Below are positions 1-64,000 of a DNA stretch of 64,000 nucleotides, in pieces. The notes under the pieces are model-generated. The model was not told the origin of the DNA, searched no databases, and was given only the letters and a program-made list of their open reading frames with translations. Positions within the stretch are counted from its first letter, which is position 1. Each line of letters starts with the position of its first letter. The DNA comes from a virus. The translations under genes were made by a program, and so were the position numbers. The stretch is from IMG/VR virus record IMGVR_UViG_3300022934_002729, positions 1 through 64,000 of that record. One strand, 5' to 3'.

Positions 1-2
1 AC

Positions 3-221
3 GGTGTCTCAAGTAAGTACATAGAATGGTGTAATGCTAACTGTAAACACCGTTGGGGATGGCACTTTTGGCAAAGTGAAGAAGCAAAACGAATTTCACA
101 AATGGCATGGCACGACGATTGGCTACCACCCAAAAAAGTTGTAGAAGGTACCCAAGCATATGTTAGTTTCGAATCATATGATGAGATGATTTTATTTAAA
201 TTAATTAACATTAGTGGTTGA
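3..221 (+). CDS. 3' end of a hypothetical phage protein (5' truncated)
   Basis: Open frame entering from the left edge and ending at TGA 219-221; the visible part is 72 residues. It is rich in Trp, His and Cys near the start (IEWCNANCKHRWGWHFW) and has a central WLPPKK segment. I do not recognise a family. The -35 box of the promoter for the next gene overlaps its stop codon, so the two genes are probably transcribed separately at least in part. The start lies outside the window. Confidence 0.65.
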   Translation, partial: GVSSKYIEWCNANCKHRWGWHFWQSEEAKRISQMAWHDDWLPPKKVVEGTQAYVSFESYDEMILFKLINISG

Positions 222-246
222 CAATACATCTTACTTCGTTTATTAT
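218..246 (+). promoter_or_regulatory. sigma70-type promoter
   Basis: A perfect -35 TTGACA (218-223) is followed, after a 17-bp spacer, by TATTAT (241-246), which overlaps an alternative TATAAT (244-249). It lies between the truncated first gene and the start at 280. This is the host-polymerase promoter form expected for an early or middle phage gene, unlike the NATAAATA boxes elsewhere in the window. Confidence 0.65.
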
Positions 247-279
247 AATACTGTAATAGAAATTCCAGGAGTATATTAT

Positions 280-1491
280 ATGCAACAGTTCAATACAGCA
301 CACGACAAGTTAGTTGCCGCACGTGTAAAAATGTTGTTTAAGCAACCTTTTTTCGGACAAGTAGCATGTCGTTTAAAACTAGTACGTGCAGACGAATGGT
401 GCCCTACAGCCGCAGTAGACGGACGTAACTTTTATTACAACGAAGAATTTGTAATGAAACTCGACATCGACGAAACCGTATTTTTAGTAGGACACGAAGT
501 AGGACATTGCATATACGAACACTTCTTACGTCGAGGCGACAGAGACGGTATGCTATGGAATATGGCAGGCGATTACAAAATCAACGGAATGCTAGTACGT
601 GAAAAAATTGGACGTCTTATTACTACAGTTAAGCCTTTATATGATGCAAAGTATGATACCGATGAATGGACTGCCGAAAGCATTTATGACGAATTAAAAG
701 AGTCGGGTGCAATGGCACAACAAACAATCGATATTCATTTAGAAGTTGGCGACAGCGAAGGTGACCAAGAAGGTGGTGCCCAAAGCGAAGGCAAAGGCAA
801 GGCTCCTAAAATTTCAAAAGATGATGCTAAGGCTATTGCAGACGAAATGAAAAACGCAATTATACAAGCCGCACAAAGTGCAGGCGCTGGTAATATTCCT
901 GGAGATATTAAACGTATGATTGGAGAACTAACAGAACCTAAAATGGACTGGCGTCAAATGATTCGTGTGACACTTGAAAGCAACTTAACATCAGACTTTA
1001 CATTTATGCGTCCTAATCGCAAAAGTCAGTTTAGTAATGTAGTGCTTCCGGGTATGCTAAAAGATCAAATGATTGATATTGCTATTGCACTAGATGTAAG
1101 TGGTAGTATTAGTTACGATGATTCCAAAGACTTCTTAAGTGAAGTACAAGGCATTATGGATCAATTTGAATCATACAAAATTCGTATTTGGTGCTTTGAT
1201 ACAGAAGTTAGCGGATACGATGAATTTACACACGAAGATGGTCGTTCGATTACCGAGTTTGAAATGACAGGTGGCGGTGGGACTGACTTTATGCCTAACT
1301 GGACATTTATGGAAGAACAAGGTATTGAGCCTGACCAATTTATTATGTTTACAGATGGTGAGCCTTGGGGTAAATGGGGAGATCCAGACTACTGTGATAC
1401 ATTATTCCTTATTAAAAATCCTTACTCAAAGCCTGTTGCACCGTTTGGGCAAAGTGTATATTACGAATCACAGGAAAGAAAGGCTGCATAA
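280..1491 (+). CDS. VWA-like domain / putative metallopeptidase (DUF2201-type)
   Basis: About 403 residues. The N-terminal half has a zinc-peptidase motif HEVGH at residues 72-76, in the context VFLVGHEVGHCIYEHF. The C-terminal half is a von Willebrand A-like domain with a MIDAS motif DVSGS near residue 270 and a later TGGGGTDF loop. Between them is an acidic, Gly/Gln/Lys-rich linker. This two-part layout matches the predicted metallopeptidase / VWA-like proteins seen in bacteria and marine myoviruses. I chose the ATG at 280 because CAGGAG lies just upstream; an in-frame GTG at 214 would start inside the promoter. The role in phage is unknown; a MIDAS-bearing protein acting with an ATPase partner is one option, but no such ATPase is in the window. 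Confidence 0.8.
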   Translation: MQQFNTAHDKLVAARVKMLFKQPFFGQVACRLKLVRADEWCPTAAVDGRNFYYNEEFVMKLDIDETVFLVGHEVGHCIYEHFLRRGDRDGMLWNMAGDYKINGMLVREKIGRLITTVKPLYDAKYDTDEWTAESIYDELKESGAMAQQTIDIHLEVGDSEGDQEGGAQSEGKGKAPKISKDDAKAIADEMKNAIIQAAQSAGAGNIPGDIKRMIGELTEPKMDWRQMIRVTLESNLTSDFTFMRPNRKSQFSNVVLPGMLKDQMIDIAIALDVSGSISYDDSKDFLSEVQGIMDQFESYKIRIWCFDTEVSGYDEFTHEDGRSITEFEMTGGGGTDFMPNWTFMEEQGIEPDQFIMFTDGEPWGKWGDPDYCDTLFLIKNPYSKPVAPFGQSVYYESQERKAA

Positions 1492-1494
1492 ATA
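1487..1494 (+). promoter_or_regulatory. possible late-type promoter box CATAAATA
   Basis: CATAAATA overlaps the stop of the VWA-like gene and ends 3 nt before the ATG at 1498. It resembles the T4 late consensus TATAAATA, but the spacing to the start is shorter than the 5 nt seen at the best sites here, so this is tentative. Confidence 0.35.
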
Positions 1495-1497
1495 TCT

Positions 1498-1776
1498 ATG
1501 AAAATTGTTAAACAAGGATTAACACTAAGCGATAACGATCTTCATATTATAGATGTTGCAGTAGTAACTAAAATGATGAAAAATCGCTTAGTTGTAGAAT
1601 TTAACGAGGAGCCAGATTTAGACAGTTTAGACTTTAGCGGCTGTACTGGCTTTCATTACATAAAAAGTTTAGGTAAAAAGTTGTATCAATTTTGGTTTGA
1701 AGAAGTAACCGACTTTGATACATTTTATTCAAATCTTATAGCGTACAAAATGTCAATTGATAATAGTGATAAATAA
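1498..1776 (+). CDS. hypothetical phage protein
   Basis: 92 residues, 6 nt after the VWA-like gene. Mixed alpha/beta character with no transmembrane segment and no recognised motif; a hydrophobic strand (NRLVVEFNEEP) is followed by an aromatic-rich C-terminal half (LYQFWFEEV). It probably belongs to the same transcription unit as its neighbours. I do not recognise it and assign no function. Confidence 0.7.
   Translation: MKIVKQGLTLSDNDLHIIDVAVVTKMMKNRLVVEFNEEPDLDSLDFSGCTGFHYIKSLGKKLYQFWFEEVTDFDTFYSNLIAYKMSIDNSDK
1768..1775 (+). promoter_or_regulatory. late-type promoter box GATAAATA
   Basis: GATAAATA overlaps the stop of the preceding gene. A start about 6 nt downstream would give a leader of about 30 nt that contains AGGAG (from 1802) before the ATG at 1813. 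This is a conventional late leader with a ribosome binding site. Confidence 0.5.
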
Positions 1777-1812
1777 GTACGTATATAATTAATTAGTCAA
1801 TAGGAGTATAAT

Positions 1813-2073
1813 ATGGCTGAAGAAAATCAAACCCCAGAAACAGAAGCGGAAGCACCGGCTGCAGACGCACAAACAGTTGCACCAAGTTTGGGTGTAGCAG
1901 ATTTGCAAAATGCAGCACAAGTTATTGACTTAGCAATGCAACGTGGTGCATTCCGTGCCGCTGAGGCTGCACAAGTAGGTGTTGTATACAATCGTTTAAC
2001 AGCGTTTATTACAAGTGTACAAGATCAACAAAAAGATCAAACAGAAGACGCCGCGGCTGAAGAAACAGCATAA
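1813..2073 (+). CDS. small Ala/Glu-rich phage protein
   Basis: 86 residues with TAGGAG upstream of the ATG. The first ~25 residues are low-complexity Ala/Glu/Pro, the last ~15 are acidic, and the middle (LGVADLQNAAQVIDLAMQ) looks like a short helical hairpin. It has the character of small conserved proteins of marine T4-like phages. Function unknown; the disordered ends and helical core suggest a scaffold or adaptor, which is only inference. Confidence 0.75.
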   Translation: MAEENQTPETEAEAPAADAQTVAPSLGVADLQNAAQVIDLAMQRGAFRAAEAAQVGVVYNRLTAFITSVQDQQKDQTEDAAAEETA

Positions 2074-2084
2074 GGAGGCTTATA

Positions 2085-2741
2085 ATGGCAAATTTAAAAC
2101 ACATTGGACAAGTAACTAACACAGGCATTAAGTGTGTAGTTGTATTCCGTGAAATCTACGACGAACGTGGTAATGTTCAAGATAAAGACCATTGTTTAGT
2201 AGTAGAAACAGATAGACTACCAGACTATGCACATGACGATGTTGTTCGTGTAGTTGAGTCTGCAGCAGGACAAGAAGCAAGTGAGTTTTTTGAAATTGCT
2301 AACCGTAGTTACTTTAGCGATGGTGCACCAATGTTACAAGAGATGCACAAACGTGGTTGGATTAAAAAATACCCAACTACTAATATTACGTTAACACCTA
2401 ATCGTAGCACAGGTGTATCATTGAGTGAAGTTAACGAAGTGATTCGTAAACAGCGCACAGGTATGAGCGAGCAAGATATTCGCAATACAATGGTAAACGA
2501 TACAGATCAACCACCTCGTACACAAACTACGTTAGATCCAACACAAACAATCGATCAAGCAGTAAACACTAGTGAACAAGCACTAGATGATACGGCAATT
2601 GCACAAGGTTTATTATCGCAAGCAGAAACATTTTTAGCAGAAGCAGAAAGATTAAAAGCAGAAGCCTACGAAATGGATCCAAACTTGAAGCCAAAGCGAG
2701 GACGCAAACCTAAAAAAGCAACTGCTAATGCCGATTCATAA
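2085..2741 (+). CDS. hypothetical phage protein with basic AT-hook-like tail
   Basis: 218 residues, preceded by a strong AAGGAGG. The N-terminal ~110 residues look like a folded domain (VVVFREIYDERGNVQDKD); a Thr/Gln-rich linker and an Ala/Glu-rich helix follow (LSQAETFLAEAERLKAEAY). The C-terminus is a basic KPKRGRKPKKA segment resembling an AT-hook (RGRP/RGRK core). I do not recognise the family. The basic tail could bind DNA, but it could equally be a charged tail of a structural protein. Confidence 0.75.
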   Translation: MANLKHIGQVTNTGIKCVVVFREIYDERGNVQDKDHCLVVETDRLPDYAHDDVVRVVESAAGQEASEFFEIANRSYFSDGAPMLQEMHKRGWIKKYPTTNITLTPNRSTGVSLSEVNEVIRKQRTGMSEQDIRNTMVNDTDQPPRTQTTLDPTQTIDQAVNTSEQALDDTAIAQGLLSQAETFLAEAERLKAEAYEMDPNLKPKRGRKPKKATANADS

Positions 2742-3060
2742 AAAAGATCGAACATTTCAAAATATATTAAGAGACGCTAACATCGACGAAGTACCACTAG
2801 AATTCGTCGATCGTCTCATCCTTGTTTTAGAAAACGGTGATCGAGTTATATTTGAAGGAGAGGACTTACAAGATGTAGACGAGCCAAATATTGTATTGTT
2901 TATTTTAAGTGCAGTTGAAGATTTAGGTGAAGACTACGGAAGTCCTGTTAGGGATGTTGAGATAGTAATAGACTATAATAAACTCGAAGATCAAATTAAT
3001 AACTTAACAAAAAACTTACTGGATAAAAAGAAAGATGATTCGAGCGATACTAGCGTGTGA
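2728..3060 (+). CDS. small acidic hypothetical phage protein
   Basis: 110 residues, ATG at 2728, overlapping the previous gene by 14 nt and running 26 nt into the DHFR gene. It is strongly acidic (VIFEGEDLQDVDEP) with a Lys/Asp-rich C-terminus. The tight overlaps on both sides indicate translational coupling with its neighbours. No recognised domain. Confidence 0.7.
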   Translation: MPIHKKDRTFQNILRDANIDEVPLEFVDRLILVLENGDRVIFEGEDLQDVDEPNIVLFILSAVEDLGEDYGSPVRDVEIVIDYNKLEDQINNLTKNLLDKKKDDSSDTSV

Positions 3061-3514
3061 CGATGATTGGGGCATAGGTAAAGATAACGATTTACCTTGG
3101 CCACACAATCCAGCAGATTTAAAATGGTTTAAACAAAACACTACAGGTAGTGTAGTTGCAATGGGTAAGGCTACTTGGAATAGCCTGCCCATAAAGCCAT
3201 TGCCTAATCGCAATAACATAGTTGTAACCAGCAGTGCTGATGATTATAACGGCGGCGGGTATCATTATGTAAAGTTTGAAACTGCTAAAACAGAACTTGT
3301 TAATATGAATCGTTTACAAGATGTCTGGGTAATTGGCGGTGCACAACTTGTCAATGGATTACTATCGATAATTGATGAAATATGGTTAAGTCGTATTCCA
3401 GGAACATACAACTGTGATACATTTTTGCCACGTGAACTTATTGAAACTTCATATGAATTGTTTAGCAGTGAACGTGAAGGAGACTTATGGGTTGACAAGT
3501 GGAGACAAATATGA
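3035..3514 (+). CDS. dihydrofolate reductase
   Basis: 159 residues, the usual length for bacterial/phage DHFR. It shows the N-terminal GIGKDNDLPWP loop, the DLKWFKQNT helix with the substrate-binding acid, the NADPH-binding GKATWNSLP...NRNNIVVTS region, and VIGGAQL. It reduces dihydrofolate to tetrahydrofolate with NADPH and so regenerates the cofactor consumed by the thymidylate synthase 0.8 kb downstream, as with frd and td of T4. It overlaps the upstream acidic protein by 26 nt and the next gene by ATGA. Confidence 0.92.
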   Translation: MIRAILACDDDWGIGKDNDLPWPHNPADLKWFKQNTTGSVVAMGKATWNSLPIKPLPNRNNIVVTSSADDYNGGGYHYVKFETAKTELVNMNRLQDVWVIGGAQLVNGLLSIIDEIWLSRIPGTYNCDTFLPRELIETSYELFSSEREGDLWVDKWRQI

Positions 3515-3948
3515 AAATATTAATATTTGGGCTACCCGGAAGCGGAAAAACTACACTAGCAAAACCACTAGCAGAATTATTAGGTGCTGTACACCTAAAT
3601 GCTGATGATATTAGAAAACACTATCATGATTGGGACTTTACACCTACAGGTCGTATGCGTCAAGCAGATCGTATGCGTTTATTAGCAGATGGTGTAGTAC
3701 GTGCAGGAAAAATTGCTATAGCAGACTTTGTTGCTCCAACTGATCAAGCACGTATGGAATTCAATGCAGACTTTACTATTTGGATGGATACTATTAAACT
3801 AAGCAAACACGAAGATACAAACAAAATGTTTGTACCTCCTTATAACGCATATGTTGACTATCACGTAGAAAAATGGTTTAGTGATACCCATGAAGTGCTA
3901 TTACCAGTGGTACAGAGATGGATGGAGAGAAACAGTGGAGTTGTTTGA
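3511..3948 (+). CDS. P-loop kinase, adenylylsulfate (APS) kinase-like
   Basis: 145 residues from the ATG at 3511, chosen over an in-frame GTG at 3499 because GGAG sits 6 nt upstream and the ATGA overlap with the DHFR stop is typical here. A Walker A GLPGSGKTTLAK begins near residue 6, then LNADDIRKHY, the DFTPTGRMRQADRM segment and ADFVAPTDQAR; these line up in order with the APS kinase substrate loops. APS kinases make PAPS, the sulfate donor. A small polynucleotide- or nucleotide-kinase role remains possible. A sulfotransferase-like gene lies at 9652-10275 in this window. Confidence 0.7.
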   Translation: MKILIFGLPGSGKTTLAKPLAELLGAVHLNADDIRKHYHDWDFTPTGRMRQADRMRLLADGVVRAGKIAIADFVAPTDQARMEFNADFTIWMDTIKLSKHEDTNKMFVPPYNAYVDYHVEKWFSDTHEVLLPVVQRWMERNSGVV

Positions 3949-4330
3949 TTCAAAAAAACCAACCGTTCAATTACTAGGAAGGTTTCAACCGTGGCACGAG
4001 GGTCATACAGAACTATTTAAACGTGCACTTGAAGTAACTGGTCAAGTATGTATAATGGTACGTGATGTACACGACACAGACGCAGGCATGGGCAATGACG
4101 ATAATCCTTTTACATTTAATCAAATTAGAAAAAATATTATCTATACACTATACGATGAAAACATTGCACACAATAAACATTACATTATCATGAAAGTTCC
4201 TAACATTATAGATATTAGTTACGGACGTGGAGTAGGTTACACTTTTACAGAACACGACTTAGGCGAAAAGATACATAGTATTAGTGCAACCGAAATTAGA
4301 GCACAAATGAGAGAAGAGGGCACACTTTGA
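3935..4330 (+). CDS. HxGH nucleotidyltransferase (NMN adenylyltransferase-like)
   Basis: 131 residues if it starts at GTG 3935, which has GGAGAG 4 nt upstream and overlaps the kinase by 14 nt. The nucleotidyltransferase signature HEGH follows GRFQPW near the start, and the C-terminal ISATEIR matches the second motif (S-x-T-x-I-R) of this superfamily. Members transfer an AMP or CMP group; phage relatives are usually called nicotinamide-nucleotide adenylyltransferases. The same fold includes ATP sulfurylase, so a sulfate-activation role with the APS-kinase-like neighbour should be kept in mind, although the protein is far shorter than ATP sulfurylase. Confidence 0.7.
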   Translation: MELFDSKKPTVQLLGRFQPWHEGHTELFKRALEVTGQVCIMVRDVHDTDAGMGNDDNPFTFNQIRKNIIYTLYDENIAHNKHYIIMKVPNIIDISYGRGVGYTFTEHDLGEKIHSISATEIRAQMREEGTL

Positions 4331-5193
4331 AGCAGTATTTAGATGCGTTACAACATATATTCGATAACGGAGAAGAAGTTACTGATCGTACTGGAGTAGG
4401 TACAAAAAGCGTGTTTGGATACCAAATGCGCTTTAATTTACAAGAAGGCTTTCCTGCTGTTACTACAAAACGTCTTGCATGGAAGAGTGTAGTAGGAGAA
4501 CTGTTATGGTTCTTAGAAGGCAGCACAGACGAACGTAGACTTGCTGAACTTACACACGGAGAACAACGTAGTGAGTTAGTAGACAAAACAACTATTTGGA
4601 CTGCTAATGCTGACAAGCAAGGTGTAGAACTAGGCTACATTAACACCGAACTAACAAAACACCTAGGTCCTGTTTACGGTGCGCAATGGCGCAACTTCAA
4701 TGGTGAACATCCAAAATGCGATCAAATCACTAATATTATTAGTGAAATTAAAAATAATCCAGATAGTAGACGCATTATACTGAGTGCATGGAATCCATTA
4801 CAAATCAAACAAATGGCTTTGCCTCCTTGTCATACTATGGCACAATTCAGAGTAATGAATGGTAAACTAAGTTGTCAACTGTATCAACGTAGTGCAGATA
4901 TGTTCTTAGGTGTACCATTTAACATTGCAAGTTACAGTCTACTAACACATATGCTAGCACACATCTGCGAACTAAAAGTCGGAGAGTTTGTTTGGACAGG
5001 CGGCGACTGTCACATTTATATGAATCACTTAGAACAAGTACAAGAGCAACTAACAAGAGACGAACGTAAACTACCTTACTTGTTTATGCCCCCGTTCTGT
5101 GATTTAGAAACGTTGTTAAACACACAAACTAAAGATTATAAACTAATCGGTTATGATCCAATGCCAAGTATTAAAGCACCTATGGCTGTATAA
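4327..5193 (+). CDS. thyA: thymidylate synthase (TTG start)
   Basis: 288 residues; the signatures are unambiguous: RTGVGTKSVFG (dUMP/folate loop), catalytic PPCHT with Cys168, and RSADMFLGVPFNIASY. It methylates dUMP to dTMP using methylene-tetrahydrofolate. The start is TTG at 4327, overlapping the preceding TGA as TTGA; it fits because translation from there gives MKQYL, the normal family N-terminus, with GAGGG upstream. The residues after EGSTDERRL match the extended ThyA insertion form. Together with DHFR it supplies dTMP for phage DNA synthesis. Confidence 0.95.
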   Translation: MKQYLDALQHIFDNGEEVTDRTGVGTKSVFGYQMRFNLQEGFPAVTTKRLAWKSVVGELLWFLEGSTDERRLAELTHGEQRSELVDKTTIWTANADKQGVELGYINTELTKHLGPVYGAQWRNFNGEHPKCDQITNIISEIKNNPDSRRIILSAWNPLQIKQMALPPCHTMAQFRVMNGKLSCQLYQRSADMFLGVPFNIASYSLLTHMLAHICELKVGEFVWTGGDCHIYMNHLEQVQEQLTRDERKLPYLFMPPFCDLETLLNTQTKDYKLIGYDPMPSIKAPMAV

Positions 5194-5199
5194 TAAATA
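5192..5199 (+). promoter_or_regulatory. late-type promoter box AATAAATA, leaderless spacing
   Basis: AATAAATA just after the thyA stop, ending exactly 5 nt before the ATG at 5205. With T4 late geometry (box at about -13 to -6) the transcript would start at the A of the ATG. No Shine-Dalgarno sequence is present in the short gap. Confidence 0.55.
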
Positions 5200-5204
5200 A
5201 ATTT

Positions 5205-5759
5205 ATGAAGTATTTTACAAAACTGGATTACCCAGAATACGATTTAGAAAATGCTTTAAACAATTTACTAAAAAATAATTTAATAAATTGGCATCATGGA
5301 CAAATCTGTATCAATGGAGTAAAAGAAGATCCTAGCAATCAAGCAATTGGTTGCGGTAGTTTATATTGGGATTGGGATAATTCATATTATGATGAAAACA
5401 ATAAACTTGTAGTGCCAAAACGTACCACAATGTATACAGAAAAAGATTTTACTGTTTTTAATCCTACCTTCAATGGAACAGAATTCGAAGAGATGTATAA
5501 TATGCTTGTACAACATCATGCTGTAGGAAGAATACGTTTAATGAAATCAAAACTAAAAACTTGTCTAACATGGCATACAGATGATAGTACAAGAATACAT
5601 TATCCTATCAAGACACATGAAGGATGTCGTATGGTAATCGACGATGAAGTAATGCATTTACCAGCAAATACTTGGTGGCATACCGATACAAAAAAACCAC
5701 ACACTGCGTTTAATGGTAGCACTGATGATAGGATACATCTTGTTGTATGTCTGATATGA
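5205..5759 (+). CDS. Asp/Asn hydroxylase-like 2OG oxygenase
   Basis: 184 residues. The C-terminal half has the iron/2OG layout of the aspartyl/asparaginyl beta-hydroxylase cupin fold: His124-x-Asp126 (TWHTDDSTR), distal His166 (KPHTAFN) and Arg176 (DDRIHLV). Such enzymes hydroxylate peptide or small-molecule substrates using O2, Fe(II) and 2-oxoglutarate. It is the first gene after thyA, with its own leaderless-type promoter box, and begins a block of tailoring enzymes. It overlaps the SDR gene by ATGA. The substrate cannot be read from the sequence. Confidence 0.75.
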   Translation: MKYFTKLDYPEYDLENALNNLLKNNLINWHHGQICINGVKEDPSNQAIGCGSLYWDWDNSYYDENNKLVVPKRTTMYTEKDFTVFNPTFNGTEFEEMYNMLVQHHAVGRIRLMKSKLKTCLTWHTDDSTRIHYPIKTHEGCRMVIDDEVMHLPANTWWHTDTKKPHTAFNGSTDDRIHLVVCLI

Positions 5760-6313
5760 ATAAAATTGCACTAACAGGACACACTAGCGGACTAGGATTT
5801 GCTATACACAATCACTTTAAACCCGATTGTGTTTTTTCTAGATCCAATGGTTATGATTTACTCGATAAAAATAATATTAAAAGCATGTTAAATGCAATAC
5901 ATGATTGTGATATTTTTATTAACAATGCATTTCCTGCAATTTCAGCAGATAGTGTTGAGGGTATGAATACACAATTAGATATACTATATAAGGTCTATCA
6001 GAAATGGGAAAATCAAAACAACAAGTTGATTATTAATTTAGGATCTAATACAAGTGATGGTATAAAAAAACATATTTGGCCATATGCTGCTGCCAAAGCA
6101 GCCACTGATAAAGCATGTGAACAATTATCTTATATTAAAGATGGCCCGGCTGTATGTAATTTACGTTTTGGATATATTGATTTGCCACACATAAACAAGA
6201 TAGCACCAAATGATAAGAAAATAACAGTCGGTAACGCACTTAATGCTGTGCAGTATATTATTGATACATTTAATGAAGGAAATGTAGTTAGAGAACTTAC
6301 AGTTATTCCATGA
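5756..6313 (+). CDS. short-chain dehydrogenase/reductase-like protein
   Basis: 185 residues from the ATG at 5756 (ATGA overlap; an ATG three codons earlier is also in frame). N-terminal Rossmann motif TGHTSGLG, an NNA motif (FINNAFP), and a Tyr-x-x-x-Lys catalytic pair in YAAAKAATDKA. These are classic SDR signatures, although the protein is shorter than the usual 240-260 residues. It would oxidise or reduce a hydroxyl/keto group with NAD(P). It is co-transcribed with two 2OG oxygenase-type genes; a second SDR lies at 17993-18610. Confidence 0.75.
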   Translation: MNKIALTGHTSGLGFAIHNHFKPDCVFSRSNGYDLLDKNNIKSMLNAIHDCDIFINNAFPAISADSVEGMNTQLDILYKVYQKWENQNNKLIINLGSNTSDGIKKHIWPYAAAKAATDKACEQLSYIKDGPAVCNLRFGYIDLPHINKIAPNDKKITVGNALNAVQYIIDTFNEGNVVRELTVIP

Positions 6314-6969
6314 TAGAATTTGATTTACCAAACAAAACATTAGAACAACTTAAAGATTTATCAGTTAACGGTAAAGCAAGCAAAATGCATGAACTAAGCA
6401 TTATTGAAGAACAAGAAAAAATAAAAGAAATTATAAAAAGATTTATTGATACATCAAATTATCATTATGGTAATTTATTTTCTCATGTTAATCCTTTTAC
6501 AATACATGCAGATATATCAGATAAAAAACAAACTATAATGCTAATGCCAATATCTGCTGCACCGTCTCAGCACTTTGTAGTTTTTGATCAAACAATTAAT
6601 AGTCAAAGTCCTGTAAGTTGGATTTGGAATATATTTGATGATAAAACCGACAAAGAATTAGAAGAAATGTATTACTTGAGTGCACTAAAAAGTAGACCCT
6701 GTGAATATAAAAATATATCAGGATTAACAAATAAACCAATTGACAACGATTTAATGCAACACTTGCCTTACAACAAAGACTTTTACTATGGACTAAGCGG
6801 AAAAGCATGGCCATATACACCCGGTAAAGCATTAATATTTTCTGCTGTTCATCCACATGCAACTGGTATAATGCAATCTCCTAAGATTGGTTGTACTGTA
6901 CAATTTAATGTACCGTACGATCAAGTTGTACAAGGTCTGAATTCATCAATACAACACAACCAATTTTAA
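6310..6969 (+). CDS. 2OG oxygenase-like cupin protein
   Basis: 219 residues. An H-x-D pair (His66, Asp68 in FTIHADI), FDQTI, and a C-terminal block FYYGLSGKAWPYTPGKAL followed by HPHATG and KIGCTVQF. The same block occurs in the convergent gene at 6905-7594, so the two are paralogues on opposite strands. The H-x-D...H arrangement supports an Fe(II)/2OG cupin, but the 2OG-binding Arg is not obvious. The gene tails overlap by 65 nt on opposite strands. Confidence 0.65.
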   Translation: MIEFDLPNKTLEQLKDLSVNGKASKMHELSIIEEQEKIKEIIKRFIDTSNYHYGNLFSHVNPFTIHADISDKKQTIMLMPISAAPSQHFVVFDQTINSQSPVSWIWNIFDDKTDKELEEMYYLSALKSRPCEYKNISGLTNKPIDNDLMQHLPYNKDFYYGLSGKAWPYTPGKALIFSAVHPHATGIMQSPKIGCTVQFNVPYDQVVQGLNSSIQHNQF

Positions 6970-7594
6970 ATGCACTCTGTACTGCAGTGCCGTGTATCTG
7001 GCTGCTTTTGAATAGTAAGGCAGCACCTGGTCTCCAGTGCCAAGCAATACCAGTTAGTCCATAATAAAAATTTTGATTTCCGTATGGCAATAACTTTTGT
7101 ATGCTGTCAGGTAAAGGTTGATCAGTAATTGCACTTACACCTGGTGTGTCTGCCGGACGCACATCTATTAATACTTCACTGGGTAAATGATCGTTGTCAG
7201 CATCACTGGTACTTTGATCATAATAACCTGCTGGTTTATGTTTTTCGTGTTCTATACTGCCAAGTCTCCAACTCATACCATGTGATGTAAACTGCTGATC
7301 AAATACTAAAAGACGTTGTTCTTGTTCGGTAGTTTTATACAAAGGTACACACAAATTATAAACAGCATTCTTTTTATATCTGTCTACATGCAATGGTATT
7401 GGTTGTGTATGAGCATAGATGTATGCTGTTTCCATTGCAGTGGTGTTCAAATAAGAACCAAATGCACGTTCACGTAGTTCTGCAGGAACATTCATATAAA
7501 ACGGATCCACGTGTGTTTCCAAATCAACATGCTCACGCACATAACTCATCAGTGTGTCAATTGTATGCTGTTGTATTACTATTTCTTGTGTCAT
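6905..7594 (-). CDS. 2OG oxygenase-like cupin protein
   Basis: 229 residues. The H-x-D pair is His69-Asp71 (IPLHVDRY), followed by CVPLYKTT and VFDQQF strands and a C-terminal FYYGLTGIAWHWRPGAAL, IHGTAVQSAFKIGCVV segment with the distal His. This is the paralogue of the gene at 6310-6969. It is the last gene of the long minus-strand operon and starts with ATGA overlap after another 2OG oxygenase. Its coding tail overlaps that of the plus-strand paralogue by 65 nt. Confidence 0.7.
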   Translation of the reverse strand: MTQEIVIQQHTIDTLMSYVREHVDLETHVDPFYMNVPAELRERAFGSYLNTTAMETAYIYAHTQPIPLHVDRYKKNAVYNLCVPLYKTTEQEQRLLVFDQQFTSHGMSWRLGSIEHEKHKPAGYYDQSTSDADNDHLPSEVLIDVRPADTPGVSAITDQPLPDSIQKLLPYGNQNFYYGLTGIAWHWRPGAALLFKSSQIHGTAVQSAFKIGCVVLMNSDLVQLDRTVH

Positions 7595-8205
7595 TGCGGT
7601 AAATCATCAACACCATCTAAACTGAACATCAGTGCAATTCTAGGACGATTGCTCATGTTTATAACTGCATGTGGATACCCAATGTTTAGAAAGTATGCAT
7701 TGCCATCTTCCAAATTGTAGGCTTCTAACTCACCGTCACGTTTAAACAGATTAACAACATTGTTGCCTCCGTGAATAGGACAGATACAACGTACAGCATA
7801 GCTCACATCGTAGTCAACATGAAAAGGAATAATTTTACCCGGTGCAAGTTTTGTAATACGTACACGACTAGCAGGTGCTTTTAACTGTGTTACAACCTCT
7901 TCAAAGTAGCTGCCTGTATATTGCTCTGTAGGAACATTATACAGGTGTTCTTCACGTCTACGTAATCGTTCTTTAATACTGGCTTCGTATGGTAATATTT
8001 CGCTAGGTGTTGTCAAATTGATCTGTTCAAAGTTGTCATAAACATTTTCTACCAGTTCCATGTGATTGTCACACAGCATAGGATTAGCACTTCTAACATC
8101 AGTATAGCTTTCTGCTAGTGCATCTGCTGCACTGCGTAAACGTTCTAGATCAATGTCTAAGTCGAAATTGTGTATAGTGGGCAGTTGATGCTTTTTTAAA
8201 CTCAT
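7591..8205 (-). CDS. Asp/Asn hydroxylase-like 2OG oxygenase
   Basis: 204 residues. Clear cupin 2OG signature: His129-x-Asp131 (IPFHVDYD), a VVNLF strand, distal His179 (IGYPHAVINMS) and Arg187/Arg189 (NRPRIALMF). It has a good AGGAG before the ATG and a late-type box (AATAAATA, 8223-8230) further upstream. It probably hydroxylates an unknown phage- or host-derived substrate. It begins a two-gene unit with the paralogous cupin at 6905-7594. Confidence 0.78.
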   Translation of the reverse strand: MSLKKHQLPTIHNFDLDIDLERLRSAADALAESYTDVRSANPMLCDNHMELVENVYDNFEQINLTTPSEILPYEASIKERLRRREEHLYNVPTEQYTGSYFEEVVTQLKAPASRVRITKLAPGKIIPFHVDYDVSYAVRCICPIHGGNNVVNLFKRDGELEAYNLEDGNAYFLNIGYPHAVINMSNRPRIALMFSLDGVDDLPQ

Positions 8206-8222
8206 AATATTCTCCTACTTGA

Positions 8223-8230
8223 TATTTATT
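8223..8230 (-). promoter_or_regulatory. late-type promoter box AATAAATA (minus strand)
   Basis: On the minus strand AATAAATA overlaps the stop of the B12 radical SAM gene and precedes the start at 8205 with an AGGAG-containing leader of about 12 nt. It would let the two downstream oxygenase genes be expressed independently. Confidence 0.5.
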
Positions 8231-9659
8231 CTAGTCGTCTTTTCAATTTGTATTCAAAAAAGTTTTCGTCATCGTGTATGTTTATTAGGTTATATCCAAT
8301 GTGTTCACAGGTTTCTCTGAGATGTTTTGCACGTTCAACACGTTTTTCAAATGTCAAATCTGGAACAACAGTGCTTACCCATTCTGATTCTGTGTTGTCA
8401 TCAAAACGATACAAATGACTCAACTTATCTGTTAGAGGCGTATTGTCCAGTAGTCGTAGTGTTTTTCCGATGGTAATATCTATACCGTGTTTATAGTAAC
8501 TGTATTTGTGCAATAAGTCAATGCTTTTTTGATGATCGTCGTCGGTTTCTGTTGGATACCCGACTAAAAACATCAGCTGTATTCTTATATCATTCTTGGC
8601 ACATTGATCCAATGTATAAATCATATCTTCTTCGGTAAATCCCTTGATGATATCGTTTCGTACTTTTTCACTTCCGCTTTCAATACCAATACTAACAGAG
8701 TGACCGCCTGCTTTTTTCATATTAACAAAATCTTCCGGAGGCATTTGTGTTTTTGATCTACATATGAATTGACCACTCCAGGTTATATCGCTATTGTATT
8801 CAACCATTGTACTGCATAAATCACGAAATGCTTTCATACTTCCGTTGATCAAACTGTCCATAAATCTGTAAGAAGTTACTCCAAACTTTTCTTTATTGTT
8901 GATCATTTCTTGTGCAATGTTTTCTCCAGTTCTAAATCTATAAGTTGGCCATATTGCTGCAACATTGCAAAAAGTACATTTTCGTACACATCCTCTGCTT
9001 CCAACAATAGGAATAGAAATCTGTGAACTTTGGTAATGTGGAAAGTCTTTGAAAAAATCTTCGTAGTTAGGATATGCTATACTGTTTAAGTCATTCAATG
9101 AGGTTTTGTTTTCTTTGTTGTTTACACTAGGATGATCTTTGCCTTGCAATATATATTGTATAGCTTCTTCCCCTTCGCCGTATACAGCATATTTTGCTAG
9201 TTTGTTGTTTAAAAAATATTCACCTACATCTGCACTTCCTATGCCAGTGTCTTCAGTACCGTTACCGCCTACGATTACTTCAACTGTTGGATAAAGTTCT
9301 TTTATAATTTTTGAAAAGATTATACCTGGATAGATATTATAAACACTGAAAAGTCCGATGCCAATTCGTTTGCAGTTATCAAACGTATCTTTGTAAAGAT
9401 GAATATAAGTTCTAAAAAATTGGTCTGCTTGTTGATGAGCTTCACACGAACTGTCCATATTCTCGATATTGTGTTGCATGAAATAGTTTATCATTGGTTG
9501 TAGATCGATGTCCTGATTTTGTATCCACACGTTTAAATCTTTAGCAACACTGCTAAACCCAACCTGTTCAGCAGCAGCTTTTATATAATAGATACCAGGA
9601 GTAGGACTAGGACTGAATATTTCAACCACAGGCATACTAACTACAACCAAGTCAATCAT
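8226..9659 (-). CDS. B12-binding-type radical SAM protein
   Basis: 477 residues. The N-terminal ~200 residues have the Rossmann-like cobalamin-binding layout of BchE/HpnP-type enzymes (SPTPGIYYIKAAAEQVG; VIVGGNG; VYGEGEEAI). The radical SAM cluster motif is Cys224-x3-Cys228-x2-Cys231 in GSRGCVRKCTFCN, followed by a typical HSVSIGIESGSEKV strand. Such enzymes use cobalamin and SAM for methylations or ring rearrangements on unactivated carbon. It overlaps the sulfotransferase-like gene by 8 nt. The cobalamin-ligating DxHxxG is not evident, so B12 use is inferred from architecture only. Confidence 0.85.
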   Translation of the reverse strand: MIDLVVVSMPVVEIFSPSPTPGIYYIKAAAEQVGFSSVAKDLNVWIQNQDIDLQPMINYFMQHNIENMDSSCEAHQQADQFFRTYIHLYKDTFDNCKRIGIGLFSVYNIYPGIIFSKIIKELYPTVEVIVGGNGTEDTGIGSADVGEYFLNNKLAKYAVYGEGEEAIQYILQGKDHPSVNNKENKTSLNDLNSIAYPNYEDFFKDFPHYQSSQISIPIVGSRGCVRKCTFCNVAAIWPTYRFRTGENIAQEMINNKEKFGVTSYRFMDSLINGSMKAFRDLCSTMVEYNSDITWSGQFICRSKTQMPPEDFVNMKKAGGHSVSIGIESGSEKVRNDIIKGFTEEDMIYTLDQCAKNDIRIQLMFLVGYPTETDDDHQKSIDLLHKYSYYKHGIDITIGKTLRLLDNTPLTDKLSHLYRFDDNTESEWVSTVVPDLTFEKRVERAKHLRETCEHIGYNLINIHDDENFFEYKLKRRLE

Positions 9660-10275
9660 GATTGTATTCCTGAAACTTTTGTTTTATTTCTTCAATATTT
9701 GTAAAATACGATTCATAGTCTACAAGCCGTGATAATTGCCTGTGTATTTTACTTGTAAACGTTAAGTCTTCATAATATACAACAGTGCCTTCACAACTGT
9801 TTAACAGTTTCAATATATAGAAAAATTGTTCTAAACTACGAGTATAATCATAATCAATCCAGTTAGATTTTATATTGTTTGTATAGCTATCATCACCAAT
9901 CTCTACTCCTGCAGTCGACCATTGATTGCAATCTTGAAACAAAAAACTTAAAAACCAACGCCAGCGATCTCGACGTTTTAGTACAAGAACATGATCATCT
10001 TTATAAAAGTCCGTGAACCATGTGTTGTAATAATCCTGTTTTGGTGTTATAAGATAATTTATATGATGCTTGAATGTGTACTCACGTCCTTGTTCACGCT
10101 CATTGTTGAGCCATGCTATTTTAGTTGCTGTATCCCATTCGCTTTTAATGTCGGGATTCAAAAACTCTGCTTTGTCATGTGGCTTGTACACATTGGGTAA
10201 CTGTAGATTTTCACGATCAATGTGTTCGTAATAGTAACTGCTTCCTGCACGTGGTGCACTTAACAACACCTTCAT
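9652..10275 (-). CDS. sulfotransferase-like P-loop protein
   Basis: 207 residues. The N-terminal SAPRAGSSYYYEH loop matches the 5'-phosphosulfate loop of PAPS sulfotransferases (PRSGTT type). VLVLKRRDRWRWFLSFLF resembles the 3'-phosphate-binding RDP strand-helix, and VVYYEDL is typical of the C-terminal part. It would transfer sulfate from PAPS to a hydroxyl, plausibly a glycan or lipid. The APS-kinase-like gene at 3511-3948 could supply PAPS. The start overlaps the previous stop by 4 nt (ATGA type). Confidence 0.7.
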   Translation of the reverse strand: MKVLLSAPRAGSSYYYEHIDRENLQLPNVYKPHDKAEFLNPDIKSEWDTATKIAWLNNEREQGREYTFKHHINYLITPKQDYYNTWFTDFYKDDHVLVLKRRDRWRWFLSFLFQDCNQWSTAGVEIGDDSYTNNIKSNWIDYDYTRSLEQFFYILKLLNSCEGTVVYYEDLTFTSKIHRQLSRLVDYESYFTNIEEIKQKFQEYNHD

Positions 10276-10874
10276 AGATATTCCTCAGCAGGCACAATCA
10301 AGTTGCTTTTTGGTTGCCATACAAAGTCTGGATTTTGTAATCTAATACTATAAACATACTGTACAATAGGCCCAGTTTTAAATAAGAAATCTTTTTCTAA
10401 TTCTAAACTATTATACCATTCACCTTGTGTCCATTCATTGAAACTACTAACTGTCATACGTTTTTTACGCTGATACAGTGCATTGATTGCACGTTTTGTA
10501 ATATCGTGTGTCACATAAAGTATTTCAAATCCGTGTTCTCTGGCCCATGGTATTTGCAATTCTCCCATGCGTAATCCACAGTGAGTAAATCTATAATCTT
10601 TAAGTATATGATATCTACATATTCTTACTGCAGTATCGGGATCATTTGTATAATGACTACGTTCTGCTGCACTAATAGATATAAGTTTATCTTCTACAAA
10701 GCACATCCATGTTTCAATATTAGGATCATCTGGGTCATACGATCTTGCTTTGTATTTTTTTAAACTATCGTTACCTTCTTCTATACTTTTTTTTGCAAAT
10801 TCCCAAATTTTATCACGATAACTATCTGGATCTTCGCTGTATCTATAAATTGAAATGTTCGGTTGTGATTGCAT
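10272..10874 (-). CDS. GNAT-like acyltransferase (tentative)
   Basis: 200 residues. The order of elements resembles a GNAT N-acyltransferase: WMCFVEDKLISISAAERSH (beta hairpin), RICRYHILKDYRFTHCGL (acetyl-CoA-binding strand and loop region), then ILYVTHDITKRAINALYQR, like the late GNAT helix. The Q/RxxGxG/A loop is not clearly conserved, so the call is only moderate. It sits between a 2OG oxygenase and a sulfotransferase-like gene in one operon, which suits an acyl- or acetyl-tailoring role. Confidence 0.5.
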   Translation of the reverse strand: MQSQPNISIYRYSEDPDSYRDKIWEFAKKSIEEGNDSLKKYKARSYDPDDPNIETWMCFVEDKLISISAAERSHYTNDPDTAVRICRYHILKDYRFTHCGLRMGELQIPWAREHGFEILYVTHDITKRAINALYQRKKRMTVSSFNEWTQGEWYNSLELEKDFLFKTGPIVQYVYSIRLQNPDFVWQPKSNLIVPAEEYL

Positions 10875-11637
10875 ATTCTTTATATTTGTTCCAACTTTGT
10901 TCTAGTAATTCATGCCATTTAGATAAATTATAAACACCGTGTATTACTAACTGTACTCTCTCACGCATTTCAAAACCTCTGTTAACACCATGTTCAAACA
11001 CTGCACCATCATATGCAAATGCATTTGTCTCAGGTGGTAGCATTGGATATATTTGTGTAGCATCACTATCTCTAGTCATATAGAAATGTTCATTTCGCCA
11101 ATCAGTAACACGACTCCATCTGAAATGTAAATGACTAGGTGCTTGTGCTTTTAGTACATCACTTATTGCTAGTTCTTCATCATAATGGCAAGGAATGGCC
11201 TGAGGAGATTGTACAAAAAATGCTTGGTGAATTGTGTCAAATGGAAGTGTTTCGATATATTCGATAATATGAGGTAACTCTTGTTTTGCAAAATCATACC
11301 AGTCTGGATTTGCTCCTGCTTGTCCACACATGTTTGGTTTTAAAAATGTTAGTTGCCCAACATTTTTAGTTTGATAATAATATTCCTGTAATACAGGATC
11401 TTCTGCTAGGTTGGCAACATGGTCCATATCTACATCTAAATAAGGTAAATCTATAGGTGTCCATACCATATCACGATAGCCGTTGTATTCATCATTCAAT
11501 GATAGGTATTCGTATGAAGGTCTGTCTACTTTAATTAAACTGCCTGGATCATCATTTATATAACGCCTGACCGGCTCGCCGTTTTCATGATAATCAATTT
11601 TATTATGAACCACACGAAAGTTATCTGTATTGTACAT
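10843..11637 (-). CDS. 2OG oxygenase, Asp/Asn hydroxylase-like
   Basis: 264 residues. A cupin iron site is visible: His151-x-Asp153 (IPCHYDEEL), distal His216 (VFEHGVNRG) and candidate 2OG-binding Arg225/Arg227 (MRERVQLVIHG). The first ~140 residues are specific to this protein. It overlaps the methyltransferase upstream by 17 nt and the GNAT-like gene by 32 nt. Probable Fe(II)/2OG hydroxylase; substrate unknown. Confidence 0.75.
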   Translation of the reverse strand: MYNTDNFRVVHNKIDYHENGEPVRRYINDDPGSLIKVDRPSYEYLSLNDEYNGYRDMVWTPIDLPYLDVDMDHVANLAEDPVLQEYYYQTKNVGQLTFLKPNMCGQAGANPDWYDFAKQELPHIIEYIETLPFDTIHQAFFVQSPQAIPCHYDEELAISDVLKAQAPSHLHFRWSRVTDWRNEHFYMTRDSDATQIYPMLPPETNAFAYDGAVFEHGVNRGFEMRERVQLVIHGVYNLSKWHELLEQSWNKYKEYAITTEHFNL

Positions 11638-12112
11638 CTAATATTGTCCTATGTCCTACAGGTATGTTTAAATCAAAATCATACCTGGTATGCTCGTACT
11701 TATTAAAATAATCTAAATCAGTATACGGCAATTCTTCTGTGTTTTTATTATTTACTTCATGTACAATAGCACGTTTTGTATTATAAAAATTACAAATATG
11801 TTCGAACATAGAAATTGGATCTTTACTATATATTAAAACACTACTAAAAATTACCACATCCGTTGATATGAAAAGCAAATCATCCCAATCTCTGACTTCA
11901 AATTTGTGCTGCGGATATTTTTTCTGTGCATACGCAATTGGTTCTTTGCTAGTATCAAATCCATAATAAAAGTAATCGTGATTATTAAGATAACGATTTA
12001 TTTCTCCAGTACGACATCCTACGTCAACTAAACATTTGCAGTTATTGCTGCGAACAATTTCTGCTTGTTTTTTATATAATACACTTGCCTCAGAACTATC
12101 TAAATAGTTCAT
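11621..12112 (-). CDS. class I SAM-dependent methyltransferase
   Basis: 163 residues from the ATG at 12112, 4 nt after the upstream stop; an in-frame ATG at 12166 would overlap the upstream gene by 50 nt. SAM-binding motif I is CLVDVGCRTGEINRYL, motif II is YYGFDTSKEPIAYAQ, and a VVIFSSVLIY strand follows. It is short for a full methyltransferase but has the whole Rossmann core. The acceptor is unknown; neighbours point to small-molecule or sugar tailoring. Confidence 0.75.
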   Translation of the reverse strand: MNYLDSSEASVLYKKQAEIVRSNNCKCLVDVGCRTGEINRYLNNHDYFYYGFDTSKEPIAYAQKKYPQHKFEVRDWDDLLFISTDVVIFSSVLIYSKDPISMFEHICNFYNTKRAIVHEVNNKNTEELPYTDLDYFNKYEHTRYDFDLNIPVGHRTILDVQYR

Positions 12113-12116
12113 ATCT

Positions 12117-12938
12117 TCAATAGTGTAATTCTTCTGTAGGTGTGATGTGTTGATAATCACAAGCAATTCTCCAAAGCAACCTATTTCTATCTAGTACAGG
12201 TGTACGTCTATGTAACGTAGTAAATTGATCCATTAATAATAAATCTCCACGTTTAAAAATATGATGATATTGATGTTTGCTTTTAAAAATAATAGGCATA
12301 AGTTTTTGAATCATTTCTTCATGATCTATTTTCTTTTTACCCTCCCAAGCACCTACAATAAAATGATAAGGAAAATAAAAATAACTTTTACCAGTGTGCG
12401 GATGTTCTCCTACAAGAGATCTAATACTGCCTCTATTTTTACTCATAAATTCTAATTCAGGATCATCATCATCTAAATGATACATAGTATTGTTTTGGAA
12501 TTTTATTTTAATTTTAATACTTTTCCAATACTCTTGTTCATCTTTAGATAATTCATAAAAAGGATCACTGGTGTTACATATGCTTAATGTTGTATTAATA
12601 TCTTCCTCGATACAATATAATCCAATAACAATTTTATCTATTAGGTGTCTACTATTACCATTACTGTGCCACCCGAGTTCTGTATCTCCGAACATACCAA
12701 TTTTGTTTCCATCGTCGTCACGTTTTCCAGTAACTAAAAATATTTCAGGATATTTTTTTGGATTCATAAACAAGTCAGGTGCTTCGCATTCACCAAACTT
12801 TTTCATTGTTTTAATGTAATCATTTTCAGTTAAATTTTGTTCGTGAAATACAGTCATACCAACATTTTGCAATTCATTTGCAATAAATTGTAAATCATCT
12901 ATCTTAGTAATATCATCTATTCTTCTATTAGGTTGCAT
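12117..12938 (-). CDS. TauD/TfdA-like dioxygenase with His-x-Asn iron site
   Basis: 273 residues, typical of TauD-family 2OG dioxygenases. N-terminal VGMTVFHEQNLTENDY and the family GWH motif are present, then distal His243 (TTLHRRTP) and Arg257 (LLWRIA). The usual iron-binding His-x-Asp/Glu is His91-Ser92-Asn93 here (ELGWHSNGN); the codon is AAT, so Asn is read directly. Loss of the carboxylate could reduce iron binding or open a coordination site. In Fe/2OG halogenases the Asp is replaced by Gly or Ala, which is not the same change. Overlaps the PLP gene by 11 nt. Confidence 0.75.
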   Translation of the reverse strand: MQPNRRIDDITKIDDLQFIANELQNVGMTVFHEQNLTENDYIKTMKKFGECEAPDLFMNPKKYPEIFLVTGKRDDDGNKIGMFGDTELGWHSNGNSRHLIDKIVIGLYCIEEDINTTLSICNTSDPFYELSKDEQEYWKSIKIKIKFQNNTMYHLDDDDPELEFMSKNRGSIRSLVGEHPHTGKSYFYFPYHFIVGAWEGKKKIDHEEMIQKLMPIIFKSKHQYHHIFKRGDLLLMDQFTTLHRRTPVLDRNRLLWRIACDYQHITPTEELHY

Positions 12939-13707
12939 GATACTGCTCCTTGATTAAATCAGCAATACATAATCTATTTGTGTAATTACGTTTAAACTTA
13001 CTATAACACAAATCATCAGAAGTTGCAAGCCAAATTGCATCACTAGGGGTTAAATCTAATTCATTACATATACTTAATTGATATGGTTTAAGTGTATTAT
13101 AAACTAAATCGCTATCTATGTTTTGCATTAAATGTTCTCCTAAACCCATACTATAATAGTTATAATACTTGGCACTAGTATGCAACGGTTCTAGTCTTTT
13201 GTCAGGTGTACGACTCCAATAATATCCAATTCTATAATTACGCAAGCCAAAGCATTTACTAAAACTAAAAAATACACGTTCTACATTACTTGATATATCA
13301 ATATACTTTTTTTCTGTACTTAACAAATATGCTAAATCTAAAACAACTGGTATATCCGTTGGAATTGTACAATAATTACCGTCATAACTTGTCGGATTAC
13401 TAAGATATAAAACTTCCCCAGTTTCTTTACCAGTAACCCATTGATAGTCGTCTGCAGCCATTTTAATTGAACGCTTTTCTTGCCACATCCAATAATTAAG
13501 TCCTTCAGTAATACCATTTAATGGATAAAAATAATCAAAGTCACTTAAATCGCAATATGGTTTTAAGTAATCAACAATTTGGCTTTGATGTTTATGTACT
13601 GCAGTATGATTATTAAATTTGTAAGATTCTACTGTACGTTCTATTTCTCGAATAGGAAACGTACGAATAGCAAGACTTTGATTTAATATTTTTTGAATTT
13701 TTTCCAT
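12928..13707 (-). CDS. PLP-dependent aminotransferase-fold protein
   Basis: 259 residues, much shorter than a normal class I/II aminotransferase (~400). The PLP-binding features are nevertheless in order: NGITEGLNYWMW (phosphate-binding loop), LSNPTSYDG (substrate NP-x-x-G loop), VVLDLAYL (Asp124 for pyridine N, Tyr127) and FFSFSKCFGLRNYRIGYY with Lys151 as Schiff-base lysine. It could be a minimal aminotransferase or decarboxylase. The C-terminal small domain is reduced. It sits between the desaturase and the TauD-like gene. Confidence 0.7.
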   Translation of the reverse strand: MEKIQKILNQSLAIRTFPIREIERTVESYKFNNHTAVHKHQSQIVDYLKPYCDLSDFDYFYPLNGITEGLNYWMWQEKRSIKMAADDYQWVTGKETGEVLYLSNPTSYDGNYCTIPTDIPVVLDLAYLLSTEKKYIDISSNVERVFFSFSKCFGLRNYRIGYYWSRTPDKRLEPLHTSAKYYNYYSMGLGEHLMQNIDSDLVYNTLKPYQLSICNELDLTPSDAIWLATSDDLCYSKFKRNYTNRLCIADLIKEQYHAT

Positions 13708-13709
13708 GA

Positions 13710-14360
13710 TTATACGGTTTTAAAAATGCCAACTTGTATTAATTTTTGTGCAATCCAGCCACCTGTGTCGTATTTGTGCAATCTTATTTTTCTAAAATTA
13801 CTGTGATGTTCTCTGTGAAAACCTTCTCCAGCAATTAAAAAATTTAACCACCAAACATTTGAACCGCCGTCTTCTTTGTGTCCAACTGTATTAAGTAAAC
13901 CAAAACCTAGTTTTGCATGTATAAACGGCATAAGTGCAAATGCTACAAAAAACTTAAAACTTATTAGTAAACTTATTATCCATACTGCAACTACTATTTT
14001 GAACCAGTGATTGTGACAAAATACTAATCTTGGATTAGCATACAAATCTTTTGCATACTTTATAGGTATACGAGGTATGTCCCATGTTGTTAGTAATACT
14101 TTCCAATAACCAATATACTTTGAACTATGTGGATCGTGTTCGGTATCGCTATGTGCATGATGCATTCTATGACTAGCGATCCATCCGATTGGCGAACGTA
14201 TTACTGCAATCATAAGCATTGCAAGCCCAATAGTTTCAAACCATACAGGCACTCGAAATTGATTATGACAGTAGTAACGATGTAATAGTATACTCGCACC
14301 CCAATGAGAAATCAGTGTTCCCCATAGGTATCCAATTGCTATTACCCAAATCCAATCCAT
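13710..14360 (-). CDS. membrane fatty-acid desaturase (acyl-CoA Delta9 type)
   Basis: 216 residues. All three histidine boxes of the desaturase family are present: HRYYCH (27-32), HRMHH (64-68) and HREHH (182-186, after GEG), with an extra NTVGHK motif. Hydrophobic segments at about 4-24, 43-57 and 120-145 predict an integral membrane di-iron enzyme. It would introduce a double bond in a fatty acyl chain in the host membrane. It is shorter than typical bacterial members (~280-300). It overlaps the preceding gene as TAATG. Confidence 0.88.
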   Translation of the reverse strand: MDWIWVIAIGYLWGTLISHWGASILLHRYYCHNQFRVPVWFETIGLAMLMIAVIRSPIGWIASHRMHHAHSDTEHDPHSSKYIGYWKVLLTTWDIPRIPIKYAKDLYANPRLVFCHNHWFKIVVAVWIISLLISFKFFVAFALMPFIHAKLGFGLLNTVGHKEDGGSNVWWLNFLIAGEGFHREHHSNFRKIRLHKYDTGGWIAQKLIQVGIFKTV

Positions 14361-15076
14361 TAAATTGCCTTTACAATATCAACACTTTCTTGCCAGGTCT
14401 GTGTTGCACTTTCAAAATTAATATTTGCAATCACACGATGCTGTGTACCTTGATTGTATGCTTCGTGCCACTGTTTAACGTTCCACAGCACTGGTCTATC
14501 TGTTAGTGCATATCTGCATGTTGCTTCTTCGTCAGTGAGCAAATAACGTTCGTTGTCTTTATTATATGTTTTCCAATAGTATTCGCTCCAGTATACGCCT
14601 ATACTAGGATCATCTGGTATGTAACCATCTACATCCTCATACTCAGGCCAACTAGTAATAGTGTTTTCGTCACAGCCTGCAATTGGAAAAATTAAACTTG
14701 CAACACTGCTAGTATAATGATGTCTATGACAGAAAAATAAATGTTCTACATTTTTAAAACTTGGCTGTGTTGGATCACTTTGAAAAAACTTAATAGCACG
14801 TGTAAACCCAAAACGCCCTAGCATATCGCTTAATTCACGATAAGGTTCTATGTCTGCTAGATATACAACCTGCATAAGAGGTTTGTCTGGATCGTAAAGT
14901 GCATAATGCTCTTTTATGTGTTCTTTAAAAAATTCCGATTCGGGCTCTTGTGTATATATATTTGGTAAATGCGAGAATATTTCCATGCATTGATCATGCA
15001 TCCATTGTAGACCAGACGTTAAATCTGGCTCGCATACAAAGTTTGTTGCTAGTGTTGGATCTGTTAAAATTGGCAT
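14360..15076 (-). CDS. cupin-like protein, possible 2OG oxygenase relative
   Basis: 238 residues from the ATG at 15076, placed exactly 5 nt after a late-type box. The C-terminal half has strand patterns of Asp/Asn-hydroxylase-like cupins (SLIFPIAGCDENTITSWP; RPVLWNVKQWHEAYNQG; HRVIANINF), with a His and an Arg near the expected distal positions. The H-x-D pair is missing; CHRHHYTSS stands in its place. It may therefore bind metal differently or be inactive. First gene of the unit that reads through the desaturase. Confidence 0.6.
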   Translation of the reverse strand: MPILTDPTLATNFVCEPDLTSGLQWMHDQCMEIFSHLPNIYTQEPESEFFKEHIKEHYALYDPDKPLMQVVYLADIEPYRELSDMLGRFGFTRAIKFFQSDPTQPSFKNVEHLFFCHRHHYTSSVASLIFPIAGCDENTITSWPEYEDVDGYIPDDPSIGVYWSEYYWKTYNKDNERYLLTDEEATCRYALTDRPVLWNVKQWHEAYNQGTQHRVIANINFESATQTWQESVDIVKAI

Positions 15077-15080
15077 ATTG

Positions 15081-16208
15081 CTATTTATTAACTTTTCTTT
15101 TTGGTATTTTACTGTCTGCACTACTAACACATGCAGGTGTAGTACAAACACGTGGTCCGTCAAACAGTTTAAATCCTGTTTCTATATTACCTAGAGGAAC
15201 ATCATGACAACTGTAACTACGCTTAATACTGCCATCAGGCTCACGGATAATAATACCGCTATACCCACTCTGACACATCCATCCTTCAAACTTGTTAAAT
15301 CCGAAAGCATTAAATCTCTCCGCTTGGTCCATGTACCATTTTTTGCCTTTACTATCTGTAAATTCTACTTGCATATGCCACGGTACGCTTTTATCATTTT
15401 CGCCTATTGCATAAGGCGGCAATTCGAAACTTGGCCTTGGACGAGCGGCCCATTTTCGCTTTGACTCAGTATACGCCATTTGCGGCATACCGTTCCACAA
15501 TCGCTGTAACATTTCTTCTGTATAACCGTCCACGACTCTTGACGCCGTTGGGTCGCTTTGTGGTTTAAGGGTAACGTTGATTCCTTGTTCGTGAAAGAAC
15601 AGGGCGTTTTCCCAGTCCTTTTCAAACCACTCGGGAACCATGACCATATTGATTGTAATTTGAACATCGTGCTCCTGACACAGGATTAATTTATCTGCAA
15701 AGTCCTGCATCTTCTCACGTGTATTTAAGTGTTCTGTGTGTAAACTAGCGGTTATACTTGCTCTATGAAAGGGCTTTGCACGTTCTACATAATCTTCAAA
15801 CCATTTCATAGGACGACTACAGTTTGATGTCATATGTATGGAAGTATAATTAGTATTAGGCACATCATCAGCCAAGTAACCAAGTATGTCCAAGTACCCT
15901 GGATGAAAAGTAGGCTCACCGCCAGACAAACTAAAATGGAAACTGTTAAAACCGTTATCACGTGCTTGCCTCTTTATTTCATCAATAGTCTTAAGACATA
16001 AGTCGGTGGGTCTGTGGTCTTTACGATCTGATCGGGCGTAGGGCCAACAATAGCTGCAACGATAATTGCAAAACCTACCAAGTAACCAACTAACAGTAAA
16101 CAAATCTCTGTAAAGAAGAGTACGTTGCCCAACTTGGACAATGTCATCGTACGGAATTTTTGTAAAGTCATACTCACTCCATTTTAAATCTTCATTGGAC
16201 TCTGCCAT
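15081..16208 (-). CDS. radical SAM protein
   Basis: 375 residues. Cluster motif Cys47-x3-Cys51-x2-Cys54 (FCNYRCSYCWP), followed by SLSGGEPTF at about 94-102 and a TSNCSRP strand. The C-terminal part has several Cys (WMCQSGYSG, YSCHDVPLG, CTTPACVS), consistent with an auxiliary Fe-S cluster. It generates a 5'-deoxyadenosyl radical; the substrate is unknown. The small gene 16192-16350 overlaps its start, and two genes upstream is a QueC-like PP-loop ATPase. Confidence 0.88.
   Translation of the reverse strand: MAESNEDLKWSEYDFTKIPYDDIVQVGQRTLLYRDLFTVSWLLGRFCNYRCSYCWPYARSDRKDHRPTDLCLKTIDEIKRQARDNGFNSFHFSLSGGEPTFHPGYLDILGYLADDVPNTNYTSIHMTSNCSRPMKWFEDYVERAKPFHRASITASLHTEHLNTREKMQDFADKLILCQEHDVQITINMVMVPEWFEKDWENALFFHEQGINVTLKPQSDPTASRVVDGYTEEMLQRLWNGMPQMAYTESKRKWAARPRPSFELPPYAIGENDKSVPWHMQVEFTDSKGKKWYMDQAERFNAFGFNKFEGWMCQSGYSGIIIREPDGSIKRSYSCHDVPLGNIETGFKLFDGPRVCTTPACVSSADSKIPKRKVNK
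15082..15089 (-). promoter_or_regulatory. late-type promoter box AATAAATA, leaderless spacing (minus)
   Basis: Minus-strand AATAAATA followed by GCAAT and then the ATG at 15076: exactly 5 nt. It overlaps the end of the upstream radical SAM gene. No Shine-Dalgarno sequence fits in the gap. Confidence 0.55.
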
Positions 16209-16350
16209 CTAATCTCATTTCCAAATATTTAATAACTTGTTCAAACATTACTTTTAATTCAGTATCGTTTGTTTCTTCATACATTAATCTTACTTCTTTT
16301 AATTCTTCTTCAAATAAAGTTTTAACACTTACAATTTTATGATCAGCCAA
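16192..16350 (-). CDS. small acidic/helical protein, TTG start
   Basis: 52 residues if it starts at TTG 16350, where GGAG lies 8 nt upstream, inside the 3' end of the PP-loop gene. The protein is a charged helix (KTLFEEELKEVRLMYEE, then VMFEQVIKYLEMRLDG). Its stop overlaps the start of the radical SAM gene at 16208. It fills the only otherwise empty 140-bp gap of the operon. No family recognised; it could be a partner or regulator of the adjacent enzymes. Confidence 0.5.
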   Translation of the reverse strand: MADHKIVSVKTLFEEELKEVRLMYEETNDTELKVMFEQVIKYLEMRLDGRVQ

Positions 16351-16351
16351 A

Positions 16352-17029
16352 TTAAAATTCTCCAAATGCCCACTTACGTTCTAAGCACCACCAGCAGTTA
16401 CCACACGGAGTATTTTCAAATTTTGGGTCGTAATATTTGTAAGCAGGCATATTTTCACAACTCCTGGTTAACTGTACTAAATCTCCTACTTGATACTGTT
16501 TATACATAGATGCAATAAATCTTTTATCTACATTTATAAATGGTGTATAATAATGATTAATCCACTGTGGTTTATCTCGTCCAATTCTATAAGCAGGTTC
16601 GGGCGGATATAAATCAACTACTTCTCCGTTTATAGTTTCTGCAGTTTCTCCTTCATTTGGACACGCAGTAAGCCCAGATACAACACAATCAATGTCTTGT
16701 GTATTAAATAAGTTTTTTTCTACTGTGTCAAAGTATTCAACATTTTGTACATCTTTATAATATGAATAATGCATATTAATTTTTGTAGTATTTGTTTTAT
16801 CAATTACATAATTGATAACATCTGCTGCACGTCTACTATTCCATCTATGTTTTTCATCATTTGAACAAGTTAGAACATTTATTAAAACATCTTTATTCTC
16901 AAAATATTTTATTAACATATATAATAAAATACTACTATCAGCACCGCCACTACAACGAACTCCAATTTTTTTATACTGATCTGGTATAAAAAAATCAACT
17001 GTTTGATTATATTCGTCTGACAGTATCAT
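16352..17029 (-). CDS. QueC-like PP-loop ATPase
   Basis: 225 residues. The N-type ATP pyrophosphatase loop SGGADSS is at 27-33. The C-terminus carries a zinc-type Cys cluster: SCENMP, then PCGNCWWCLERKWAF, closely like the C...CGxCxxC of 7-cyano-7-deazaguanine synthase (QueC/ExsB). Such enzymes adenylate a carboxylate and convert it to an amide or nitrile. No QueD, FolE or QueF lies in the window, so a substrate other than deazaguanine is likely. It overlaps the SPASM radical SAM gene as TAATG. Confidence 0.8.
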   Translation of the reverse strand: MILSDEYNQTVDFFIPDQYKKIGVRCSGGADSSILLYMLIKYFENKDVLINVLTCSNDEKHRWNSRRAADVINYVIDKTNTTKINMHYSYYKDVQNVEYFDTVEKNLFNTQDIDCVVSGLTACPNEGETAETINGEVVDLYPPEPAYRIGRDKPQWINHYYTPFINVDKRFIASMYKQYQVGDLVQLTRSCENMPAYKYYDPKFENTPCGNCWWCLERKWAFGEF

Positions 17030-17991
17030 TATAATTCTTCTTTAATAAACACATCTCTTTTCATTTGTTTACATACTTGCATACAACGTGGTACTGGATT
17101 ATCACTAGTCCAACTATCTTTAATGCCTTGCCATATATCACTATTAATAGCCTGTTCGATACTTGCATTTTTTAAATTAATAGTATCATAATAATTGTTG
17201 TTTTCAATTAGTGTTTCAAAGTCGTCTTTAACTTCTCCGCTTGCAGTGTATTCCATCATTTTACTGTTTAAGTGACAGCAAGGAATAACATTACCATTAT
17301 GATTAATAAAAATTCTTTTTTGATTTCCGTACTTGCAACTAATATACGGTATTTCTGGTGCATTGTCAATCTCTTCTGTTTTTGCAGCCTTAACTGTATC
17401 TCCTTTAGATTCTTTACGATGACTAATAATAGTTTTAAATCCTTTGAATCCTTCATCAGTTGCACGTTGCTTGGCTTCTTCAAGTTGATGTTCGTTGTGT
17501 TCAAATACAATAAATTGCCAATTGCTACGGCCGCCTGCAGCATTAAATGCACGAAAGTTACGTTCTACTTTGACAAAGTTAGAACCTTCTCTGTATACTT
17601 CACTTAATTCATCACTGCCATCTATTCCCCAGGTAACTGCATGACTTGTGCCTTTGAGTATACCAGCAAGGTTTTCCCACCATTGCTCAGTCCGAGTGCT
17701 TCCGTTTGTTGCAATATTAATATGTGCACCCCAGTCTGCAAAGTACTCTACTATAGCATGAAAATCAGGGTGTGTTGTGGGTTCATCTACACTGCCACAA
17801 AAATTAATAATTTTAATTGCAGGCATTTCTTCTTTGCGAAAACGCTCACGTATGGTATCTAAACTAATATATTCTTTATTTAGAATTTTGTCTGCTTGTT
17901 TACTAAGTTCTCTAAAACAACCTTTACAACGAATATTACAAAAACTTGTAAGTTCAATATCCAACCATTCAAGCGTATCCATACTCCACAT
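17029..17991 (-). CDS. radical SAM protein with C-terminal SPASM-type module
   Basis: 320 residues from the ATG at 17991, which has AGGA 7 nt upstream; an in-frame TTG at 18018 overlaps the SDR. Cluster Cys18-x3-Cys22-x2-Cys25 (FCNIRCKGCFR). In place of GGEP there is FCGSVDEP with Cys65, a variant shared with the genes at 27068 and 29514. The C-terminal Cys set (SCKYGN, PCCHLN, RCMQVCKQ) is SPASM-like. Directly paired with a PP-loop ATPase downstream and an SDR upstream. Confidence 0.88.
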   Translation of the reverse strand: MWSMDTLEWLDIELTSFCNIRCKGCFRELSKQADKILNKEYISLDTIRERFRKEEMPAIKIINFCGSVDEPTTHPDFHAIVEYFADWGAHINIATNGSTRTEQWWENLAGILKGTSHAVTWGIDGSDELSEVYREGSNFVKVERNFRAFNAAGGRSNWQFIVFEHNEHQLEEAKQRATDEGFKGFKTIISHRKESKGDTVKAAKTEEIDNAPEIPYISCKYGNQKRIFINHNGNVIPCCHLNSKMMEYTASGEVKDDFETLIENNNYYDTINLKNASIEQAINSDIWQGIKDSWTSDNPVPRCMQVCKQMKRDVFIKEEL

Positions 17992-17992
17992 A

Positions 17993-18610
17993 TTAAAATC
18001 CTTTAGAAACTGTAGCAATACTTTTTTTAACTTTAGAAAACAGTCCAGTGGTTTTTTTATTTCTATGTTCGGTATTTTGTATCGGATCGATACTTAGTTC
18101 ATTGATAGCCAAATGCGACGGTTGTTTAAATATCCAACTTATATATTCGGCTGCTACATCAATATCCATACAAGTTCTACCAGGATGCTTTTCTTGATTA
18201 TTACTAAGTGTTCCAAAACTTATATATGTTATTTTTGGACCACTGTGCCATACATTAACTAAACCTAAACTATTGCAATAATCACGCAATGCTTTCTTTT
18301 CTGCATTGTAAAGCCAACTATTTCCTTTGCTAGTTCTATCAGTAGTACTACCAATACACACAATATGTGCGTCATTTTGAGCCTTTTTAAGTGTTTTGTA
18401 TACTGTATCTAGTAGCAAAGTTTGATTAAACTTCCACAGTGCACTGTTAATAACAACTTTGTCATGCTCTAAACAACGATCTGCAAATGCTTCTTGACCA
18501 TCTGCTTTAGTTAAATCAAAGCCAGTTGCTCTGCTACAAAACTCTGCATCTGGATAATGTAACAATAAACTTTTTGCAATTCCTTTTTCTGGATTTCCTG
18601 TAATAATCAT
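17993..18610 (-). CDS. short-chain dehydrogenase-like protein
   Basis: 205 residues. Rossmann start IITGNPEKGIAKSLL (degenerate GxxxGxG), then VINSALW (NNA-like position), a VCIGSTTDRTS strand and a Tyr-x-x-x-Lys pair in YNAEKKALRDYC. It resembles the SDR at 5756-6313 in size and order of motifs. The last ~30 residues are a basic tail (KTTGLFSKVKKSIATVSKGF). Likely NAD(P)-dependent redox step of the local radical SAM / PP-loop module. Confidence 0.65.
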   Translation of the reverse strand: MIITGNPEKGIAKSLLLHYPDAEFCSRATGFDLTKADGQEAFADRCLEHDKVVINSALWKFNQTLLLDTVYKTLKKAQNDAHIVCIGSTTDRTSKGNSWLYNAEKKALRDYCNSLGLVNVWHSGPKITYISFGTLSNNQEKHPGRTCMDIDVAAEYISWIFKQPSHLAINELSIDPIQNTEHRNKKTTGLFSKVKKSIATVSKGF

Positions 18611-18611
18611 T

Positions 18612-19247
18612 TTATATTCCTACTGTGTATGTTGTTAAATTTTTAGTTCTAGACTCAACTGTTCTTACTAATTTATTATCATCATCGAGAACATAGTTCC
18701 ACGGAACACTAGTGACTGGAAACCCAATTCCTAATAATAATTCTATGCCACCTAGTTCTGACGGTGATATACCAATTGTTGATGATATTAATTCTTTAAT
18801 TTCTTTGTTTAAAAAACATTGATTATAACCTGTTTTATATCCTAGTTGACAAGCACTCAATGCAACTGCTCCGCTACTAATACCAATTGCTGTTCTAACA
18901 TTTAAATCCCACGGATCATAGTGTCCTTCTTTATTTGTCATATCAGTAAACCCAGGTCCTTGATGCGTATTAAACCACATAAAAACAACATGTGCATCCG
19001 ACTGCGAATTTCTATCAAATGTATCTGGATTGTCTGGATCAATTGAAAATTGATATAGTTGTCTATTAATATCTTTGTCAGCAGAGACAACAAGTCTAAA
19101 ATATTCTACATTTTGTTTTGTAGGCATATTAGTTGCTATTTCAATAAGACCATTTACATGCTCAGTCGGTACCTCAATTGACTTGTCCCAATTACGCTGA
19201 CAATGATTTGCTGTTTTACTTGCTAATATTAAATTTTCTATAGTCAT
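18612..19247 (-). CDS. nitroreductase-like flavoprotein
   Basis: 211 residues. The family layout is visible: N-terminal RNWDKSIEVPTEHVNGLIE helix, TNMPTKQNVEYFRLVV (the APTSxNxQPWRFVVV-type FMN motif), and RTAIGISSGAVALSACQLGYKTG (the membrane-proximal FMN helix of nitroreductases). Members are FMN oxidoreductases using NAD(P)H; some act as dehydrogenases on peptide azolines. It lies between the SDR and a radical SAM gene in one operon. Confidence 0.72.
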   Translation of the reverse strand: MTIENLILASKTANHCQRNWDKSIEVPTEHVNGLIEIATNMPTKQNVEYFRLVVSADKDINRQLYQFSIDPDNPDTFDRNSQSDAHVVFMWFNTHQGPGFTDMTNKEGHYDPWDLNVRTAIGISSGAVALSACQLGYKTGYNQCFLNKEIKELISSTIGISPSELGGIELLLGIGFPVTSVPWNYVLDDDNKLVRTVESRTKNLTTYTVGI

Positions 19248-20452
19248 TTTGTATTCTCAAATATACTCATATCTTCAATATGCTGCGGAAGTATTTCCAT
19301 CAATGAATTACGTTCTGTTGCTTTAGGTGTACACATTCCACAACCACAGTGTTTACCTGGTCCTAGCGGACAAGTAATTACAGGCATAGTTTTATTTTCT
19401 AAGTTTGTACGTAGTTCATTGATAATATCATCGCATTTACTAATGTTTCCTATTGGTCCACGTGTTCCATCAAATCGTGCTTGACAAGTCTGGTGGTGCC
19501 ATATAGTATCTGTTTGCTGTTCAATATGTAAAAAGAACCAGTTAACACTACACTGCCAGTTACTGAACTTAGCAAATTCTAAGAATGTACTTTTACTCCA
19601 GCAGCCATCTGTGCCACAAGTTTCCATTGTGCGACTACCGCAACAGGGCCTGCCTAGTTGTCTAGCCAGTTTCTTTTCTTCTGTTTTTTCTACTTGTACA
19701 GCACCTGCTTCGTGTCCTACTTCTGCTTCTGCTTCTTCTGTAGTTTTGTTTAGTGCTGCATTTTTATTTGCCCAGTAGTCTTTCATCCACTGTAGTTGTT
19801 CATCTGTATAACGATGTGCATATGAATTTTTACTATCCTCATGCTCACCAATCATACGTGGCACGTAGCCAATACCGTCACGTTCTAATCTGGCACATAA
19901 TTCTGCACACTCATCCCAATACTCTGCGTGAAACATTACATTAATTTTAATAGGAAATTTACGTTCGTGCAATAGATATATATTATTAATAACCTGTTGT
20001 TTTAAACTATTATGTGCTTCAGCATGATAACTAATTGTCATAAAACCATAATGCTCTACAACACTATTTGCCATTTTAGGACCAAACGCACCATTACTAG
20101 TGATAGTTAAGTTCATATGAAACTTATCGCTGTGATGTTCTTTCCAAGTTGTTTTAAGCCATTCGCCAAAAGGTAAAAAATTAGGATTCGCTGTAGGCTC
20201 GCCGCCTGTAAAATTAATGTTTAATCTTTTATTTTTTTTATAAGGAAAAATTAATTCAGCATAATCAAATATAAACTGACCTGTGCGTTTCAGCGTTTCA
20301 ATATCAGCATGTGGACTAAAGTTATCGTGTCTATGCGGCGGACAATATGTACAGTCATAGTTGCAACGTCTACCTACATCCCAAGTAACTGTAAGGTTAT
20401 CTCCATCTAGCAAATTAATTGCTGTAAAATCTGTGTATTCTAAATCTTTCAT
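19244..20452 (-). CDS. radical SAM protein with Cys-rich C-terminal half
   Basis: 402 residues. Cluster Cys30-x3-Cys34-x2-Cys37 (RRCNYDCTYCPPH); NFTGGEPTANP follows. After an acidic coiled linker (EEAEAEVGHEAGAVQVEKTE) the C-terminal half has many Cys (PCCGSRTMETCGTDGCW; QTCQARF; CPLGPGKHCGCGMCTP), enough for one or two additional Fe-S clusters. It overlaps the nitroreductase-like gene by ATGA and the PP-loop gene by 4 nt, so the three are probably made together. Confidence 0.88.
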   Translation of the reverse strand: MKDLEYTDFTAINLLDGDNLTVTWDVGRRCNYDCTYCPPHRHDNFSPHADIETLKRTGQFIFDYAELIFPYKKNKRLNINFTGGEPTANPNFLPFGEWLKTTWKEHHSDKFHMNLTITSNGAFGPKMANSVVEHYGFMTISYHAEAHNSLKQQVINNIYLLHERKFPIKINVMFHAEYWDECAELCARLERDGIGYVPRMIGEHEDSKNSYAHRYTDEQLQWMKDYWANKNAALNKTTEEAEAEVGHEAGAVQVEKTEEKKLARQLGRPCCGSRTMETCGTDGCWSKSTFLEFAKFSNWQCSVNWFFLHIEQQTDTIWHHQTCQARFDGTRGPIGNISKCDDIINELRTNLENKTMPVITCPLGPGKHCGCGMCTPKATERNSLMEILPQHIEDMSIFENTK

Positions 20453-21324
20453 AAACTATTAACTTTCTTTTTTGCCCATTCACGTTCTGCACACCAATAA
20501 CAACCTCTGTCCGGGTCACTAGTAACATCCGTACATGTTACTAGTTTTGTAACTCCGTGTTTGTATTTTGAATAGTCTACAAAGTCTGTATCTGGAAACA
20601 GATTATAATCGCCTTCACATGACCTTGTTGTGTTAAGTAAATCTTCCCATCCACGTCTAACATACTGTCCTATTATAAAATCTTTGCTAATAAGTTTCCA
20701 TGGATGCACGTGCTTTGAATTTAGAGTATCTTCTCCAAACTGTGGATTTTTATCTGTGTTATCAAGTCTTTCTTGATTCCAAAATCTATCAACAGGGCTT
20801 TGTCTATGTTTAAACTCTAATTCTGGAGGATTATTAGTAATAAAACTATAAACTGCTTCTAAGTTATATGTGTAAGTTACATACTTATTAAAACTTTGTG
20901 TACATAATCTGTCACCCGACAATCCAATTTCTGATAATACCCCGTTCAGATTCCGATCATTTCTTAGAACCCCTTCTTCAATCTCAGGTGGAATAAAATT
21001 TTGTATACGTTGCATATTAACATTAGGAAACATTTCACGTATCTTGTTATAAACTTCAATACTAATAGGTCCGGCCCACGGCCTATTGTTCCAGACTCTT
21101 ATATTAGTTAAAACAAAAACTTCTGTATTATTACCAAATTTTTCAATAAGTTCTAGTAAAATACAAGTACCAACTGCACTGTCTGCTCCGCCGCTTAAAT
21201 TTACTGCAATACGCTTCCAACTCGGATCATACGGAAACAGTGCTTCATCAACTTGATGTAGTATACCAGGATCAACATTAAATTTTTCATAACAACTGTT
21301 ACTTAAACTACAATCAAATTCCAT
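20449..21324 (-). CDS. QueC-like PP-loop ATPase (second copy type)
   Basis: 291 residues from the ATG at 21324, overlapping the upstream stop by 11 nt with AGGA ahead; a TTG one codon earlier is also in frame. The PP-loop NLSGGADSAVG begins near residue 43. The C-terminus has RSCEGDYNLF and then CTDVTSDPDRGCYWCAEREWA, a divergent version of the QueC zinc motif that shares the WCxER[KE]WA ending with the gene at 16352. It is longer by ~65 residues. It sits between two radical SAM genes; probable carboxylate-activating enzyme. Confidence 0.78.
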   Translation of the reverse strand: MEFDCSLSNSCYEKFNVDPGILHQVDEALFPYDPSWKRIAVNLSGGADSAVGTCILLELIEKFGNNTEVFVLTNIRVWNNRPWAGPISIEVYNKIREMFPNVNMQRIQNFIPPEIEEGVLRNDRNLNGVLSEIGLSGDRLCTQSFNKYVTYTYNLEAVYSFITNNPPELEFKHRQSPVDRFWNQERLDNTDKNPQFGEDTLNSKHVHPWKLISKDFIIGQYVRRGWEDLLNTTRSCEGDYNLFPDTDFVDYSKYKHGVTKLVTCTDVTSDPDRGCYWCAEREWAKKKVNSL

Positions 21325-22714
21325 CAAATATTCCTTTCATTTCAGGGAATGTTGCACTAAAACTATTATTACGTTGTCTATCGCATAGTGCTAAAAACTC
21401 ACGCATTTCTGGTAGTCGTACACTCCAATCTTCGCTTTCCATAAATGATAACATACCTTCTAATCTTTTAATACCATAATCTGCATTACGCCAAGTATCA
21501 TAATCAACTTTACCTTTGTGCCAAACAGGTATTGATTTCTCCCAGTTTTCTTCCCACCAAGGATAAAACTCTTCATACTTGCGTCGACATTCTGCTTTAA
21601 ACCAAGCAGGCAATACTTTTACATTTAAGTGTGCAGGATGATACACAAAGTGATAGTTTACACCTCCTGCTCCAAATGGCCACATGTTAATTTTATGGAA
21701 GTTTTGTTCTAGTTTCCATTTAATAAAGTCTGGCAAGTAATATACATTAAGTGCTTGAACTGCACAAGCAACAGTGACTTCTACATTGTTACTTGTTTCT
21801 TTATCTAATATATGAAACACTTCCTCTGTACGTTTCCAATCACTTGGATAACGTATATAACTGTTCATTTCGTGTATACTGTCTACACTATAATGGAATC
21901 GTACGAGTTTAAATTCTTTCCACAGTTCAAACAAATCTTCACGCCATTCTACACCGTTTGAGTTATAACGTAGTTCTAAATTTTTAGCATGTCCTTGGCG
22001 TATACATTCTTCTAGTATTTCGTAATGTTCTTCGATAATAAGACTTTCGCCGCCGGCGAAGTATACTTGTTGCATATTAGGGATTTGTTCATAAAACTGT
22101 TCCCAAAACACAGAATTATTTTTGTGCCAATTATAACTGCTGCCGTTAATACTTCCTTTATCACGCCACATTGTATTTTCTTTTAGTGTTTCGTTTTGTA
22201 TTTGAGGATGTATTGCACTCCAGTCTTTGATCCAACCGCTACTATCATGCGGGCTACACATTACACAAGCAAGTTGACATTTTGTACCAAAACGTAAATC
22301 AATATACGTTAGTTCAGGCGGTACACTACCATCATCTTGTGTATTTTCCAACAAGCGATCTACATCAACTCGCTGACTCCAATATGCAGTTTCCCACTGA
22401 CGTTTACTACGATGTCCTGCTGCTTCTTCTTTAAAACATTTAATACAACTTGGCGGTATTTCGCTGTTCATCATTTGTTTACGAACATTGCGCATATATG
22501 TACTGTTCCAAGAACTTTGAAAATCCGTAATGTTTAAGTTGTTAGGACGACCTTCGTCATCTTTTAATACACCTACCATGCCGCCATGTTCTTTATCATT
22601 TGTAGGACCTACGCTACTAGCGTTAGCCGTACAACATACTCTCATTGATCCATCGGGTCGTGTACTTAAATGTACCCATGGTAATATACAAAATGTTTCA
22701 CTAGGTGTTGTCAT
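21314..22714 (-). CDS. radical SAM protein with N-terminal twitch module
   Basis: 466 residues. The N-terminal module has Cys9 (FCILPWVHLSTRPDG), Cys27-Cys28 (RVCCTA) and Cys90-x2-Cys93 (SCIKCF), the pattern of N-terminal twitch radical SAM proteins. The catalytic cluster is Cys146-x3-Cys150-x2-Cys153 (KCQLACVMCSP), and AGGESL replaces GGEP. The C-terminal ~130 residues are helical and Trp-rich and end in TFPEMKGIFDGI, a motif that recurs in other members here. Overlaps the next twitch gene by 14 nt. Confidence 0.9.
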   Translation of the reverse strand: MTTPSETFCILPWVHLSTRPDGSMRVCCTANASSVGPTNDKEHGGMVGVLKDDEGRPNNLNITDFQSSWNSTYMRNVRKQMMNSEIPPSCIKCFKEEAAGHRSKRQWETAYWSQRVDVDRLLENTQDDGSVPPELTYIDLRFGTKCQLACVMCSPHDSSGWIKDWSAIHPQIQNETLKENTMWRDKGSINGSSYNWHKNNSVFWEQFYEQIPNMQQVYFAGGESLIIEEHYEILEECIRQGHAKNLELRYNSNGVEWREDLFELWKEFKLVRFHYSVDSIHEMNSYIRYPSDWKRTEEVFHILDKETSNNVEVTVACAVQALNVYYLPDFIKWKLEQNFHKINMWPFGAGGVNYHFVYHPAHLNVKVLPAWFKAECRRKYEEFYPWWEENWEKSIPVWHKGKVDYDTWRNADYGIKRLEGMLSFMESEDWSVRLPEMREFLALCDRQRNNSFSATFPEMKGIFDGI

Positions 22715-24071
22715 TTATTATCTCGTTGAAGTTTGGTATAATATCATATACGCTTTGTTTTCTATGACTATCAAGTTGATTTGTATAATCAACACATTGT
22801 TTTCTTAGAACTTTAATATTTTTATCATTTGATTTAGCAAACCAATATTGCAATTTACCGTCTTTGTTATAGCCAATTGCTTCTGTATAAAGTGCAATAT
22901 TTACTAGTCTTGTTCTTAACGTATCTAATACACGCCAGTGATGTTGTACTTTTTCTGTTTGAATTTCTATATTTTTAATTATAGAATCTAAGTACTCTAT
23001 TGTAGGTGTGTATACATTCCAATACCATGTTTCTTTACCATGTGTATTTAACAACTTTACACTAAGGTAGTTTGGATCGTACAATAAATCTAAATCTAAT
23101 ATAAATTTATCGCACAATTCTTTTTCAATCCATTTATTAATATACCATTTAATTAATTCATCTATTTTAAAAATATTATATATTTGTATTACAGGTGTAA
23201 GATTTAAAACAGCATTTGTTTCAAGTATAAGATCTATGTTACGTTCAATTGTTGCCCAGTTACTAGGATAGCGTATATAATCATTTGTATTGTTTACACC
23301 ATCTATGCTTCCATTTATTTCTACACTATGAAAATACTTGAATAATTTTAAAAATCTTGACTGTATATTAGTTAAGTTACTAGTCAGTTTAAATCTTATT
23401 CTTTGTGCATGTCCTGTTTCAATTAGTTGTTCTGCTAGTTCATACATTTCGTCGTGTAGTGTAGGTTCTCCTCCTACAAAAGTAATTTCTTCAATGTCTG
23501 CAATACCTGTATGTAAACTCTCCCACAGACGTTTAGTATCCCATTCAGCAACTTCATAGTTCTTGTAATGTGTTGGCAATCCTTTGTCAGCAAATTGCTG
23601 TTGCTCTTTAACTATTTGACTACTAAAATGAGGCCAACACATGCGACATTTTAAATTGCACAAGTTGCTGAGTCTGATATCATAATAGCGTATACGTGGA
23701 TTTTCTACAAGTTCACGCACTGGCTCCGATAGTTTATTTTCTTTGTGTAACCATTTTTGATTTTCTTTTCTTCGCTTACTTGGTAACTCTTTTGAATGAT
23801 CACGATTCCAAGCACTGTAAAATGTTTCTTCTTCTGTCCAACATATTTTACATTCAGGTAATCTTTCATCGTTTAAAACACGCTGTCTTAGTTGTGTATA
23901 ATGATTGCTATTCCATATTTCATTGATCGTGTGCTTATTAACGTTAAACGGATTTCCGTCATCGTCACATATAACGTCATGTTTAGAAACTTTACAACAC
24001 AAACGACAGTGCCCTTCTGTTGTAGTTGCTAAGTGGATGAAAGGTAAAATGCAAAAATTCTTATTGCTCAT
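22701..24071 (-). CDS. radical SAM protein with N-terminal twitch module
   Basis: 456 residues. N-terminal Cys7 (FCILPFIHLATT), Cys25-Cys26 (RLCCKV, with an extra Cys22), Cys74-x2-Cys77 (ECKICW); radical SAM cluster Cys138-x3-Cys142-x2-Cys145 (LCNLKCRMCWP) and FVGGEPTLH. The C-terminal region is Tyr/Asn/Lys-rich and unlike its neighbour. Its start lies exactly 5 nt after a late-type box, and the start codon is part of a 16-bp inverted repeat shared with the divergent gene at 24115. Confidence 0.9.
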   Translation of the reverse strand: MSNKNFCILPFIHLATTTEGHCRLCCKVSKHDVICDDDGNPFNVNKHTINEIWNSNHYTQLRQRVLNDERLPECKICWTEEETFYSAWNRDHSKELPSKRRKENQKWLHKENKLSEPVRELVENPRIRYYDIRLSNLCNLKCRMCWPHFSSQIVKEQQQFADKGLPTHYKNYEVAEWDTKRLWESLHTGIADIEEITFVGGEPTLHDEMYELAEQLIETGHAQRIRFKLTSNLTNIQSRFLKLFKYFHSVEINGSIDGVNNTNDYIRYPSNWATIERNIDLILETNAVLNLTPVIQIYNIFKIDELIKWYINKWIEKELCDKFILDLDLLYDPNYLSVKLLNTHGKETWYWNVYTPTIEYLDSIIKNIEIQTEKVQHHWRVLDTLRTRLVNIALYTEAIGYNKDGKLQYWFAKSNDKNIKVLRKQCVDYTNQLDSHRKQSVYDIIPNFNEIINDNT

Positions 24072-24076
24072 AATAC

Positions 24077-24084
24077 TATTTATT
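24077..24084 (-). promoter_or_regulatory. late-type promoter box AATAAATA, leaderless spacing (minus)
   Basis: AATAAATA-GTATT-ATG on the minus strand for the gene starting at 24071. The box ends exactly 5 nt from the ATG; no ribosome binding site is present between them. Confidence 0.65.
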
Positions 24085-24101
24085 AAGTACGTAGTTTATG
24101 T

Positions 24102-24109
24102 GATAAATA
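24102..24109 (+). promoter_or_regulatory. late-type promoter box GATAAATA, leaderless spacing
   Basis: GATAAATA-GTATT-ATG for the gene starting at 24115, mirror image of the minus-strand box 18 nt away. Spacing to the ATG is exactly 5 nt. Confidence 0.65.
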
Positions 24110-24114
24110 GTATT

Positions 24115-25401
24115 ATGAAACATCCAACGTACTGTAGTTTTCCTTTTGAAAGTATTGCGCCCAAAAGTTGGCAAGATGGCAAACCACATCGTGTGACTCC
24201 ATGTTGTAATATGAAAGGCGATAGCGATGATCCAATGGGAGTTGCTGATCTTGTAGCCAGCGGTGCAAGTCTGCAAGAAATATTTTCAAGTGAACAGTTC
24301 CATCAATTGAGAAAAGATCTACTAAGTGGCATACGTAATAGTGCATGTGACTATTGCTGGAATATGGAAGCAAAAACCGATGCAAGTCCACGTTTAACTG
24401 CAATTTCACCACTAAAAATAAATCAAGTACAAGCAACTCCTAAGTTAAAAAAGATCGACACTATGGTAGATGAAAACTGTAACCTACGTTGCAGAATGTG
24501 TGCACCTAGTGTTAGCAACAGCCTACGTCAAGACTATAATCGTATAGTTGAATTAGACTTACCTTTACCTGAGTATTATAACGCAAAACAAGAACAAAGT
24601 CAAGCAGACCCTAAGGGAACAAAAACATTTAATGCACCTGATGAAAAGTATATTGACGAAATTATTACACTTAGTAATACACTAGAAGAATTAAAGTTTA
24701 CAGGTGGCGAGCCAACAGTTAGCAGTACATTTTGGAATATTGTAAACAATATAGAACATCCTAACCGTATTAAATTACATTTAACAACAAACGGAACTAA
24801 ATTTAATCATTTATTCTTAGAAACTGCTAAAGTGTTTCGTGAAGTACATTTAACTATAAGTGTTGATGCTACTCGTAGTACATATGAATATATACGATAT
24901 CCATTTAACTGGAGACAACTAGAAAAGAATATCGAGGATTTATGTGAAAAATTAGATCCAGCAACTACAACTATACATATTTGTAGTGTCTTAACAGTTT
25001 ATAATATGATTAACATACGCAACTTAGTAGATTGGATACATCAACATAACTGGAACAACCCTCATAAAATTACTTGGAAGTGTATTCCAGATCCACATCC
25101 TGTAGATAGTTGTTTAGATGTAAAATGGGTTGATCCGGAACTAATAGAAACAGCATGGATGAATTTAAGTGTAGCACTAGAAGATGCAAACGATTATACT
25201 AGGCCCGGTTTGCAAAAAGTTTGCAAATACTTAACTTCGTGCATGGAAGCAGATTTAGACCCAGATTTAGTAAACAAAAAACGTCAACAACTTAAACGTG
25301 ACACACTAACATTGGATACTGTGCGCAATCAAAACTATGAAGAAATACTATATCCGCAAATTGCAGAATTTATTTCAAATATTCAAATGCCGGATGAATA
25401 G
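24115..25401 (+). CDS. radical SAM protein with N-terminal twitch module
   Basis: 428 residues from the ATG at 24115 (upstream in-frame starts would lie inside the divergent gene). N-terminal Cys7 (YCSFPFESIAP), Cys30-Cys31 (TPCCNMKG), Cys78-x2-Cys81 (ACDYCW); catalytic Cys122-x3-Cys126-x2-Cys129 (NCNLRCRMCAP); FTGGEPTVSS. The C-terminus has DTVRNQNYEEILYPQIAEF, the recurring D-x-x-R-N-x-x-[FY] motif of this family. It is a lone plus-strand gene between minus-strand operons, and its tail overlaps the convergent gene by 32 nt. Confidence 0.9.
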   Translation: MKHPTYCSFPFESIAPKSWQDGKPHRVTPCCNMKGDSDDPMGVADLVASGASLQEIFSSEQFHQLRKDLLSGIRNSACDYCWNMEAKTDASPRLTAISPLKINQVQATPKLKKIDTMVDENCNLRCRMCAPSVSNSLRQDYNRIVELDLPLPEYYNAKQEQSQADPKGTKTFNAPDEKYIDEIITLSNTLEELKFTGGEPTVSSTFWNIVNNIEHPNRIKLHLTTNGTKFNHLFLETAKVFREVHLTISVDATRSTYEYIRYPFNWRQLEKNIEDLCEKLDPATTTIHICSVLTVYNMINIRNLVDWIHQHNWNNPHKITWKCIPDPHPVDSCLDVKWVDPELIETAWMNLSVALEDANDYTRPGLQKVCKYLTSCMEADLDPDLVNKKRQQLKRDTLTLDTVRNQNYEEILYPQIAEFISNIQMPDE

Positions 25402-26449
25402 TCCATGCATTAATATTTCGTAAGCGACTTACTACATTTATATAATTTACTAACGTATCGTGATAGTCGATGTTATACTGTGACCGACTTGCCATATTTT
25501 CTAATTCTTGAAATCGATCAGTTAAATTAGGCCAAAGTGATTTACACGCATCGAGTTGGTGTAATGTATAATCAATTGCAACAGGTGGCATAGCACGTAA
25601 ACTAAAATGCTTAGGTTTTGTACATTCGTTGAAAACTATTTTTGTACGTGGCACACGTTCTCTAAATTCAGAGAACCATTCTGCCCAACTGCGAACTGTT
25701 AACATGTTAAATGGTTGTACAACAATGTTTACATTCATATCATCGCACAACTGTTCTTCTATTGCAGCATCTATATTGTCTTGTATTGTACGCCAATCTG
25801 CAGGGTAACGTATAAACTCTAATATATCTCCTGTGGCATCTAAACTGAGTGTTACACACATACGTTTAAATTTTGGTTTATATTTGCGTAAGAAAGGCAA
25901 CATGCGAGTAGCATTTGTTGTGACCCAAAGTTCGGTCTCACTTGTATTTGTTAAACTGTCTAAGAATTCTATACACTTTGGATCAATTGTAGGTTCGCCG
26001 CCTGCTACTTTTAATACTCGTAAATTAGATAAGTCTACAGGAACATTTACTGTTGTGTTTTCAAACTCACGTGGTGCATCTTTAAAGAACTTTTCCATCT
26101 CAGGATTATTGCGAACATAACTTTCAATTTTACTACTGTCTAATGGGCTACACATATTACATTGTAAGTTACAGTAATTGCTTGTACGTACATCAGCATA
26201 TACTATACCATTGGATCCATAATTATCTCGGTATTGATCAAACTTTTCTCTAAGTGTAGTTTTATGTAAACTTTGCTCTTGACATATTGCACAGTTTGGT
26301 ATATAGTTGTCACTGGCTGAGATTTGTTCAGCAGGAATACTAGGATCATACTCCTCGGGTGCCCACGTCTGTTGATACTGACAGCAAGGCGCAATGCGAT
26401 CTTGATTAGTTCTATAAAATATACCTATTTCTGGTGCACTGCACTTCAT
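25370..26449 (-). CDS. radical SAM protein with short N-terminal twitch module
   Basis: 359 residues, the shortest twitch-type member here. Cys3 (KCSAPEIGIFY), Cys22-Cys23 (APCCQYQ), Cys53-x2-Cys56 (NCAICQ), catalytic Cys93-x3-Cys97-x2-Cys100 (YCNLQCNMCSP), VAGGEPTIDP. It ends with VVSRLRNINAWTIHPAFEYL, again the R-N-x-x motif followed by a Pro. Overlaps the SGNH gene by ATGA, and its tail overlaps the plus-strand gene. Confidence 0.88.
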   Translation of the reverse strand: MKCSAPEIGIFYRTNQDRIAPCCQYQQTWAPEEYDPSIPAEQISASDNYIPNCAICQEQSLHKTTLREKFDQYRDNYGSNGIVYADVRTSNYCNLQCNMCSPLDSSKIESYVRNNPEMEKFFKDAPREFENTTVNVPVDLSNLRVLKVAGGEPTIDPKCIEFLDSLTNTSETELWVTTNATRMLPFLRKYKPKFKRMCVTLSLDATGDILEFIRYPADWRTIQDNIDAAIEEQLCDDMNVNIVVQPFNMLTVRSWAEWFSEFRERVPRTKIVFNECTKPKHFSLRAMPPVAIDYTLHQLDACKSLWPNLTDRFQELENMASRSQYNIDYHDTLVNYINVVSRLRNINAWTIHPAFEYLK

Positions 26450-27096
26450 ATTAATCCTTCTGGTTGTAAAAACTCTTTTTCGATCCAGTCTGCTACAAGT
26501 GCACTACCGTCAACACCCAAGTGTCCAAAATCGTCGATTTGTAATTGCTCAAAATTTTCAATTATATTTTCAATACAAGGATAATCAATTGGATCTTCTG
26601 TACGCCATTTAAATGCAAAATCACATTGTGACGCTAATCTTTCTGCTACGCCTTGATAATTTATAACATGGAATTCACCTGGAACTGTTTCATAATATTT
26701 TCTAATAAATGGAACTTTATTTTTACTATTACCAGGCCATCCAAATCTCGGTGTTCCTAACCATCCACTACTTGAAAAATCACACAATAATTCTAGTTCA
26801 TCACTATTCCAGAAAGTGTAATTTTCGCTGCGTTTAATGAAACAATGCTCAATACTATCCCATCCAGATGGCCATAGCGTTAATCTAAAAGGACTTGTTA
26901 ACTGTGCAATTACATAATCATATTCATCTATATTGTCTAAACAATATTGTGCCCATTGTATACTACTACCGCCTTTGCTTAAATCTAAAAATTGTAAATG
27001 TTTATGTCGTTGACTTAATATCCAACTCCAACTATTTTCATAAGGCATAGTATGACCTTGTGTAAAACTACACCCTAACGTTAGAATCTTTGTCAT
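26446..27096 (-). CDS. SGNH/GDSL-like hydrolase
   Basis: 216 residues. Block I is GCSFTQG (8-14), with Ser in the GDS position. A KGGSS turn matches block II, VIAQLTSPFR lies near block III, and DDFGHLGVDGSALVADWI provides the Asp...His of block V. SGNH proteins are esterases or O-acyltransferases acting on acyl groups of glycans and lipids. It sits between two radical SAM genes in one operon, as do the other two SGNH proteins of the window. Confidence 0.75.
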   Translation of the reverse strand: MTKILTLGCSFTQGHTMPYENSWSWILSQRHKHLQFLDLSKGGSSIQWAQYCLDNIDEYDYVIAQLTSPFRLTLWPSGWDSIEHCFIKRSENYTFWNSDELELLCDFSSSGWLGTPRFGWPGNSKNKVPFIRKYYETVPGEFHVINYQGVAERLASQCDFAFKWRTEDPIDYPCIENIIENFEQLQIDDFGHLGVDGSALVADWIEKEFLQPEGLI

Positions 27097-28171
27097 ATTT
27101 TATCTCATTATGATAAGCACGATTTTTAGCACAAGTTCTTATACAACGACTTACATGTAAGTTATGCCTTGGGTCAAAACTATCTGCTAGTGTTTGTTGA
27201 TAATAGTCAGTGTTTAATATTTCTTCAATACTGTATTGATTTAAATTATTCCAATTATTTGGAAATACACTATATTTGTCCATAATGCCATCTTTATTTT
27301 TAAATGCACTATCCCATAAAAAACAACAAGGCCAAAGTCTACTATCAGCACTTACAAAAATTTCTTTGTCATGATAATACTTGCAACTAATACTATTAAC
27401 AATTTCTTCGATTTGTTCTTGACTTTTATTTTCTTGTTGTATAAATTTATCTAACTCTTTTACAACTTCTATTTTACTATGTGCTTTTGCTCCAGTAGTA
27501 GTAATAACTTTTTCTTCTGTTACAACTTTCTTCTGAGCATGGTCTTTCTTTTTTATTTTTGCAACCCAATCATGAAAAGTATTACGCATTCCTGTTCTAG
27601 TAGCAAACCTAAAGTCTAATTCTTCAGCACGAGAACGTGCGGTTTCTAGTTCGTGTTCATTGTGATCAAACACAATATAAATCCAACTTGCTTCTGCACG
27701 TGAACCTGTACTGTGTCCACCGTCGCTGTATGCTTGCATGTTGCGATCAATAATATCATATACTGTGTTTACACGATATATGTGATTTGTTTCTTTATGA
27801 CCATCTACACAAAAATGCACTTTAAGTTGATCTCTATCGTGTTCACCACTTAACCGTCCTAGTTCATACCACCAGTCTGCACTGTTACGACCACCATTGG
27901 TACTGTAGTGTACACGCCCGCCATGTGCTAGCAACCATTTGGTAATCTCCATACAATCTGGGTTTACTATAGGATCTCCTAATACTCCGCATAGTTTAAA
28001 TATTTTGTTTTCGATGTGAAGACGATCTGGAAACCATGTACGTATTTGATCTATGGTTAAATTTTTTGGCTGTAGTATATCTAAGTTTTGTGTTCGGGCG
28101 CAACCAGGACATGCTGCATTACAATCACTTGAAATTTCTAATTCTACTCGTTCAATATTCATTATGTGCAT
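27068..28171 (-). CDS. radical SAM protein with C-terminal SPASM-type module
   Basis: 367 residues from the ATG at 28171; a second in-frame ATG at 28162 (MNIERVELEIS) matches the usual start of this subfamily. Cluster Cys17-x3-Cys21-x2-Cys24 (DCNAACPGCAR). LCGVLGDPIVNP replaces GGEP. A Lys/Glu-rich insert (about residues 205-260) separates the core from the SPASM Cys set (SCKYYH, WPCCFLW, RCIRTCAKN). Overlaps the SGNH gene by 29 nt. Related to the gene at 29514. Confidence 0.88.
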   Translation of the reverse strand: MHIMNIERVELEISSDCNAACPGCARTQNLDILQPKNLTIDQIRTWFPDRLHIENKIFKLCGVLGDPIVNPDCMEITKWLLAHGGRVHYSTNGGRNSADWWYELGRLSGEHDRDQLKVHFCVDGHKETNHIYRVNTVYDIIDRNMQAYSDGGHSTGSRAEASWIYIVFDHNEHELETARSRAEELDFRFATRTGMRNTFHDWVAKIKKKDHAQKKVVTEEKVITTTGAKAHSKIEVVKELDKFIQQENKSQEQIEEIVNSISCKYYHDKEIFVSADSRLWPCCFLWDSAFKNKDGIMDKYSVFPNNWNNLNQYSIEEILNTDYYQQTLADSFDPRHNLHVSRCIRTCAKNRAYHNEIKYDKDSNVRV

Positions 28172-28175
28172 ACTT

Positions 28176-28183
28176 TATTTATT
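28176..28183 (-). promoter_or_regulatory. late-type promoter box AATAAATA (minus)
   Basis: Minus-strand AATAAATA, 4 nt before the ATG at 28171 or 13 nt before the ATG at 28162. It shares one base pair with the plus-strand box at 28183-28190. Confidence 0.5.
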
Positions 28184-28190
28184 ATAAATA
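28183..28190 (+). promoter_or_regulatory. late promoter box TATAAATA (perfect T4 consensus), leaderless spacing
   Basis: TATAAATA is the exact T4 late consensus and ends 5 nt before the ATG at 28196. Back to back with the minus-strand AATAAATA box, so one 15-bp element could drive both directions. Confidence 0.7.
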
Positions 28191-28195
28191 TATGC

Positions 28196-29563
28196 ATGAG
28201 TATAAGACGAGACAGATTTCAGTGGCATAAACAAGTAACTGAAGAATTTGATTTACCAAATTTTTGTGCAAGCCCGTGGAACAGTTTACATGAAGGTCCG
28301 CAAGGATTAGTTAGTACATGTTGTAAAACACGAGAACCTATAGGTTGGAGTAGCAAACAATCATTTGAAAATATGTATAATAGTGAACATGCTAAAAGCG
28401 TCAGATCAGAGTTTTTACGTGGAGGTAGACCTGCGCAATGTGCAAGTTGTTGGGTACAAGAATCGAACGGTGAGCCTAGTTTAAACAGAGTTCACGGCAG
28501 TGATATGAGCAGTATGCCAATACTTAAAGAACTTGTAGAAAACACAGACGAAGATGGTACACTGAATATACACAAGCCTGAGTGGTTAGATCTGTTATGG
28601 ACAAGTAAATGTAACTTTGCGTGTTTAGGATGCAGTCCAGAACTTAGTAGTACTATTAATAACAAATATAAAAATGAATTTGCAATACTAAACGGCGAAG
28701 ATCCTAAAAATTATCACAGTAATATGACCAACTGGGATAACGGAACACAACACAAATTAGATTATGTATTACGGCATTCAGATACTATCCGAAGTATACA
28801 CTTAAATGGTGGCGAGCCATGGATGGCAGAAGAAACATATGAACTATTAGAAGAACTACTAAAACGAGGACTACATAAAACAATACAAATATGGAGTCAT
28901 ACAAACGGCAGCATTACAAGAAGTTACAAAGGAAAAGATATTATATCAGATTATCTTGTGCACTGGGGAGATAATTGTAAAGTTACCATGAGCAATGATG
29001 GATTTGGTAGTGTCGGTGAATATGTTCGTTATGGATACAAAGATAAGAAATGGTTAGAAACATATCATAAAGTTAGAGATGCGGGTGTAAACTTAGGAAT
29101 ACAAACTTGTTGGAATATGTTTAATGCTTTAAACTTAGATGAACTAGGAGAGTGGATTATGGATAACTGTCCTGGTAACCCACGCCTTCCGTCACCATAT
29201 AATTTAGCAGATGGTAGTTTAACTATTTGGAATAACAGAACAACACAACCTTGTATGTTAAACTATATACCAGAACTGCAGCAACGTAGCATTGCTGTAC
29301 TACAAAAACTCGAAAAAAGTAAAGTACATCCGTATAGTTGGAGAGAGTATATACCACGGTGGATAAAATGGCAGCAACAAGATCTTAGTAAGTACAAAGC
29401 AGATAATTATAAAAATTTACTAAGTTGGAAACGTGGTATAGATGCAATGGACCTTGCTCGTGGAACGGATTTGTGCACAAGCGTTCCGTTGCTAACTCCG
29501 TTATATGAATATGCTACTGAAATTGAGCGCCAAATGGATCAAACTCAGATCCACACTTCATAG
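28196..29563 (+). CDS. radical SAM protein with N-terminal twitch module
   Basis: 455 residues from the ATG at 28196 (a GTG at 28166 is excluded by the promoter position). Cys24 (FCASPWNSLHEGPQG), Cys42-Cys43 (STCCKT), Cys82-x2-Cys85 (QCASCW); catalytic Cys139-x3-Cys143-x2-Cys146 (KCNFACLGCSP); LNGGEPWM. The strand usually reading SIDG is TMSNDGFGSVGEYVRYG. Another lone plus-strand gene; its tail overlaps the convergent radical SAM gene by 50 nt. Confidence 0.9.
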   Translation: MSIRRDRFQWHKQVTEEFDLPNFCASPWNSLHEGPQGLVSTCCKTREPIGWSSKQSFENMYNSEHAKSVRSEFLRGGRPAQCASCWVQESNGEPSLNRVHGSDMSSMPILKELVENTDEDGTLNIHKPEWLDLLWTSKCNFACLGCSPELSSTINNKYKNEFAILNGEDPKNYHSNMTNWDNGTQHKLDYVLRHSDTIRSIHLNGGEPWMAEETYELLEELLKRGLHKTIQIWSHTNGSITRSYKGKDIISDYLVHWGDNCKVTMSNDGFGSVGEYVRYGYKDKKWLETYHKVRDAGVNLGIQTCWNMFNALNLDELGEWIMDNCPGNPRLPSPYNLADGSLTIWNNRTTQPCMLNYIPELQQRSIAVLQKLEKSKVHPYSWREYIPRWIKWQQQDLSKYKADNYKNLLSWKRGIDAMDLARGTDLCTSVPLLTPLYEYATEIERQMDQTQIHTS

Positions 29564-30596
29564 CACAAACGCCTAATTTTCCGTTTTCTACACTGTCTAG
29601 TTTCCAACTGTCTTCTATACTTTGTAATATGCCGCTATTAAATACATCTTCTAATCTATTTTCAAGTGCACTAATTCCTAGTTTACCTCCGGCACGATCA
29701 ATATGATCCCATATTTGTTCTACACGGTAATCTTTATGCCACCATTTGTACATACGTCCAGCAGTCCAACAACAAGGCATCAATAATCCTTCTGCTGTAA
29801 TAAAAATATTACGTTCTTCGGCTACTTTACATTTAATACTACAACTATCATAGTAGTCACGCATACTTCCGTAAGACTTTTCAATTTCTTTTTGTTTTAG
29901 CAATGCTAAGTTTTGATTTTCAACTTTAGTTGGTTTAGCAATTGCTTGTGTTTGTTCACCTTTTCTATTACGTGCTTGATGTATATCTTTTTGTTGGCTA
30001 CTTGCTGTAAAGAATCGTGCACTTTTTTTCTTTTGGAAACGCTCAACACCCCATTCTGCTGCTAGTTCTTCTGCACGTTCAACTTGATGTTCGTTATGTC
30101 CAAACACAATGTAGTCCCAACGTGCTCTACCGCCAGCATCTATAAATGCTCGCATGTTACGTTCTACGTTAGCCCAGACAACATTCTGCCTGTATAAATG
30201 ATTAGTGTCACTAAGACCATCCACGCTAAAAATAACAGTACCCATTCTACCGTAGACTTGGGCAAGTTCACGCCACCACGTTTCATCTTTTGCTCCTGCG
30301 TTTGTATTCATGCTTAACCACATTGTGGGGTTGTGTTCTCTAAAATAACGGAATACTTCTAGTGTATCTCGTGCAACAATAGGATCACCTAAGTTGCCAC
30401 ACATGTACATTGTTTTTAATTGTGCAATAAACTCTGGTTCAAATATATGTTTACAATCTTCTAAACTTAATTCAGCATTGGTAATATGACGATTGTCAGG
30501 ACCACCGTTTTCATTGCGATCACACATAGGACATGCTGCTTGACATCGTTGCGTAATTTCTAAATGCACTGTAGTTATGTCTTTGTAGTTATACAT
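29514..30596 (-). CDS. radical SAM protein with C-terminal SPASM-type module
   Basis: 360 residues from the ATG at 30596, which overlaps the upstream TGA as TGATG. Cluster Cys18-x3-Cys22-x2-Cys25 (RCQAACPMCDR); YMCGNLGDPIVAR replaces GGEP; IFSVDGLSDTNHLYRQN follows. A basic, Gln/Lys-rich insert (about residues 190-245) precedes the SPASM Cys set (SCSIKCKVAE, MPCCWT, VCAMKCGSE). Closely related in layout to the gene at 27068. It is followed upstream by a 74-residue protein and a repeat-methyltransferase fusion. Confidence 0.88.
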   Translation of the reverse strand: MYNYKDITTVHLEITQRCQAACPMCDRNENGGPDNRHITNAELSLEDCKHIFEPEFIAQLKTMYMCGNLGDPIVARDTLEVFRYFREHNPTMWLSMNTNAGAKDETWWRELAQVYGRMGTVIFSVDGLSDTNHLYRQNVVWANVERNMRAFIDAGGRARWDYIVFGHNEHQVERAEELAAEWGVERFQKKKSARFFTASSQQKDIHQARNRKGEQTQAIAKPTKVENQNLALLKQKEIEKSYGSMRDYYDSCSIKCKVAEERNIFITAEGLLMPCCWTAGRMYKWWHKDYRVEQIWDHIDRAGGKLGISALENRLEDVFNSGILQSIEDSWKLDSVENGKLGVCAMKCGSEFDPFGAQFQ

Positions 30597-30820
30597 CAAT
30601 CATCCATTATTAATTTAATATCTTTACCTGGACCGTAACGACTAGGCAAATCTCCATATTCTTCAACATACCATTCGATAACTGCTTTGTACCATAAATG
30701 ACTATTATGGTGTGCAAGTTTATTAAACTTGTAAATGTTATTGTTAGTGGCTTGCATAGTGCTCAATGCACGTGCTGCTTCTTTTTGCAGTTCTCTTACT
30801 GATAAATCATTTATATCCAA
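30596..30820 (-). CDS. small hypothetical protein
   Basis: 74 residues. Helical N-terminus (LSVRELQKEAARALSTMQ), then HHNSHLWYKAVIEWYVEEYG and a C-terminal DLPSRYGPGKD stretch. No Cys and no known motif. It overlaps the methyltransferase fusion by 14 nt and the SPASM radical SAM gene by 3 nt, so it is translationally coupled to both. It could be a small partner or substrate; no evidence beyond position. Confidence 0.6.
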   Translation of the reverse strand: MDINDLSVRELQKEAARALSTMQATNNNIYKFNKLAHHNSHLWYKAVIEWYVEEYGDLPSRYGPGKDIKLIMDD

Positions 30821-31940
30821 TTAACATAAACCTCGTATATTTTGGTAGTTTTAATTCGCCACTGTATAACAGTTGACTCATAGGAGCCATTTTTTTAAAC
30901 TCTTGTACGTTACTTACACAATTTACATGCTCGTCAATTTCATAATAATTATTACTTTGTAATACTACTAATTTACCTTTAGGTATTTTAGCATACCAAT
31001 CTTTAAAATTTTCTATATGCTCGCAACTTGTGTTGATAATTGTAGTCGGTATATCATGTATCGGTTTGCTCATCCTGTTGTTAGCATTACTCCAACACTG
31101 CCAAGTATGCTCATTATAATCAACATCTATAATATCTTGCGTAATACTTTTAAATTTCCAACTATCAACAAACCAAGGCTTATTAAATGTTTCTGCAATA
31201 TCTACACAACTTGGATCAATATCAAACGATCTAACTTTATCCAACTTAATATTACTCTCAAATAACATAGTTGCTAGTGTAGCATACCAACCTGCACACA
31301 AATATACTGTGCCTAACTCTACGTTTGCTTTTTTAAGTTCTTGTATCAGCCACAGTTTACTTTGTAATTGTCCTCTACTAAAACAATCTTTGTCTATTTC
31401 TATATCGTTGACGAAGAAACTTTTGAATGCTGTTGTGAACTGTGTGTCTATATAACCTTCTAGTATTGGCCAAAGTTTCCATTCGTTTTCTTCTGTTATT
31501 AATTTACGCAAATTATCATTTCCGATTAATCTAAAAATACTGCGCAAATTTTTATTAACAATTGCAGTTCGGTATGTGTTTACAACTTCGTCATCTTCTG
31601 GAAATAATCTGAATAGACTATATAAATTATTTTCAACAACTGCTCTACGAAGGTCATCACTGTGCCCAGAAACAGGATATTCTTCCATCAATCTAAAAAT
31701 ACTATGTAAATTTTCTTCAATAACTGCCTTGCGTATTTCTTCGTACTCATCAGTTTCGCCACACAATCTGAATATGCTACTCAAATCACGATCAATGACT
31801 GCTCTACGTAGGTCAGCAAGTTCGTCTATTTCTGGATATAGTAATTCATATCTATCCAGAAGTTCGTGTATTAGCAGTGTTGGCTTGTCAACTGTAGTTT
31901 CTTCAACAATGTCTGGCATATCAACTCGTATTAGTTTCAA
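30807..31940 (-). CDS. helical-repeat / methyltransferase fusion, TTG start
   Basis: 377 residues. Residues 44-160 contain four clear copies and one weak copy of a motif like LRRAVxxxNLxSIFRL, spaced 21-28 residues apart, which predicts a helical-hairpin array. The C-terminal half is a class I SAM methyltransferase-like Rossmann domain (TVYLCAGWYATLATMLFE; VRSFDIDPSCVDIAETF; PTTIINTSCEH). The start is TTG at 31940, forming TTGA with the upstream stop and preceded by GAGGAAG; an ATG seven codons later is an alternative. The repeats may bind a protein or sugar partner. Confidence 0.75.
   Translation of the reverse strand: MKLIRVDMPDIVEETTVDKPTLLIHELLDRYELLYPEIDELADLRRAVIDRDLSSIFRLCGETDEYEEIRKAVIEENLHSIFRLMEEYPVSGHSDDLRRAVVENNLYSLFRLFPEDDEVVNTYRTAIVNKNLRSIFRLIGNDNLRKLITEENEWKLWPILEGYIDTQFTTAFKSFFVNDIEIDKDCFSRGQLQSKLWLIQELKKANVELGTVYLCAGWYATLATMLFESNIKLDKVRSFDIDPSCVDIAETFNKPWFVDSWKFKSITQDIIDVDYNEHTWQCWSNANNRMSKPIHDIPTTIINTSCEHIENFKDWYAKIPKGKLVVLQSNNYYEIDEHVNCVSNVQEFKKMAPMSQLLYSGELKLPKYTRFMLIGYK
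31461..31811 (-). repeat. in-gene tandem repeat (LRRAV...IFRL units)
   Basis: Five degenerate units at residues 44, 69, 97, 123 and 144 of the methyltransferase fusion. Invariant features are the leading Leu/Ile-Arg, the Asn/Asp-Leu pair and the closing Ile/Leu-Phe-Arg-Leu; the fifth unit has lost most of these. Confidence 0.8.
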
Positions 31941-32653
31941 GTATCTTCCTCTAATGATAATTCAAACTGTTCACGTAACCAGTCAAAGTCATTTATAAGT
32001 TTTAATACTTTATCATTTTTACGATAATGTGTTCCAAAATCACGTCCTTGATTTGCACCCATAATAGCATACTCGCCATATTTTTTATTTTTTCCTCGAG
32101 TGCACCAAATATCTAATCTGTATTGATTATCAATGTTATCTCCATTTGGAATAATACTACTCGCAAGTTTTGTACATTCTCTAAATGCACTTTTCCATGA
32201 ATCAAATGGACTAGTATTGAATGCTGTAATATTACTAATACCAAATTGAGGTACAAAAGGACAACCCAAACTTGTACTCATATCAACGTTCCATGTACGT
32301 GCTTCTAACAATTGCTTACGTGGAAATAATTTAACACCACCGTATCCGTAAAGTAAGTCATTTACCGGATTACGACTGCGCCAAGTATATATGCAGTCTG
32401 TCTGTGGAAAGTGTCCATATTCTAATTTTGTACTTTTTGGTGTAAATTCAAAATTAAAAGTTTCTTCTATAATTGCATCTGCATCAACTACATAAAAATT
32501 GTTTGTTTCGGCAATTGTTGCAGCCGCCTGATGTGCTTTTAAAATGCCTTTTACTCCCTCAACACGCTTTGCATGGGGAGCAAACATTTTTAGTATTTCA
32601 AAATGATCATCTGCGGTTTCTTCGTAATAACTAATTTGAACAACATCTAACAT
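31937..32653 (-). CDS. glycosyltransferase-like protein
   Basis: 238 residues. A D-x-D motif at 57-59 (FYVVDADAII) fits a GT-A metal/nucleotide-sugar site. DLLYGYGGVKLFPR and the late FDSWKSAFRECTKLA segment are shared with the larger protein at 52516-53499, so the two are paralogues. The N-terminal DVVQISYYEETADD strand is like that protein's DIVYISYDEPNADE. Probable nucleotide-sugar-dependent transferase; donor and acceptor unknown. Overlaps the downstream fusion gene by ATGA-type spacing. Confidence 0.65.
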   Translation of the reverse strand: MLDVVQISYYEETADDHFEILKMFAPHAKRVEGVKGILKAHQAAATIAETNNFYVVDADAIIEETFNFEFTPKSTKLEYGHFPQTDCIYTWRSRNPVNDLLYGYGGVKLFPRKQLLEARTWNVDMSTSLGCPFVPQFGISNITAFNTSPFDSWKSAFRECTKLASSIIPNGDNIDNQYRLDIWCTRGKNKKYGEYAIMGANQGRDFGTHYRKNDKVLKLINDFDWLREQFELSLEEDT

Positions 32654-32656
32654 TTT

Positions 32657-32773
32657 TTACTCATATATAAAAGGATCTTTCTTTTTTAGTTCTTCTAAAC
32701 GTTTTTTAAATTGTTTTTTTCGTTTATACCATGTCCATGGCCATAGTATAAAATTTTTTATTCTGGTAAACAT
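32657..32773 (-). CDS. 38-residue basic protein next to the carbamoyltransferase
   Basis: Starts at ATG 32773, overlapping the end of the carbamoyltransferase by 16 nt, and ends just before the glycosyltransferase-like gene. An aromatic hydrophobic N-terminal half (IKNFILWPWTWYKRKK) is followed by a highly charged helix (KKRLEELKKKDPFIYE). Small proteins of this type ending in DPFIY recur, in my recollection, beside carbamoyltransferases. The hydrophobic-then-basic layout suggests a membrane-surface peptide that may anchor or assist the enzyme; that part is inference. Confidence 0.7.
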   Translation of the reverse strand: MFTRIKNFILWPWTWYKRKKQFKKRLEELKKKDPFIYE

Positions 32774-34254
32774 ATTTTAACTCCGTATTTTTCGCTCCAT
32801 CTTTCAGCATCTGTACGAGTATTTACAAGGGGTTCGCCTTTAATGTTTAAACTTGTATTAAGCAACATAGGGCATCCAGTTTCTTCGTACCAACGTTCTA
32901 GTAACTTTCTAAATCCAGGATTATCTCTTTGATTAACAGTCTGCACACGACTACTTCCGTCATAGTGTATAATAGCAGGAAATTTTTCAGTATCTTTACA
33001 CCATGCTGTGTATTGCATATATGGACCTGTGTGTCCGTCAAAATAATCACTTGCATATTCTTCTAGTATTGCAGGCGCAAACGGTCTAAAAGCTTCACGT
33101 TGTTTAATACTATTAACCAAATCTTTTACATCGTCGCCTCGAGGATCAGCAAGAATACTACGATTTCCTAATGCTCTTGGTCCAAACTCTGCTCTGCCTG
33201 CTGCTACTGCAGTAATTCTGTTTTCTTTAAGTTCATTTATAATTTGATCAACTGGATAATTGCCGTCAATATTATGTCCAAGGTATGCACCCGGCCATCT
33301 TACGTGCTGATCCCAATGTGCTAGCGGAGCACCAATTGCGCTACCTGCATCTCCCGGGTTAGGCATAATCCATACTTGACTAAAGTTTTTATATGCAATA
33401 CTATTTGCTTTACAATTAAGTGCACATCCACCCATTACAACAATATTTCGTGTCTTAGGTAATAATTTTGCTGTGTAACGTACTAATCCTTGAAATATTT
33501 CTTCGTAAATCCGTTGTGTGGCTGCAGCAATATCTGCATAGTCTTGTGGAGTTCTTAAATCTGTTGCCCAGTCTAAACATCCACGGTGACAATTTTGTTT
33601 AAAAATAACGTTACCATCATCTATAGTAGGCATTTTTTTAATAAAATCTCGTTTAATTCTTTTATACAATCTTTCTTTATCGCCAATTGCTGCCATACCC
33701 ATGAGAATATATTCATGTTCCTGTGGCTTTAATCCAATTCGTTGTGTCATTGCACTGTACCAGATACCAATACTGTTTGGATAATTTTGTTTATGTATAC
33801 GTTTTAAATTATTATCCTCACCATGCCATATACTAATTGTTTCCCATTCTCCGATACTGTCAACAACTAAAATTGCAGCATCGCTAAAAGGACTAGTATA
33901 AAAACCAGCAGCGGCATGACTACGATGGTGTGCTGTTGGTATACTTTTAGGAGCATCTGGATAAAATGATCTCATGTGTGATGTTGGCGATTGTTTTGTT
34001 AGCAATGAATATTGTTTAGCGTAAAGTTGTCTTGTTTTTTTCAAAAATGTATTTTCATAAAAATACACTTTTTCTGGTTTGCCAAACTCTAAGGCTTCGT
34101 TAATTAAATCATGGTGTAAGTTTTTATCATTTTTGATACGACTATAACGTTCACTGTGTGAAGCAAATACTAATCTTTTGTTTACATATACTGCTAGACT
34201 AGCATCGTGACTCATACCTGTCCACCCCCAAACAACTTTATTAGTTTTTGTCAT
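32758..34254 (-). CDS. carbamoyltransferase, NodU/CmcH family
   Basis: 498 residues, somewhat shorter than typical members (~560-600). It has the full motif set: HHRSHAAAGFYTSPF, VVDSIGEWET, VVMGGCALNCKAN, AEFGPRALGNRSILADPR, REAFRPFAPAI and LLNTSLNIKGEPLV. The N-terminal Kae1-like domain makes carbamoyl-adenylate from carbamoyl phosphate and ATP, and the C-terminal domain transfers the carbamoyl group to a hydroxyl, usually of a sugar or natural product. It overlaps the GDPD-like gene by 14 nt. It is one of the most confidently identified tailoring enzymes here. Confidence 0.93.
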   Translation of the reverse strand: MTKTNKVVWGWTGMSHDASLAVYVNKRLVFASHSERYSRIKNDKNLHHDLINEALEFGKPEKVYFYENTFLKKTRQLYAKQYSLLTKQSPTSHMRSFYPDAPKSIPTAHHRSHAAAGFYTSPFSDAAILVVDSIGEWETISIWHGEDNNLKRIHKQNYPNSIGIWYSAMTQRIGLKPQEHEYILMGMAAIGDKERLYKRIKRDFIKKMPTIDDGNVIFKQNCHRGCLDWATDLRTPQDYADIAAATQRIYEEIFQGLVRYTAKLLPKTRNIVVMGGCALNCKANSIAYKNFSQVWIMPNPGDAGSAIGAPLAHWDQHVRWPGAYLGHNIDGNYPVDQIINELKENRITAVAAGRAEFGPRALGNRSILADPRGDDVKDLVNSIKQREAFRPFAPAILEEYASDYFDGHTGPYMQYTAWCKDTEKFPAIIHYDGSSRVQTVNQRDNPGFRKLLERWYEETGCPMLLNTSLNIKGEPLVNTRTDAERWSEKYGVKICLPE

Positions 34255-34681
34255 TTACTTTATCTCCACATATTCCGTATATACCTGTTGTATCTTTTGG
34301 TAACGGTATATCTTCTAAGTCTAACCAAACTGCTCGTTTATGACGAGGAAAGTTGCCCGGATAACACCATATGTGTCCATCGTTGGTTAGTGTAACTGTA
34401 TCTTTGTCGTGCCAAAAGCAACGGGTACGCATGTCTAATAGTATTTGCAGTGCATCTAAATCCTTTGCATGACACCATACACCAGTTTGTTGTAAAAAAT
34501 TTGTGTTAGCAACTTGCAGTGGCTCGTCGTGTCCTAAGTATAGTATTCCACGATGTGCACGTACATCTATTTCAACATCATATCCTTTGTCATAATATGC
34601 AAACTCTACATAGTCTTTAGTGTTCTCCCACGCAGGTTGTATGCCTTGCCAGTTACCTTTATGTGCTATGAATTTAACCAT
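34241..34681 (-). CDS. glycerophosphodiester phosphodiesterase-like protein
   Basis: 146 residues, about half the usual GDPD length. The N-terminal AHKGNWQGIQPAWENT matches HRGxxxxxPENT, DVEIDVRAH gives the metal-binding E-x-D, and LYLGHDEPL gives the next His. The remainder of the TIM barrel is abbreviated. It may be a minimal phosphodiesterase acting on a glycerophosphate-linked substrate. It is in the same operon as the nucleotidyltransferase and the carbamoyltransferase. Confidence 0.65.
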   Translation of the reverse strand: MVKFIAHKGNWQGIQPAWENTKDYVEFAYYDKGYDVEIDVRAHRGILYLGHDEPLQVANTNFLQQTGVWCHAKDLDALQILLDMRTRCFWHDKDTVTLTNDGHIWCYPGNFPRHKRAVWLDLEDIPLPKDTTGIYGICGDKVNDKN

Positions 34682-35361
34682 AACTCTAAATCCTCTGGTG
34701 TTCCAACTCCATACATGCGTTCAATAGGAACCCTTACTACACGCCCGCCGACGGCAATAGTTTGATTGTATGTTGGCGCAAGATAAAACTCACCATTTAC
34801 ACGTTCATTGTTTGCAATCATTCTATTAGCACTATTCTTAAATGTAATCCAATGACTCCAGTAATAGTGTCCACTTGTACCATATGTACTAATAGGATTC
34901 TTTTCTGCTACTTCTACAACTACATCATCTTCTGTTCTAGCATAACTCCATTTAGGATCACGTTCAGGACAATCAAAAGTCATAATAACTCCGTCGTTAT
35001 CCATTTGTTCGGTAAACAAACTACTATCCCAATCTATAAACTGATCACAGTTTGTAACAAACATAGCATCTTCTGGGTTCATATAAGAGTCTGCTGTTAA
35101 CACACTACAGGCTGCACCTTCTGTTAGTTCATCTAGTTCAACAACATGTGCACGTGGATAGTAGTCACGTATACCATCTGCTATGTTGTGCTCTTTTCGA
35201 GTAATAAAAATATGATTGTCAAATTCTAAATCAACACTTTCTACTGCTCGCACAAACATAGGTTTACCACGTACATCTATTAGCGGTTTTGGTGTTGTAT
35301 ATCCTTGTTCACGAAAGCGACTACCTTCGCCTGCCATTGGCATAATTAAATTAAAGTTCAT
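34666..35361 (-). CDS. sugar-phosphate nucleotidyltransferase
   Basis: 231 residues. N-terminal signature LIMPMAGEGSRF...TTPKPLIDVRGKPM is the NTP-binding and Lys motif of the RmlA/GlmU-type nucleotidyltransferase family; VTNCDQFIDW is the metal-binding Asp position and NGEFYLAPTYN the sugar-binding region. It would make an activated sugar (NDP-sugar) for the glycosyltransferases in the window. It overlaps its neighbours by 16 and 11 nt. Confidence 0.85.
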   Translation of the reverse strand: MNFNLIMPMAGEGSRFREQGYTTPKPLIDVRGKPMFVRAVESVDLEFDNHIFITRKEHNIADGIRDYYPRAHVVELDELTEGAACSVLTADSYMNPEDAMFVTNCDQFIDWDSSLFTEQMDNDGVIMTFDCPERDPKWSYARTEDDVVVEVAEKNPISTYGTSGHYYWSHWITFKNSANRMIANNERVNGEFYLAPTYNQTIAVGGRVVRVPIERMYGVGTPEDLELWLNS

Positions 35362-36748
35362 GTCTTTTCCACCAATCGTGTAACTCTGTGTCGTTACGAT
35401 ATATATCTTCTAAGCGAATCGGTTCTTGTCTGATACGATCTAACTTATCTTGGAACCCTTTGCCATTTTTAAATTGTTGTTCATAAGTATCTGGCCATTG
35501 TTCAGCAAAGGTAGGTCTATTTTTCATTTCACGTAATGTATTAACTATACTCATTTGTCTATGTGTAGCACGTGGCTCCATATATGCCAGTAGTTCATCA
35601 ATTTTACGATCTAATATATGTCGTGGCCATGCAAACGGACTCATAACAATATCAGGGTGAAATGCAAACATAATTTTTGTTTCTACACTTACATCCAACT
35701 CACGACTCAGATCAAACAAGTCTTGTATGCTAAACATACCAGGTCCAGTAATTGTTAGATCAAATCTCATTTTTTCATTTCCGCCTGGCAATAACAATCC
35801 TTGTTTAAAATTATCTAACCATTCTTCCCAGCGTATGCCTTTGCGTATAAATTCTACAATATCACCTGTACCGTCGATACTTGCACACATTAGCCAGTCT
35901 TTAAACTGCGGCAAGTAATCGTATAAATTTTTACCATTGAATTCTACTCTAGATAGATTACTATTATAACGTAAGTAACAATTTTTTGCACTATTATTAT
36001 CTATCATTTCTTGTAATGCCCACCAATGTATGTCATACATCAAAGGCTCGCCGCCTACCCAATAAATTTCTTCTACAATGCCGTCACTGATTGCTTTTTT
36101 AAATTCAGGTTCAACTACATTACGCTGAAACAATGTCATTTTCTTTTTAACATCGTGTTGCATAAAAGGTTGGTTTTCTGGTGACCACATATTATGTTTT
36201 TTCTTTTCGGCTTCCCAACTAGAACTTAATTGTTCGCCACACATACGACATTTAAAATTACACAAATTACTATAACGATAATCAAATGATATAGTAGGCA
36301 TTGTTGTGTAACCTTCATCATCAGTACTATCAAATGCTTCTTGTATTTTGTCTCTGAAAAGAACACCTGTAAACCATTTGCGATAACTGCTAATACTAAG
36401 TATGTCGTCATTACAAACATCGCATTGCGAAATACGTTCACCAGCCATTAACTTTTTACGAATATTACGCATATACTCGCTGTTCCAGTGTTCTTCGAGT
36501 GTTACTGGATTAAACTCATCTGCTGCAGTTTTTGATTCTTTTATTTCACCGTAAGTTTCATCGTTTGTAGCATCAATATATTGTTTTTGAAAACTGTGTT
36601 CTTCACGACTAGCACAGCACATTCTACGTTCTCCTTGTGGAGAAATATATGTATGTGTCCATGGTGCCATACAGAAAGTTTTGTTTTCACTTTCTTCTGC
36701 ACAACTACCGTCATCGTTCCAAATTGGTATTTTTCTTTTGATTGTCAT
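35351..36748 (-). CDS. radical SAM protein with N-terminal twitch module
   Basis: 465 residues with AGGA before the ATG. Cys26 (FCMAPWTHTYISPQG), Cys44-Cys45 (RMCCASRE) and a QCDVCN pair form the twitch-like module; the catalytic motif is NLCNFKCRMCGEQ, followed by WVGGEPLMYD. SIDGTGDIVEFIRKG follows as in its relatives. The first ~20 residues form an extra N-terminal extension. Start of the operon that continues through the nucleotidyltransferase and carbamoyltransferase; an SGNH gene lies just upstream. Confidence 0.9.
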   Translation of the reverse strand: MTIKRKIPIWNDDGSCAEESENKTFCMAPWTHTYISPQGERRMCCASREEHSFQKQYIDATNDETYGEIKESKTAADEFNPVTLEEHWNSEYMRNIRKKLMAGERISQCDVCNDDILSISSYRKWFTGVLFRDKIQEAFDSTDDEGYTTMPTISFDYRYSNLCNFKCRMCGEQLSSSWEAEKKKHNMWSPENQPFMQHDVKKKMTLFQRNVVEPEFKKAISDGIVEEIYWVGGEPLMYDIHWWALQEMIDNNSAKNCYLRYNSNLSRVEFNGKNLYDYLPQFKDWLMCASIDGTGDIVEFIRKGIRWEEWLDNFKQGLLLPGGNEKMRFDLTITGPGMFSIQDLFDLSRELDVSVETKIMFAFHPDIVMSPFAWPRHILDRKIDELLAYMEPRATHRQMSIVNTLREMKNRPTFAEQWPDTYEQQFKNGKGFQDKLDRIRQEPIRLEDIYRNDTELHDWWKRHEL

Positions 36749-36774
36749 GAGGATCCTATTTTGTATAATATAAC

Positions 36775-37671
36775 TTATTTTTTATCGGTTGTCAACTCAT
36801 ACTGTTCACGTATATAGTTTGCCATTACATTTGCAATTGCTTGATATCCCATCTTAGAAGGATGTATTGTATATTGACTCCAAAATCCAGGATGATTATC
36901 AATACTGCGTCCTGCAACTTCATGCATAGGCACGCCATCAAATAAACACAGTTCTTCAACTGTGTTTATATAAAAGTCATATTTTTTTCTTTTTTCATCA
37001 GTAACTGGAAATATTCCATTTAATCCTAAAAAGTTAATAAAAACATGAGGTATACCTGCACGAGTTAGCAGTGCATCCATTGACAATATCCATTGTTGAC
37101 ATTTTAAATATCTAAGCCAATCTTGCTGTTCAACATAGTTTAGATACTGTCTTCCAAACTCACTGTCAGGATGCTTTAATGCATACTCTTCTCCCGATGG
37201 TGAGGCCAAGTTCATAACAACATATTGATTGTTATCATTGAAAAGATATTCTGTTGTTTTTACTTTTTCGACTCCTGTAAATCTCGGAGGTACACTTGCT
37301 ATTTCTCTAAACGGTGAAGTTAATCCGACAATAGCCAGTGTACGTCCATTGGGTTTAAAGTTCTTTATGTGTTCTGCTATCCACAGATTCTGTGATTCGT
37401 AATCGGTATATACAGCTAGATCTGGGTTTAACCATTTATATATGTCAATGAACATACTTTGATTGCTGTTGCCCAATGTTGCTGCATTCATCACTGGTAT
37501 GTTCAACTGTTCAGATAATCTAGCAGGATATGCAAAATTTCTATCAGTATAATTTCTCCAATCTTCGCCGTCGGGATATTCTTCTCTGTGATCCCAACTA
37601 GTCCTACCAGTTGCTGCACTGTCGTGACCTCTTGTAAAACTACAACCGAAACAAATTATTTTTTCAATCAT
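36775..37671 (-). CDS. SGNH/GDSL-like hydrolase
   Basis: 298 residues. Block I GCSFTRG (9-15), block II-like AATLGNSNQSM, block III region LAIVGLTSPFRE, and YTIHPSKMGYQAIANVM with the catalytic His of block V. It resembles the SGNH proteins at 26446 and 42016 in opening motif and context. GGAG lies before the ATG, and a late-type box is at 37698-37705. Possible de-O-acylase or O-acyltransferase of a surface glycan. Confidence 0.75.
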   Translation of the reverse strand: MIEKIICFGCSFTRGHDSAATGRTSWDHREEYPDGEDWRNYTDRNFAYPARLSEQLNIPVMNAATLGNSNQSMFIDIYKWLNPDLAVYTDYESQNLWIAEHIKNFKPNGRTLAIVGLTSPFREIASVPPRFTGVEKVKTTEYLFNDNNQYVVMNLASPSGEEYALKHPDSEFGRQYLNYVEQQDWLRYLKCQQWILSMDALLTRAGIPHVFINFLGLNGIFPVTDEKRKKYDFYINTVEELCLFDGVPMHEVAGRSIDNHPGFWSQYTIHPSKMGYQAIANVMANYIREQYELTTDKK

Positions 37672-37680
37672 TGTATCTCC

Positions 37681-37688
37681 AATAAATA
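37681..37688 (+). promoter_or_regulatory. late-type promoter box AATAAATA
   Basis: Plus-strand box 28 nt before the ATG at 37717, leaving room for a leader with CAGGAA as ribosome binding site. Paired with a minus-strand box 9 nt away. Confidence 0.55.
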
Positions 37689-37697
37689 CGTATATAA

Positions 37698-37705
37698 TAT
37701 TTATC
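37698..37705 (-). promoter_or_regulatory. late-type promoter box GATAAATA (minus)
   Basis: Minus-strand box for the SGNH gene starting at 37671, with TTGGAG in the leader. The plus and minus transcripts would overlap at their 5' ends. Confidence 0.55.
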
Positions 37706-37716
37706 AGGAAAAATGT

Positions 37717-38787
37717 ATGAGAGTAGGATTACTATTAACAGGATTAGTTAATGATACTAAAACTATAAAACATTTACAAAAGCAAATTGAATACTGGAAC
37801 CAGTCTGGTATTGAAACAGAAATTTATAGTACATCATGGAGCGATACACACCGTTATCCTTGGAGTACTCCTACATTAAAAACTGATTACGGTAATCCTA
37901 TACAAGACACTGCAGTTATTGATTATGCAGTAAGTACACTGAATCCAAACAGACATCTTGAATTACTATATTGCGATTTGTATGATAAATTTATCGAATA
38001 TTGTAGTCAGTTTAATAGTAACCCATATAATAAAATTAATAGAGTTGCTAAGTCGCTAAGGAATTGCAGATTTAATAAATTTGGAGATATAACTGAATTC
38101 GACGACTGGTGGATAACTTATACATGGTTTACAAGATTTGTATATTTTGTAAATCAAGCATACAGTTTAAGTCAAGTAATTAACATTGCACTTGATCAAA
38201 CAAACCCTCCTCAAGTTTTTTTAAAATGGCGCTGGGATTTATTATGCAACTACCATCGTGACACTGAAAATTTAATACATAGATTAGAAACAATGCAAAG
38301 ACATGAAGGATATGGAATTCATTTTAATCGAGCATGGTTGTTTGGAGAAGAAACAAAAGACATAGAAATTAAAGCAACAAGAATGCACGAAGTATGGCCA
38401 TATGAAGATCAACCTATTTGCGTCGATGATACTTGGTTTATATTCAATGATATGACAGCAAATAATTTACGTAAAATAATGAGCAAATATCTTGAGGTTT
38501 GGAATTTTGATGAACCACATCAACATCTTAATCTTTGGAGTGCAATCGGAAAAATACAATTACAGCGTGGCAGTTATACAACCGAACCAATGAGTAGGAT
38601 ACTAGTAAGATCAGGTGAGTTAATCGATGACCATTTTCATCGTAATACTGATAGATTTTTTGCACAACAACAGCAAAATAATCAGTTAGCAAGCCCTATG
38701 AACAAATTAATGGCAAAAGCCAACGATGCTGAATTTAAAAAATATCTGTATCAAGCAATTAGCAGTTTTGATTGGAGCAGTCAATGA
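37717..38787 (+). CDS. glycosyltransferase-like protein (tentative)
   Basis: 356 residues from the ATG at 37717. The N-terminus (MRVGLLLTGLVND, then TEIYSTSWSDTH) parallels the next protein (MKIAIVLCGFPRL, then VDFYTHFWYTNW), and both have a later charged strand (FLKWRWDLLCN / LIIKTRSDCILP) that could be an R-x-D metal/sugar site. A DDTWFIFND segment follows. It is probably a divergent nucleotide-sugar transferase, but no decisive motif is present. First gene of a seven-gene plus-strand operon. Confidence 0.5.
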   Translation: MRVGLLLTGLVNDTKTIKHLQKQIEYWNQSGIETEIYSTSWSDTHRYPWSTPTLKTDYGNPIQDTAVIDYAVSTLNPNRHLELLYCDLYDKFIEYCSQFNSNPYNKINRVAKSLRNCRFNKFGDITEFDDWWITYTWFTRFVYFVNQAYSLSQVINIALDQTNPPQVFLKWRWDLLCNYHRDTENLIHRLETMQRHEGYGIHFNRAWLFGEETKDIEIKATRMHEVWPYEDQPICVDDTWFIFNDMTANNLRKIMSKYLEVWNFDEPHQHLNLWSAIGKIQLQRGSYTTEPMSRILVRSGELIDDHFHRNTDRFFAQQQQNNQLASPMNKLMAKANDAEFKKYLYQAISSFDWSSQ

Positions 38788-39683
38788 AAATAGCAATTGT
38801 ATTATGCGGATTTCCTAGATTAGCAGAACACGTAGCAGGTTGGAGCCATCAAGTGTTTGCTGATTATTCAGTTGACTTTTATACTCATTTTTGGTATACA
38901 AATTGGCCAAACATGGGAACTGACCAAGCAACTGCATATAATGCAATTGATAGTATTAAGCCAATTGCAAGTACAGTTGATTGTTATGAAACTGCAGCAT
39001 GGGACTTTATTGATCATGTTAGACAAAAACCTATAGAACCAAGAAGTGAATACTATTACAGTTGGCCTGATGTTAGGATTTTCAATTATAACTTTCCGGG
39101 GCAGTTTATCAGTAGTTCACGTGCAGTAAATCTAGTAGAAAGTAACTATGATTTAATAATAAAAACTCGAAGTGATTGTATTCTTCCGATTGGTGCAAAC
39201 GAATGGCTACAGGAACTAGTTGATTTAGTTAACAAAAACGATTGTGTGTATGAAAGTGGTTCAACAGTTGTAAATGAAGGCATTCCTTTTATTGGTTGGG
39301 ATGCTGCTTTTTACGGAAATACATCAAGTACAAAAAATTATTTTCAACCAATGGAAGATAACCTCAAAGAACTTTTTTTAGAAAAAAGAAATTTTTACGA
39401 CGATTGGCATTATAATGTTAATCAAACTAGAGCAAAAGTACATCCAGGACTAGCACACGTAACTTGGGCTAAACTTGCATTGCTAAGTAATACAGTAATA
39501 AGATCAAAACCTATATTTTTGCCAACTCCTATAGTAGCTAGACAAGAATTTGATTACACATGGACATGGTCCGAAATCGAAGAACATCAATATCAAACAA
39601 CAGGCATCCAAGGATTTGAAATATTTAATAATATAAACTCTGCTGATTTAATTAATCGAGCAGGAAAAATAAGGACAGCATAA
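38784..39683 (+). CDS. glycosyltransferase-like protein (tentative)
   Basis: 299 residues from the ATG at 38784 (ATGA overlap, GGAG upstream). A Rossmann-like start MKIAIVLCGFPRL and YTHFWYTNW are followed by LIIKTRSDCILPIG, with an R-S-D motif, and FIGWDAAFYG. The same order of elements occurs in the preceding gene, so the two look like diverged tandem relatives. Proposed role is sugar transfer in surface glycan assembly; the evidence is fold-level only. Confidence 0.5.
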   Translation: MKIAIVLCGFPRLAEHVAGWSHQVFADYSVDFYTHFWYTNWPNMGTDQATAYNAIDSIKPIASTVDCYETAAWDFIDHVRQKPIEPRSEYYYSWPDVRIFNYNFPGQFISSSRAVNLVESNYDLIIKTRSDCILPIGANEWLQELVDLVNKNDCVYESGSTVVNEGIPFIGWDAAFYGNTSSTKNYFQPMEDNLKELFLEKRNFYDDWHYNVNQTRAKVHPGLAHVTWAKLALLSNTVIRSKPIFLPTPIVARQEFDYTWTWSEIEEHQYQTTGIQGFEIFNNINSADLINRAGKIRTA

Positions 39684-40306
39684 TGAATATAGAGCAAGCA
39701 CAACAACATGCACTAGCAAGTTTAAACGCAACAGAATTAACTCGCAGTGACTTTAATTATCTTATGATACATGATTTATTTCCTGAAGATTTTTATCAGC
39801 AGTTAAAACAATTGCCTGTAGAAGAAACAGATGAAATTGTGCACAGTGTGTTTAACCACGAACCATTTGTACAAGCACTGGCACACAAGTTTGAGGATAG
39901 TCCTCGCCGTAGTGATACTATACGAAGTGTATATGCTTTCTGGCAACGTGCAGGAGCAGGTTATACACTAAAACCGCATGTAGACAGTTATCCTCGAGTG
40001 TTTACAATGACAGTATACCTAGCAGATGATAACGATACACCAGAGGCTGGCACTGCAGCATATCGTGTTGACCGCAGTACTCGTACTTGGGAAACAATTG
40101 GAATGATGGAATACCTACGTAATAGTTGCATGATCATAAGTCCGTACGATGACTTAACTTGGCACGGTGTAAATCTAATTGAAAAAGACATTGTACGTGA
40201 TAGTGTTGTTTTAGTTTACAGTGCTGAAGAATGGAACGAATCGCAGATGCACTACGCTAACTGGAAGCCTGGAGAAACAGTAAACTATGTACTACCACAA
40301 CAGTAA
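39683..40306 (+). CDS. Fe(II)/2OG oxygenase, prolyl-hydroxylase-like
   Basis: 207 residues. Complete iron/2OG signature: His99-x-Asp101 (LKPHVDSYPR), distal His161 (LTWHGVNL) and Arg172 (VRDSVVLVYS), with TMTVYLADDN between them as in prolyl-4-hydroxylase-like proteins. It overlaps the previous stop as TAATG and the next gene by 20 nt. The adjacent Gly/Phe-rich 182-residue protein could be a substrate; that is inference from position. Confidence 0.82.
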   Translation: MNIEQAQQHALASLNATELTRSDFNYLMIHDLFPEDFYQQLKQLPVEETDEIVHSVFNHEPFVQALAHKFEDSPRRSDTIRSVYAFWQRAGAGYTLKPHVDSYPRVFTMTVYLADDNDTPEAGTAAYRVDRSTRTWETIGMMEYLRNSCMIISPYDDLTWHGVNLIEKDIVRDSVVLVYSAEEWNESQMHYANWKPGETVNYVLPQQ

Positions 40307-40835
40307 ACAATATTTAGATAGATTTGAAAATCTACAAAATGGTTTTTATGAATATAGAGTTGACAATACTGTAGTTAACTTGTATACTATTTTTGAAGAT
40401 CGCAGTGGATGGATATGTACTACTGTAGTAGATTGGAATAACAATTTACATTGCACAGAAGCCGCAGTAGATAATGTTAAGCCACACGATTATGTTATCA
40501 ATCAATTGCGAACAGATCAAGAGTATAATGTAATGGCAGTTGCTGAAGTTTTCAAAAGACCGTTTAATGAATGGTTACGTTATCCGCATATTATGTATGT
40601 GCATAACAGCATGAAAGAATACTCTAGTACTCGTATCACCAGTGAAATAGAAAATAGTAATATGATTAGTTTTGATTTAAATCAACCTCCTACACGTGTA
40701 GGACATAGTGCTCGTACAATTGGATTTGGCAATGGACAAGTTGGCGACACTGTGTTTGGATTCGGCGGCATTGATAGTGATGGTTTTTTTCAAAGTTTTA
40801 GTGGCAGTGGCAGAGGATTAGTATACGTAAGATGA
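40287..40835 (+). CDS. hypothetical protein with Gly/Phe/Ser-rich C-terminus
   Basis: 182 residues. The N-terminal ~130 residues form an unrecognised mixed domain (GWICTTVVDWNNNLHC). The last ~45 residues are Gly-rich with Phe, Ser and Asp (TIGFGNGQVGDTVFGFGG, then FSGSGRGLVYVR). It lies between a 2OG oxygenase (20-nt overlap) and a radical SAM gene (ATGA overlap). A structural protein or a substrate of one of the neighbours are both possible. Confidence 0.65.
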   Translation: MYYHNSKQYLDRFENLQNGFYEYRVDNTVVNLYTIFEDRSGWICTTVVDWNNNLHCTEAAVDNVKPHDYVINQLRTDQEYNVMAVAEVFKRPFNEWLRYPHIMYVHNSMKEYSSTRITSEIENSNMISFDLNQPPTRVGHSARTIGFGNGQVGDTVFGFGGIDSDGFFQSFSGSGRGLVYVR

Positions 40836-42016
40836 GTAAAATATATTGTCCATATGCTTTTAATGCAATGGAAATAACAACAGGTGGTGCATTTAGTCCG
40901 TGTTGTATAAGTAGCAAAGAATTTAAAGACGAAAGCGGCGATCGTTATCATGCTGGTAGTAGCAGTATTGGTAAAGTTTATGCTAGTAGTGACAGACGAC
41001 ATTGGATCGAGCAGTTTGATATGAACTTTAAAACAGACTGCAAACAATGTTGGGAAGTTGAAAAAAGCGGAGGCGAAAGCAAAAGACTACGTGAAATTAA
41101 ATATTGGAAACTATACTACGACAGTTTAGGCGAACGTGTGCCGGTTATTAATATCGACACGCCGCTAGAAGTGCTAGATTTAAAACTAGGCAATACTTGT
41201 AACTTGGCTTGTGCTACTTGTGATCCTGTTAGTAGCAGTCGCTGGAACAGCATTATCAAAGGATTTACAGGCGATTTTCCTGTACAGCCGCAGCGTTGGC
41301 AAGATACTGATGACTTTTGGGAAGGTTTAAATGACAGTATTGATCATGTAAAGAAAATTGAAATTGCAGGCGGCGAACCTTTTATGGTTAAAAAGCAACG
41401 AGTGCTACTTGATTATCTAATAGACAATAATATTGCACAGCATGTAGACATTACTTGGATTACAAACAGTACACACTACGAACAAGACATTGTAGATAAA
41501 TTTAAACATTTCAAACAGGTACGTGTAATGGTCAGTTTAGATAACACACATGAACAGTTTGAATATATGCGTTATCCTGCTAAATGGGATTATGCATATA
41601 ATATTTTTCAAAAGTTTATCAAACTACACAGAGAAAACAAAATCATGCTTGGACTCAGTTACACTATCAGTGCATTGAACATATATCGTGCACCTGACAT
41701 GTGGCAGTTTGCACGTGATCATCAAACACCAATTTTTAACAATCTTGTAATGCAACCGTTTCATTGTAAAAATTTGCCTGAAGCATATAAACAAATTGTA
41801 CGAGAAAGATTAGAATCAGTTGAGGATCCTGCATATCAAACAAACCCTGCAGTAGGCAAAGACAATTGGCTAGTTAACTTCTTGATGCAACCAGCAGACA
41901 CAGACGAATACACACGAAACAGTATAAAACACAGAATGGATTTGGTTACTCGTAGTAGACCCGGGCTAGGAGAAACAGCGTTTCCTGAACTCGTTGGAAT
42001 ATGGGAAGGATTATAA
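40832..42016 (+). CDS. radical SAM protein with N-terminal twitch module
   Basis: 394 residues. Cys6 (YCPYAFNAMEITTGG), Cys24-Cys25 (SPCCISS), DCKQCW pair, catalytic TCNLACATCDPVSSSRW and IAGGEPFMVK. It ends with GETAFPELVGIWEGL, the family F-P-E-x-x-x-[IW] tail. ATGA overlap with the Gly-rich protein and TAATG overlap with the SGNH gene place it in a coupled trio. Confidence 0.9.
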   Translation: MSKIYCPYAFNAMEITTGGAFSPCCISSKEFKDESGDRYHAGSSSIGKVYASSDRRHWIEQFDMNFKTDCKQCWEVEKSGGESKRLREIKYWKLYYDSLGERVPVINIDTPLEVLDLKLGNTCNLACATCDPVSSSRWNSIIKGFTGDFPVQPQRWQDTDDFWEGLNDSIDHVKKIEIAGGEPFMVKKQRVLLDYLIDNNIAQHVDITWITNSTHYEQDIVDKFKHFKQVRVMVSLDNTHEQFEYMRYPAKWDYAYNIFQKFIKLHRENKIMLGLSYTISALNIYRAPDMWQFARDHQTPIFNNLVMQPFHCKNLPEAYKQIVRERLESVEDPAYQTNPAVGKDNWLVNFLMQPADTDEYTRNSIKHRMDLVTRSRPGLGETAFPELVGIWEGL

Positions 42017-42864
42017 TGTTAGGATTTAACAAAAGCACACCTAAACGTATGTTTGTACTCGGGTGTAGTCATTTAAGTGGAGCATACGATATAAATGATC
42101 AGAACGCAGGAGAGCAAAGTTATGCATGGCATCTTTGGAATCTACGAGGACAAAAAGATATTATGTATACTATGCCTAATCCAGGTGAAGGGTTACAGAT
42201 GTATGCTACAATTATAAATTACATGGAAGTAACTGGTCAAATCGAAAGATTTGATCGTTATTTAATACAACTAACAGCCGAACCTAGAATAAGTTATTTT
42301 AATAATTCACACGATCAAGAATTTTATTTTAAAAATTTAGATTTATTTTTACAAGAAAAAAATCCATTCAACGACGGTCGTACTCTTAGTTATTTGTACA
42401 GCAAAGAAGGCACCGGCTGGACTACTAATAATCAACAAATCACAAATGTACACAGAAAATTATACGAAAAACATGAAAATAGATTTAGAACCACCGAAGG
42501 AAAAAATGCTTGGCTTGATGTTAGTGAAAACATGACCAGTGGATTAAACGACCCAGGCTTACTATTACAAAATTTAACTCACGTGTACTATCGATTTATT
42601 ATTGATACTTTAAAAAAGTATAACAGAGAAGTATGTATGTTTACCTGGTGGGGTAATCAAGGATTTACTAATTTACATAAAAAACAAACTGATCCGTGGA
42701 TATTTAACAAACACAATGGTAGTATTAGTAGTAGTATGAAATCTGTTAATAAATGGTTTCCTAGAGAAGAACTTAGTAAAGGTGCTCATTTAAACGGTGA
42801 ACAAAGTTTAATAGTTGCCGAACACTTGCATCAAGAAATAAATCGCAAGGGATATTTTAAATGA
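42016..42864 (+). CDS. SGNH-like hydrolase
   Basis: 282 residues from the ATG at 42016 (TAATG, with GGAAGGA upstream). Block I-like GCSHLSG (16-22), where Ser keeps the catalytic place, and a late KGAHLNGEQSLIVAEHL segment with His as in block V. Between them YLIQLTAEPRISYF matches the block III region of its relatives. Found between two twitch-type radical SAM genes. More divergent than the other two SGNH proteins. Confidence 0.62.
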   Translation: MLGFNKSTPKRMFVLGCSHLSGAYDINDQNAGEQSYAWHLWNLRGQKDIMYTMPNPGEGLQMYATIINYMEVTGQIERFDRYLIQLTAEPRISYFNNSHDQEFYFKNLDLFLQEKNPFNDGRTLSYLYSKEGTGWTTNNQQITNVHRKLYEKHENRFRTTEGKNAWLDVSENMTSGLNDPGLLLQNLTHVYYRFIIDTLKKYNREVCMFTWWGNQGFTNLHKKQTDPWIFNKHNGSISSSMKSVNKWFPREELSKGAHLNGEQSLIVAEHLHQEINRKGYFK

Positions 42865-44030
42865 ATAAAGCAATGTGTGTGGCTCCTTGGCTACACGTAC
42901 ACGTTGAACCAACTGGTGACGTTCAGTTGTGTTGTGCTAGTAATCTTAAACACGATCACAACGAAAGTATGGGAAATCTAAATACAAGCACACCTGAAGA
43001 AATTTGGAATAACGAACGTTATCGTGAAGTTCGTCGTCATATGCTACAGAACAGATTACTTGGAAAATATTGTAGTGCTTGTTATCAGCGTGAAGACGGA
43101 AGTATAAACTGGACCGAAAGACAAAGATTAAACAAAGAATTTCCAATTGGATTTGATTTTGCAAAGCAAACTGATATCGACGGTAGTTTTAATAAAATCG
43201 ACATACGTTACTTAGATATACGTTTTAATAATTTATGTAATTTAAAATGTAGAACATGTGGTCCACATTGGAGTACACAATGGGCTACTGAAATGGGGCT
43301 CGACGATACTGTACAGTATAATCGCAGTTGGCAAAAATTAATACCATATCTTGACAATTTAGAAAAAGTATATTTTGCAGGAGGTGAGCCTCTTATGCAA
43401 CGTGAACACTATGACTTTTTAGAACATTTACTTGAAAAAAATCCTAATGTACAATTACTGTATACCAGTAACTTTACTAGATTAAAACTAGGAAACAGAC
43501 ATGTTATGGATTATTGGTCTCAATTTAGATTAGTAGAAGCCGTTGCTAGTATTGATCATTTTGGCAAACATGCTGCTTATGTAAGAACAGGCAGTGACTA
43601 TGAAAATATAAAACAAAATATTCAAGAAGTAAAGTCATACGGTATTAATACAGTACGTCCTAGTGTTACTAGTGTACTAAGTTTATATAATGTTACTCGC
43701 ATTGGTGATTTTGTAAAACAACTTTGGCAAGATGACATTATTTCTGATATGCGTCAAATTGTTTTTAATATGTTGGTAAATCCTGCAAAACAAAATGCAC
43801 TGATTATGCCAGAACGTGCACGTGACCTTGCACTTGAAAACATACAACAAGGTATTGACTTTGTACAAGAAAAAGGCGACGATCCTGAGAAACTTATATC
43901 AATGCAAAAATGGATCGAACATCACTGGCAGCACGATGCCGAACTGTTTAAACAATTTGTTGAATACAACTTACATCTTGACAAGATTAGAAATACTCGG
44001 TTTGAAGATTTTTATCCTGAATTTGTATAA
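42861..44030 (+). CDS. radical SAM protein with N-terminal twitch module
   Basis: 389 residues. Cys6 (MCVAPWLHVHVEPTG), Cys24-Cys25 (QLCCASN), YCSACY pair; catalytic NLCNLKCRTCGPHWS; FAGGEPLMQ; ASIDHFGKHAAYVRTG. It ends in LDKIRNTRFEDFYPEF, the recurring D-[KT]-x-R-N-x-x-F/Y motif. ATGA overlap with the SGNH gene. Its tail overlaps the convergent radical SAM gene by 19 nt. Confidence 0.9.
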   Translation: MNKAMCVAPWLHVHVEPTGDVQLCCASNLKHDHNESMGNLNTSTPEEIWNNERYREVRRHMLQNRLLGKYCSACYQREDGSINWTERQRLNKEFPIGFDFAKQTDIDGSFNKIDIRYLDIRFNNLCNLKCRTCGPHWSTQWATEMGLDDTVQYNRSWQKLIPYLDNLEKVYFAGGEPLMQREHYDFLEHLLEKNPNVQLLYTSNFTRLKLGNRHVMDYWSQFRLVEAVASIDHFGKHAAYVRTGSDYENIKQNIQEVKSYGINTVRPSVTSVLSLYNVTRIGDFVKQLWQDDIISDMRQIVFNMLVNPAKQNALIMPERARDLALENIQQGIDFVQEKGDDPEKLISMQKWIEHHWQHDAELFKQFVEYNLHLDKIRNTRFEDFYPEFV

Positions 44031-45211
44031 CTAGAAAACTCTGTTAAAAAGTCTGTTAAATTTTGATTTCTAATTCTATCTAGGCTTTTAGTATACAGTA
44101 ATGCTTTTTCCCAATCTTGTTTTTTATCAGGGCCACCAAACATATTTTTTAATTCGTTAACTTTCCATTCCGGAAATATGTTACCTACACGAGTATGTAC
44201 TGAATCTCTAATTTCTTTAGGTAGCACTGCAGGACTTAGAATAGCAGGATCGTATACATAATTATGATGTACCCAAACACCATGTTGATTGTGAAAAAAA
44301 TCATAAAACTCACCAATGGTACTATAATTCATCCAAGATACTGTTTGTGTAATATCTAGTTCAAAGTTTTCTTCTTTAAGTCTTAAAAAGTTACGCATAA
44401 CGTCTGCCCATTTTGTCGGGTATCTAATATACTCATTGCGTTCTTCTAAGTCATCAATACTACAACTTACTTTTACATGGTCAAAGTGTTTCCATAAATT
44501 GATCATTGCTTCGTTCATATTTGTCATGTTGATATTGTACCACAGTTTGATATCTGTTTTACCCATATCAATTAAACGCTGTAAGAACTTAAAGTGTTGT
44601 TTAATTAGAGTTGGCTCGCCGCCATTGATATAAAATGTTTTTACGTTATCACAGTGCTGTAATAAATCTTCCCAAAATTCTTCACGCTCGGGCCAGCGAA
44701 ATCCAAACTTTGTATCATAGTTTGTAATTTTAAATGGTAAATCTTTTTGCAATGCATCATAGTCATTGCGCCACTTACTACTACTAACAGGGTTACATGT
44801 ACGACAAGCAACATTACAAACATTACCCAAACGTAGTTCGACAAAATCTAGTTGCACATCTTGTATATAACCTTCAGTATCTGTTGCTTTTTTTGCTACA
44901 TCTAGTGTATAATCAGGATAATTTTTTATTTCCTCTAAACGTTTCGAAGTTATTCCTTTTGCTTCTTCTGCATAGCAACGTAAACATGCTTGTGGTTTTT
45001 TACCATCTAATACTTGTAGTCGTGCTTTTCTAAACGACTCCGAATTCATAGTATCATGTACAGTATCATGATTTAAGTTGTAATATCTGTTATCGTTGTC
45101 TTTGGAACTACTTCGTGCTTCACGATGATCGGCAATACAACAGTGCGTAACTCCGCCGTGTGGGTGTGTTGCTAGATGTTGAAATAGTAATGGACAAAAT
45201 GTTTCGCTCAT
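44012..45211 (-). CDS. radical SAM protein with N-terminal twitch module
   Basis: 399 residues. Cys6 (FCPLLFQHLATHPHG), Cys24-Cys25 (THCCIAD), ACLRCY pair; catalytic VCNVACRTCNPVSSSKW; INGGEPTLIK; SCSIDDLEERNEYIRYP. The C-terminus has LDRIRNQNLTDFL. Closest in spacing to the gene at 40832. Overlaps the next twitch gene by ATGA. Confidence 0.9.
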   Translation of the reverse strand: MSETFCPLLFQHLATHPHGGVTHCCIADHREARSSSKDNDNRYYNLNHDTVHDTMNSESFRKARLQVLDGKKPQACLRCYAEEAKGITSKRLEEIKNYPDYTLDVAKKATDTEGYIQDVQLDFVELRLGNVCNVACRTCNPVSSSKWRNDYDALQKDLPFKITNYDTKFGFRWPEREEFWEDLLQHCDNVKTFYINGGEPTLIKQHFKFLQRLIDMGKTDIKLWYNINMTNMNEAMINLWKHFDHVKVSCSIDDLEERNEYIRYPTKWADVMRNFLRLKEENFELDITQTVSWMNYSTIGEFYDFFHNQHGVWVHHNYVYDPAILSPAVLPKEIRDSVHTRVGNIFPEWKVNELKNMFGGPDKKQDWEKALLYTKSLDRIRNQNLTDFLTEFSSYTNSG

Positions 45212-46455
45212 AATAAATCTCTTATACGGTTAACTATACGACCAACCGGGCCAGGTTTTAAACAACGTAAACTAGGTATTATTTGCATTACATCTTCATT
45301 TCTAATTTTATCAATACTACTAATATATTCTAAAAATTTATCTTGTAGTTCTGTTTTATCTGTATCAAGGCTACGTATAAATCCTTGCATTTCTGGTAAG
45401 CACCTGCGCTGTGTATCTTCATTTTCTAAATCATAATCATCGATATATTTTTGCCAACGCTTCTGTATTTGTTTTCTTTTGTAACGTGGTAACACTTGTG
45501 CACGTAGGTATTCTGGGAATAACAGTGTATTTACATGAATACGATCCGGTTCAATTATACCTTTTTGAACCCAATGATCAAAAAAATCTGGAGCATGTTC
45601 TGCATTTAATGCACTAATAGTCGGTGTAATACCAAATTCAACATTACGAAGTTCACGAGTAATTGTTCTTGCGTTTTGTTCTATTTCTTCCCAAACAGTT
45701 CCTGTACGTACATACTCACCAACTTCTCCCATTGCATCTATGCTAGCATCAACTCGTATACGATCAAAGTGTCTCCAAAGATCGATTACATTTTTGTTCT
45801 TGTATTTGAGTTTGCTTAGATTTGTATTGTAACTAATGTATATATCTGTTTTGCCAATGTTAATAAGATGTTCAAGAATTTTATAATGTTCATCCATAAT
45901 AAGTGGTTCACCACCGGCAAAATAAAGATGTTCTACTGTGTCAATCCAACTTTCCATATCATCCCAAAGTTCGTCTAAACTGCGTTTTACTTTGAGAATA
46001 CGTTTTTCTTTACCATTGCGTCTGCCTAATTTTACACTATCGTCATGCCAGTTACTGCTAAGTTCTGGCCCGCAACTTCTACATCTAAAGTTACAGATAT
46101 TACTAAAACGTATATCCATGTAACCCATAAAGATATCGTCTAAACTTCCATCTTCTTTTGTTAATGCTGTTCTTGAATTAAAATGTTCAAATTGATGATT
46201 CATATTCATACGCATACTACGAACACCATTACTTTCATGTTCGTAACATCTACTACAACCATCAGTTGGAACATCGTTAAGTACATTTAATCTTAACTCA
46301 CGCATCTTATCACTGTTCCACAATTCTTTAAAAGATTTGTTGTTTGTGTTGCCTAATTGATAATCATGTTTTGCTAAACAACATGGAAAAGTTGTACCAT
46401 CTGGCCATATATGCATATGTATCCATGGTAATATACAATAGTTTTTATTTTCCAT
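45208..46455 (-). CDS. radical SAM protein with N-terminal twitch module
   Basis: 415 residues. Cys7 (YCILPWIHMHIWPDG), Cys25-Cys26 (FPCCLAK), GCSRCY pair; catalytic ICNFRCRSCGPELSSNW; FAGGEPLIMD; ASIDAMGEVGEYVRTG. C-terminal SSIDKIRNEDVMQIIPSL, the recurring motif, plus a short basic tail. Overlaps the kinase-like gene by 11 nt. Confidence 0.9.
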   Translation of the reverse strand: MENKNYCILPWIHMHIWPDGTTFPCCLAKHDYQLGNTNNKSFKELWNSDKMRELRLNVLNDVPTDGCSRCYEHESNGVRSMRMNMNHQFEHFNSRTALTKEDGSLDDIFMGYMDIRFSNICNFRCRSCGPELSSNWHDDSVKLGRRNGKEKRILKVKRSLDELWDDMESWIDTVEHLYFAGGEPLIMDEHYKILEHLINIGKTDIYISYNTNLSKLKYKNKNVIDLWRHFDRIRVDASIDAMGEVGEYVRTGTVWEEIEQNARTITRELRNVEFGITPTISALNAEHAPDFFDHWVQKGIIEPDRIHVNTLLFPEYLRAQVLPRYKRKQIQKRWQKYIDDYDLENEDTQRRCLPEMQGFIRSLDTDKTELQDKFLEYISSIDKIRNEDVMQIIPSLRCLKPGPVGRIVNRIRDLL

Positions 46456-47263
46456 AAATTTCTAAAAGCCTTTCGTGAAAGTTTTTTCTTACTTGTTCTG
46501 GATTATTGTTTAACACATACCATAACCAAAAACGACTCACTCTTTTTAATTCCTTTGGATTGTAATCAAATATAAAATTAAACCACCTATCTGTTATACT
46601 ACGACATACCTGCTCAGGCGGTTGATATATACCATGATCAAAATCAATTATTTCAATTTTTGGGTTTTCTACTGTAGGGTCAATAATAAAGTTACTGCAT
46701 TGATTATCATTTGGATAAAACACAAAACCGTGGTCGTCTACTTTATAATTATCTCTTACAAAATCAAAAAATAATTCCCATAGTAATTCAGCATCTTGCA
46801 AATGTTTTACATCACTGTTATCATATACTCCAAAAAAATCACCTTCTATTATATCTCTAACTGTTATCCCGGGTATTATATCGTAACATTCAACTCTAAA
46901 TCCATTGCTCCTGAGATCTAAACTACTTTGCATACTACGAGTATGACTAAATGTTTTATACATTTTGTGAAAATTATATCCACTAATTTTTGCATTCAGT
47001 CCGACAAATATTTTATACTTTCTTTCTCCAACAATAATACACTGATTGTATTTTGTATACTTCCAAGTAAGTGCAGTATGATCATTTTCATTTTTTTTCC
47101 AAATTGGATCCCCGTCTATAATTAACTGTGCAATATCAATCGCAAATTCTTTTAACGAAAGATCAACATGAGTATTAATATTAACACCATGTATTGTTTG
47201 ACTTAGAAACTGCAAATACTTGTGTATAGTATCACGAAGTAGTAAACGGAGGTTGTTTTCCAT
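46445..47263 (-). CDS. aminoglycoside-phosphotransferase / kinase-like protein
   Basis: 272 residues. The C-terminal third has NDNQCSNFIID followed by IEIIDFDHGIYQPP, which resembles the catalytic-loop Asp...Asn and metal-binding IDFD/E of the APH/choline-kinase fold. An early TIHGVNINTH and the YDIIPGITVRDII segment fit the N-lobe/hinge (cf. P-G-x-x-x) of such kinases. The glycine-rich loop is not clear. It could phosphorylate a sugar or small molecule. Overlaps the large methyltransferase by 32 nt. Confidence 0.5.
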   Translation of the reverse strand: MENNLRLLLRDTIHKYLQFLSQTIHGVNINTHVDLSLKEFAIDIAQLIIDGDPIWKKNENDHTALTWKYTKYNQCIIVGERKYKIFVGLNAKISGYNFHKMYKTFSHTRSMQSSLDLRSNGFRVECYDIIPGITVRDIIEGDFFGVYDNSDVKHLQDAELLWELFFDFVRDNYKVDDHGFVFYPNDNQCSNFIIDPTVENPKIEIIDFDHGIYQPPEQVCRSITDRWFNFIFDYNPKELKRVSRFWLWYVLNNNPEQVRKNFHERLLEIYGK

Positions 47264-49490
47264 TTAAAATTAAACCCTTTGTTTGACGCTTTAGATATTC
47301 GCTCCAAGCATAAAAACTTTGTTCTTTATATCTAAATTGATGCCAATCAAAAATATTACTATGCCAAAACCATGTAGTTGTTTCATTACTATTTTGATTT
47401 ATCAATCTTGATAACAATTTACAATTATTTACTGCATCTAGTTTGACATAAGTTTTAGGTATACTTGAATATCTTTTCAAAAAGTTTAACCAATCATATT
47501 GTGTAATTTCTAATGTATCTAAATCTTCATTAATTGCATCTCTGATGCTAGTGTGTGAACCTCCCCAAAGTGGTTGAATTCTACTATCAACTGTTTCCTT
47601 ATAAACTTCAAACGCTTGATCAAAAATACTATTATCAGTAATGCTTACTTTTGTAAGCCAGTTATCTTGCCACATTCTATAATCTACACTTTGTGGAACA
47701 ACATCAACATATATAAACTGAAACTCTTTTCCAAAATAATTATCAATGTGTGCTTTGTACATACTTTTAAATCCTGCACAGACACTAACATATGTTTTAA
47801 TATTTCTTTGATTACGAACAAGTTCGCCGTCTTTTTGACTGCTCAAATCTTCTGTATTTGTCAAGTACACCTGATGTTGTAGTTGTTCTAAACTAAAATC
47901 GGGTTGTAAATGGTGTACATGATTCTCACTATCTGCGTTAAAATCTGCTTTAATTTTTCTCTTGGGACGTTCTATATCAGTATATAAACAATATACTGCT
48001 CTGTTACCCATTCTTATATCCATGTCAACATTTTTCATGCTCCATGCCCAACGATCAAGTAATGGAATAAAATCTGGACTTTGATAACTTTTACTTGGAC
48101 GTGGTTCAGATATAATAATACATTTTGGATTGTATTTTTCTATTAGACTTTGTACATACTCATCGGTGCTTGGTAATCCATTTTTACCAAAATAATAAAG
48201 TATGCCACTTAAAATAATACAGTCAAACTCTCGATTATATTCAGGTAAACTTAACGCATTCGCTACTTGATAATCATGATTAGGATAGTTAGTTTGACAA
48301 TATTTAATACACTCAGCATCTGTGTCTACACCAGCAATATTATAATTATAGTCTGTTAAAAACTCGTTGACCCGACTATAACCACAACCAATATCGAGAA
48401 TGTTATCACAGTGATTTTCTTTAACAAAATTTGCAATTTGCTGAAAAAGAGGATTTGCACCTGTACCGTTTAGATAGTTCCATGTATAATCATCGGATTC
48501 ATCTTCTTCGATATATGCTCCAGTGACATACGGATATTGTTTCCGCAATAGTACAAATGACTTATAACTCAAAGGATCAACTAATTCTCCAAGTCGGGCT
48601 CTTCCTGGAAAATATTTATTTTCACGATAATTAATGTATTCTTCTAATTTGTTTTCTTTGCACCAGTCATACATTGAAAGAATACTCAGATCATAGTTAA
48701 ATGAAACTTGCGCTGGATCTTCATTGCGTCGGTTAAATTTAAAATTTACCATTGGACGCACATGTGTTTGTTGCTTTACTTCATTGTTTTTAATTAAGTC
48801 AATATCTGCTGTGCTAAAACAAGTTGCTAAATCTTTACCTACAGTTCCAAAGTCTAAATACAAAACTCCAGATTGATCTTCATTACAAAATCTATAATAG
48901 TCGCTGTTAGTAAGTGGCAAATCTAATTCTTCGTCTTTGCAATTACGTATTACTGTTAACAAACTAGGATCGTTATCTATATTCTTTTCTAATATATGAA
49001 CTAACTGATTTATACTTTCGAGCCATTGGTATAGTTGTTGATATTCATCTGGACTATTGTTTAATGCATAACTTACATCTTCAAAATATCTATGCAGTGC
49101 ATTTAGTTTATCTAATTGTCTGTCAGATATAGTTTCGTCAATATACCAATCTGTATTAATTGGATAATTTTTTCTAGCCCACGCATGATGATCGATACTT
49201 TCAATGATTTGGTTTAATTCTTTTCTACACTCTGCATATATTTCCGGTGTAATACTTCCATACTCATTTACAAATAAACGATGTGTTGATACATTTAGAT
49301 TTCTTACATTCCATGCTTGAATAAATTTATTGGTTAATTCAGTTTCATCTAATTTAAATTTTATAATAAATCCGTCGTGCTCAACAGGCATATCAAATTT
49401 ATTAAACGGTTGATAAAGCAATGATGTACTGTTATCAACCGAATGAGATTCAGACGATTTATTACCAAACTGAACTACAAAGTATTTCAT
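47232..49490 (-). CDS. 752-residue multidomain methyltransferase
   Basis: An N-terminal ~340-residue region of unknown fold precedes a class I methyltransferase domain (about 350-480) with motif I NILDIGCGYSRVNEFL, motif II IAGVDTDAECIKYCQ, and FDCIILSGILYYFG. The C-terminal ~250 residues contain a second Rossmann-like start (TYVSVCAGFKSMYKA; FIYVDVVPQSVDYRMW) and a Trp-rich tail (TTWFWHSNIFDWHQF). The three-part layout is unusual; it may methylate a product made by the adjoining radical SAM enzymes. Overlaps the upstream radical SAM gene by ATGA. Confidence 0.75.
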   Translation of the reverse strand: MKYFVVQFGNKSSESHSVDNSTSLLYQPFNKFDMPVEHDGFIIKFKLDETELTNKFIQAWNVRNLNVSTHRLFVNEYGSITPEIYAECRKELNQIIESIDHHAWARKNYPINTDWYIDETISDRQLDKLNALHRYFEDVSYALNNSPDEYQQLYQWLESINQLVHILEKNIDNDPSLLTVIRNCKDEELDLPLTNSDYYRFCNEDQSGVLYLDFGTVGKDLATCFSTADIDLIKNNEVKQQTHVRPMVNFKFNRRNEDPAQVSFNYDLSILSMYDWCKENKLEEYINYRENKYFPGRARLGELVDPLSYKSFVLLRKQYPYVTGAYIEEDESDDYTWNYLNGTGANPLFQQIANFVKENHCDNILDIGCGYSRVNEFLTDYNYNIAGVDTDAECIKYCQTNYPNHDYQVANALSLPEYNREFDCIILSGILYYFGKNGLPSTDEYVQSLIEKYNPKCIIISEPRPSKSYQSPDFIPLLDRWAWSMKNVDMDIRMGNRAVYCLYTDIERPKRKIKADFNADSENHVHHLQPDFSLEQLQHQVYLTNTEDLSSQKDGELVRNQRNIKTYVSVCAGFKSMYKAHIDNYFGKEFQFIYVDVVPQSVDYRMWQDNWLTKVSITDNSIFDQAFEVYKETVDSRIQPLWGGSHTSIRDAINEDLDTLEITQYDWLNFLKRYSSIPKTYVKLDAVNNCKLLSRLINQNSNETTTWFWHSNIFDWHQFRYKEQSFYAWSEYLKRQTKGLILNGKQPPFTTS

Positions 49491-50962
49491 GCTCCGAGTG
49501 TATCCTTTTCAGTATTCCAACCTCCTACTTGTAGATCATCATTTACATAGTCTTCAGTCGTTGCTGGATCGCCTTGTGCATCAATACTAGGAATAATTTT
49601 ATCTGAGTTATACCCTATACTGTCATACCATTCAACAAAACTAGGAAACGTAGCACGGAAATCTTTTCCACGGCGTTTGTCGTACTGTTCGTAAAAGTAA
49701 CGGAAGTCATTGTACAGTTTAGGAGTTTCAGCAGTATTGCGATGTGGAGTTTTTACAACGTCTAAATAATCAATAAGTCGTTGTACTTGTGCAATTTCTC
49801 TAACATTTAACATATCCATTTGTGATGGCAACCACGTTTCAATTTTTTCTTTAAACTTGTTTTTAAGTTCAACAGGAAGAATTGCTGCACTTTGGAAACT
49901 TGGAAAACGTAAAATGTTTAACGAAAGAACAGGAGCACGTTCGCCGTATTCTTTTCTTAATTCCATCATGTCGTCCATAAACTCAGTAATTGTTTCTAAA
50001 CATAAACTATTAATAGTCATCATACAATGTAGTTTTTTAATGTTTGACTGCTTTAGCAAACGCTCAATGTTGCTGCGCCATACATCATACTTAAACCCAT
50101 CACGAGTATATTCATTTTGTGGGCCTGCACACTCTGCACTAGTATAGATTTCAAAGTTACGAATATTAAAAGTACTATCGATCATACGCTGAAAGTGTCG
50201 TTCATTTTCAGGAACAAGATTACTATTAATAGCAAAACGCATATTGCTATGCGGATTTTGATCAAACCAATCAAACAGTTTCCAAATACTTTTATGCATA
50301 AGAGGTTCACCGCCAGTAACACGAATTTCTTCTAAACTATCACTAAGTCCATTTTCCCACCATTTCCAAAAGGCTTGAATGTACGGATTATCTTCTTCGA
50401 GTTTTGTACTACGTGCAGCCCATGGTGCAGTATCAGTAAAATGCCCACGTCCGTCACTTTGTATATTCATGTACGGACCATCTTCTTTGATATCTTTAAC
50501 CCATGTACTACTAAATGCAGGATTACAATAAGAGCAAGCAAAATTACAAGCACGGTCAAATGCAATTTCTAGTGTTTTAAGATTTACATCAGCGTCCCAT
50601 GGCATTTCGGCACTTGCTCTAACATCATCATCTTTAAAAATTTCTGTTTTATAAACACGATCACTGACATTATCTCTACCAATGTCTTCAACTTTCCAGC
50701 AGTATTCGCATTCTTGCGGACGCTCACCCTTGAGCATCATTTCACGCATTTTCTTTTTATGTTTTGTATTATGAATAGCAGTGTAGTTTTCTTTTAGTTC
50801 CTCCATTGGAATCCAATGTCCGGGAGGGTGGTGACAACTAGCAGTTTGTCCATGTCCTAACCAGATAGTAGCATTATACCATTTTGCAGCACAATAACTA
50901 TCACTGATTGGATCAATCATTCTCTTTTTGTATTCTTGAAAATCTTCGTCTTGTCTTCTCAT
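49487..50962 (-). CDS. radical SAM protein, variant N-terminal module (SCHHPPGH)
   Basis: 491 residues. Cys24 (YCAAKWYNATIWLG) is followed not by Cys-Cys but by Ser-Cys43-His-His-Pro-Pro-Gly-His49; Cys85-x2-Cys88 (ECEYCW) is kept. Catalytic Cys139-x3-Cys143-x2-Cys146 (ACNFACSYCNPAFSSTW); VTGGEPLMHK. The same positions (24, 43, 45, 49, 85, 88, 139, 143, 146) recur in the next gene, so the pair forms a subfamily. C-terminal YDKRRGKDFRATFPSFVEW, then an extra ~50-residue tail. Confidence 0.88.
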   Translation of the reverse strand: MRRQDEDFQEYKKRMIDPISDSYCAAKWYNATIWLGHGQTASCHHPPGHWIPMEELKENYTAIHNTKHKKKMREMMLKGERPQECEYCWKVEDIGRDNVSDRVYKTEIFKDDDVRASAEMPWDADVNLKTLEIAFDRACNFACSYCNPAFSSTWVKDIKEDGPYMNIQSDGRGHFTDTAPWAARSTKLEEDNPYIQAFWKWWENGLSDSLEEIRVTGGEPLMHKSIWKLFDWFDQNPHSNMRFAINSNLVPENERHFQRMIDSTFNIRNFEIYTSAECAGPQNEYTRDGFKYDVWRSNIERLLKQSNIKKLHCMMTINSLCLETITEFMDDMMELRKEYGERAPVLSLNILRFPSFQSAAILPVELKNKFKEKIETWLPSQMDMLNVREIAQVQRLIDYLDVVKTPHRNTAETPKLYNDFRYFYEQYDKRRGKDFRATFPSFVEWYDSIGYNSDKIIPSIDAQGDPATTEDYVNDDLQVGGWNTEKDTLGA

Positions 50963-52515
50963 ATATTTTCTCTTTCGCTATTATGTGCTGCATCGCAGTC
51001 TTTCCACCAAACACTTAATTCAGGAAAAGTTTCAATAAAGTTGGTGTTACGTCTTTTGTCAAGTGTATTAAAATATTTCCAAAAATGCACTTGTCTTTTA
51101 CTTAGTTCATCTTTGTCTATACCATTTTTGATCCACGAAATATCACGTTTAAGTTTTGCTACTTCGTGATTTAAAAACCCGTGATAAGTATCTTCGTAAT
51201 CTTCTTTAGCAATATTATCTTCCATAAACTTAACACAATCATCTAACATATTCATAAGTTCAGGAATATAATGAGCATTTTGTGCACTCATCCATAATGG
51301 TTCTCTCAAATATGGAATATCAAACCAAACTCGTTGTCGTTTTTTTCGTGTAAACGGTCCTCGCTTTTTACCAGTTTCGTCAATTGGTGATACTACAACT
51401 TCAGGTTGATTTTTAAATCCAAACTCTATACGTAAGTCTAATATCATTTGTAAAAAGTCTTTAAGTTTTGGAATACTCAACAAATTGAATGTGTTAATAA
51501 ATGTAACACTCGTTCCTGTCGTTTCTCTTAGTATGTGACGAGTATTGTTTAACATAGTATCATAATTTAAACCAGTTCGAATATACTCTGCTTGCGGACC
51601 TACGCTATCTACACTTACAAATAAGTTAAAGTGTTTACATGCAGGAGCAACAAACCAATTGTTCTCAGTGTAAGGATTGATTTTCTCAGGATCTTCCCAT
51701 ATTCTAACTTCTTCTATTGCTTTTAAAGAATTCATAAACTTATCAAATAACTTTTGTTCCGGAGGGCACATGTTACTAGTAATACTAAGTTCAATATCTT
51801 GATTAGGATGAATGTTAACATAATCTAATACCTTAAAGGTATTTTTATCCATCAATGGTTCACCACCAGTCATTCTAAATATTTTTAAATCTTTATAAAG
51901 ATCGGGCCACCAATCCCAAAATGCTTGTACATATGGATTTTCTTTGTTAGCACCTTCGATTGGCATTAATCCTGCTTTTCTAAGACTAGCAATGTCGTTG
52001 TGTTTTGTTTCTTTATTAAACACAACTGGACCAAACTCTTTGATTTCTTTTTCCCATTCGGTACTTAGGTGAGGACTACAATATGTACATTTAAAATTAC
52101 ACGCTTGATTAAAATTTACTTCTACATAACGAGGGTTAATATTTTCATCCCAGCCTCCGTCAACTACTTCTTTCCATCCGTCGGCACCGATCCAATCTTC
52201 ACTTGAACGATAATGTCTATCACTCATGTTTCCATTGTCTTCGATATTCCAACAATAACTACATCCTTCGGGTCTTTTTCCCTCCCACATTTCTTTACGT
52301 TGTCGTACTTTCTCATGTGTGTTGTGTAGTGCACGTGGAGTAACTGCTAACTCACTTAGTGGAACTTTATGAGTCGGGGGATGGTAACAACTTTGTGTTA
52401 ATCCTTGTGGTAAGTGCATACTAACCTGCAACCATTTAGCCATACACATAGTAGGACTAATTTTGTCAAGTTTAGTTTTAGTTTTTTCAGCATTTTTAAA
52501 ATAATCGTCTGACAT
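50959..52515 (-). CDS. radical SAM protein, variant N-terminal module (SCYHPPTH)
   Basis: 518 residues. Cys24 (MCMAKWLQVSMHLPQG), Ser-Cys43-Tyr-His45-Pro-Pro-Thr-His49, Cys85-x2-Cys88 (GCSYCW), catalytic Cys139-x3-Cys143-x2-Cys146 (ACNFKCTYCSPHLSTEW), MTGGEPLMDK. It has an internal basic insert (GKKRGPFTRKKRQRV) absent in most relatives. It ends with LDKRRNTNFIETFPELSVWW. Coupled to its paralogue downstream by ATGA and directly follows the glycosyltransferase-like gene. Confidence 0.88.
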   Translation of the reverse strand: MSDDYFKNAEKTKTKLDKISPTMCMAKWLQVSMHLPQGLTQSCYHPPTHKVPLSELAVTPRALHNTHEKVRQRKEMWEGKRPEGCSYCWNIEDNGNMSDRHYRSSEDWIGADGWKEVVDGGWDENINPRYVEVNFNQACNFKCTYCSPHLSTEWEKEIKEFGPVVFNKETKHNDIASLRKAGLMPIEGANKENPYVQAFWDWWPDLYKDLKIFRMTGGEPLMDKNTFKVLDYVNIHPNQDIELSITSNMCPPEQKLFDKFMNSLKAIEEVRIWEDPEKINPYTENNWFVAPACKHFNLFVSVDSVGPQAEYIRTGLNYDTMLNNTRHILRETTGTSVTFINTFNLLSIPKLKDFLQMILDLRIEFGFKNQPEVVVSPIDETGKKRGPFTRKKRQRVWFDIPYLREPLWMSAQNAHYIPELMNMLDDCVKFMEDNIAKEDYEDTYHGFLNHEVAKLKRDISWIKNGIDKDELSKRQVHFWKYFNTLDKRRNTNFIETFPELSVWWKDCDAAHNSERENI

Positions 52516-53499
52516 TTATTCCTCTACTGAGTCTTTTACTTGATCTTCTCTAACCTGAGGACCTAGCCGACTTGGATTTCTATATACAGTTTTCCAAAAA
52601 CGTGAACCTTCTGTTCCGATATCTGCAATTTCTAAGTCTAGTTTTCCCTTTAGTTCGTTACCTAGTTCTACTGTACGTGATTTTAACTTATCGATATTCC
52701 AATTAACACCAGTGCGTGGACATAACTCAGTACCGTCTTCAAACTGCGGAAGTAATTCTGTATTAAAGTAATTACTCAACCAATCAAAATCACGTACATT
52801 ACGCCAATCCCAATCTTCTCTAGTAATGTTTGTCATGTATGCTCCGAGTCTAGCACCATAAATTGCCCATAAGCCATTTGTAGTATCTTCACCGACTGTC
52901 ATCCACACCATAAGACGTCTATAATTTTCTTGAAAGATATGTTTGAGTCTCCCAGGATCAACTACATCACCGTCTTCTAATCCCATTTTTACACCTTCAC
53001 GAAAACCAGCACGCCACGCTTGTAGTGGACTACCATTGTTGTGTACCCACGAATACCAATTGTTCATTTGTACATAGTGAATGTTCCAGCAGAAGTCAAC
53101 TTGTGCACGTTTATCACTTTCGGGTGCTGCTTCATGTGTGCGCATACGATTTACAACGTCAACCGGCCACATTTTAATACCACCGTTGCCGTATACTAAT
53201 CCGTTTACTACATTTTTTGCTGCAAAACTAATAACATGATTAGGTGCAATTCTATCCATATCTAGTTCAACATTGAAAAAATCGTCGTTAACAATATTAT
53301 CAGCATCAACTGTGATAAAACGTTCAGTTTCACTTAGTGCAGCGGCGGCCTTGTGTGCTGCATCACTGCCCCATACTCCGTGACTACGTTTAGCCCAGGG
53401 ACATTTTTCTAATAGATCTGCATAGTTTTCATCTGCATTTGGTTCGTCATAACTGATGTATACTATATCAAAATCGTTAATACTTACCAGATTCGGCAT
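52516..53499 (-). CDS. glycosyltransferase-like protein
   Basis: 327 residues from the ATG at 53499, which has GAAGGA 7 nt upstream (a TTG at 53514 is also in frame). D-x-D at 65-67 (FITVDADNIVNDDFF), GLVYGNGGIKMWP and WRAGFREGVKMGLEDGD are shared with the shorter paralogue at 31937-32653. The C-terminal ~80 residues (WNIDKLKSRTVELGNELKG) are extra. Probable GT-A type transferase. The gene lies between the radical SAM cluster and the structural genes. Confidence 0.65.
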   Translation of the reverse strand: MPNLVSINDFDIVYISYDEPNADENYADLLEKCPWAKRSHGVWGSDAAHKAAAALSETERFITVDADNIVNDDFFNVELDMDRIAPNHVISFAAKNVVNGLVYGNGGIKMWPVDVVNRMRTHEAAPESDKRAQVDFCWNIHYVQMNNWYSWVHNNGSPLQAWRAGFREGVKMGLEDGDVVDPGRLKHIFQENYRRLMVWMTVGEDTTNGLWAIYGARLGAYMTNITREDWDWRNVRDFDWLSNYFNTELLPQFEDGTELCPRTGVNWNIDKLKSRTVELGNELKGKLDLEIADIGTEGSRFWKTVYRNPSRLGPQVREDQVKDSVEE

Positions 53500-54493
53500 A
53501 TTCCAATCCTTCAAATTTAAAGGTAATATTTTTACCTTCGGGTCCTAATAATATTTTACAAGTTGTAGGATCAACTTTTGTTTTTACAATATATTCTTGA
53601 TTTCTTCCAATGCTATCATATGGTATGCTAATTCTGTCTAACAATATATTTGGGTTGTTACCAGTTAAGAACATATTAATATCTTTGTATATTTTATAAT
53701 CATGCGGATCATTGAAATTACTACGTATAATCCATCCTTGTGTACTCGGACTTACACTAAACGTTGCAAATTCTTCTGCTGTACTGTCTTTAACATAAGT
53801 ATGGAATCGTTTGTTATTTTGTGCTAGTCCATAATCTACTGTAACATAGTTTTGTTTAATTTTCAAGCCATAACTTTTAAAAATACGTCTTGTTAATATA
53901 TCAATGTCACCGAGTGCTATTGTATTCCGTAAATTAGAAAAATCATACAATATGTATCCTTTTTGTATTAGTTCAATCGGATCTATTTCAATGGTTTCAA
54001 GCAAACGAAGAGGATTGTTTTTTTCAATAATATACAGTGTTATTTTTTCATAGGTCTTGTCTTTTTGTATTTTAACTTCACTTGAATTAATCTTTCCAGT
54101 TAACTGATATACTAAATCTGTGCTAACATTTATTTCTACTTTATAGTCACTTAAATATAAAATAATGTTAACATCTTTGTTTACAGTTGGCTTAACAAAA
54201 GGAATTTTACTAAGATAATTTTCTGCTTGTTTTATTCGTATATAGTTTTTCTTTTCAACTAGTTTGTATCCATCAACTAAGTCTGCTACAATATATTTTT
54301 TAGTATTTTTAATACCTTTCATGAGATCAGCAACAACAGGATCACTTGTTTTTAAATAAGGATCCTTAATGTCATCTCTTGATTTTCCAGAGATAACGGT
54401 TATGTTTCCAGTCCACTCATTGAAGTATACATAATAATTATGCGGCTTCTTCTTTTTGGATTTTTGTATTATTAAACTTGTTTCTAAGCTCAT
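53477..54493 (-). CDS. unknown protein, probably virion-associated
   Basis: 338 residues, beta-rich, with no enzyme motif (YYVYFNEWTGNITVISGK; ILYLSDYKVEINVSTDLVY; GWIIRSNFNDPHDYKIY). The repeated short strands and polar surface suggest a tail, baseplate or fibre-associated protein. The start overlaps the preceding glycosyltransferase-like gene by 56 nt; no better in-frame ATG exists before residue 57. Coupled downstream by a 23-nt overlap. Confidence 0.6.
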   Translation of the reverse strand: MSLETSLIIQKSKKKKPHNYYVYFNEWTGNITVISGKSRDDIKDPYLKTSDPVVADLMKGIKNTKKYIVADLVDGYKLVEKKNYIRIKQAENYLSKIPFVKPTVNKDVNIILYLSDYKVEINVSTDLVYQLTGKINSSEVKIQKDKTYEKITLYIIEKNNPLRLLETIEIDPIELIQKGYILYDFSNLRNTIALGDIDILTRRIFKSYGLKIKQNYVTVDYGLAQNNKRFHTYVKDSTAEEFATFSVSPSTQGWIIRSNFNDPHDYKIYKDINMFLTGNNPNILLDRISIPYDSIGRNQEYIVKTKVDPTTCKILLGPEGKNITFKFEGLEYAESGKY

Positions 54494-55319
54494 TTATAAT
54501 TTCTTCTGTTATAAAATTTTCATCTCTGTAATGAATAATTCCGGATCGTGTTAAACTGTTTTCTATTATTAATCCGTTTTTAATATCAAACCAACTGTTA
54601 AATAATTCAGTCCATTCTTGTGGAACATCAGATGTCCACATGTATTGACTTATAGTATCAATATCGTAAAAATTGTTTAGATTTATAACAACATCGTTGT
54701 AACAATCTAAATGTTTTGTTATGATATTACATACAATGTTTTTGTTAAAACTTTCAGGTTTTAATTCAGTAAACACATTGTTATACAATTCTCTCCAGTT
54801 TTGAAAATAAGGATCAGCCAACTTAAACCATTCTTGTGCAATATCGCTTGCTGAATCAAAATAAATCAGTTGATTGTACAATAACGGAAGATCGTACTTT
54901 AATTCAATATCAAACGACAGTATTTTGTTAGTTGGTATATTTCTATATGTTCTTGCTAGATTTGTCATTGCTAAGTCATGAGTTTCAAATTGATCCCATA
55001 ATAAGTCAATATCTACATTTAAAAATAGTGTATCATAGTCAACATATATTGTTTCATCAAATGGAGTGCAGTGAATTACTTGCCATATGTTACTTCCATG
55101 AAATCCATCTTCATGGCCAGTATTACCAAACGGTAGTTCGGTGATATAATCAAACGCATCAAAATATTTTTTGTTAACTAAATCGGATTTTCCGTTGTCA
55201 ACAACAAGACAAACTTCTGCGGTAGGATCACAATTTTTAATACTTAATGCAAGAGCATAACTATACTTAACTTTATCTAAATCTGTATCAATACCTAGTG
55301 TTACAAACCCTCTACTCAT
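54438..55319 (-). CDS. glycosyltransferase-like protein
   Basis: 293 residues. It opens with a strand typical of GT-A folds (FVTLGIDTDLDKVKYSYALALSIK), has CLVVDN, and a D-x-D at 94-96 in CTPFDETIYVDYDTLFLN. The segment TPFDxTxxxDxDxxxxN is shared with the gene at 55316-56221, so they are tandem paralogues. Likely sugar transferase; both lie immediately before tail/fibre-type genes, which suggests a role in decorating the virion. Confidence 0.68.
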   Translation of the reverse strand: MSRGFVTLGIDTDLDKVKYSYALALSIKNCDPTAEVCLVVDNGKSDLVNKKYFDAFDYITELPFGNTGHEDGFHGSNIWQVIHCTPFDETIYVDYDTLFLNVDIDLLWDQFETHDLAMTNLARTYRNIPTNKILSFDIELKYDLPLLYNQLIYFDSASDIAQEWFKLADPYFQNWRELYNNVFTELKPESFNKNIVCNIITKHLDCYNDVVINLNNFYDIDTISQYMWTSDVPQEWTELFNSWFDIKNGLIIENSLTRSGIIHYRDENFITEEIINELRNKFNNTKIQKEEAA

Positions 55320-56221
55320 AGCAATACCTCTTGTAAATTTTTTTCAATTTCGTTAATATTTCTACTGATTGCACGTTTGTTCATAGCATGTAAGTTATAA
55401 TCTGTATTTCGAGTAAGTATGTTTTTCCACTGTTCTTGTCTATTATGACTTAGCAATATCCAATCATTCATTCCTTTTATTTCGATAATATCATCTTTTT
55501 GATCCATGTTACGCATTGGTATGCCCATAAAATCATGTATGTAAGATTCTTCGTTGCTTCCATTTAATAAATGTGCAGCAATACTTACACAAAAATCTGT
55601 TCTGAATAATGCAGGAGGGAATTGATATAATAGTGCATAATAGTCCCAGTTTTCTTTAACATGGCACCAAGTATCAAAAAATACACGACTTTCTTCACTT
55701 TGATCAAAGTAAACAACTGTACTCCACCAATGATGTATGCCACCATCTGTTAGTGTAATTTCATTTAAATACGGAGGCTGATGCTCTAAATATGTTGCTG
55801 TCTTATGCATAGATATTGTTATATCAGTATCAAAAATATAATCATAAAAGTTATTTTTTATGATATAATCTGTATCAATTAACATTGTTTTATCAAAAGG
55901 TGTTAATTCAAATACTTCGTGCTTGTTGCTGTTTAAGAAAGGTGCACTAAATTCTGTCCACGGACTATCAAAATGCTTTCTTGAATTTTGTTCATGTTCA
56001 ACATCATCAATAACAATATGATCAAAACACGCTTCGTGCCATTCACTTGATATACTTTCTTTTAACCATGCATATCCGCCATTGTCGGTCATTAAGCACG
56101 TTTTATTATTTTTCATGTTTGCTTTTACATAGCCTGCTGCAACATGTGCAAATCGTATATAATCTAATTGGCTATTGTTGTAAGCAAAAAAGCATACGCC
56201 TTTTTCTTCTTCTTTTGCCAT
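55316..56221 (-). CDS. glycosyltransferase-like protein
   Basis: 301 residues. GVCFFAYNNSQLDYIRFA start, TCLMTDNGG, and D-x-D at 116-118 in LTPFDKTMLIDTDYIIKN; HWWSTVVYFDQ follows, as in GT8/GT-A-like proteins. It overlaps its paralogue by ATGA and abuts the 115-residue gene upstream. Substrate not readable. Confidence 0.66.
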   Translation of the reverse strand: MAKEEEKGVCFFAYNNSQLDYIRFAHVAAGYVKANMKNNKTCLMTDNGGYAWLKESISSEWHEACFDHIVIDDVEHEQNSRKHFDSPWTEFSAPFLNSNKHEVFELTPFDKTMLIDTDYIIKNNFYDYIFDTDITISMHKTATYLEHQPPYLNEITLTDGGIHHWWSTVVYFDQSEESRVFFDTWCHVKENWDYYALLYQFPPALFRTDFCVSIAAHLLNGSNEESYIHDFMGIPMRNMDQKDDIIEIKGMNDWILLSHNRQEQWKNILTRNTDYNLHAMNKRAISRNINEIEKNLQEVLL

Positions 56222-56569
56222 TTACCAATCCATAATTTTTTTAATATTACGTGCTTTTTTAATCTTATCCATTTGAATTTTGTATTCATTACTGGCTTCA
56301 GTATATGCACTAATTAAACTATCTTTAAACTCGGACAGATCATCAATCTCAATTGGATTTTCTTTTGTATCAATTACAATAGCATTTTTTTTATCTGACC
56401 GTAATAACGCATCAACAAAACTGATAGTTTTTTCATCGGCAACAAACGATCCAGTTTTATACTGAACCGATTGTAATACTTGCATACGTGATCTGATATT
56501 ACGTTTTTGATTAGATAGCGTTGTGCGGTAATTTGCAAATTCGAGGGCTTTCTCGAGTCTCTCATCCAT
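56222..56569 (-). CDS. conserved-type hypothetical phage protein
   Basis: 115 residues, preceded by AAGGAG and a sigma70-type promoter. Helical N-terminus (ERLEKALEFANYRTTLSNQ), a central TISFVDALLRSD and a Lys-rich C-terminal helix ending KARNIKKIMDW. It has the look of a small coiled structural or chaperone protein. Not assigned to a family. Confidence 0.65.
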   Translation of the reverse strand: MDERLEKALEFANYRTTLSNQKRNIRSRMQVLQSVQYKTGSFVADEKTISFVDALLRSDKKNAIVIDTKENPIEIDDLSEFKDSLISAYTEASNEYKIQMDKIKKARNIKKIMDW

Positions 56570-56597
56570 AGTGAGTTTCTCCTTATAATTAAGTACT

Positions 56598-56627
56598 ACT
56601 ATAACTTATTTAGTTAACAAATGTCAA
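56598..56627 (-). promoter_or_regulatory. sigma70-type promoter (minus)
   Basis: On the minus strand a perfect TTGACA (56622-56627) is followed by 18 bp and TATAGT (56598-56603), about 20 nt before an AAGGAG and the ATG at 56569. It begins just after the stop of the fibre-type gene, so the 115-residue gene and the glycosyltransferases may be expressed separately from the structural genes. Confidence 0.6.
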
Positions 56628-56636
56628 GTGATTTTT

Positions 56637-57830
56637 TTAGTTATCGTCTGGACCCATAAATCCATCGCCTACCACTGCTGGCACAGGATCTGGTGTAACA
56701 TCAAACGTACTATTATTTTCTGTAATAATATCTGGCATTAAGTATCTAGGTGTTACTGTTAATGTTCCGTCCATTACTTGTTCAAATGCAGTATCGTCAA
56801 ATACTAGTTTGAAATGTACTTCTTTTCCATCGTCGGCCCATTTGCCATATAATTTAAAATATCTATTAGCATAACTAGATAGTCTTTCATCGCCGGTTAG
56901 ATATACAGTAGGACAATATGCAGTACTTGCTGTATGATATGCTGTAGCATATGCAGTCGCAGCAGGAAAATTCACAAACCAGGCAGGTACAGTTGATGCA
57001 TAACCATATCCATAGCCATAACCATATGCTGATATTTGTTGTGTTACACCAGCACTAGTAAACAATAACCCTTCGTCATCAACAACACCATCTGGATCAC
57101 TGCCGTCTCCATATCTATCAGTTAAATGATAAAAACCTTTACCTTCACTAGTGCCAGGAGTAATATATCCTTCACTTTGATATGTGTTATTCCATGTAAA
57201 AGTCAGTGTTCCTACTTCGTTAATAATGTCGGCCCAGTTAAAGAACCCTGCTGTACACCCGCCTTCGATTGAAATGTCTAATTGTAGTTGTCCACCGCCG
57301 TTAAAGAAGTATCTTGCATCGTTGTATGTGTTCCACGACCACTTATGTTCACCTTCAAGTTTTTGCCACCAAGGTATAGTTCTAGCATATATTCCTGCAG
57401 TGCCTTCAAGTAAACTTGCGTTTTCTGGATCGACTGTAGTATGCATGTTGTTAGGTAATACAACATCTGTAAACTTTTCATGTACTAAATTTAAATCTTC
57501 AGCACGTACCAAGTATCTAGGTTTAATATCTGTGCGTCCTTGCGGAACACTAAACACTAACACATGGTCTTCAAATGTTACGTGGTCTAACATAACATTT
57601 GTATGATCTACTAGTAATTGTAATCTATCTGCTTCGATTAGTACACCTACTGGCACTTGGTCATCTATATTCAGTGCACCCCATCCATACTTGTGTGTGT
57701 CTATTCTATTTGCGTCTGTTACCAAAGATGCAGGATAGTTATCGCCAAAAATTAAGTTTGCGATATCTGCTACATAGTTGTATTCTGAGGCTTTAACCAA
57801 ATTGCCTGGATAGACAGGTACCAGTGCCAT
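56637..57830 (-). CDS. virion structural / tail fibre-type protein
   Basis: 397 residues. Low Cys content, many Asn/Thr/Gly/Tyr, predicted beta structure and a Tyr-Gly repeat (SAYGYGYGYGYAS) are typical of phage fibre or baseplate decoration proteins. The N-terminal LVPVYPGNLVKASEYNYVADIANLIFGD resembles adaptor starts of marine phage structural proteins. It overlaps the next structural gene region by 1 nt spacing. No enzymatic motif. Confidence 0.72.
   Translation of the reverse strand: MALVPVYPGNLVKASEYNYVADIANLIFGDNYPASLVTDANRIDTHKYGWGALNIDDQVPVGVLIEADRLQLLVDHTNVMLDHVTFEDHVLVFSVPQGRTDIKPRYLVRAEDLNLVHEKFTDVVLPNNMHTTVDPENASLLEGTAGIYARTIPWWQKLEGEHKWSWNTYNDARYFFNGGGQLQLDISIEGGCTAGFFNWADIINEVGTLTFTWNNTYQSEGYITPGTSEGKGFYHLTDRYGDGSDPDGVVDDEGLLFTSAGVTQQISAYGYGYGYGYASTVPAWFVNFPAATAYATAYHTASTAYCPTVYLTGDERLSSYANRYFKLYGKWADDGKEVHFKLVFDDTAFEQVMDGTLTVTPRYLMPDIITENNSTFDVTPDPVPAVVGDGFMGPDDN
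57001..57032 (-). repeat. short in-gene hexanucleotide repeat (Gly-Tyr repeat)
   Basis: Tandem near-identical 6-mers of the form GGNTAT encode four consecutive Gly-Tyr units in the fibre-type protein. Short repeats of this kind can slip and vary in number. Confidence 0.7.
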
Positions 57831-57831
57831 A

Positions 57832-58761
57832 TTACTTTGCTCCTACAACTACTTGAATAACGCCAACGTCTGTTAAGAGATTATCTTCTAATGCTCTGCC
57901 AATAACTTTTCTATAGTCTTGTGCTTCTTCTTCAGTTGCAGTTTCAGCATGACCGTGTGTTAAACTGCTTACTAATCTGTCGCCTTTGCGTACTGAACCA
58001 ACAACTTTGCAAGGTACACGCCCTGCTAGTGCTACATATGGATGCGTGTCATCATTGCCTGCGCCTGCATTCATTTCAAAGCCTGGTGCAGTACTGATGA
58101 TGCCAAATACGTCAGTGTCTGCTCTTGAGCCTGTTGGAATAATTTCAGCAGAGCCGCCAATTTTAACAACTGTGCCAGGCTCTAATACTTCATCTGCAGC
58201 ATAGCGTTCTGCAAGGTCAGCATATTCAGCACTAGTTGCTGTGCCACGAAATTTAAAATCTGTTCTGTTGGTCATATTAATACCAACTTGCATTACAGGA
58301 AAGTTTGCACTTAGTAGTGTTGTACCATCTTCTGCAAATTCTGTATTTGCAGGTGTCCATGCATTTGTGCCATCAGTTGCATGTGGTCCTACAGTAATAT
58401 TGTTAATAACACCTTCTACAATATGTACTATACATTTATGCAAATTACCGTTTGTGTCTTCGATAGTTCTAACTTCAATTCGTGTATCGCCAGTGAATCC
58501 AATTGGATACCACTTACCACTATCGTAAATGAATAAAATATTTTCTGCATTATTGTACCACAGCGTTCCTTCTACTGGATTCACTGGAGGATTTGCACTA
58601 GCAAAATTTTCTACTAAATTTAAAAAGTTTTCGTTTACAAACTCTCCAAATCTTGTAGTATTTTTACCAATTAGTCTAACTGGAGTACTTGTATCTACTG
58701 TACCGTCGTTAACTACAATTGGCGTTTTATTTGGGTCGCTATGATTAATTGAATATGGCAT
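57832..58761 (-). CDS. virion structural / tail fibre-type protein
   Basis: 309 residues. N-terminal SRxxG-free adaptor-like domain (RFGEFVNENFLNLVENFA; VEGTLWYNNAENILFIYD). The C-terminal domain has the ATSAEYADLAERYAADE and LEPGTVVKIGG motif followed by RVPCKVVGSVRKGDRLVSS, which recurs at the C-termini of phage fibre proteins as a trimerisation/chaperone-type region. A good AGGA lies before the start. Likely part of the distal tail or fibre. Confidence 0.78.
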   Translation of the reverse strand: MPYSINHSDPNKTPIVVNDGTVDTSTPVRLIGKNTTRFGEFVNENFLNLVENFASANPPVNPVEGTLWYNNAENILFIYDSGKWYPIGFTGDTRIEVRTIEDTNGNLHKCIVHIVEGVINNITVGPHATDGTNAWTPANTEFAEDGTTLLSANFPVMQVGINMTNRTDFKFRGTATSAEYADLAERYAADEVLEPGTVVKIGGSAEIIPTGSRADTDVFGIISTAPGFEMNAGAGNDDTHPYVALAGRVPCKVVGSVRKGDRLVSSLTHGHAETATEEEAQDYRKVIGRALEDNLLTDVGVIQVVVGAK

Positions 58762-58773
58762 TGTTTTTTCCTA

Positions 58774-59346
58774 TTATACGTCACTGTATGTTGTTCTAAT
58801 CCTTAATGTATATATCACACTTATTTTTCTATTTGCACTTTTTTGTACAGGATGGAAAATAACATGTGTTAGCATGTCGTTGTTAGCACTATAAACGGCA
58901 ATTTCATCAAACACATAATCGCCATTCATATCAGTCGTTGTATCTTCATTATCTTGTCCTGTTGGGGTATTATAATCTAGTGTACTTGTCATTACAACAT
59001 CACTATAAACTGTGCCATTGACGTGGTTAACTACTGTACTATCAATAGCCTGTGTATATGTTTCGTTGTAAAGTCCGCTTGTACTTGCACCGGTGTTAGG
59101 TGCTTTATAAGTTACTGCTCCGGTACCATCTATTAATGTTCCGCCATTTCCGTAGGACATAGATAATACATTATGTGTACCATTTGCACCAGCAACATTT
59201 GCTAGTAAATTTGCAATTGCAACACTCATATTTTCAAAGTGAATTGCATTACGTCTTTTTACTAGTACCTCGCCGGTGTTAACGTCTTGAATCAACAAAT
59301 GACCTTCTATGTTTACTAACGATTTTTCTAATTGTGATAAACTCAT
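58774..59346 (-). CDS. virion structural protein (fibre/baseplate type)
   Basis: 190 residues, Thr/Asn/Val-rich beta protein (NTGEVLVKRRNAIHFENMS; SMSYGNGGTLIDGTG) ending in a short Arg/Thr-rich strand. Similar small proteins accompany fibre genes in marine myoviruses. GGA lies before the start, and a T4-consensus late box lies at 59368-59375. Confidence 0.7.
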   Translation of the reverse strand: MSLSQLEKSLVNIEGHLLIQDVNTGEVLVKRRNAIHFENMSVAIANLLANVAGANGTHNVLSMSYGNGGTLIDGTGAVTYKAPNTGASTSGLYNETYTQAIDSTVVNHVNGTVYSDVVMTSTLDYNTPTGQDNEDTTTDMNGDYVFDEIAVYSANNDMLTHVIFHPVQKSANRKISVIYTLRIRTTYSDV

Positions 59347-59367
59347 TTTCTTATTTCCATTATGTAC

Positions 59368-59375
59368 TATTTATA
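59368..59375 (-). promoter_or_regulatory. late promoter box TATAAATA (perfect T4 consensus, minus)
   Basis: Perfect TATAAATA on the minus strand, overlapping the stop codon of the giant structural gene and followed by a 21-nt leader to the ATG at 59346. It would drive the three smaller structural genes. Confidence 0.65.
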
Positions 59376-62300
59376 TCGTTCCTTCACCTGCGTCTCTAAT
59401 GAAAGCATGGTCGCTTGCTGTTCCACTTGCTGCAAGGCTTCTTCCTGATTCATTGTAAGCCAATCTAAGTTCATTGCCGTAGTGTCCAAACTTATCTCGG
59501 ATTGGTAGTTTTACACTATCACCTGCATCTATTACTGTAGTGCCAGTTAAATGATCTAATGCACTTGTTCCTAGTGTTCCTCGCTTACAATACAATAAAT
59601 TATTTGCATCTCTTGCGCCATATTCAATTCGTTCGCTGCCAATCCAAACTACACCTGTGTTATCAGCCAATACAGTTACATCTGCAAGTGGAATAATTGT
59701 ATCATTGTGTCTGATATCATTTGAAAGTGTAGTTTTGTTTGCATCTACTATAACAATACTTTCTTGAATATTATAGTTTGTGAACATATTAATTTGGAAG
59801 CTACGTGTATCTGTATCTTCTGTGCTGCCGGATGCGTTTGTTTGTACCATTATTCTTACATTTTCTAATAAATCTAATCCGACTAATTCTTCCCCGATTC
59901 TTTCATATTCTGGCTGAATAAACACATTACCTGAATATAGTGTTGCTATATCTTCTTCTGGTGTTGTGAACTCATATGAGAACGCATCATTTCTAAAATA
60001 TTCATCGTCTGTATATCCGTTATCTACATAACTATCTTCTGCTTCGCTACTAGTAAATGTTCCTCCTAATAATATAACATCTCCGTTCCATTGTCTAGTA
60101 TAATCATTCATTTGAATTGTTATCTCAGACTGATATTCATCTTCGACTTGTATAGTCATATTGTCCACAGTAGAAGGACGCTGTTCTAATGTGTGTAACT
60201 TAGTATGGAAAGGTTTAATGTCATGGAAGTATTTTTCAATTGCTGTTGTTCCATAATTTTGATATGTCTTAGGATCTCTAATAAGCGGATGGTCTACTGC
60301 TAGTTTTACATACGTAGTTTTAAATGCAAAGTCATCTGCTGTATTTTCAATAATTGCTTGATACAAACATCTAAACCATAATTTATTATAAAATTCTTTG
60401 TACTGTCCGACAAATACTTTACTTCTTAGTAGGTCCATTAGTAAATTAATAATGTTAGAAACACCACTGTCAAAGCCACTGATATCAAACCCAGCAGCAT
60501 CGAATCCGTGTCCAAACTTACTTTCTAACCATAACTCATCACTTAGTGCAATTGTACCATTCTTTTTCCAGCGAAGGCTATAAGTTCCATTTTCCTTATA
60601 CCACATTTCAGGTCTGTTAATACCATCTTCGTGTAAACTATTTTTAATGTATATATAACTACCATCTGGTATATCTGCTGCGGCATTAACATCTGGCAAC
60701 ACCGGAATAATACTAGTTATATTGTCGAATGTGTAGTCTGGTTGTACACTTGTATCATGTTTATATATTAGCATACCATCGTTATTATATTTTTTATAAG
60801 ACCAATCTACAAAGTTCCAATAATGCTCTAATTTATATTCAACTTCGCCTTCTACGTAAGTTGTGTAGAAAACACTATCCCAATTTAAAATCTCTGATAT
60901 AACACAAATATCTTCTAAATATTCATTTGTTGCATCAACAAAGTTTTGTCTTGCATTAGTAATATCTCTGTATAAACTTTGTGCTGGACGAGTTAAATGT
61001 CCATATCTATTATATTCATGTAGTCTCAAATCTGGCACAGGCTGCCCTCGCCAAATTTCAATGTCAGTTGATTCTGTTTCGGGTGGTAAATTATAATTGT
61101 ACACTCTCGCCCAATGTAATTCATTTGTATCTGTAACAGGATCAGTGACATTTACATTATCATCTAAACAAATATAAAACTTATCATCTTTAGTTACAAC
61201 AGACTCTCGGTTATAAACAGATGCAGCATTCCATTCAGTGTATGTATATAAATCATGATAGTTATTATATCCTGCTAAACTATCACGTATTTTAATATGC
61301 AAGTATTCAGGTATTACAGTGTGAGGATCATTTTCAGCAAGCAATGTCCATTCATTCAATGGCAAACTATTGCTTTCGTAGATTTGATTAATCTGTATAA
61401 CTGTATCATCTGTTATTATTTTATCAATATTGGCTAATAGTAAGTTACTATCTAAACTAGATGCTGCCCATGATATACCTAAATCTTTAAAATTAGTCAA
61501 CATGTTTGCTAATTGATTAACATTGTAATTTCGTATGCCAGATGATGACTCTTTGTTTTTAACCCAGAAGTAATAATTTGTTTGTGAAGTTTTAGTTGCT
61601 GGATTAAAGTATGAATATTCAGACCAGAAGTATCTAGTTTCTCCGTCTATTACTTTTGAATATGGTTGACCTGTAGCAATAGTGCCATCTAAACTACCAC
61701 CAGTTGCTGCAAATTCTTCATACTCCTCAGGTAACACAGAACTACGTGTCCATTCATAAATTTCAATCTCGGAACCTGGAAATAGTCTACCCCATTGTTG
61801 CTGTTGATATTTTTCAGTACCTTGTTCGTAATCTAAATAGATACTAGTAGATAAATCCCACCAGCGTGTTCCGATAAATCTATCAGTCCATGCATCTTCA
61901 TTTTCTTCATAGCCGTTATATGTAGTGTAGTTGTAAATTGCATTATCTGCAGTTGATTTTAAATCAATTTCGCTATCGATAAATCCAGGAATTATTCCTT
62001 TTGCAGGATCATATATTTCTAATACACTAATTAATGTACGTTTGTTTGCATCGTATACTTTTACATTTTCTACTAAGTCGCTTCTTGATTGATTTGGTGC
62101 TGTTCTAACTTTAACCCAGTTACCATCATAATTTCCTGATGTTAATCTAAATTTACCTGTGTAACGATATACTGCAGGTGCACCATTATCATCGTCAATA
62201 AAAGCATACAACGGATCGCCGTTGTGTCTTTTACCTCCGAAATTATATTTAAACACAACAGGAGCATCAGTGCTTAGAGGATTTGTAACATAAGAATTAA

Positions 62301-64000
62301 AGTTTGCTATTAGATCTGCATAACTACTAAATCTAACACTTCTAATTGGATATACATTACCAGCACTGCCTTCTTCTTGAATATATTCATCAATGTAGAA
62401 CATATTAGGATTTTCTGTATCAATTCTTGTTACTTTTCTAACACCGTCGATACTAGGAACAGTATTACTACCAGCAATTAATACATAATCACCAACTTGT
62501 AAATTATGAAACGGTTGATGTTCATCTGAATAATCACGTAAATCAATTGTTATCTGCGCTTCGTCTGCTTCTTCAATGCCGGCACATGCTTTTGTAATAA
62601 ACATACTAAAGTGCATAGCCTGATAAACATTGTAACCTGCATTAATATTAGATTTTTCACTGTTATCAGCAGTCCATATACTAAACACATGCGGATCAAA
62701 TTCAGTCTTTTCAAATATCGTGTATGAATTTCCTAAATCATCGTAACGCTCAGTTTCAAAAACATTACTAACTGTTCCGGGGGATGCAACATAAAGTTGT
62801 GCAGTGATTCCAAGTGTAACATTAGCAGTACCATTACTACCAATTTCCATTGTTTCGTTTGTACTTACTAATCTTAATCTGTTATTACTATTACTTGCTG
62901 TAATACCAGGAATGTTTGCATTATTAATTGAACTAATAGTATCAGTTAAGTCACTGGTCCTGTCAACTGTAATTGTTGTAACTTGTGCAGGTGTTATACC
63001 TGTGTTAAGTCCGATAAAACTATTAGCACTTCCAGCACCAATGAACAATGATGCAGCATTACTTAAAATACGTACTTGTCCAGAACTTAATGCAATTGCA
63101 GATACATTAGGAATACCAGCAGCATTTATCTGTTCTACAACTTCTACAGTTGTTAAATCTGGTGTGCTTAATACGTTAACACCACTACTTCTGATAGTTT
63201 CGTTAGTAGTAGCAAAACCTACTTCTGTATTTGCAGTAGCAGAACTAATAACCAAACTAAATTGAGTTGTAGCATTAGGTACATCTTTACTAATAAACAA
63301 GTTTCCTGCGGCAGTTAAACTGGCTGTTACATTTGGAATATTTGCATCATTAATTTTTTGTACAACTTCTACATCACTATAAATTTTGTTACCATTTGTA
63401 GTTTCTGTTGCAATAATTTCACTTGCAATAAATGCAGATGTAGAATTGTTAACTGCAAAATTTCTTATATTAGTAATGTATGGTGCAGTATCTAGTGCAG
63501 ATTTTGCTGTATTAATATCTAAAATTGGCACTAGCGTATGGTCAGTGTGACTTGTACCTGCTATAGCATTTATTATGGCTAAATCAGTTACAATTAATGC
63601 ATCAAGTTCAGATTCTGATCCTACAGCAAAAGTATTACGAATTGACTCTAGATAATTGATATCAATACCAGATACTGTATCAAAATAATCCACAAGAACT
63701 TGGTTCCATCCTGTAATGCCTTGATTGTCAATAACAGAAGTTCTAAATGATTCAAATGTTGAAATTTTTGTACTTACAAGACTGTTAATTGTTGATTGGT
63801 TAGTAGTAAAAGTTGAACTAAATGCTGCTTGATAACCGTCCTCAATATTAACATTTGTTGTTATAGGTGCTGCATCGTCAAAAACAATACTAACACCATC
63901 AATAATTAATTCTTTGCTACCGTCGGTATTACCTTCTACTGAAAAGTTAGTTACATTTCCTGTTTTTGTTGCAGGTTGCCATACTAGATTAATTACTTCA
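59371..64000 (-). CDS. giant virion structural protein (N-terminus beyond window)
   Basis: At least 1,542 residues; the frame stays open to the right edge, so the start is outside the window. An internal GTG at 63693 is not the true start. The visible N-terminal part has three ~50-residue modules with the pattern INxAxIPxxxAxxxxxxLxI. Long Tyr/Asp/Trp-rich regions follow (KYQQQQWGRLFPGSEIEIYEW; WNAASVYNRESVVTKDDKFY), and near the C-terminus a domain with NKTTLSNDIRHNDTIIPL and WIGSERIEYGARD. This is the composition of a large baseplate or tail structural protein of marine T4-like phages. No catalytic motif seen. Confidence 0.78.
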   Translation of the reverse strand, partial: EVINLVWQPATKTGNVTNFSVEGNTDGSKELIIDGVSIVFDDAAPITTNVNIEDGYQAAFSSTFTTNQSTINSLVSTKISTFESFRTSVIDNQGITGWNQVLVDYFDTVSGIDINYLESIRNTFAVGSESELDALIVTDLAIINAIAGTSHTDHTLVPILDINTAKSALDTAPYITNIRNFAVNNSTSAFIASEIIATETTNGNKIYSDVEVVQKINDANIPNVTASLTAAGNLFISKDVPNATTQFSLVISSATANTEVGFATTNETIRSSGVNVLSTPDLTTVEVVEQINAAGIPNVSAIALSSGQVRILSNAASLFIGAGSANSFIGLNTGITPAQVTTITVDRTSDLTDTISSINNANIPGITASNSNNRLRLVSTNETMEIGSNGTANVTLGITAQLYVASPGTVSNVFETERYDDLGNSYTIFEKTEFDPHVFSIWTADNSEKSNINAGYNVYQAMHFSMFITKACAGIEEADEAQITIDLRDYSDEHQPFHNLQVGDYVLIAGSNTVPSIDGVRKVTRIDTENPNMFYIDEYIQEEGSAGNVYPIRSVRFSSYADLIANFNSYVTNPLSTDAPVVFKYNFGGKRHNGDPLYAFIDDDNGAPAVYRYTGKFRLTSGNYDGNWVKVRTAPNQSRSDLVENVKVYDANKRTLISVLEIYDPAKGIIPGFIDSEIDLKSTADNAIYNYTTYNGYEENEDAWTDRFIGTRWWDLSTSIYLDYEQGTEKYQQQQWGRLFPGSEIEIYEWTRSSVLPEEYEEFAATGGSLDGTIATGQPYSKVIDGETRYFWSEYSYFNPATKTSQTNYYFWVKNKESSSGIRNYNVNQLANMLTNFKDLGISWAASSLDSNLLLANIDKIITDDTVIQINQIYESNSLPLNEWTLLAENDPHTVIPEYLHIKIRDSLAGYNNYHDLYTYTEWNAASVYNRESVVTKDDKFYICLDDNVNVTDPVTDTNELHWARVYNYNLPPETESTDIEIWRGQPVPDLRLHEYNRYGHLTRPAQSLYRDITNARQNFVDATNEYLEDICVISEILNWDSVFYTTYVEGEVEYKLEHYWNFVDWSYKKYNNDGMLIYKHDTSVQPDYTFDNITSIIPVLPDVNAAADIPDGSYIYIKNSLHEDGINRPEMWYKENGTYSLRWKKNGTIALSDELWLESKFGHGFDAAGFDISGFDSGVSNIINLLMDLLRSKVFVGQYKEFYNKLWFRCLYQAIIENTADDFAFKTTYVKLAVDHPLIRDPKTYQNYGTTAIEKYFHDIKPFHTKLHTLEQRPSTVDNMTIQVEDEYQSEITIQMNDYTRQWNGDVILLGGTFTSSEAEDSYVDNGYTDDEYFRNDAFSYEFTTPEEDIATLYSGNVFIQPEYERIGEELVGLDLLENVRIMVQTNASGSTEDTDTRSFQINMFTNYNIQESIVIVDANKTTLSNDIRHNDTIIPLADVTVLADNTGVVWIGSERIEYGARDANNLLYCKRGTLGTSALDHLTGTTVIDAGDSVKLPIRDKFGHYGNELRLAYNESGRSLAASGTASDHAFIRDAGEGTI
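62806..63375 (-). repeat. three protein-level repeats in the giant structural protein
   Basis: Degenerate units of about 50 residues, spaced 65-76 residues apart: VEVVQKINDANIPNVTASL, VEVVEQINAAGIPNVSAIA and TDTISSINNANIPGITASN, each followed by a strand ending in a G-F, G-L or G-I pair. They predict a row of small beta domains. Confidence 0.75.

Follow-up and report, generated by a model that had tools for sequence, protein, structure and literature searches.

ATP-driven activation of a carboxylate as an acyl-adenylate is common to enzymes of the QueC superfamily and to other PP-loop ligases. QueC (PF06508) requires the residues of its substrate motifs, YxQxHxxE, VPxRN and YPDC, and a tyrosine in its zinc region, Y189, is likewise essential for activity (PMC13329287). 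QatC and Cap9 are instances of the QueC-superfamily scaffold turned to another acceptor; QatC resembles the proteins described here in having lost the motifs of QueC and in the width of its first cysteine spacing (PMC13329287).

Among phages, the closest described systems are the pelagimyophage host recognition cluster (PMC7029224) and a T4-like viral genome with 12 radical SAM genes (PMC5332604). Both resemble the present locus in that tail fibres, GT8 genes and radical SAM cassettes share one hypervariable region; the PP-loop family, conserved radical SAM core, radical SAM-PP-loop fusion and bacterial chromosomal copies reported below were not found in the available portions of the two papers. 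The window analysed here is a stretch of 64,000 nucleotides from IMG/VR record IMGVR_UViG_3300022934_002729, a 68.9-kb fragment; the source virus is a T4-like aquatic (marine) phage of bacteria carrying a mosaic island.

Gene content of the operon

The original prediction described two QueC-like PP-loop genes with radical SAM neighbours, and these are real: the ORFs of the operon all lie on the minus strand, where they had been placed, and overlap tightly (Table 1; genes are named by their first coordinate). In the upper part of the operon, 21314 overlaps PPloop-B by 14 nt, PPloop-B overlaps rSAM-B by 4 nt, and rSAM-B overlaps the nitroreductase-family gene by 4 nt; in the lower part, 17029 and PPloop-A share 1 nt, PPloop-A and the 57-aa ORF 14 nt, and the 57-aa ORF and rSAM-A 17 nt. 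Because the same order recurs in independent contigs (L003, L006 and L221/L222), the arrangement is not due to chance. When INPHARED phages were searched, the operon DNA had no near-identity match, and PPloop-A, PPloop-B, rSAM-A and 21314 had no tblastn match.

The genes predicted to lie between the PP-loop genes fared unevenly. The nitroreductase assignment is weak for the window protein, which scores 19.0 against a PF00881 gathering threshold of 23.5, but clear in its homologues (40.9 and 43.5). The SDR assignment is weak, the best NCBIfam model being a TniO-like SDR below cut-off; homologues of this protein (50-68%) stand beside rSAM-A in many loci. The small protein has 57 residues, not 52; outside the window it turned up only in L003 and L222, and L091 gave a partial match.

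Table 1. Features of the operon, the wider island and the tail-fibre operon.
Feature	Positions	Strand	Support
rSAM-A, radical SAM enzyme	15081..16208	-	Pfam Radical_SAM E 3.7e-15
57-aa ORF, TTG start, overlaps both neighbours	16192..16365	-	no family match
PPloop-A, QueC-superfamily PP-loop protein, Zn-Cys4, 225 aa	16352..17029	-	PF06508 E 7.6e-7
Radical SAM/SPASM protein	17029..18018	-	Pfam Radical_SAM (E 5.3e-11) and SPASM, both above cut-off
SDR-like oxidoreductase	17993..18610	-	NCBIfam SDR E 4.4e-5, below cut-off
Nitroreductase-family flavoprotein	18612..19247	-	PF00881 E 0.0017; homologues up to 5e-11
rSAM-B, CNYDCTYC, Cys-rich C-terminus	19244..20452	-	Pfam E 9.1e-8
PPloop-B, long PP-loop subfamily, 292 aa	20449..21327	-	alignment and tree; fusion in L022
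N-terminal-twitch radical SAM protein, conserved core member	21314..22714	-	NF033640 409.6 bits; Pfam Radical_SAM E 4.4e-9
Second N-terminal-twitch radical SAM protein	22701..24071	-	NF033640 309 bits
Radical SAM protein, conserved core member	29514..30599	-	Pfam E 3.7e-9
74-aa conserved small protein	30596..30820	-	44-76% homologues, same position in other loci
Core protein, class-I methyltransferase-like by eye	30807..31940	-	no Pfam match; conserved in phage and Bdellovibrionota loci
Core protein, D-x-D motif, family of 52516	31937..32653	-	no Pfam or PDB match
Core protein, D-x-D motif	52516..53514	-	593 viral relatives
GT8 glycogenin-like glycosyltransferase	54438..55319	-	family profile vs glycogenin E 5e-6
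GT8 glycogenin-like glycosyltransferase	55316..56221	-	same GT8 family as 54438
115-aa protein between fibre and GT8 genes	56222..56569	-	synteny
Tail-fibre-like protein, AYGYGYGYGY tract	56637..57830	-	synteny; tract
Virion/tail-fibre-type protein	57832..58761	-	PHROG tail fibre E 1.4e-4 and others
TATAAATA, T4-type late promoter match upstream of 58774	59368..59375	-	motif match

PP-loop proteins and their radical SAM partners

The predicted membership of both PP-loop proteins in the QueC superfamily is borne out by alignment and tree. Both carry SGGADS and, towards the C-terminus, a C..C.ER motif rich in cysteine, and across 44 aligned PP-loop sequences the SGGxDS ATP loop and a Cys4 zinc site (C191, C209, C212, C215) are invariant, the first spacing being wider than in QueC. 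Length is similar, and a P-x5-K lysine and four zinc cysteines ending CGxCxxC..R are shared. Unlike QueC, however, the family lacks YxQxHxxE, VPxRN and YPDC in an alignment with canonical QueC, carrying GxTxNPP and CWWCxER where those motifs are missing, and the tyrosine after the first zinc cysteine is gone (QueC SCY is SCE or other). The profile-level similarity to QueC is C-terminal, covering only 64 residues in the PF06508 match of PPloop-A and only 66 columns in a comparison of profiles. PPloop-B alone matches no Pfam or NCBIfam model, so its placement rests on alignment and tree. In the tree, the canonical QueC rows form their own clade (support 100/99) on a branch of 2.1, for which long-branch caution applies, and the PP-loop family is not monophyletic with them. 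As judged by these sequence comparisons, the PP-loop proteins are a clade of their own within the QueC superfamily. The predicted structure of PPloop-A has a pLDDT of 92.7, and of the leading matches in the structure comparison Cap9 scored best, with a TM-score of 0.50. In contrast to QatC and Cap9, no Qat or CBASS partner genes were recognised; the QatC NCBIfam model gave 12.4 bits against a cut-off of 280, and a PADLOC scan of the focal proteins detected no Qat gene.

The window contains 18 radical SAM genes, of which 15081, 21314 and 29514 form a conserved core. rSAM-A (15081) has 506 relatives among the viral candidates and is nearly invariant, with a mean column identity of 74% over 18 sequences and, relative to L003, 64 synonymous and 2 non-synonymous codon changes. 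Its motif is CNYRCSYC, and C-terminal Cys312/334/355/360 likely hold an auxiliary cluster. Both 21314 and 22701 are members of N_Twi_rSAM (NF033640), far above its cut-off of 170, whereas 15081, 17029, 19244, 27068 and 29514 fall below it. Matches to Elusimicrobia radical SAM proteins reach only 22-27% identity.

A functional tie between PP-loop and radical SAM proteins, as originally proposed, is supported by several observations. L022 encodes a natural fusion of 832 aa whose PP-loop part belongs to the PPloop-B subfamily; adjacency exceeds background (40/44 in these islands vs 99/145; permutation p 0.006); and the PPloop-B type occurs with rSAM-B in 12/15 loci vs 4/63. Obligate coupling was ruled out, because among independently sampled PP-loops 32 touch a radical SAM gene, 2 touch another PP-loop gene and 46 lie elsewhere. 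Since standalone phage copies adjoin, for example, gp17 (terminase), RNase H or helicase genes, PP-loop proteins do not need a radical SAM product everywhere. Bacterial relatives sit in biosynthetic settings: CysC/CysD-like, CysN-like and sulfotransferase-like genes lie nearby in L321 and L324, eight radical SAM genes in L322, and carbamoyltransferase/aconitase/HMGL genes in L323.

The island, the tail-fibre operon and Bdellovibrionota chromosomes

The operon had been taken for a self-contained amide- or nitrile-forming module. Against this, it is an exchangeable block of a far larger island tied to tail-fibre and glycosyltransferase genes, its radical SAM partners are of the SPASM or twitch type, not QueE, and PP-loop copies occur without radical SAM genes. 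The backbone order fibre, 56222, GT8, GT8, 53477, 52516, 31937 is fixed in dozens of phages; fibre and GT8 genes are syntenic with 52516/31937 in 80 viral loci, with a fibre-motif protein in 56. Between the conserved parts, radical SAM, PP-loop, nitroreductase and SDR genes vary. Opposite-strand genes separate the focal operon from the fibre operon in the window, and L192 has an unbroken run from fibre through rSAM-A, PP-loop included. The motif TATAAATA is depleted (2 sites in the window vs 12.4 expected) and is found mostly at fibre-operon starts, at none of 191 radical SAM genes. The two GT8 proteins belong to the family of glycogenin and conserve D-x-D residues D116/D118; the likeness is one of sequence and does not by itself imply self-glucosylation or a tyrosine acceptor. 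Neither 52516 nor 31937 has a structural match in the PDB. Elsewhere in the island are nucleotidyltransferase, NodU-type carbamoyltransferase and fatty acid desaturase genes. The YG tract is associated with radical SAM gene number (p 0.0003), yet we discounted this link, as all cases bar one belong to one clade of close relatives.

Relatives of all three core radical SAM proteins occur on chromosomes of Bdellovibrionota, the phylum of the predator Bdellovibrio, those of rSAM-A at 56-66%, with 29514 beside rSAM-A. In one chromosomal locus (L100), flanked by trmD/rimM/pheS/pheT, fibre, 56222, GT8, GT8, 53477-like, 52516 and two radical SAM genes adjoin rSAM-A in phage order; in two others (L109, L097), GT2, sugar-epimerase-like, acyltransferase-like and AsnB-like genes surround the core. 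Because a fibre relative was found in only 1/14 core-carrying Bdellovibrionota genomes, the core's target there must differ from the fibre, and the fibre as universal substrate is not supported in bacteria.

Possible function of the island

We tentatively favour a reading in which the island decorates a surface structure and is joined to the phage's T4-like tail-fibre operon, with the focal operon as one of its exchangeable blocks and the fibre or adhesin as the likeliest target. The radical SAM enzymes would act on C-H bonds of an intermediate carried by a sugar or peptide, and the PP-loop proteins, by analogy, may use ATP to convert a carboxylate to an acyl-adenylate, from which the acyl group would go to an amine or to ammonia, yielding an amide-type bond. 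Flavin and SDR enzymes could adjust the redox state and glycosyltransferases attach or extend the product, so that the phage's own fibre or adhesin might gain altered host binding or shielding from host or competitor factors.

It is possible, though doubtful, that the island makes or alters a host O-antigen, capsule or lipid sugar against superinfection. Such remodelling is proposed for GT8 genes in pelagimyophage host-recognition clusters (PMC7029224), and the island's nucleotidyltransferase, carbamoyltransferase and desaturase genes fit it, as do the surroundings of the core in L109 and L097; however, the most constant and tightest linkage is to tail-fibre genes, and the T4-type late-promoter match lies ahead of the fibre operon. 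The mix of radical SAM/SPASM, PP-loop, SDR, nitroreductase, methyltransferase and aminotransferase-like genes resembles a biosynthetic cluster, and with the 57-aa ORF inside the operon and the aconitase and HMGL genes of L323 it could point to a diffusible natural product, a radical SAM-tailored peptide or amino-acid derivative. We consider this improbable, given that most related islands lack the 57-aa ORF and that, of the proteins searched, none was recognised as serving export or resistance.

A viperin-like nucleotide-analogue or defence function is very unlikely. rSAM-A, rSAM-B and 17029 do match viperin models (E 1e-10 to 1e-12), and the predicted model of rSAM-A matches viperin structures, but the scores are 37.5-42 bits against an NCBIfam cut-off of 180 and cover the shared barrel only; moreover, extra C-terminal cysteines are, to our knowledge, not a viperin feature. 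Still less do we expect a deazaguanine pathway variant modifying DNA, tRNA or protein (NDG), which the PP-loop fold and zinc site would allow. The original prediction that the rest of this pathway does not accompany the PP-loop genes is supported as far as the 68.9-kb fragment and related records show: queD, queE, folE and TGT were not recognised in the window, and a survey of 12 long related phage records found TGT and canonical QueC in none, albeit with FolE in six and QueD-type PTPS in two. The proposed comparison with QueC residues found the ATP loop and Cys4 site kept and every substrate motif missing; as the residues that QueC needs for preQ0 are absent, nothing points to a nitrile product. 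The QatC match is below cut-off, and the radical SAM partners, at 375-402 aa with extra cysteines, are unlike the short QueE and score more weakly against QueE-like than against generic radical SAM PHROGs. As a whole, the original interpretation is partly supported.

A more specific proposal, which we regard as unlikely, is that arrays of radical SAM and PP-loop enzymes, exchanged as cassettes, give phage tail fibres complex post-translational decorations (glycosylated, amidated and radical-modified, possibly at Tyr-Gly tracts), and that in Bdellovibrionota this core serves the surface fibres of the bacteria themselves. Earlier work had noted the radical SAM cassettes of marine T4-like phages without explaining them. 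Their anatomy is now given: a fibre/GT8/D-x-D backbone, a near-invariant radical SAM core common to Bdellovibrionota, and a partner clade of the QueC superfamily. The question of the product is thereby narrowed to a few enzymes that can be expressed and a single candidate substrate, and the QueC scaffold gains a new branch.

The operon within a tail-fiber-linked island

The genes of the original prediction, two QueC-superfamily PP-loop genes (PPloop-A and PPloop-B) with radical SAM (rSAM), nitroreductase-like, and SDR genes, were all recovered on the minus strand where it had placed them, and other contigs repeat their order. Neighbors share 1 to 26 overlapping bases or almost abut, with a one-base spacing between the nitroreductase-like and SDR genes. 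Contig comparison found this order repeated in L003, L221/L222, and L006–L009 (the last carrying the same phage region), with L003 proteins 82–99% identical to the window's over the whole operon. The virus record holding the window comprises 68,869 bases; the genome of this virus is incomplete.

Features of the window and of related loci
Feature	Coordinates	Content
Island flank, one side	214-5193	vWA-like protein, DHFR, thymidylate synthase (by sequence)
Second conserved block	5205-14360	Asp/Asn hydroxylases, TauD, fatty acid desaturase, methyltransferase, other genes; accompanies the rSAM operon in L003, L063, L221
Focal operon	15081-22714	rSAM, PP-loop, and redox genes
PPloop-A	16352-17029	PP-loop gene
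PPloop-B	20449-21327	PP-loop gene
Island flank, other side	56637-63693	virion proteins
Fiber protein	56637-57830	contains AYGYGYGYGY tract
L014	6642-8964	three different PP-loop genes in tandem ahead of rSAM-A
L321 (likewise L324), Bdellovibrionota	14236-19899	PP-loop gene between CysC/CysD-like and CysN-like plus sulfotransferase-like genes, then twitch rSAM gene
L322, bacterial contig	509-13640	two PP-loop genes amid eight rSAM genes and a B12-type rSAM gene

Within the window, 18 proteins longer than 280 residues contain CxxxCxxC and cluster with rSAM enzymes. According to earlier reports, rSAM cassettes occur in the pelagimyophage host recognition cluster (PMC7029224), and one marine T4-like genome has 12 rSAM genes (PMC5332604). 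Across 80 viral loci drawn by 52516 alone (genes are named by window start), the order 57832, 56637 (fiber), 56222 (a 115-residue protein), 55316, 54438, 53477 or a similar-sized protein, 52516, and often 31937 is kept almost throughout, and 56 loci encode a protein with the fiber motif F[FL]NxGGx[IVLF]. Short island versions end after 31937; long ones run on through 30807, 30596, 29514, 27068, 21314, a PP-loop gene, rSAM-B (19244) types, and rSAM-A (L192). We conclude that the rSAM/PP-loop/redox operon lies inside a cassette-like, tail-fiber-linked island with a deeply conserved core.

Given a profile match of their family to glycogenin (E 5e-6), 55316 and 54438 are GT8-type glycosyltransferases. 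D-x-D is conserved in 52516/31937, for which profile and structure searches detected no known relative. (YG)n tracts similar to the window's occur in 11 of 52 fiber relatives, all but one within the clade nearest the window.

Counting both strands, the window has 2 copies of the T4 late promoter word TATAAATA where 12.4 are expected, a strong depletion; one of them, at the fiber operon's head, precedes the start of 58774 by ~22 bases. Of 71 sites across the 80 loci, 46 lie near gene starts, mostly of fiber-operon genes (58774, 12/34); none was found at 191 rSAM genes. This placement fits rSAM genes that would be read through from late fiber promoters. Opposite-strand genes separate the focal operon from the fiber operon.

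rSAM enzymes and their PP-loop partners

A search over 600 viral candidate stretches gave at least 506 relatives of rSAM-A (15081), the best 80 at 61–89% identity. Mean column identity is 74% over 18 diverse aligned copies, and codon changes between the window and L003 are 64 synonymous and 2 non-synonymous. Its C-terminal part carries four extra cysteines. The predicted structure (mean pLDDT 80) resembles viperin, BlsE, and SPASM peptide enzymes at TM-scores of at most 0.50, and the sole PDB sequence-profile match, sulfatase-maturating enzyme, covers the first part of the barrel. Family profile search identified 21314 and 22701 as N-terminal-twitch rSAM proteins.

The original prediction suggested a possible new amide- or nitrile-forming module that uses radical chemistry, with QueC-like proteins but without the rest of the deazaguanine pathway in the window. 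SGGxDS, K169, TxSC, and C-x2-C-x2-C-x-ER are common to 44 aligned PP-loop copies. YxQxHxxE, VPxRN, YPDC, and SCY, all present in canonical QueC (references from Bdellovibrionota and other genomes), are absent from the family; canonical QueC forms one separate clade in a 117-row tree; and the profile–profile match to it (97.8% probability) is confined to the C-terminal 66 columns. Hence the PP-loop proteins are, judged by sequence, members of the QueC superfamily but not QueC. In the same tree PPloop-A and PPloop-B fall in different subclades, and island and standalone copies are intermixed yet clustered (16 changes versus 38.5 shuffled). The confident PPloop-A model (pLDDT 92.7) matches PP-loop enzymes broadly (MnmA, Cap9, TilS, LarE), Cap9 scoring highest among its top matches (TM-score 0.50). 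In 12 long phage records carrying this family, PTPS was found in 2, FolE in 6, and TGT in none, with a TGT model that may miss DpdA; QueC matches were partial only, resembling in size and kind those that the PP-loop family itself produces.

When loci were drawn by rSAM-A, a same-strand rSAM gene directly adjoined 40 of the 44 PP-loop genes inside rSAM spans; the corresponding figure for non-rSAM genes of every kind there was 99 of 145 (permutation p 0.006). Genes of PPloop-B type (at least 270 residues) are found together with rSAM-B types at 12 of 15 loci, compared with 4 of 63 otherwise (Fisher 1.6e-8, kinship uncorrected), and in L022 one half of a single 832-residue protein is a twitch rSAM and the other a PPloop-B. 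When loci were drawn by PP-loop alone, 32 copies touched rSAM, 2 another PP-loop gene, and 46 neither, including a group beside terminase gp17; these 46 exclude obligate coupling. Given the adjacency, co-occurrence, and fusion, coupling in the islands is thus real, but not obligate. In T4-like phages, standalone genes of the family (L232, L246, L253, and others) lack an rSAM neighbor and adjoin genes for terminase, RNase H, or helicase.

Proposed function and bacterial copies

We propose that the PP-loop step would be an ATP-driven acyl or amide transfer, accompanied by radical tailoring of a surface decoration. We tentatively favor the phage's own fiber as the target, at somewhat less than even odds; a host glycan as target and a free molecule as product are candidates beside it.

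Among 84,980 species genomes scanned, rSAM-A was present at 56–66% identity on contigs of Bdellovibrionota (up to 936 kb), and Elusimicrobia yielded distant relatives. Elusimicrobia loci L116–L133 hold clusters of several rSAM proteins 19–30% identical to rSAM-A. Most Bdellovibrionota loci of sufficient length have relatives of 21314 (53–62%), of 29514 (35–46%), and of either 31937/52516 or 30807 no more than 8 kb away. L100 adjoins trmD, rimM, pheS, and pheT and has a block in phage order: fiber, 56222, 55316, 54438, 53477-like, 52516, rSAM, rSAM. A few other hits of the scan (L090, L091, L103, and L105) are apparent phage contigs binned into genomes. Because Bdellovibrio, as described in PMC10769870, recognizes prey via chimeric fiber proteins, a fiber technology common to phage and Bdellovibrio is conceivable.
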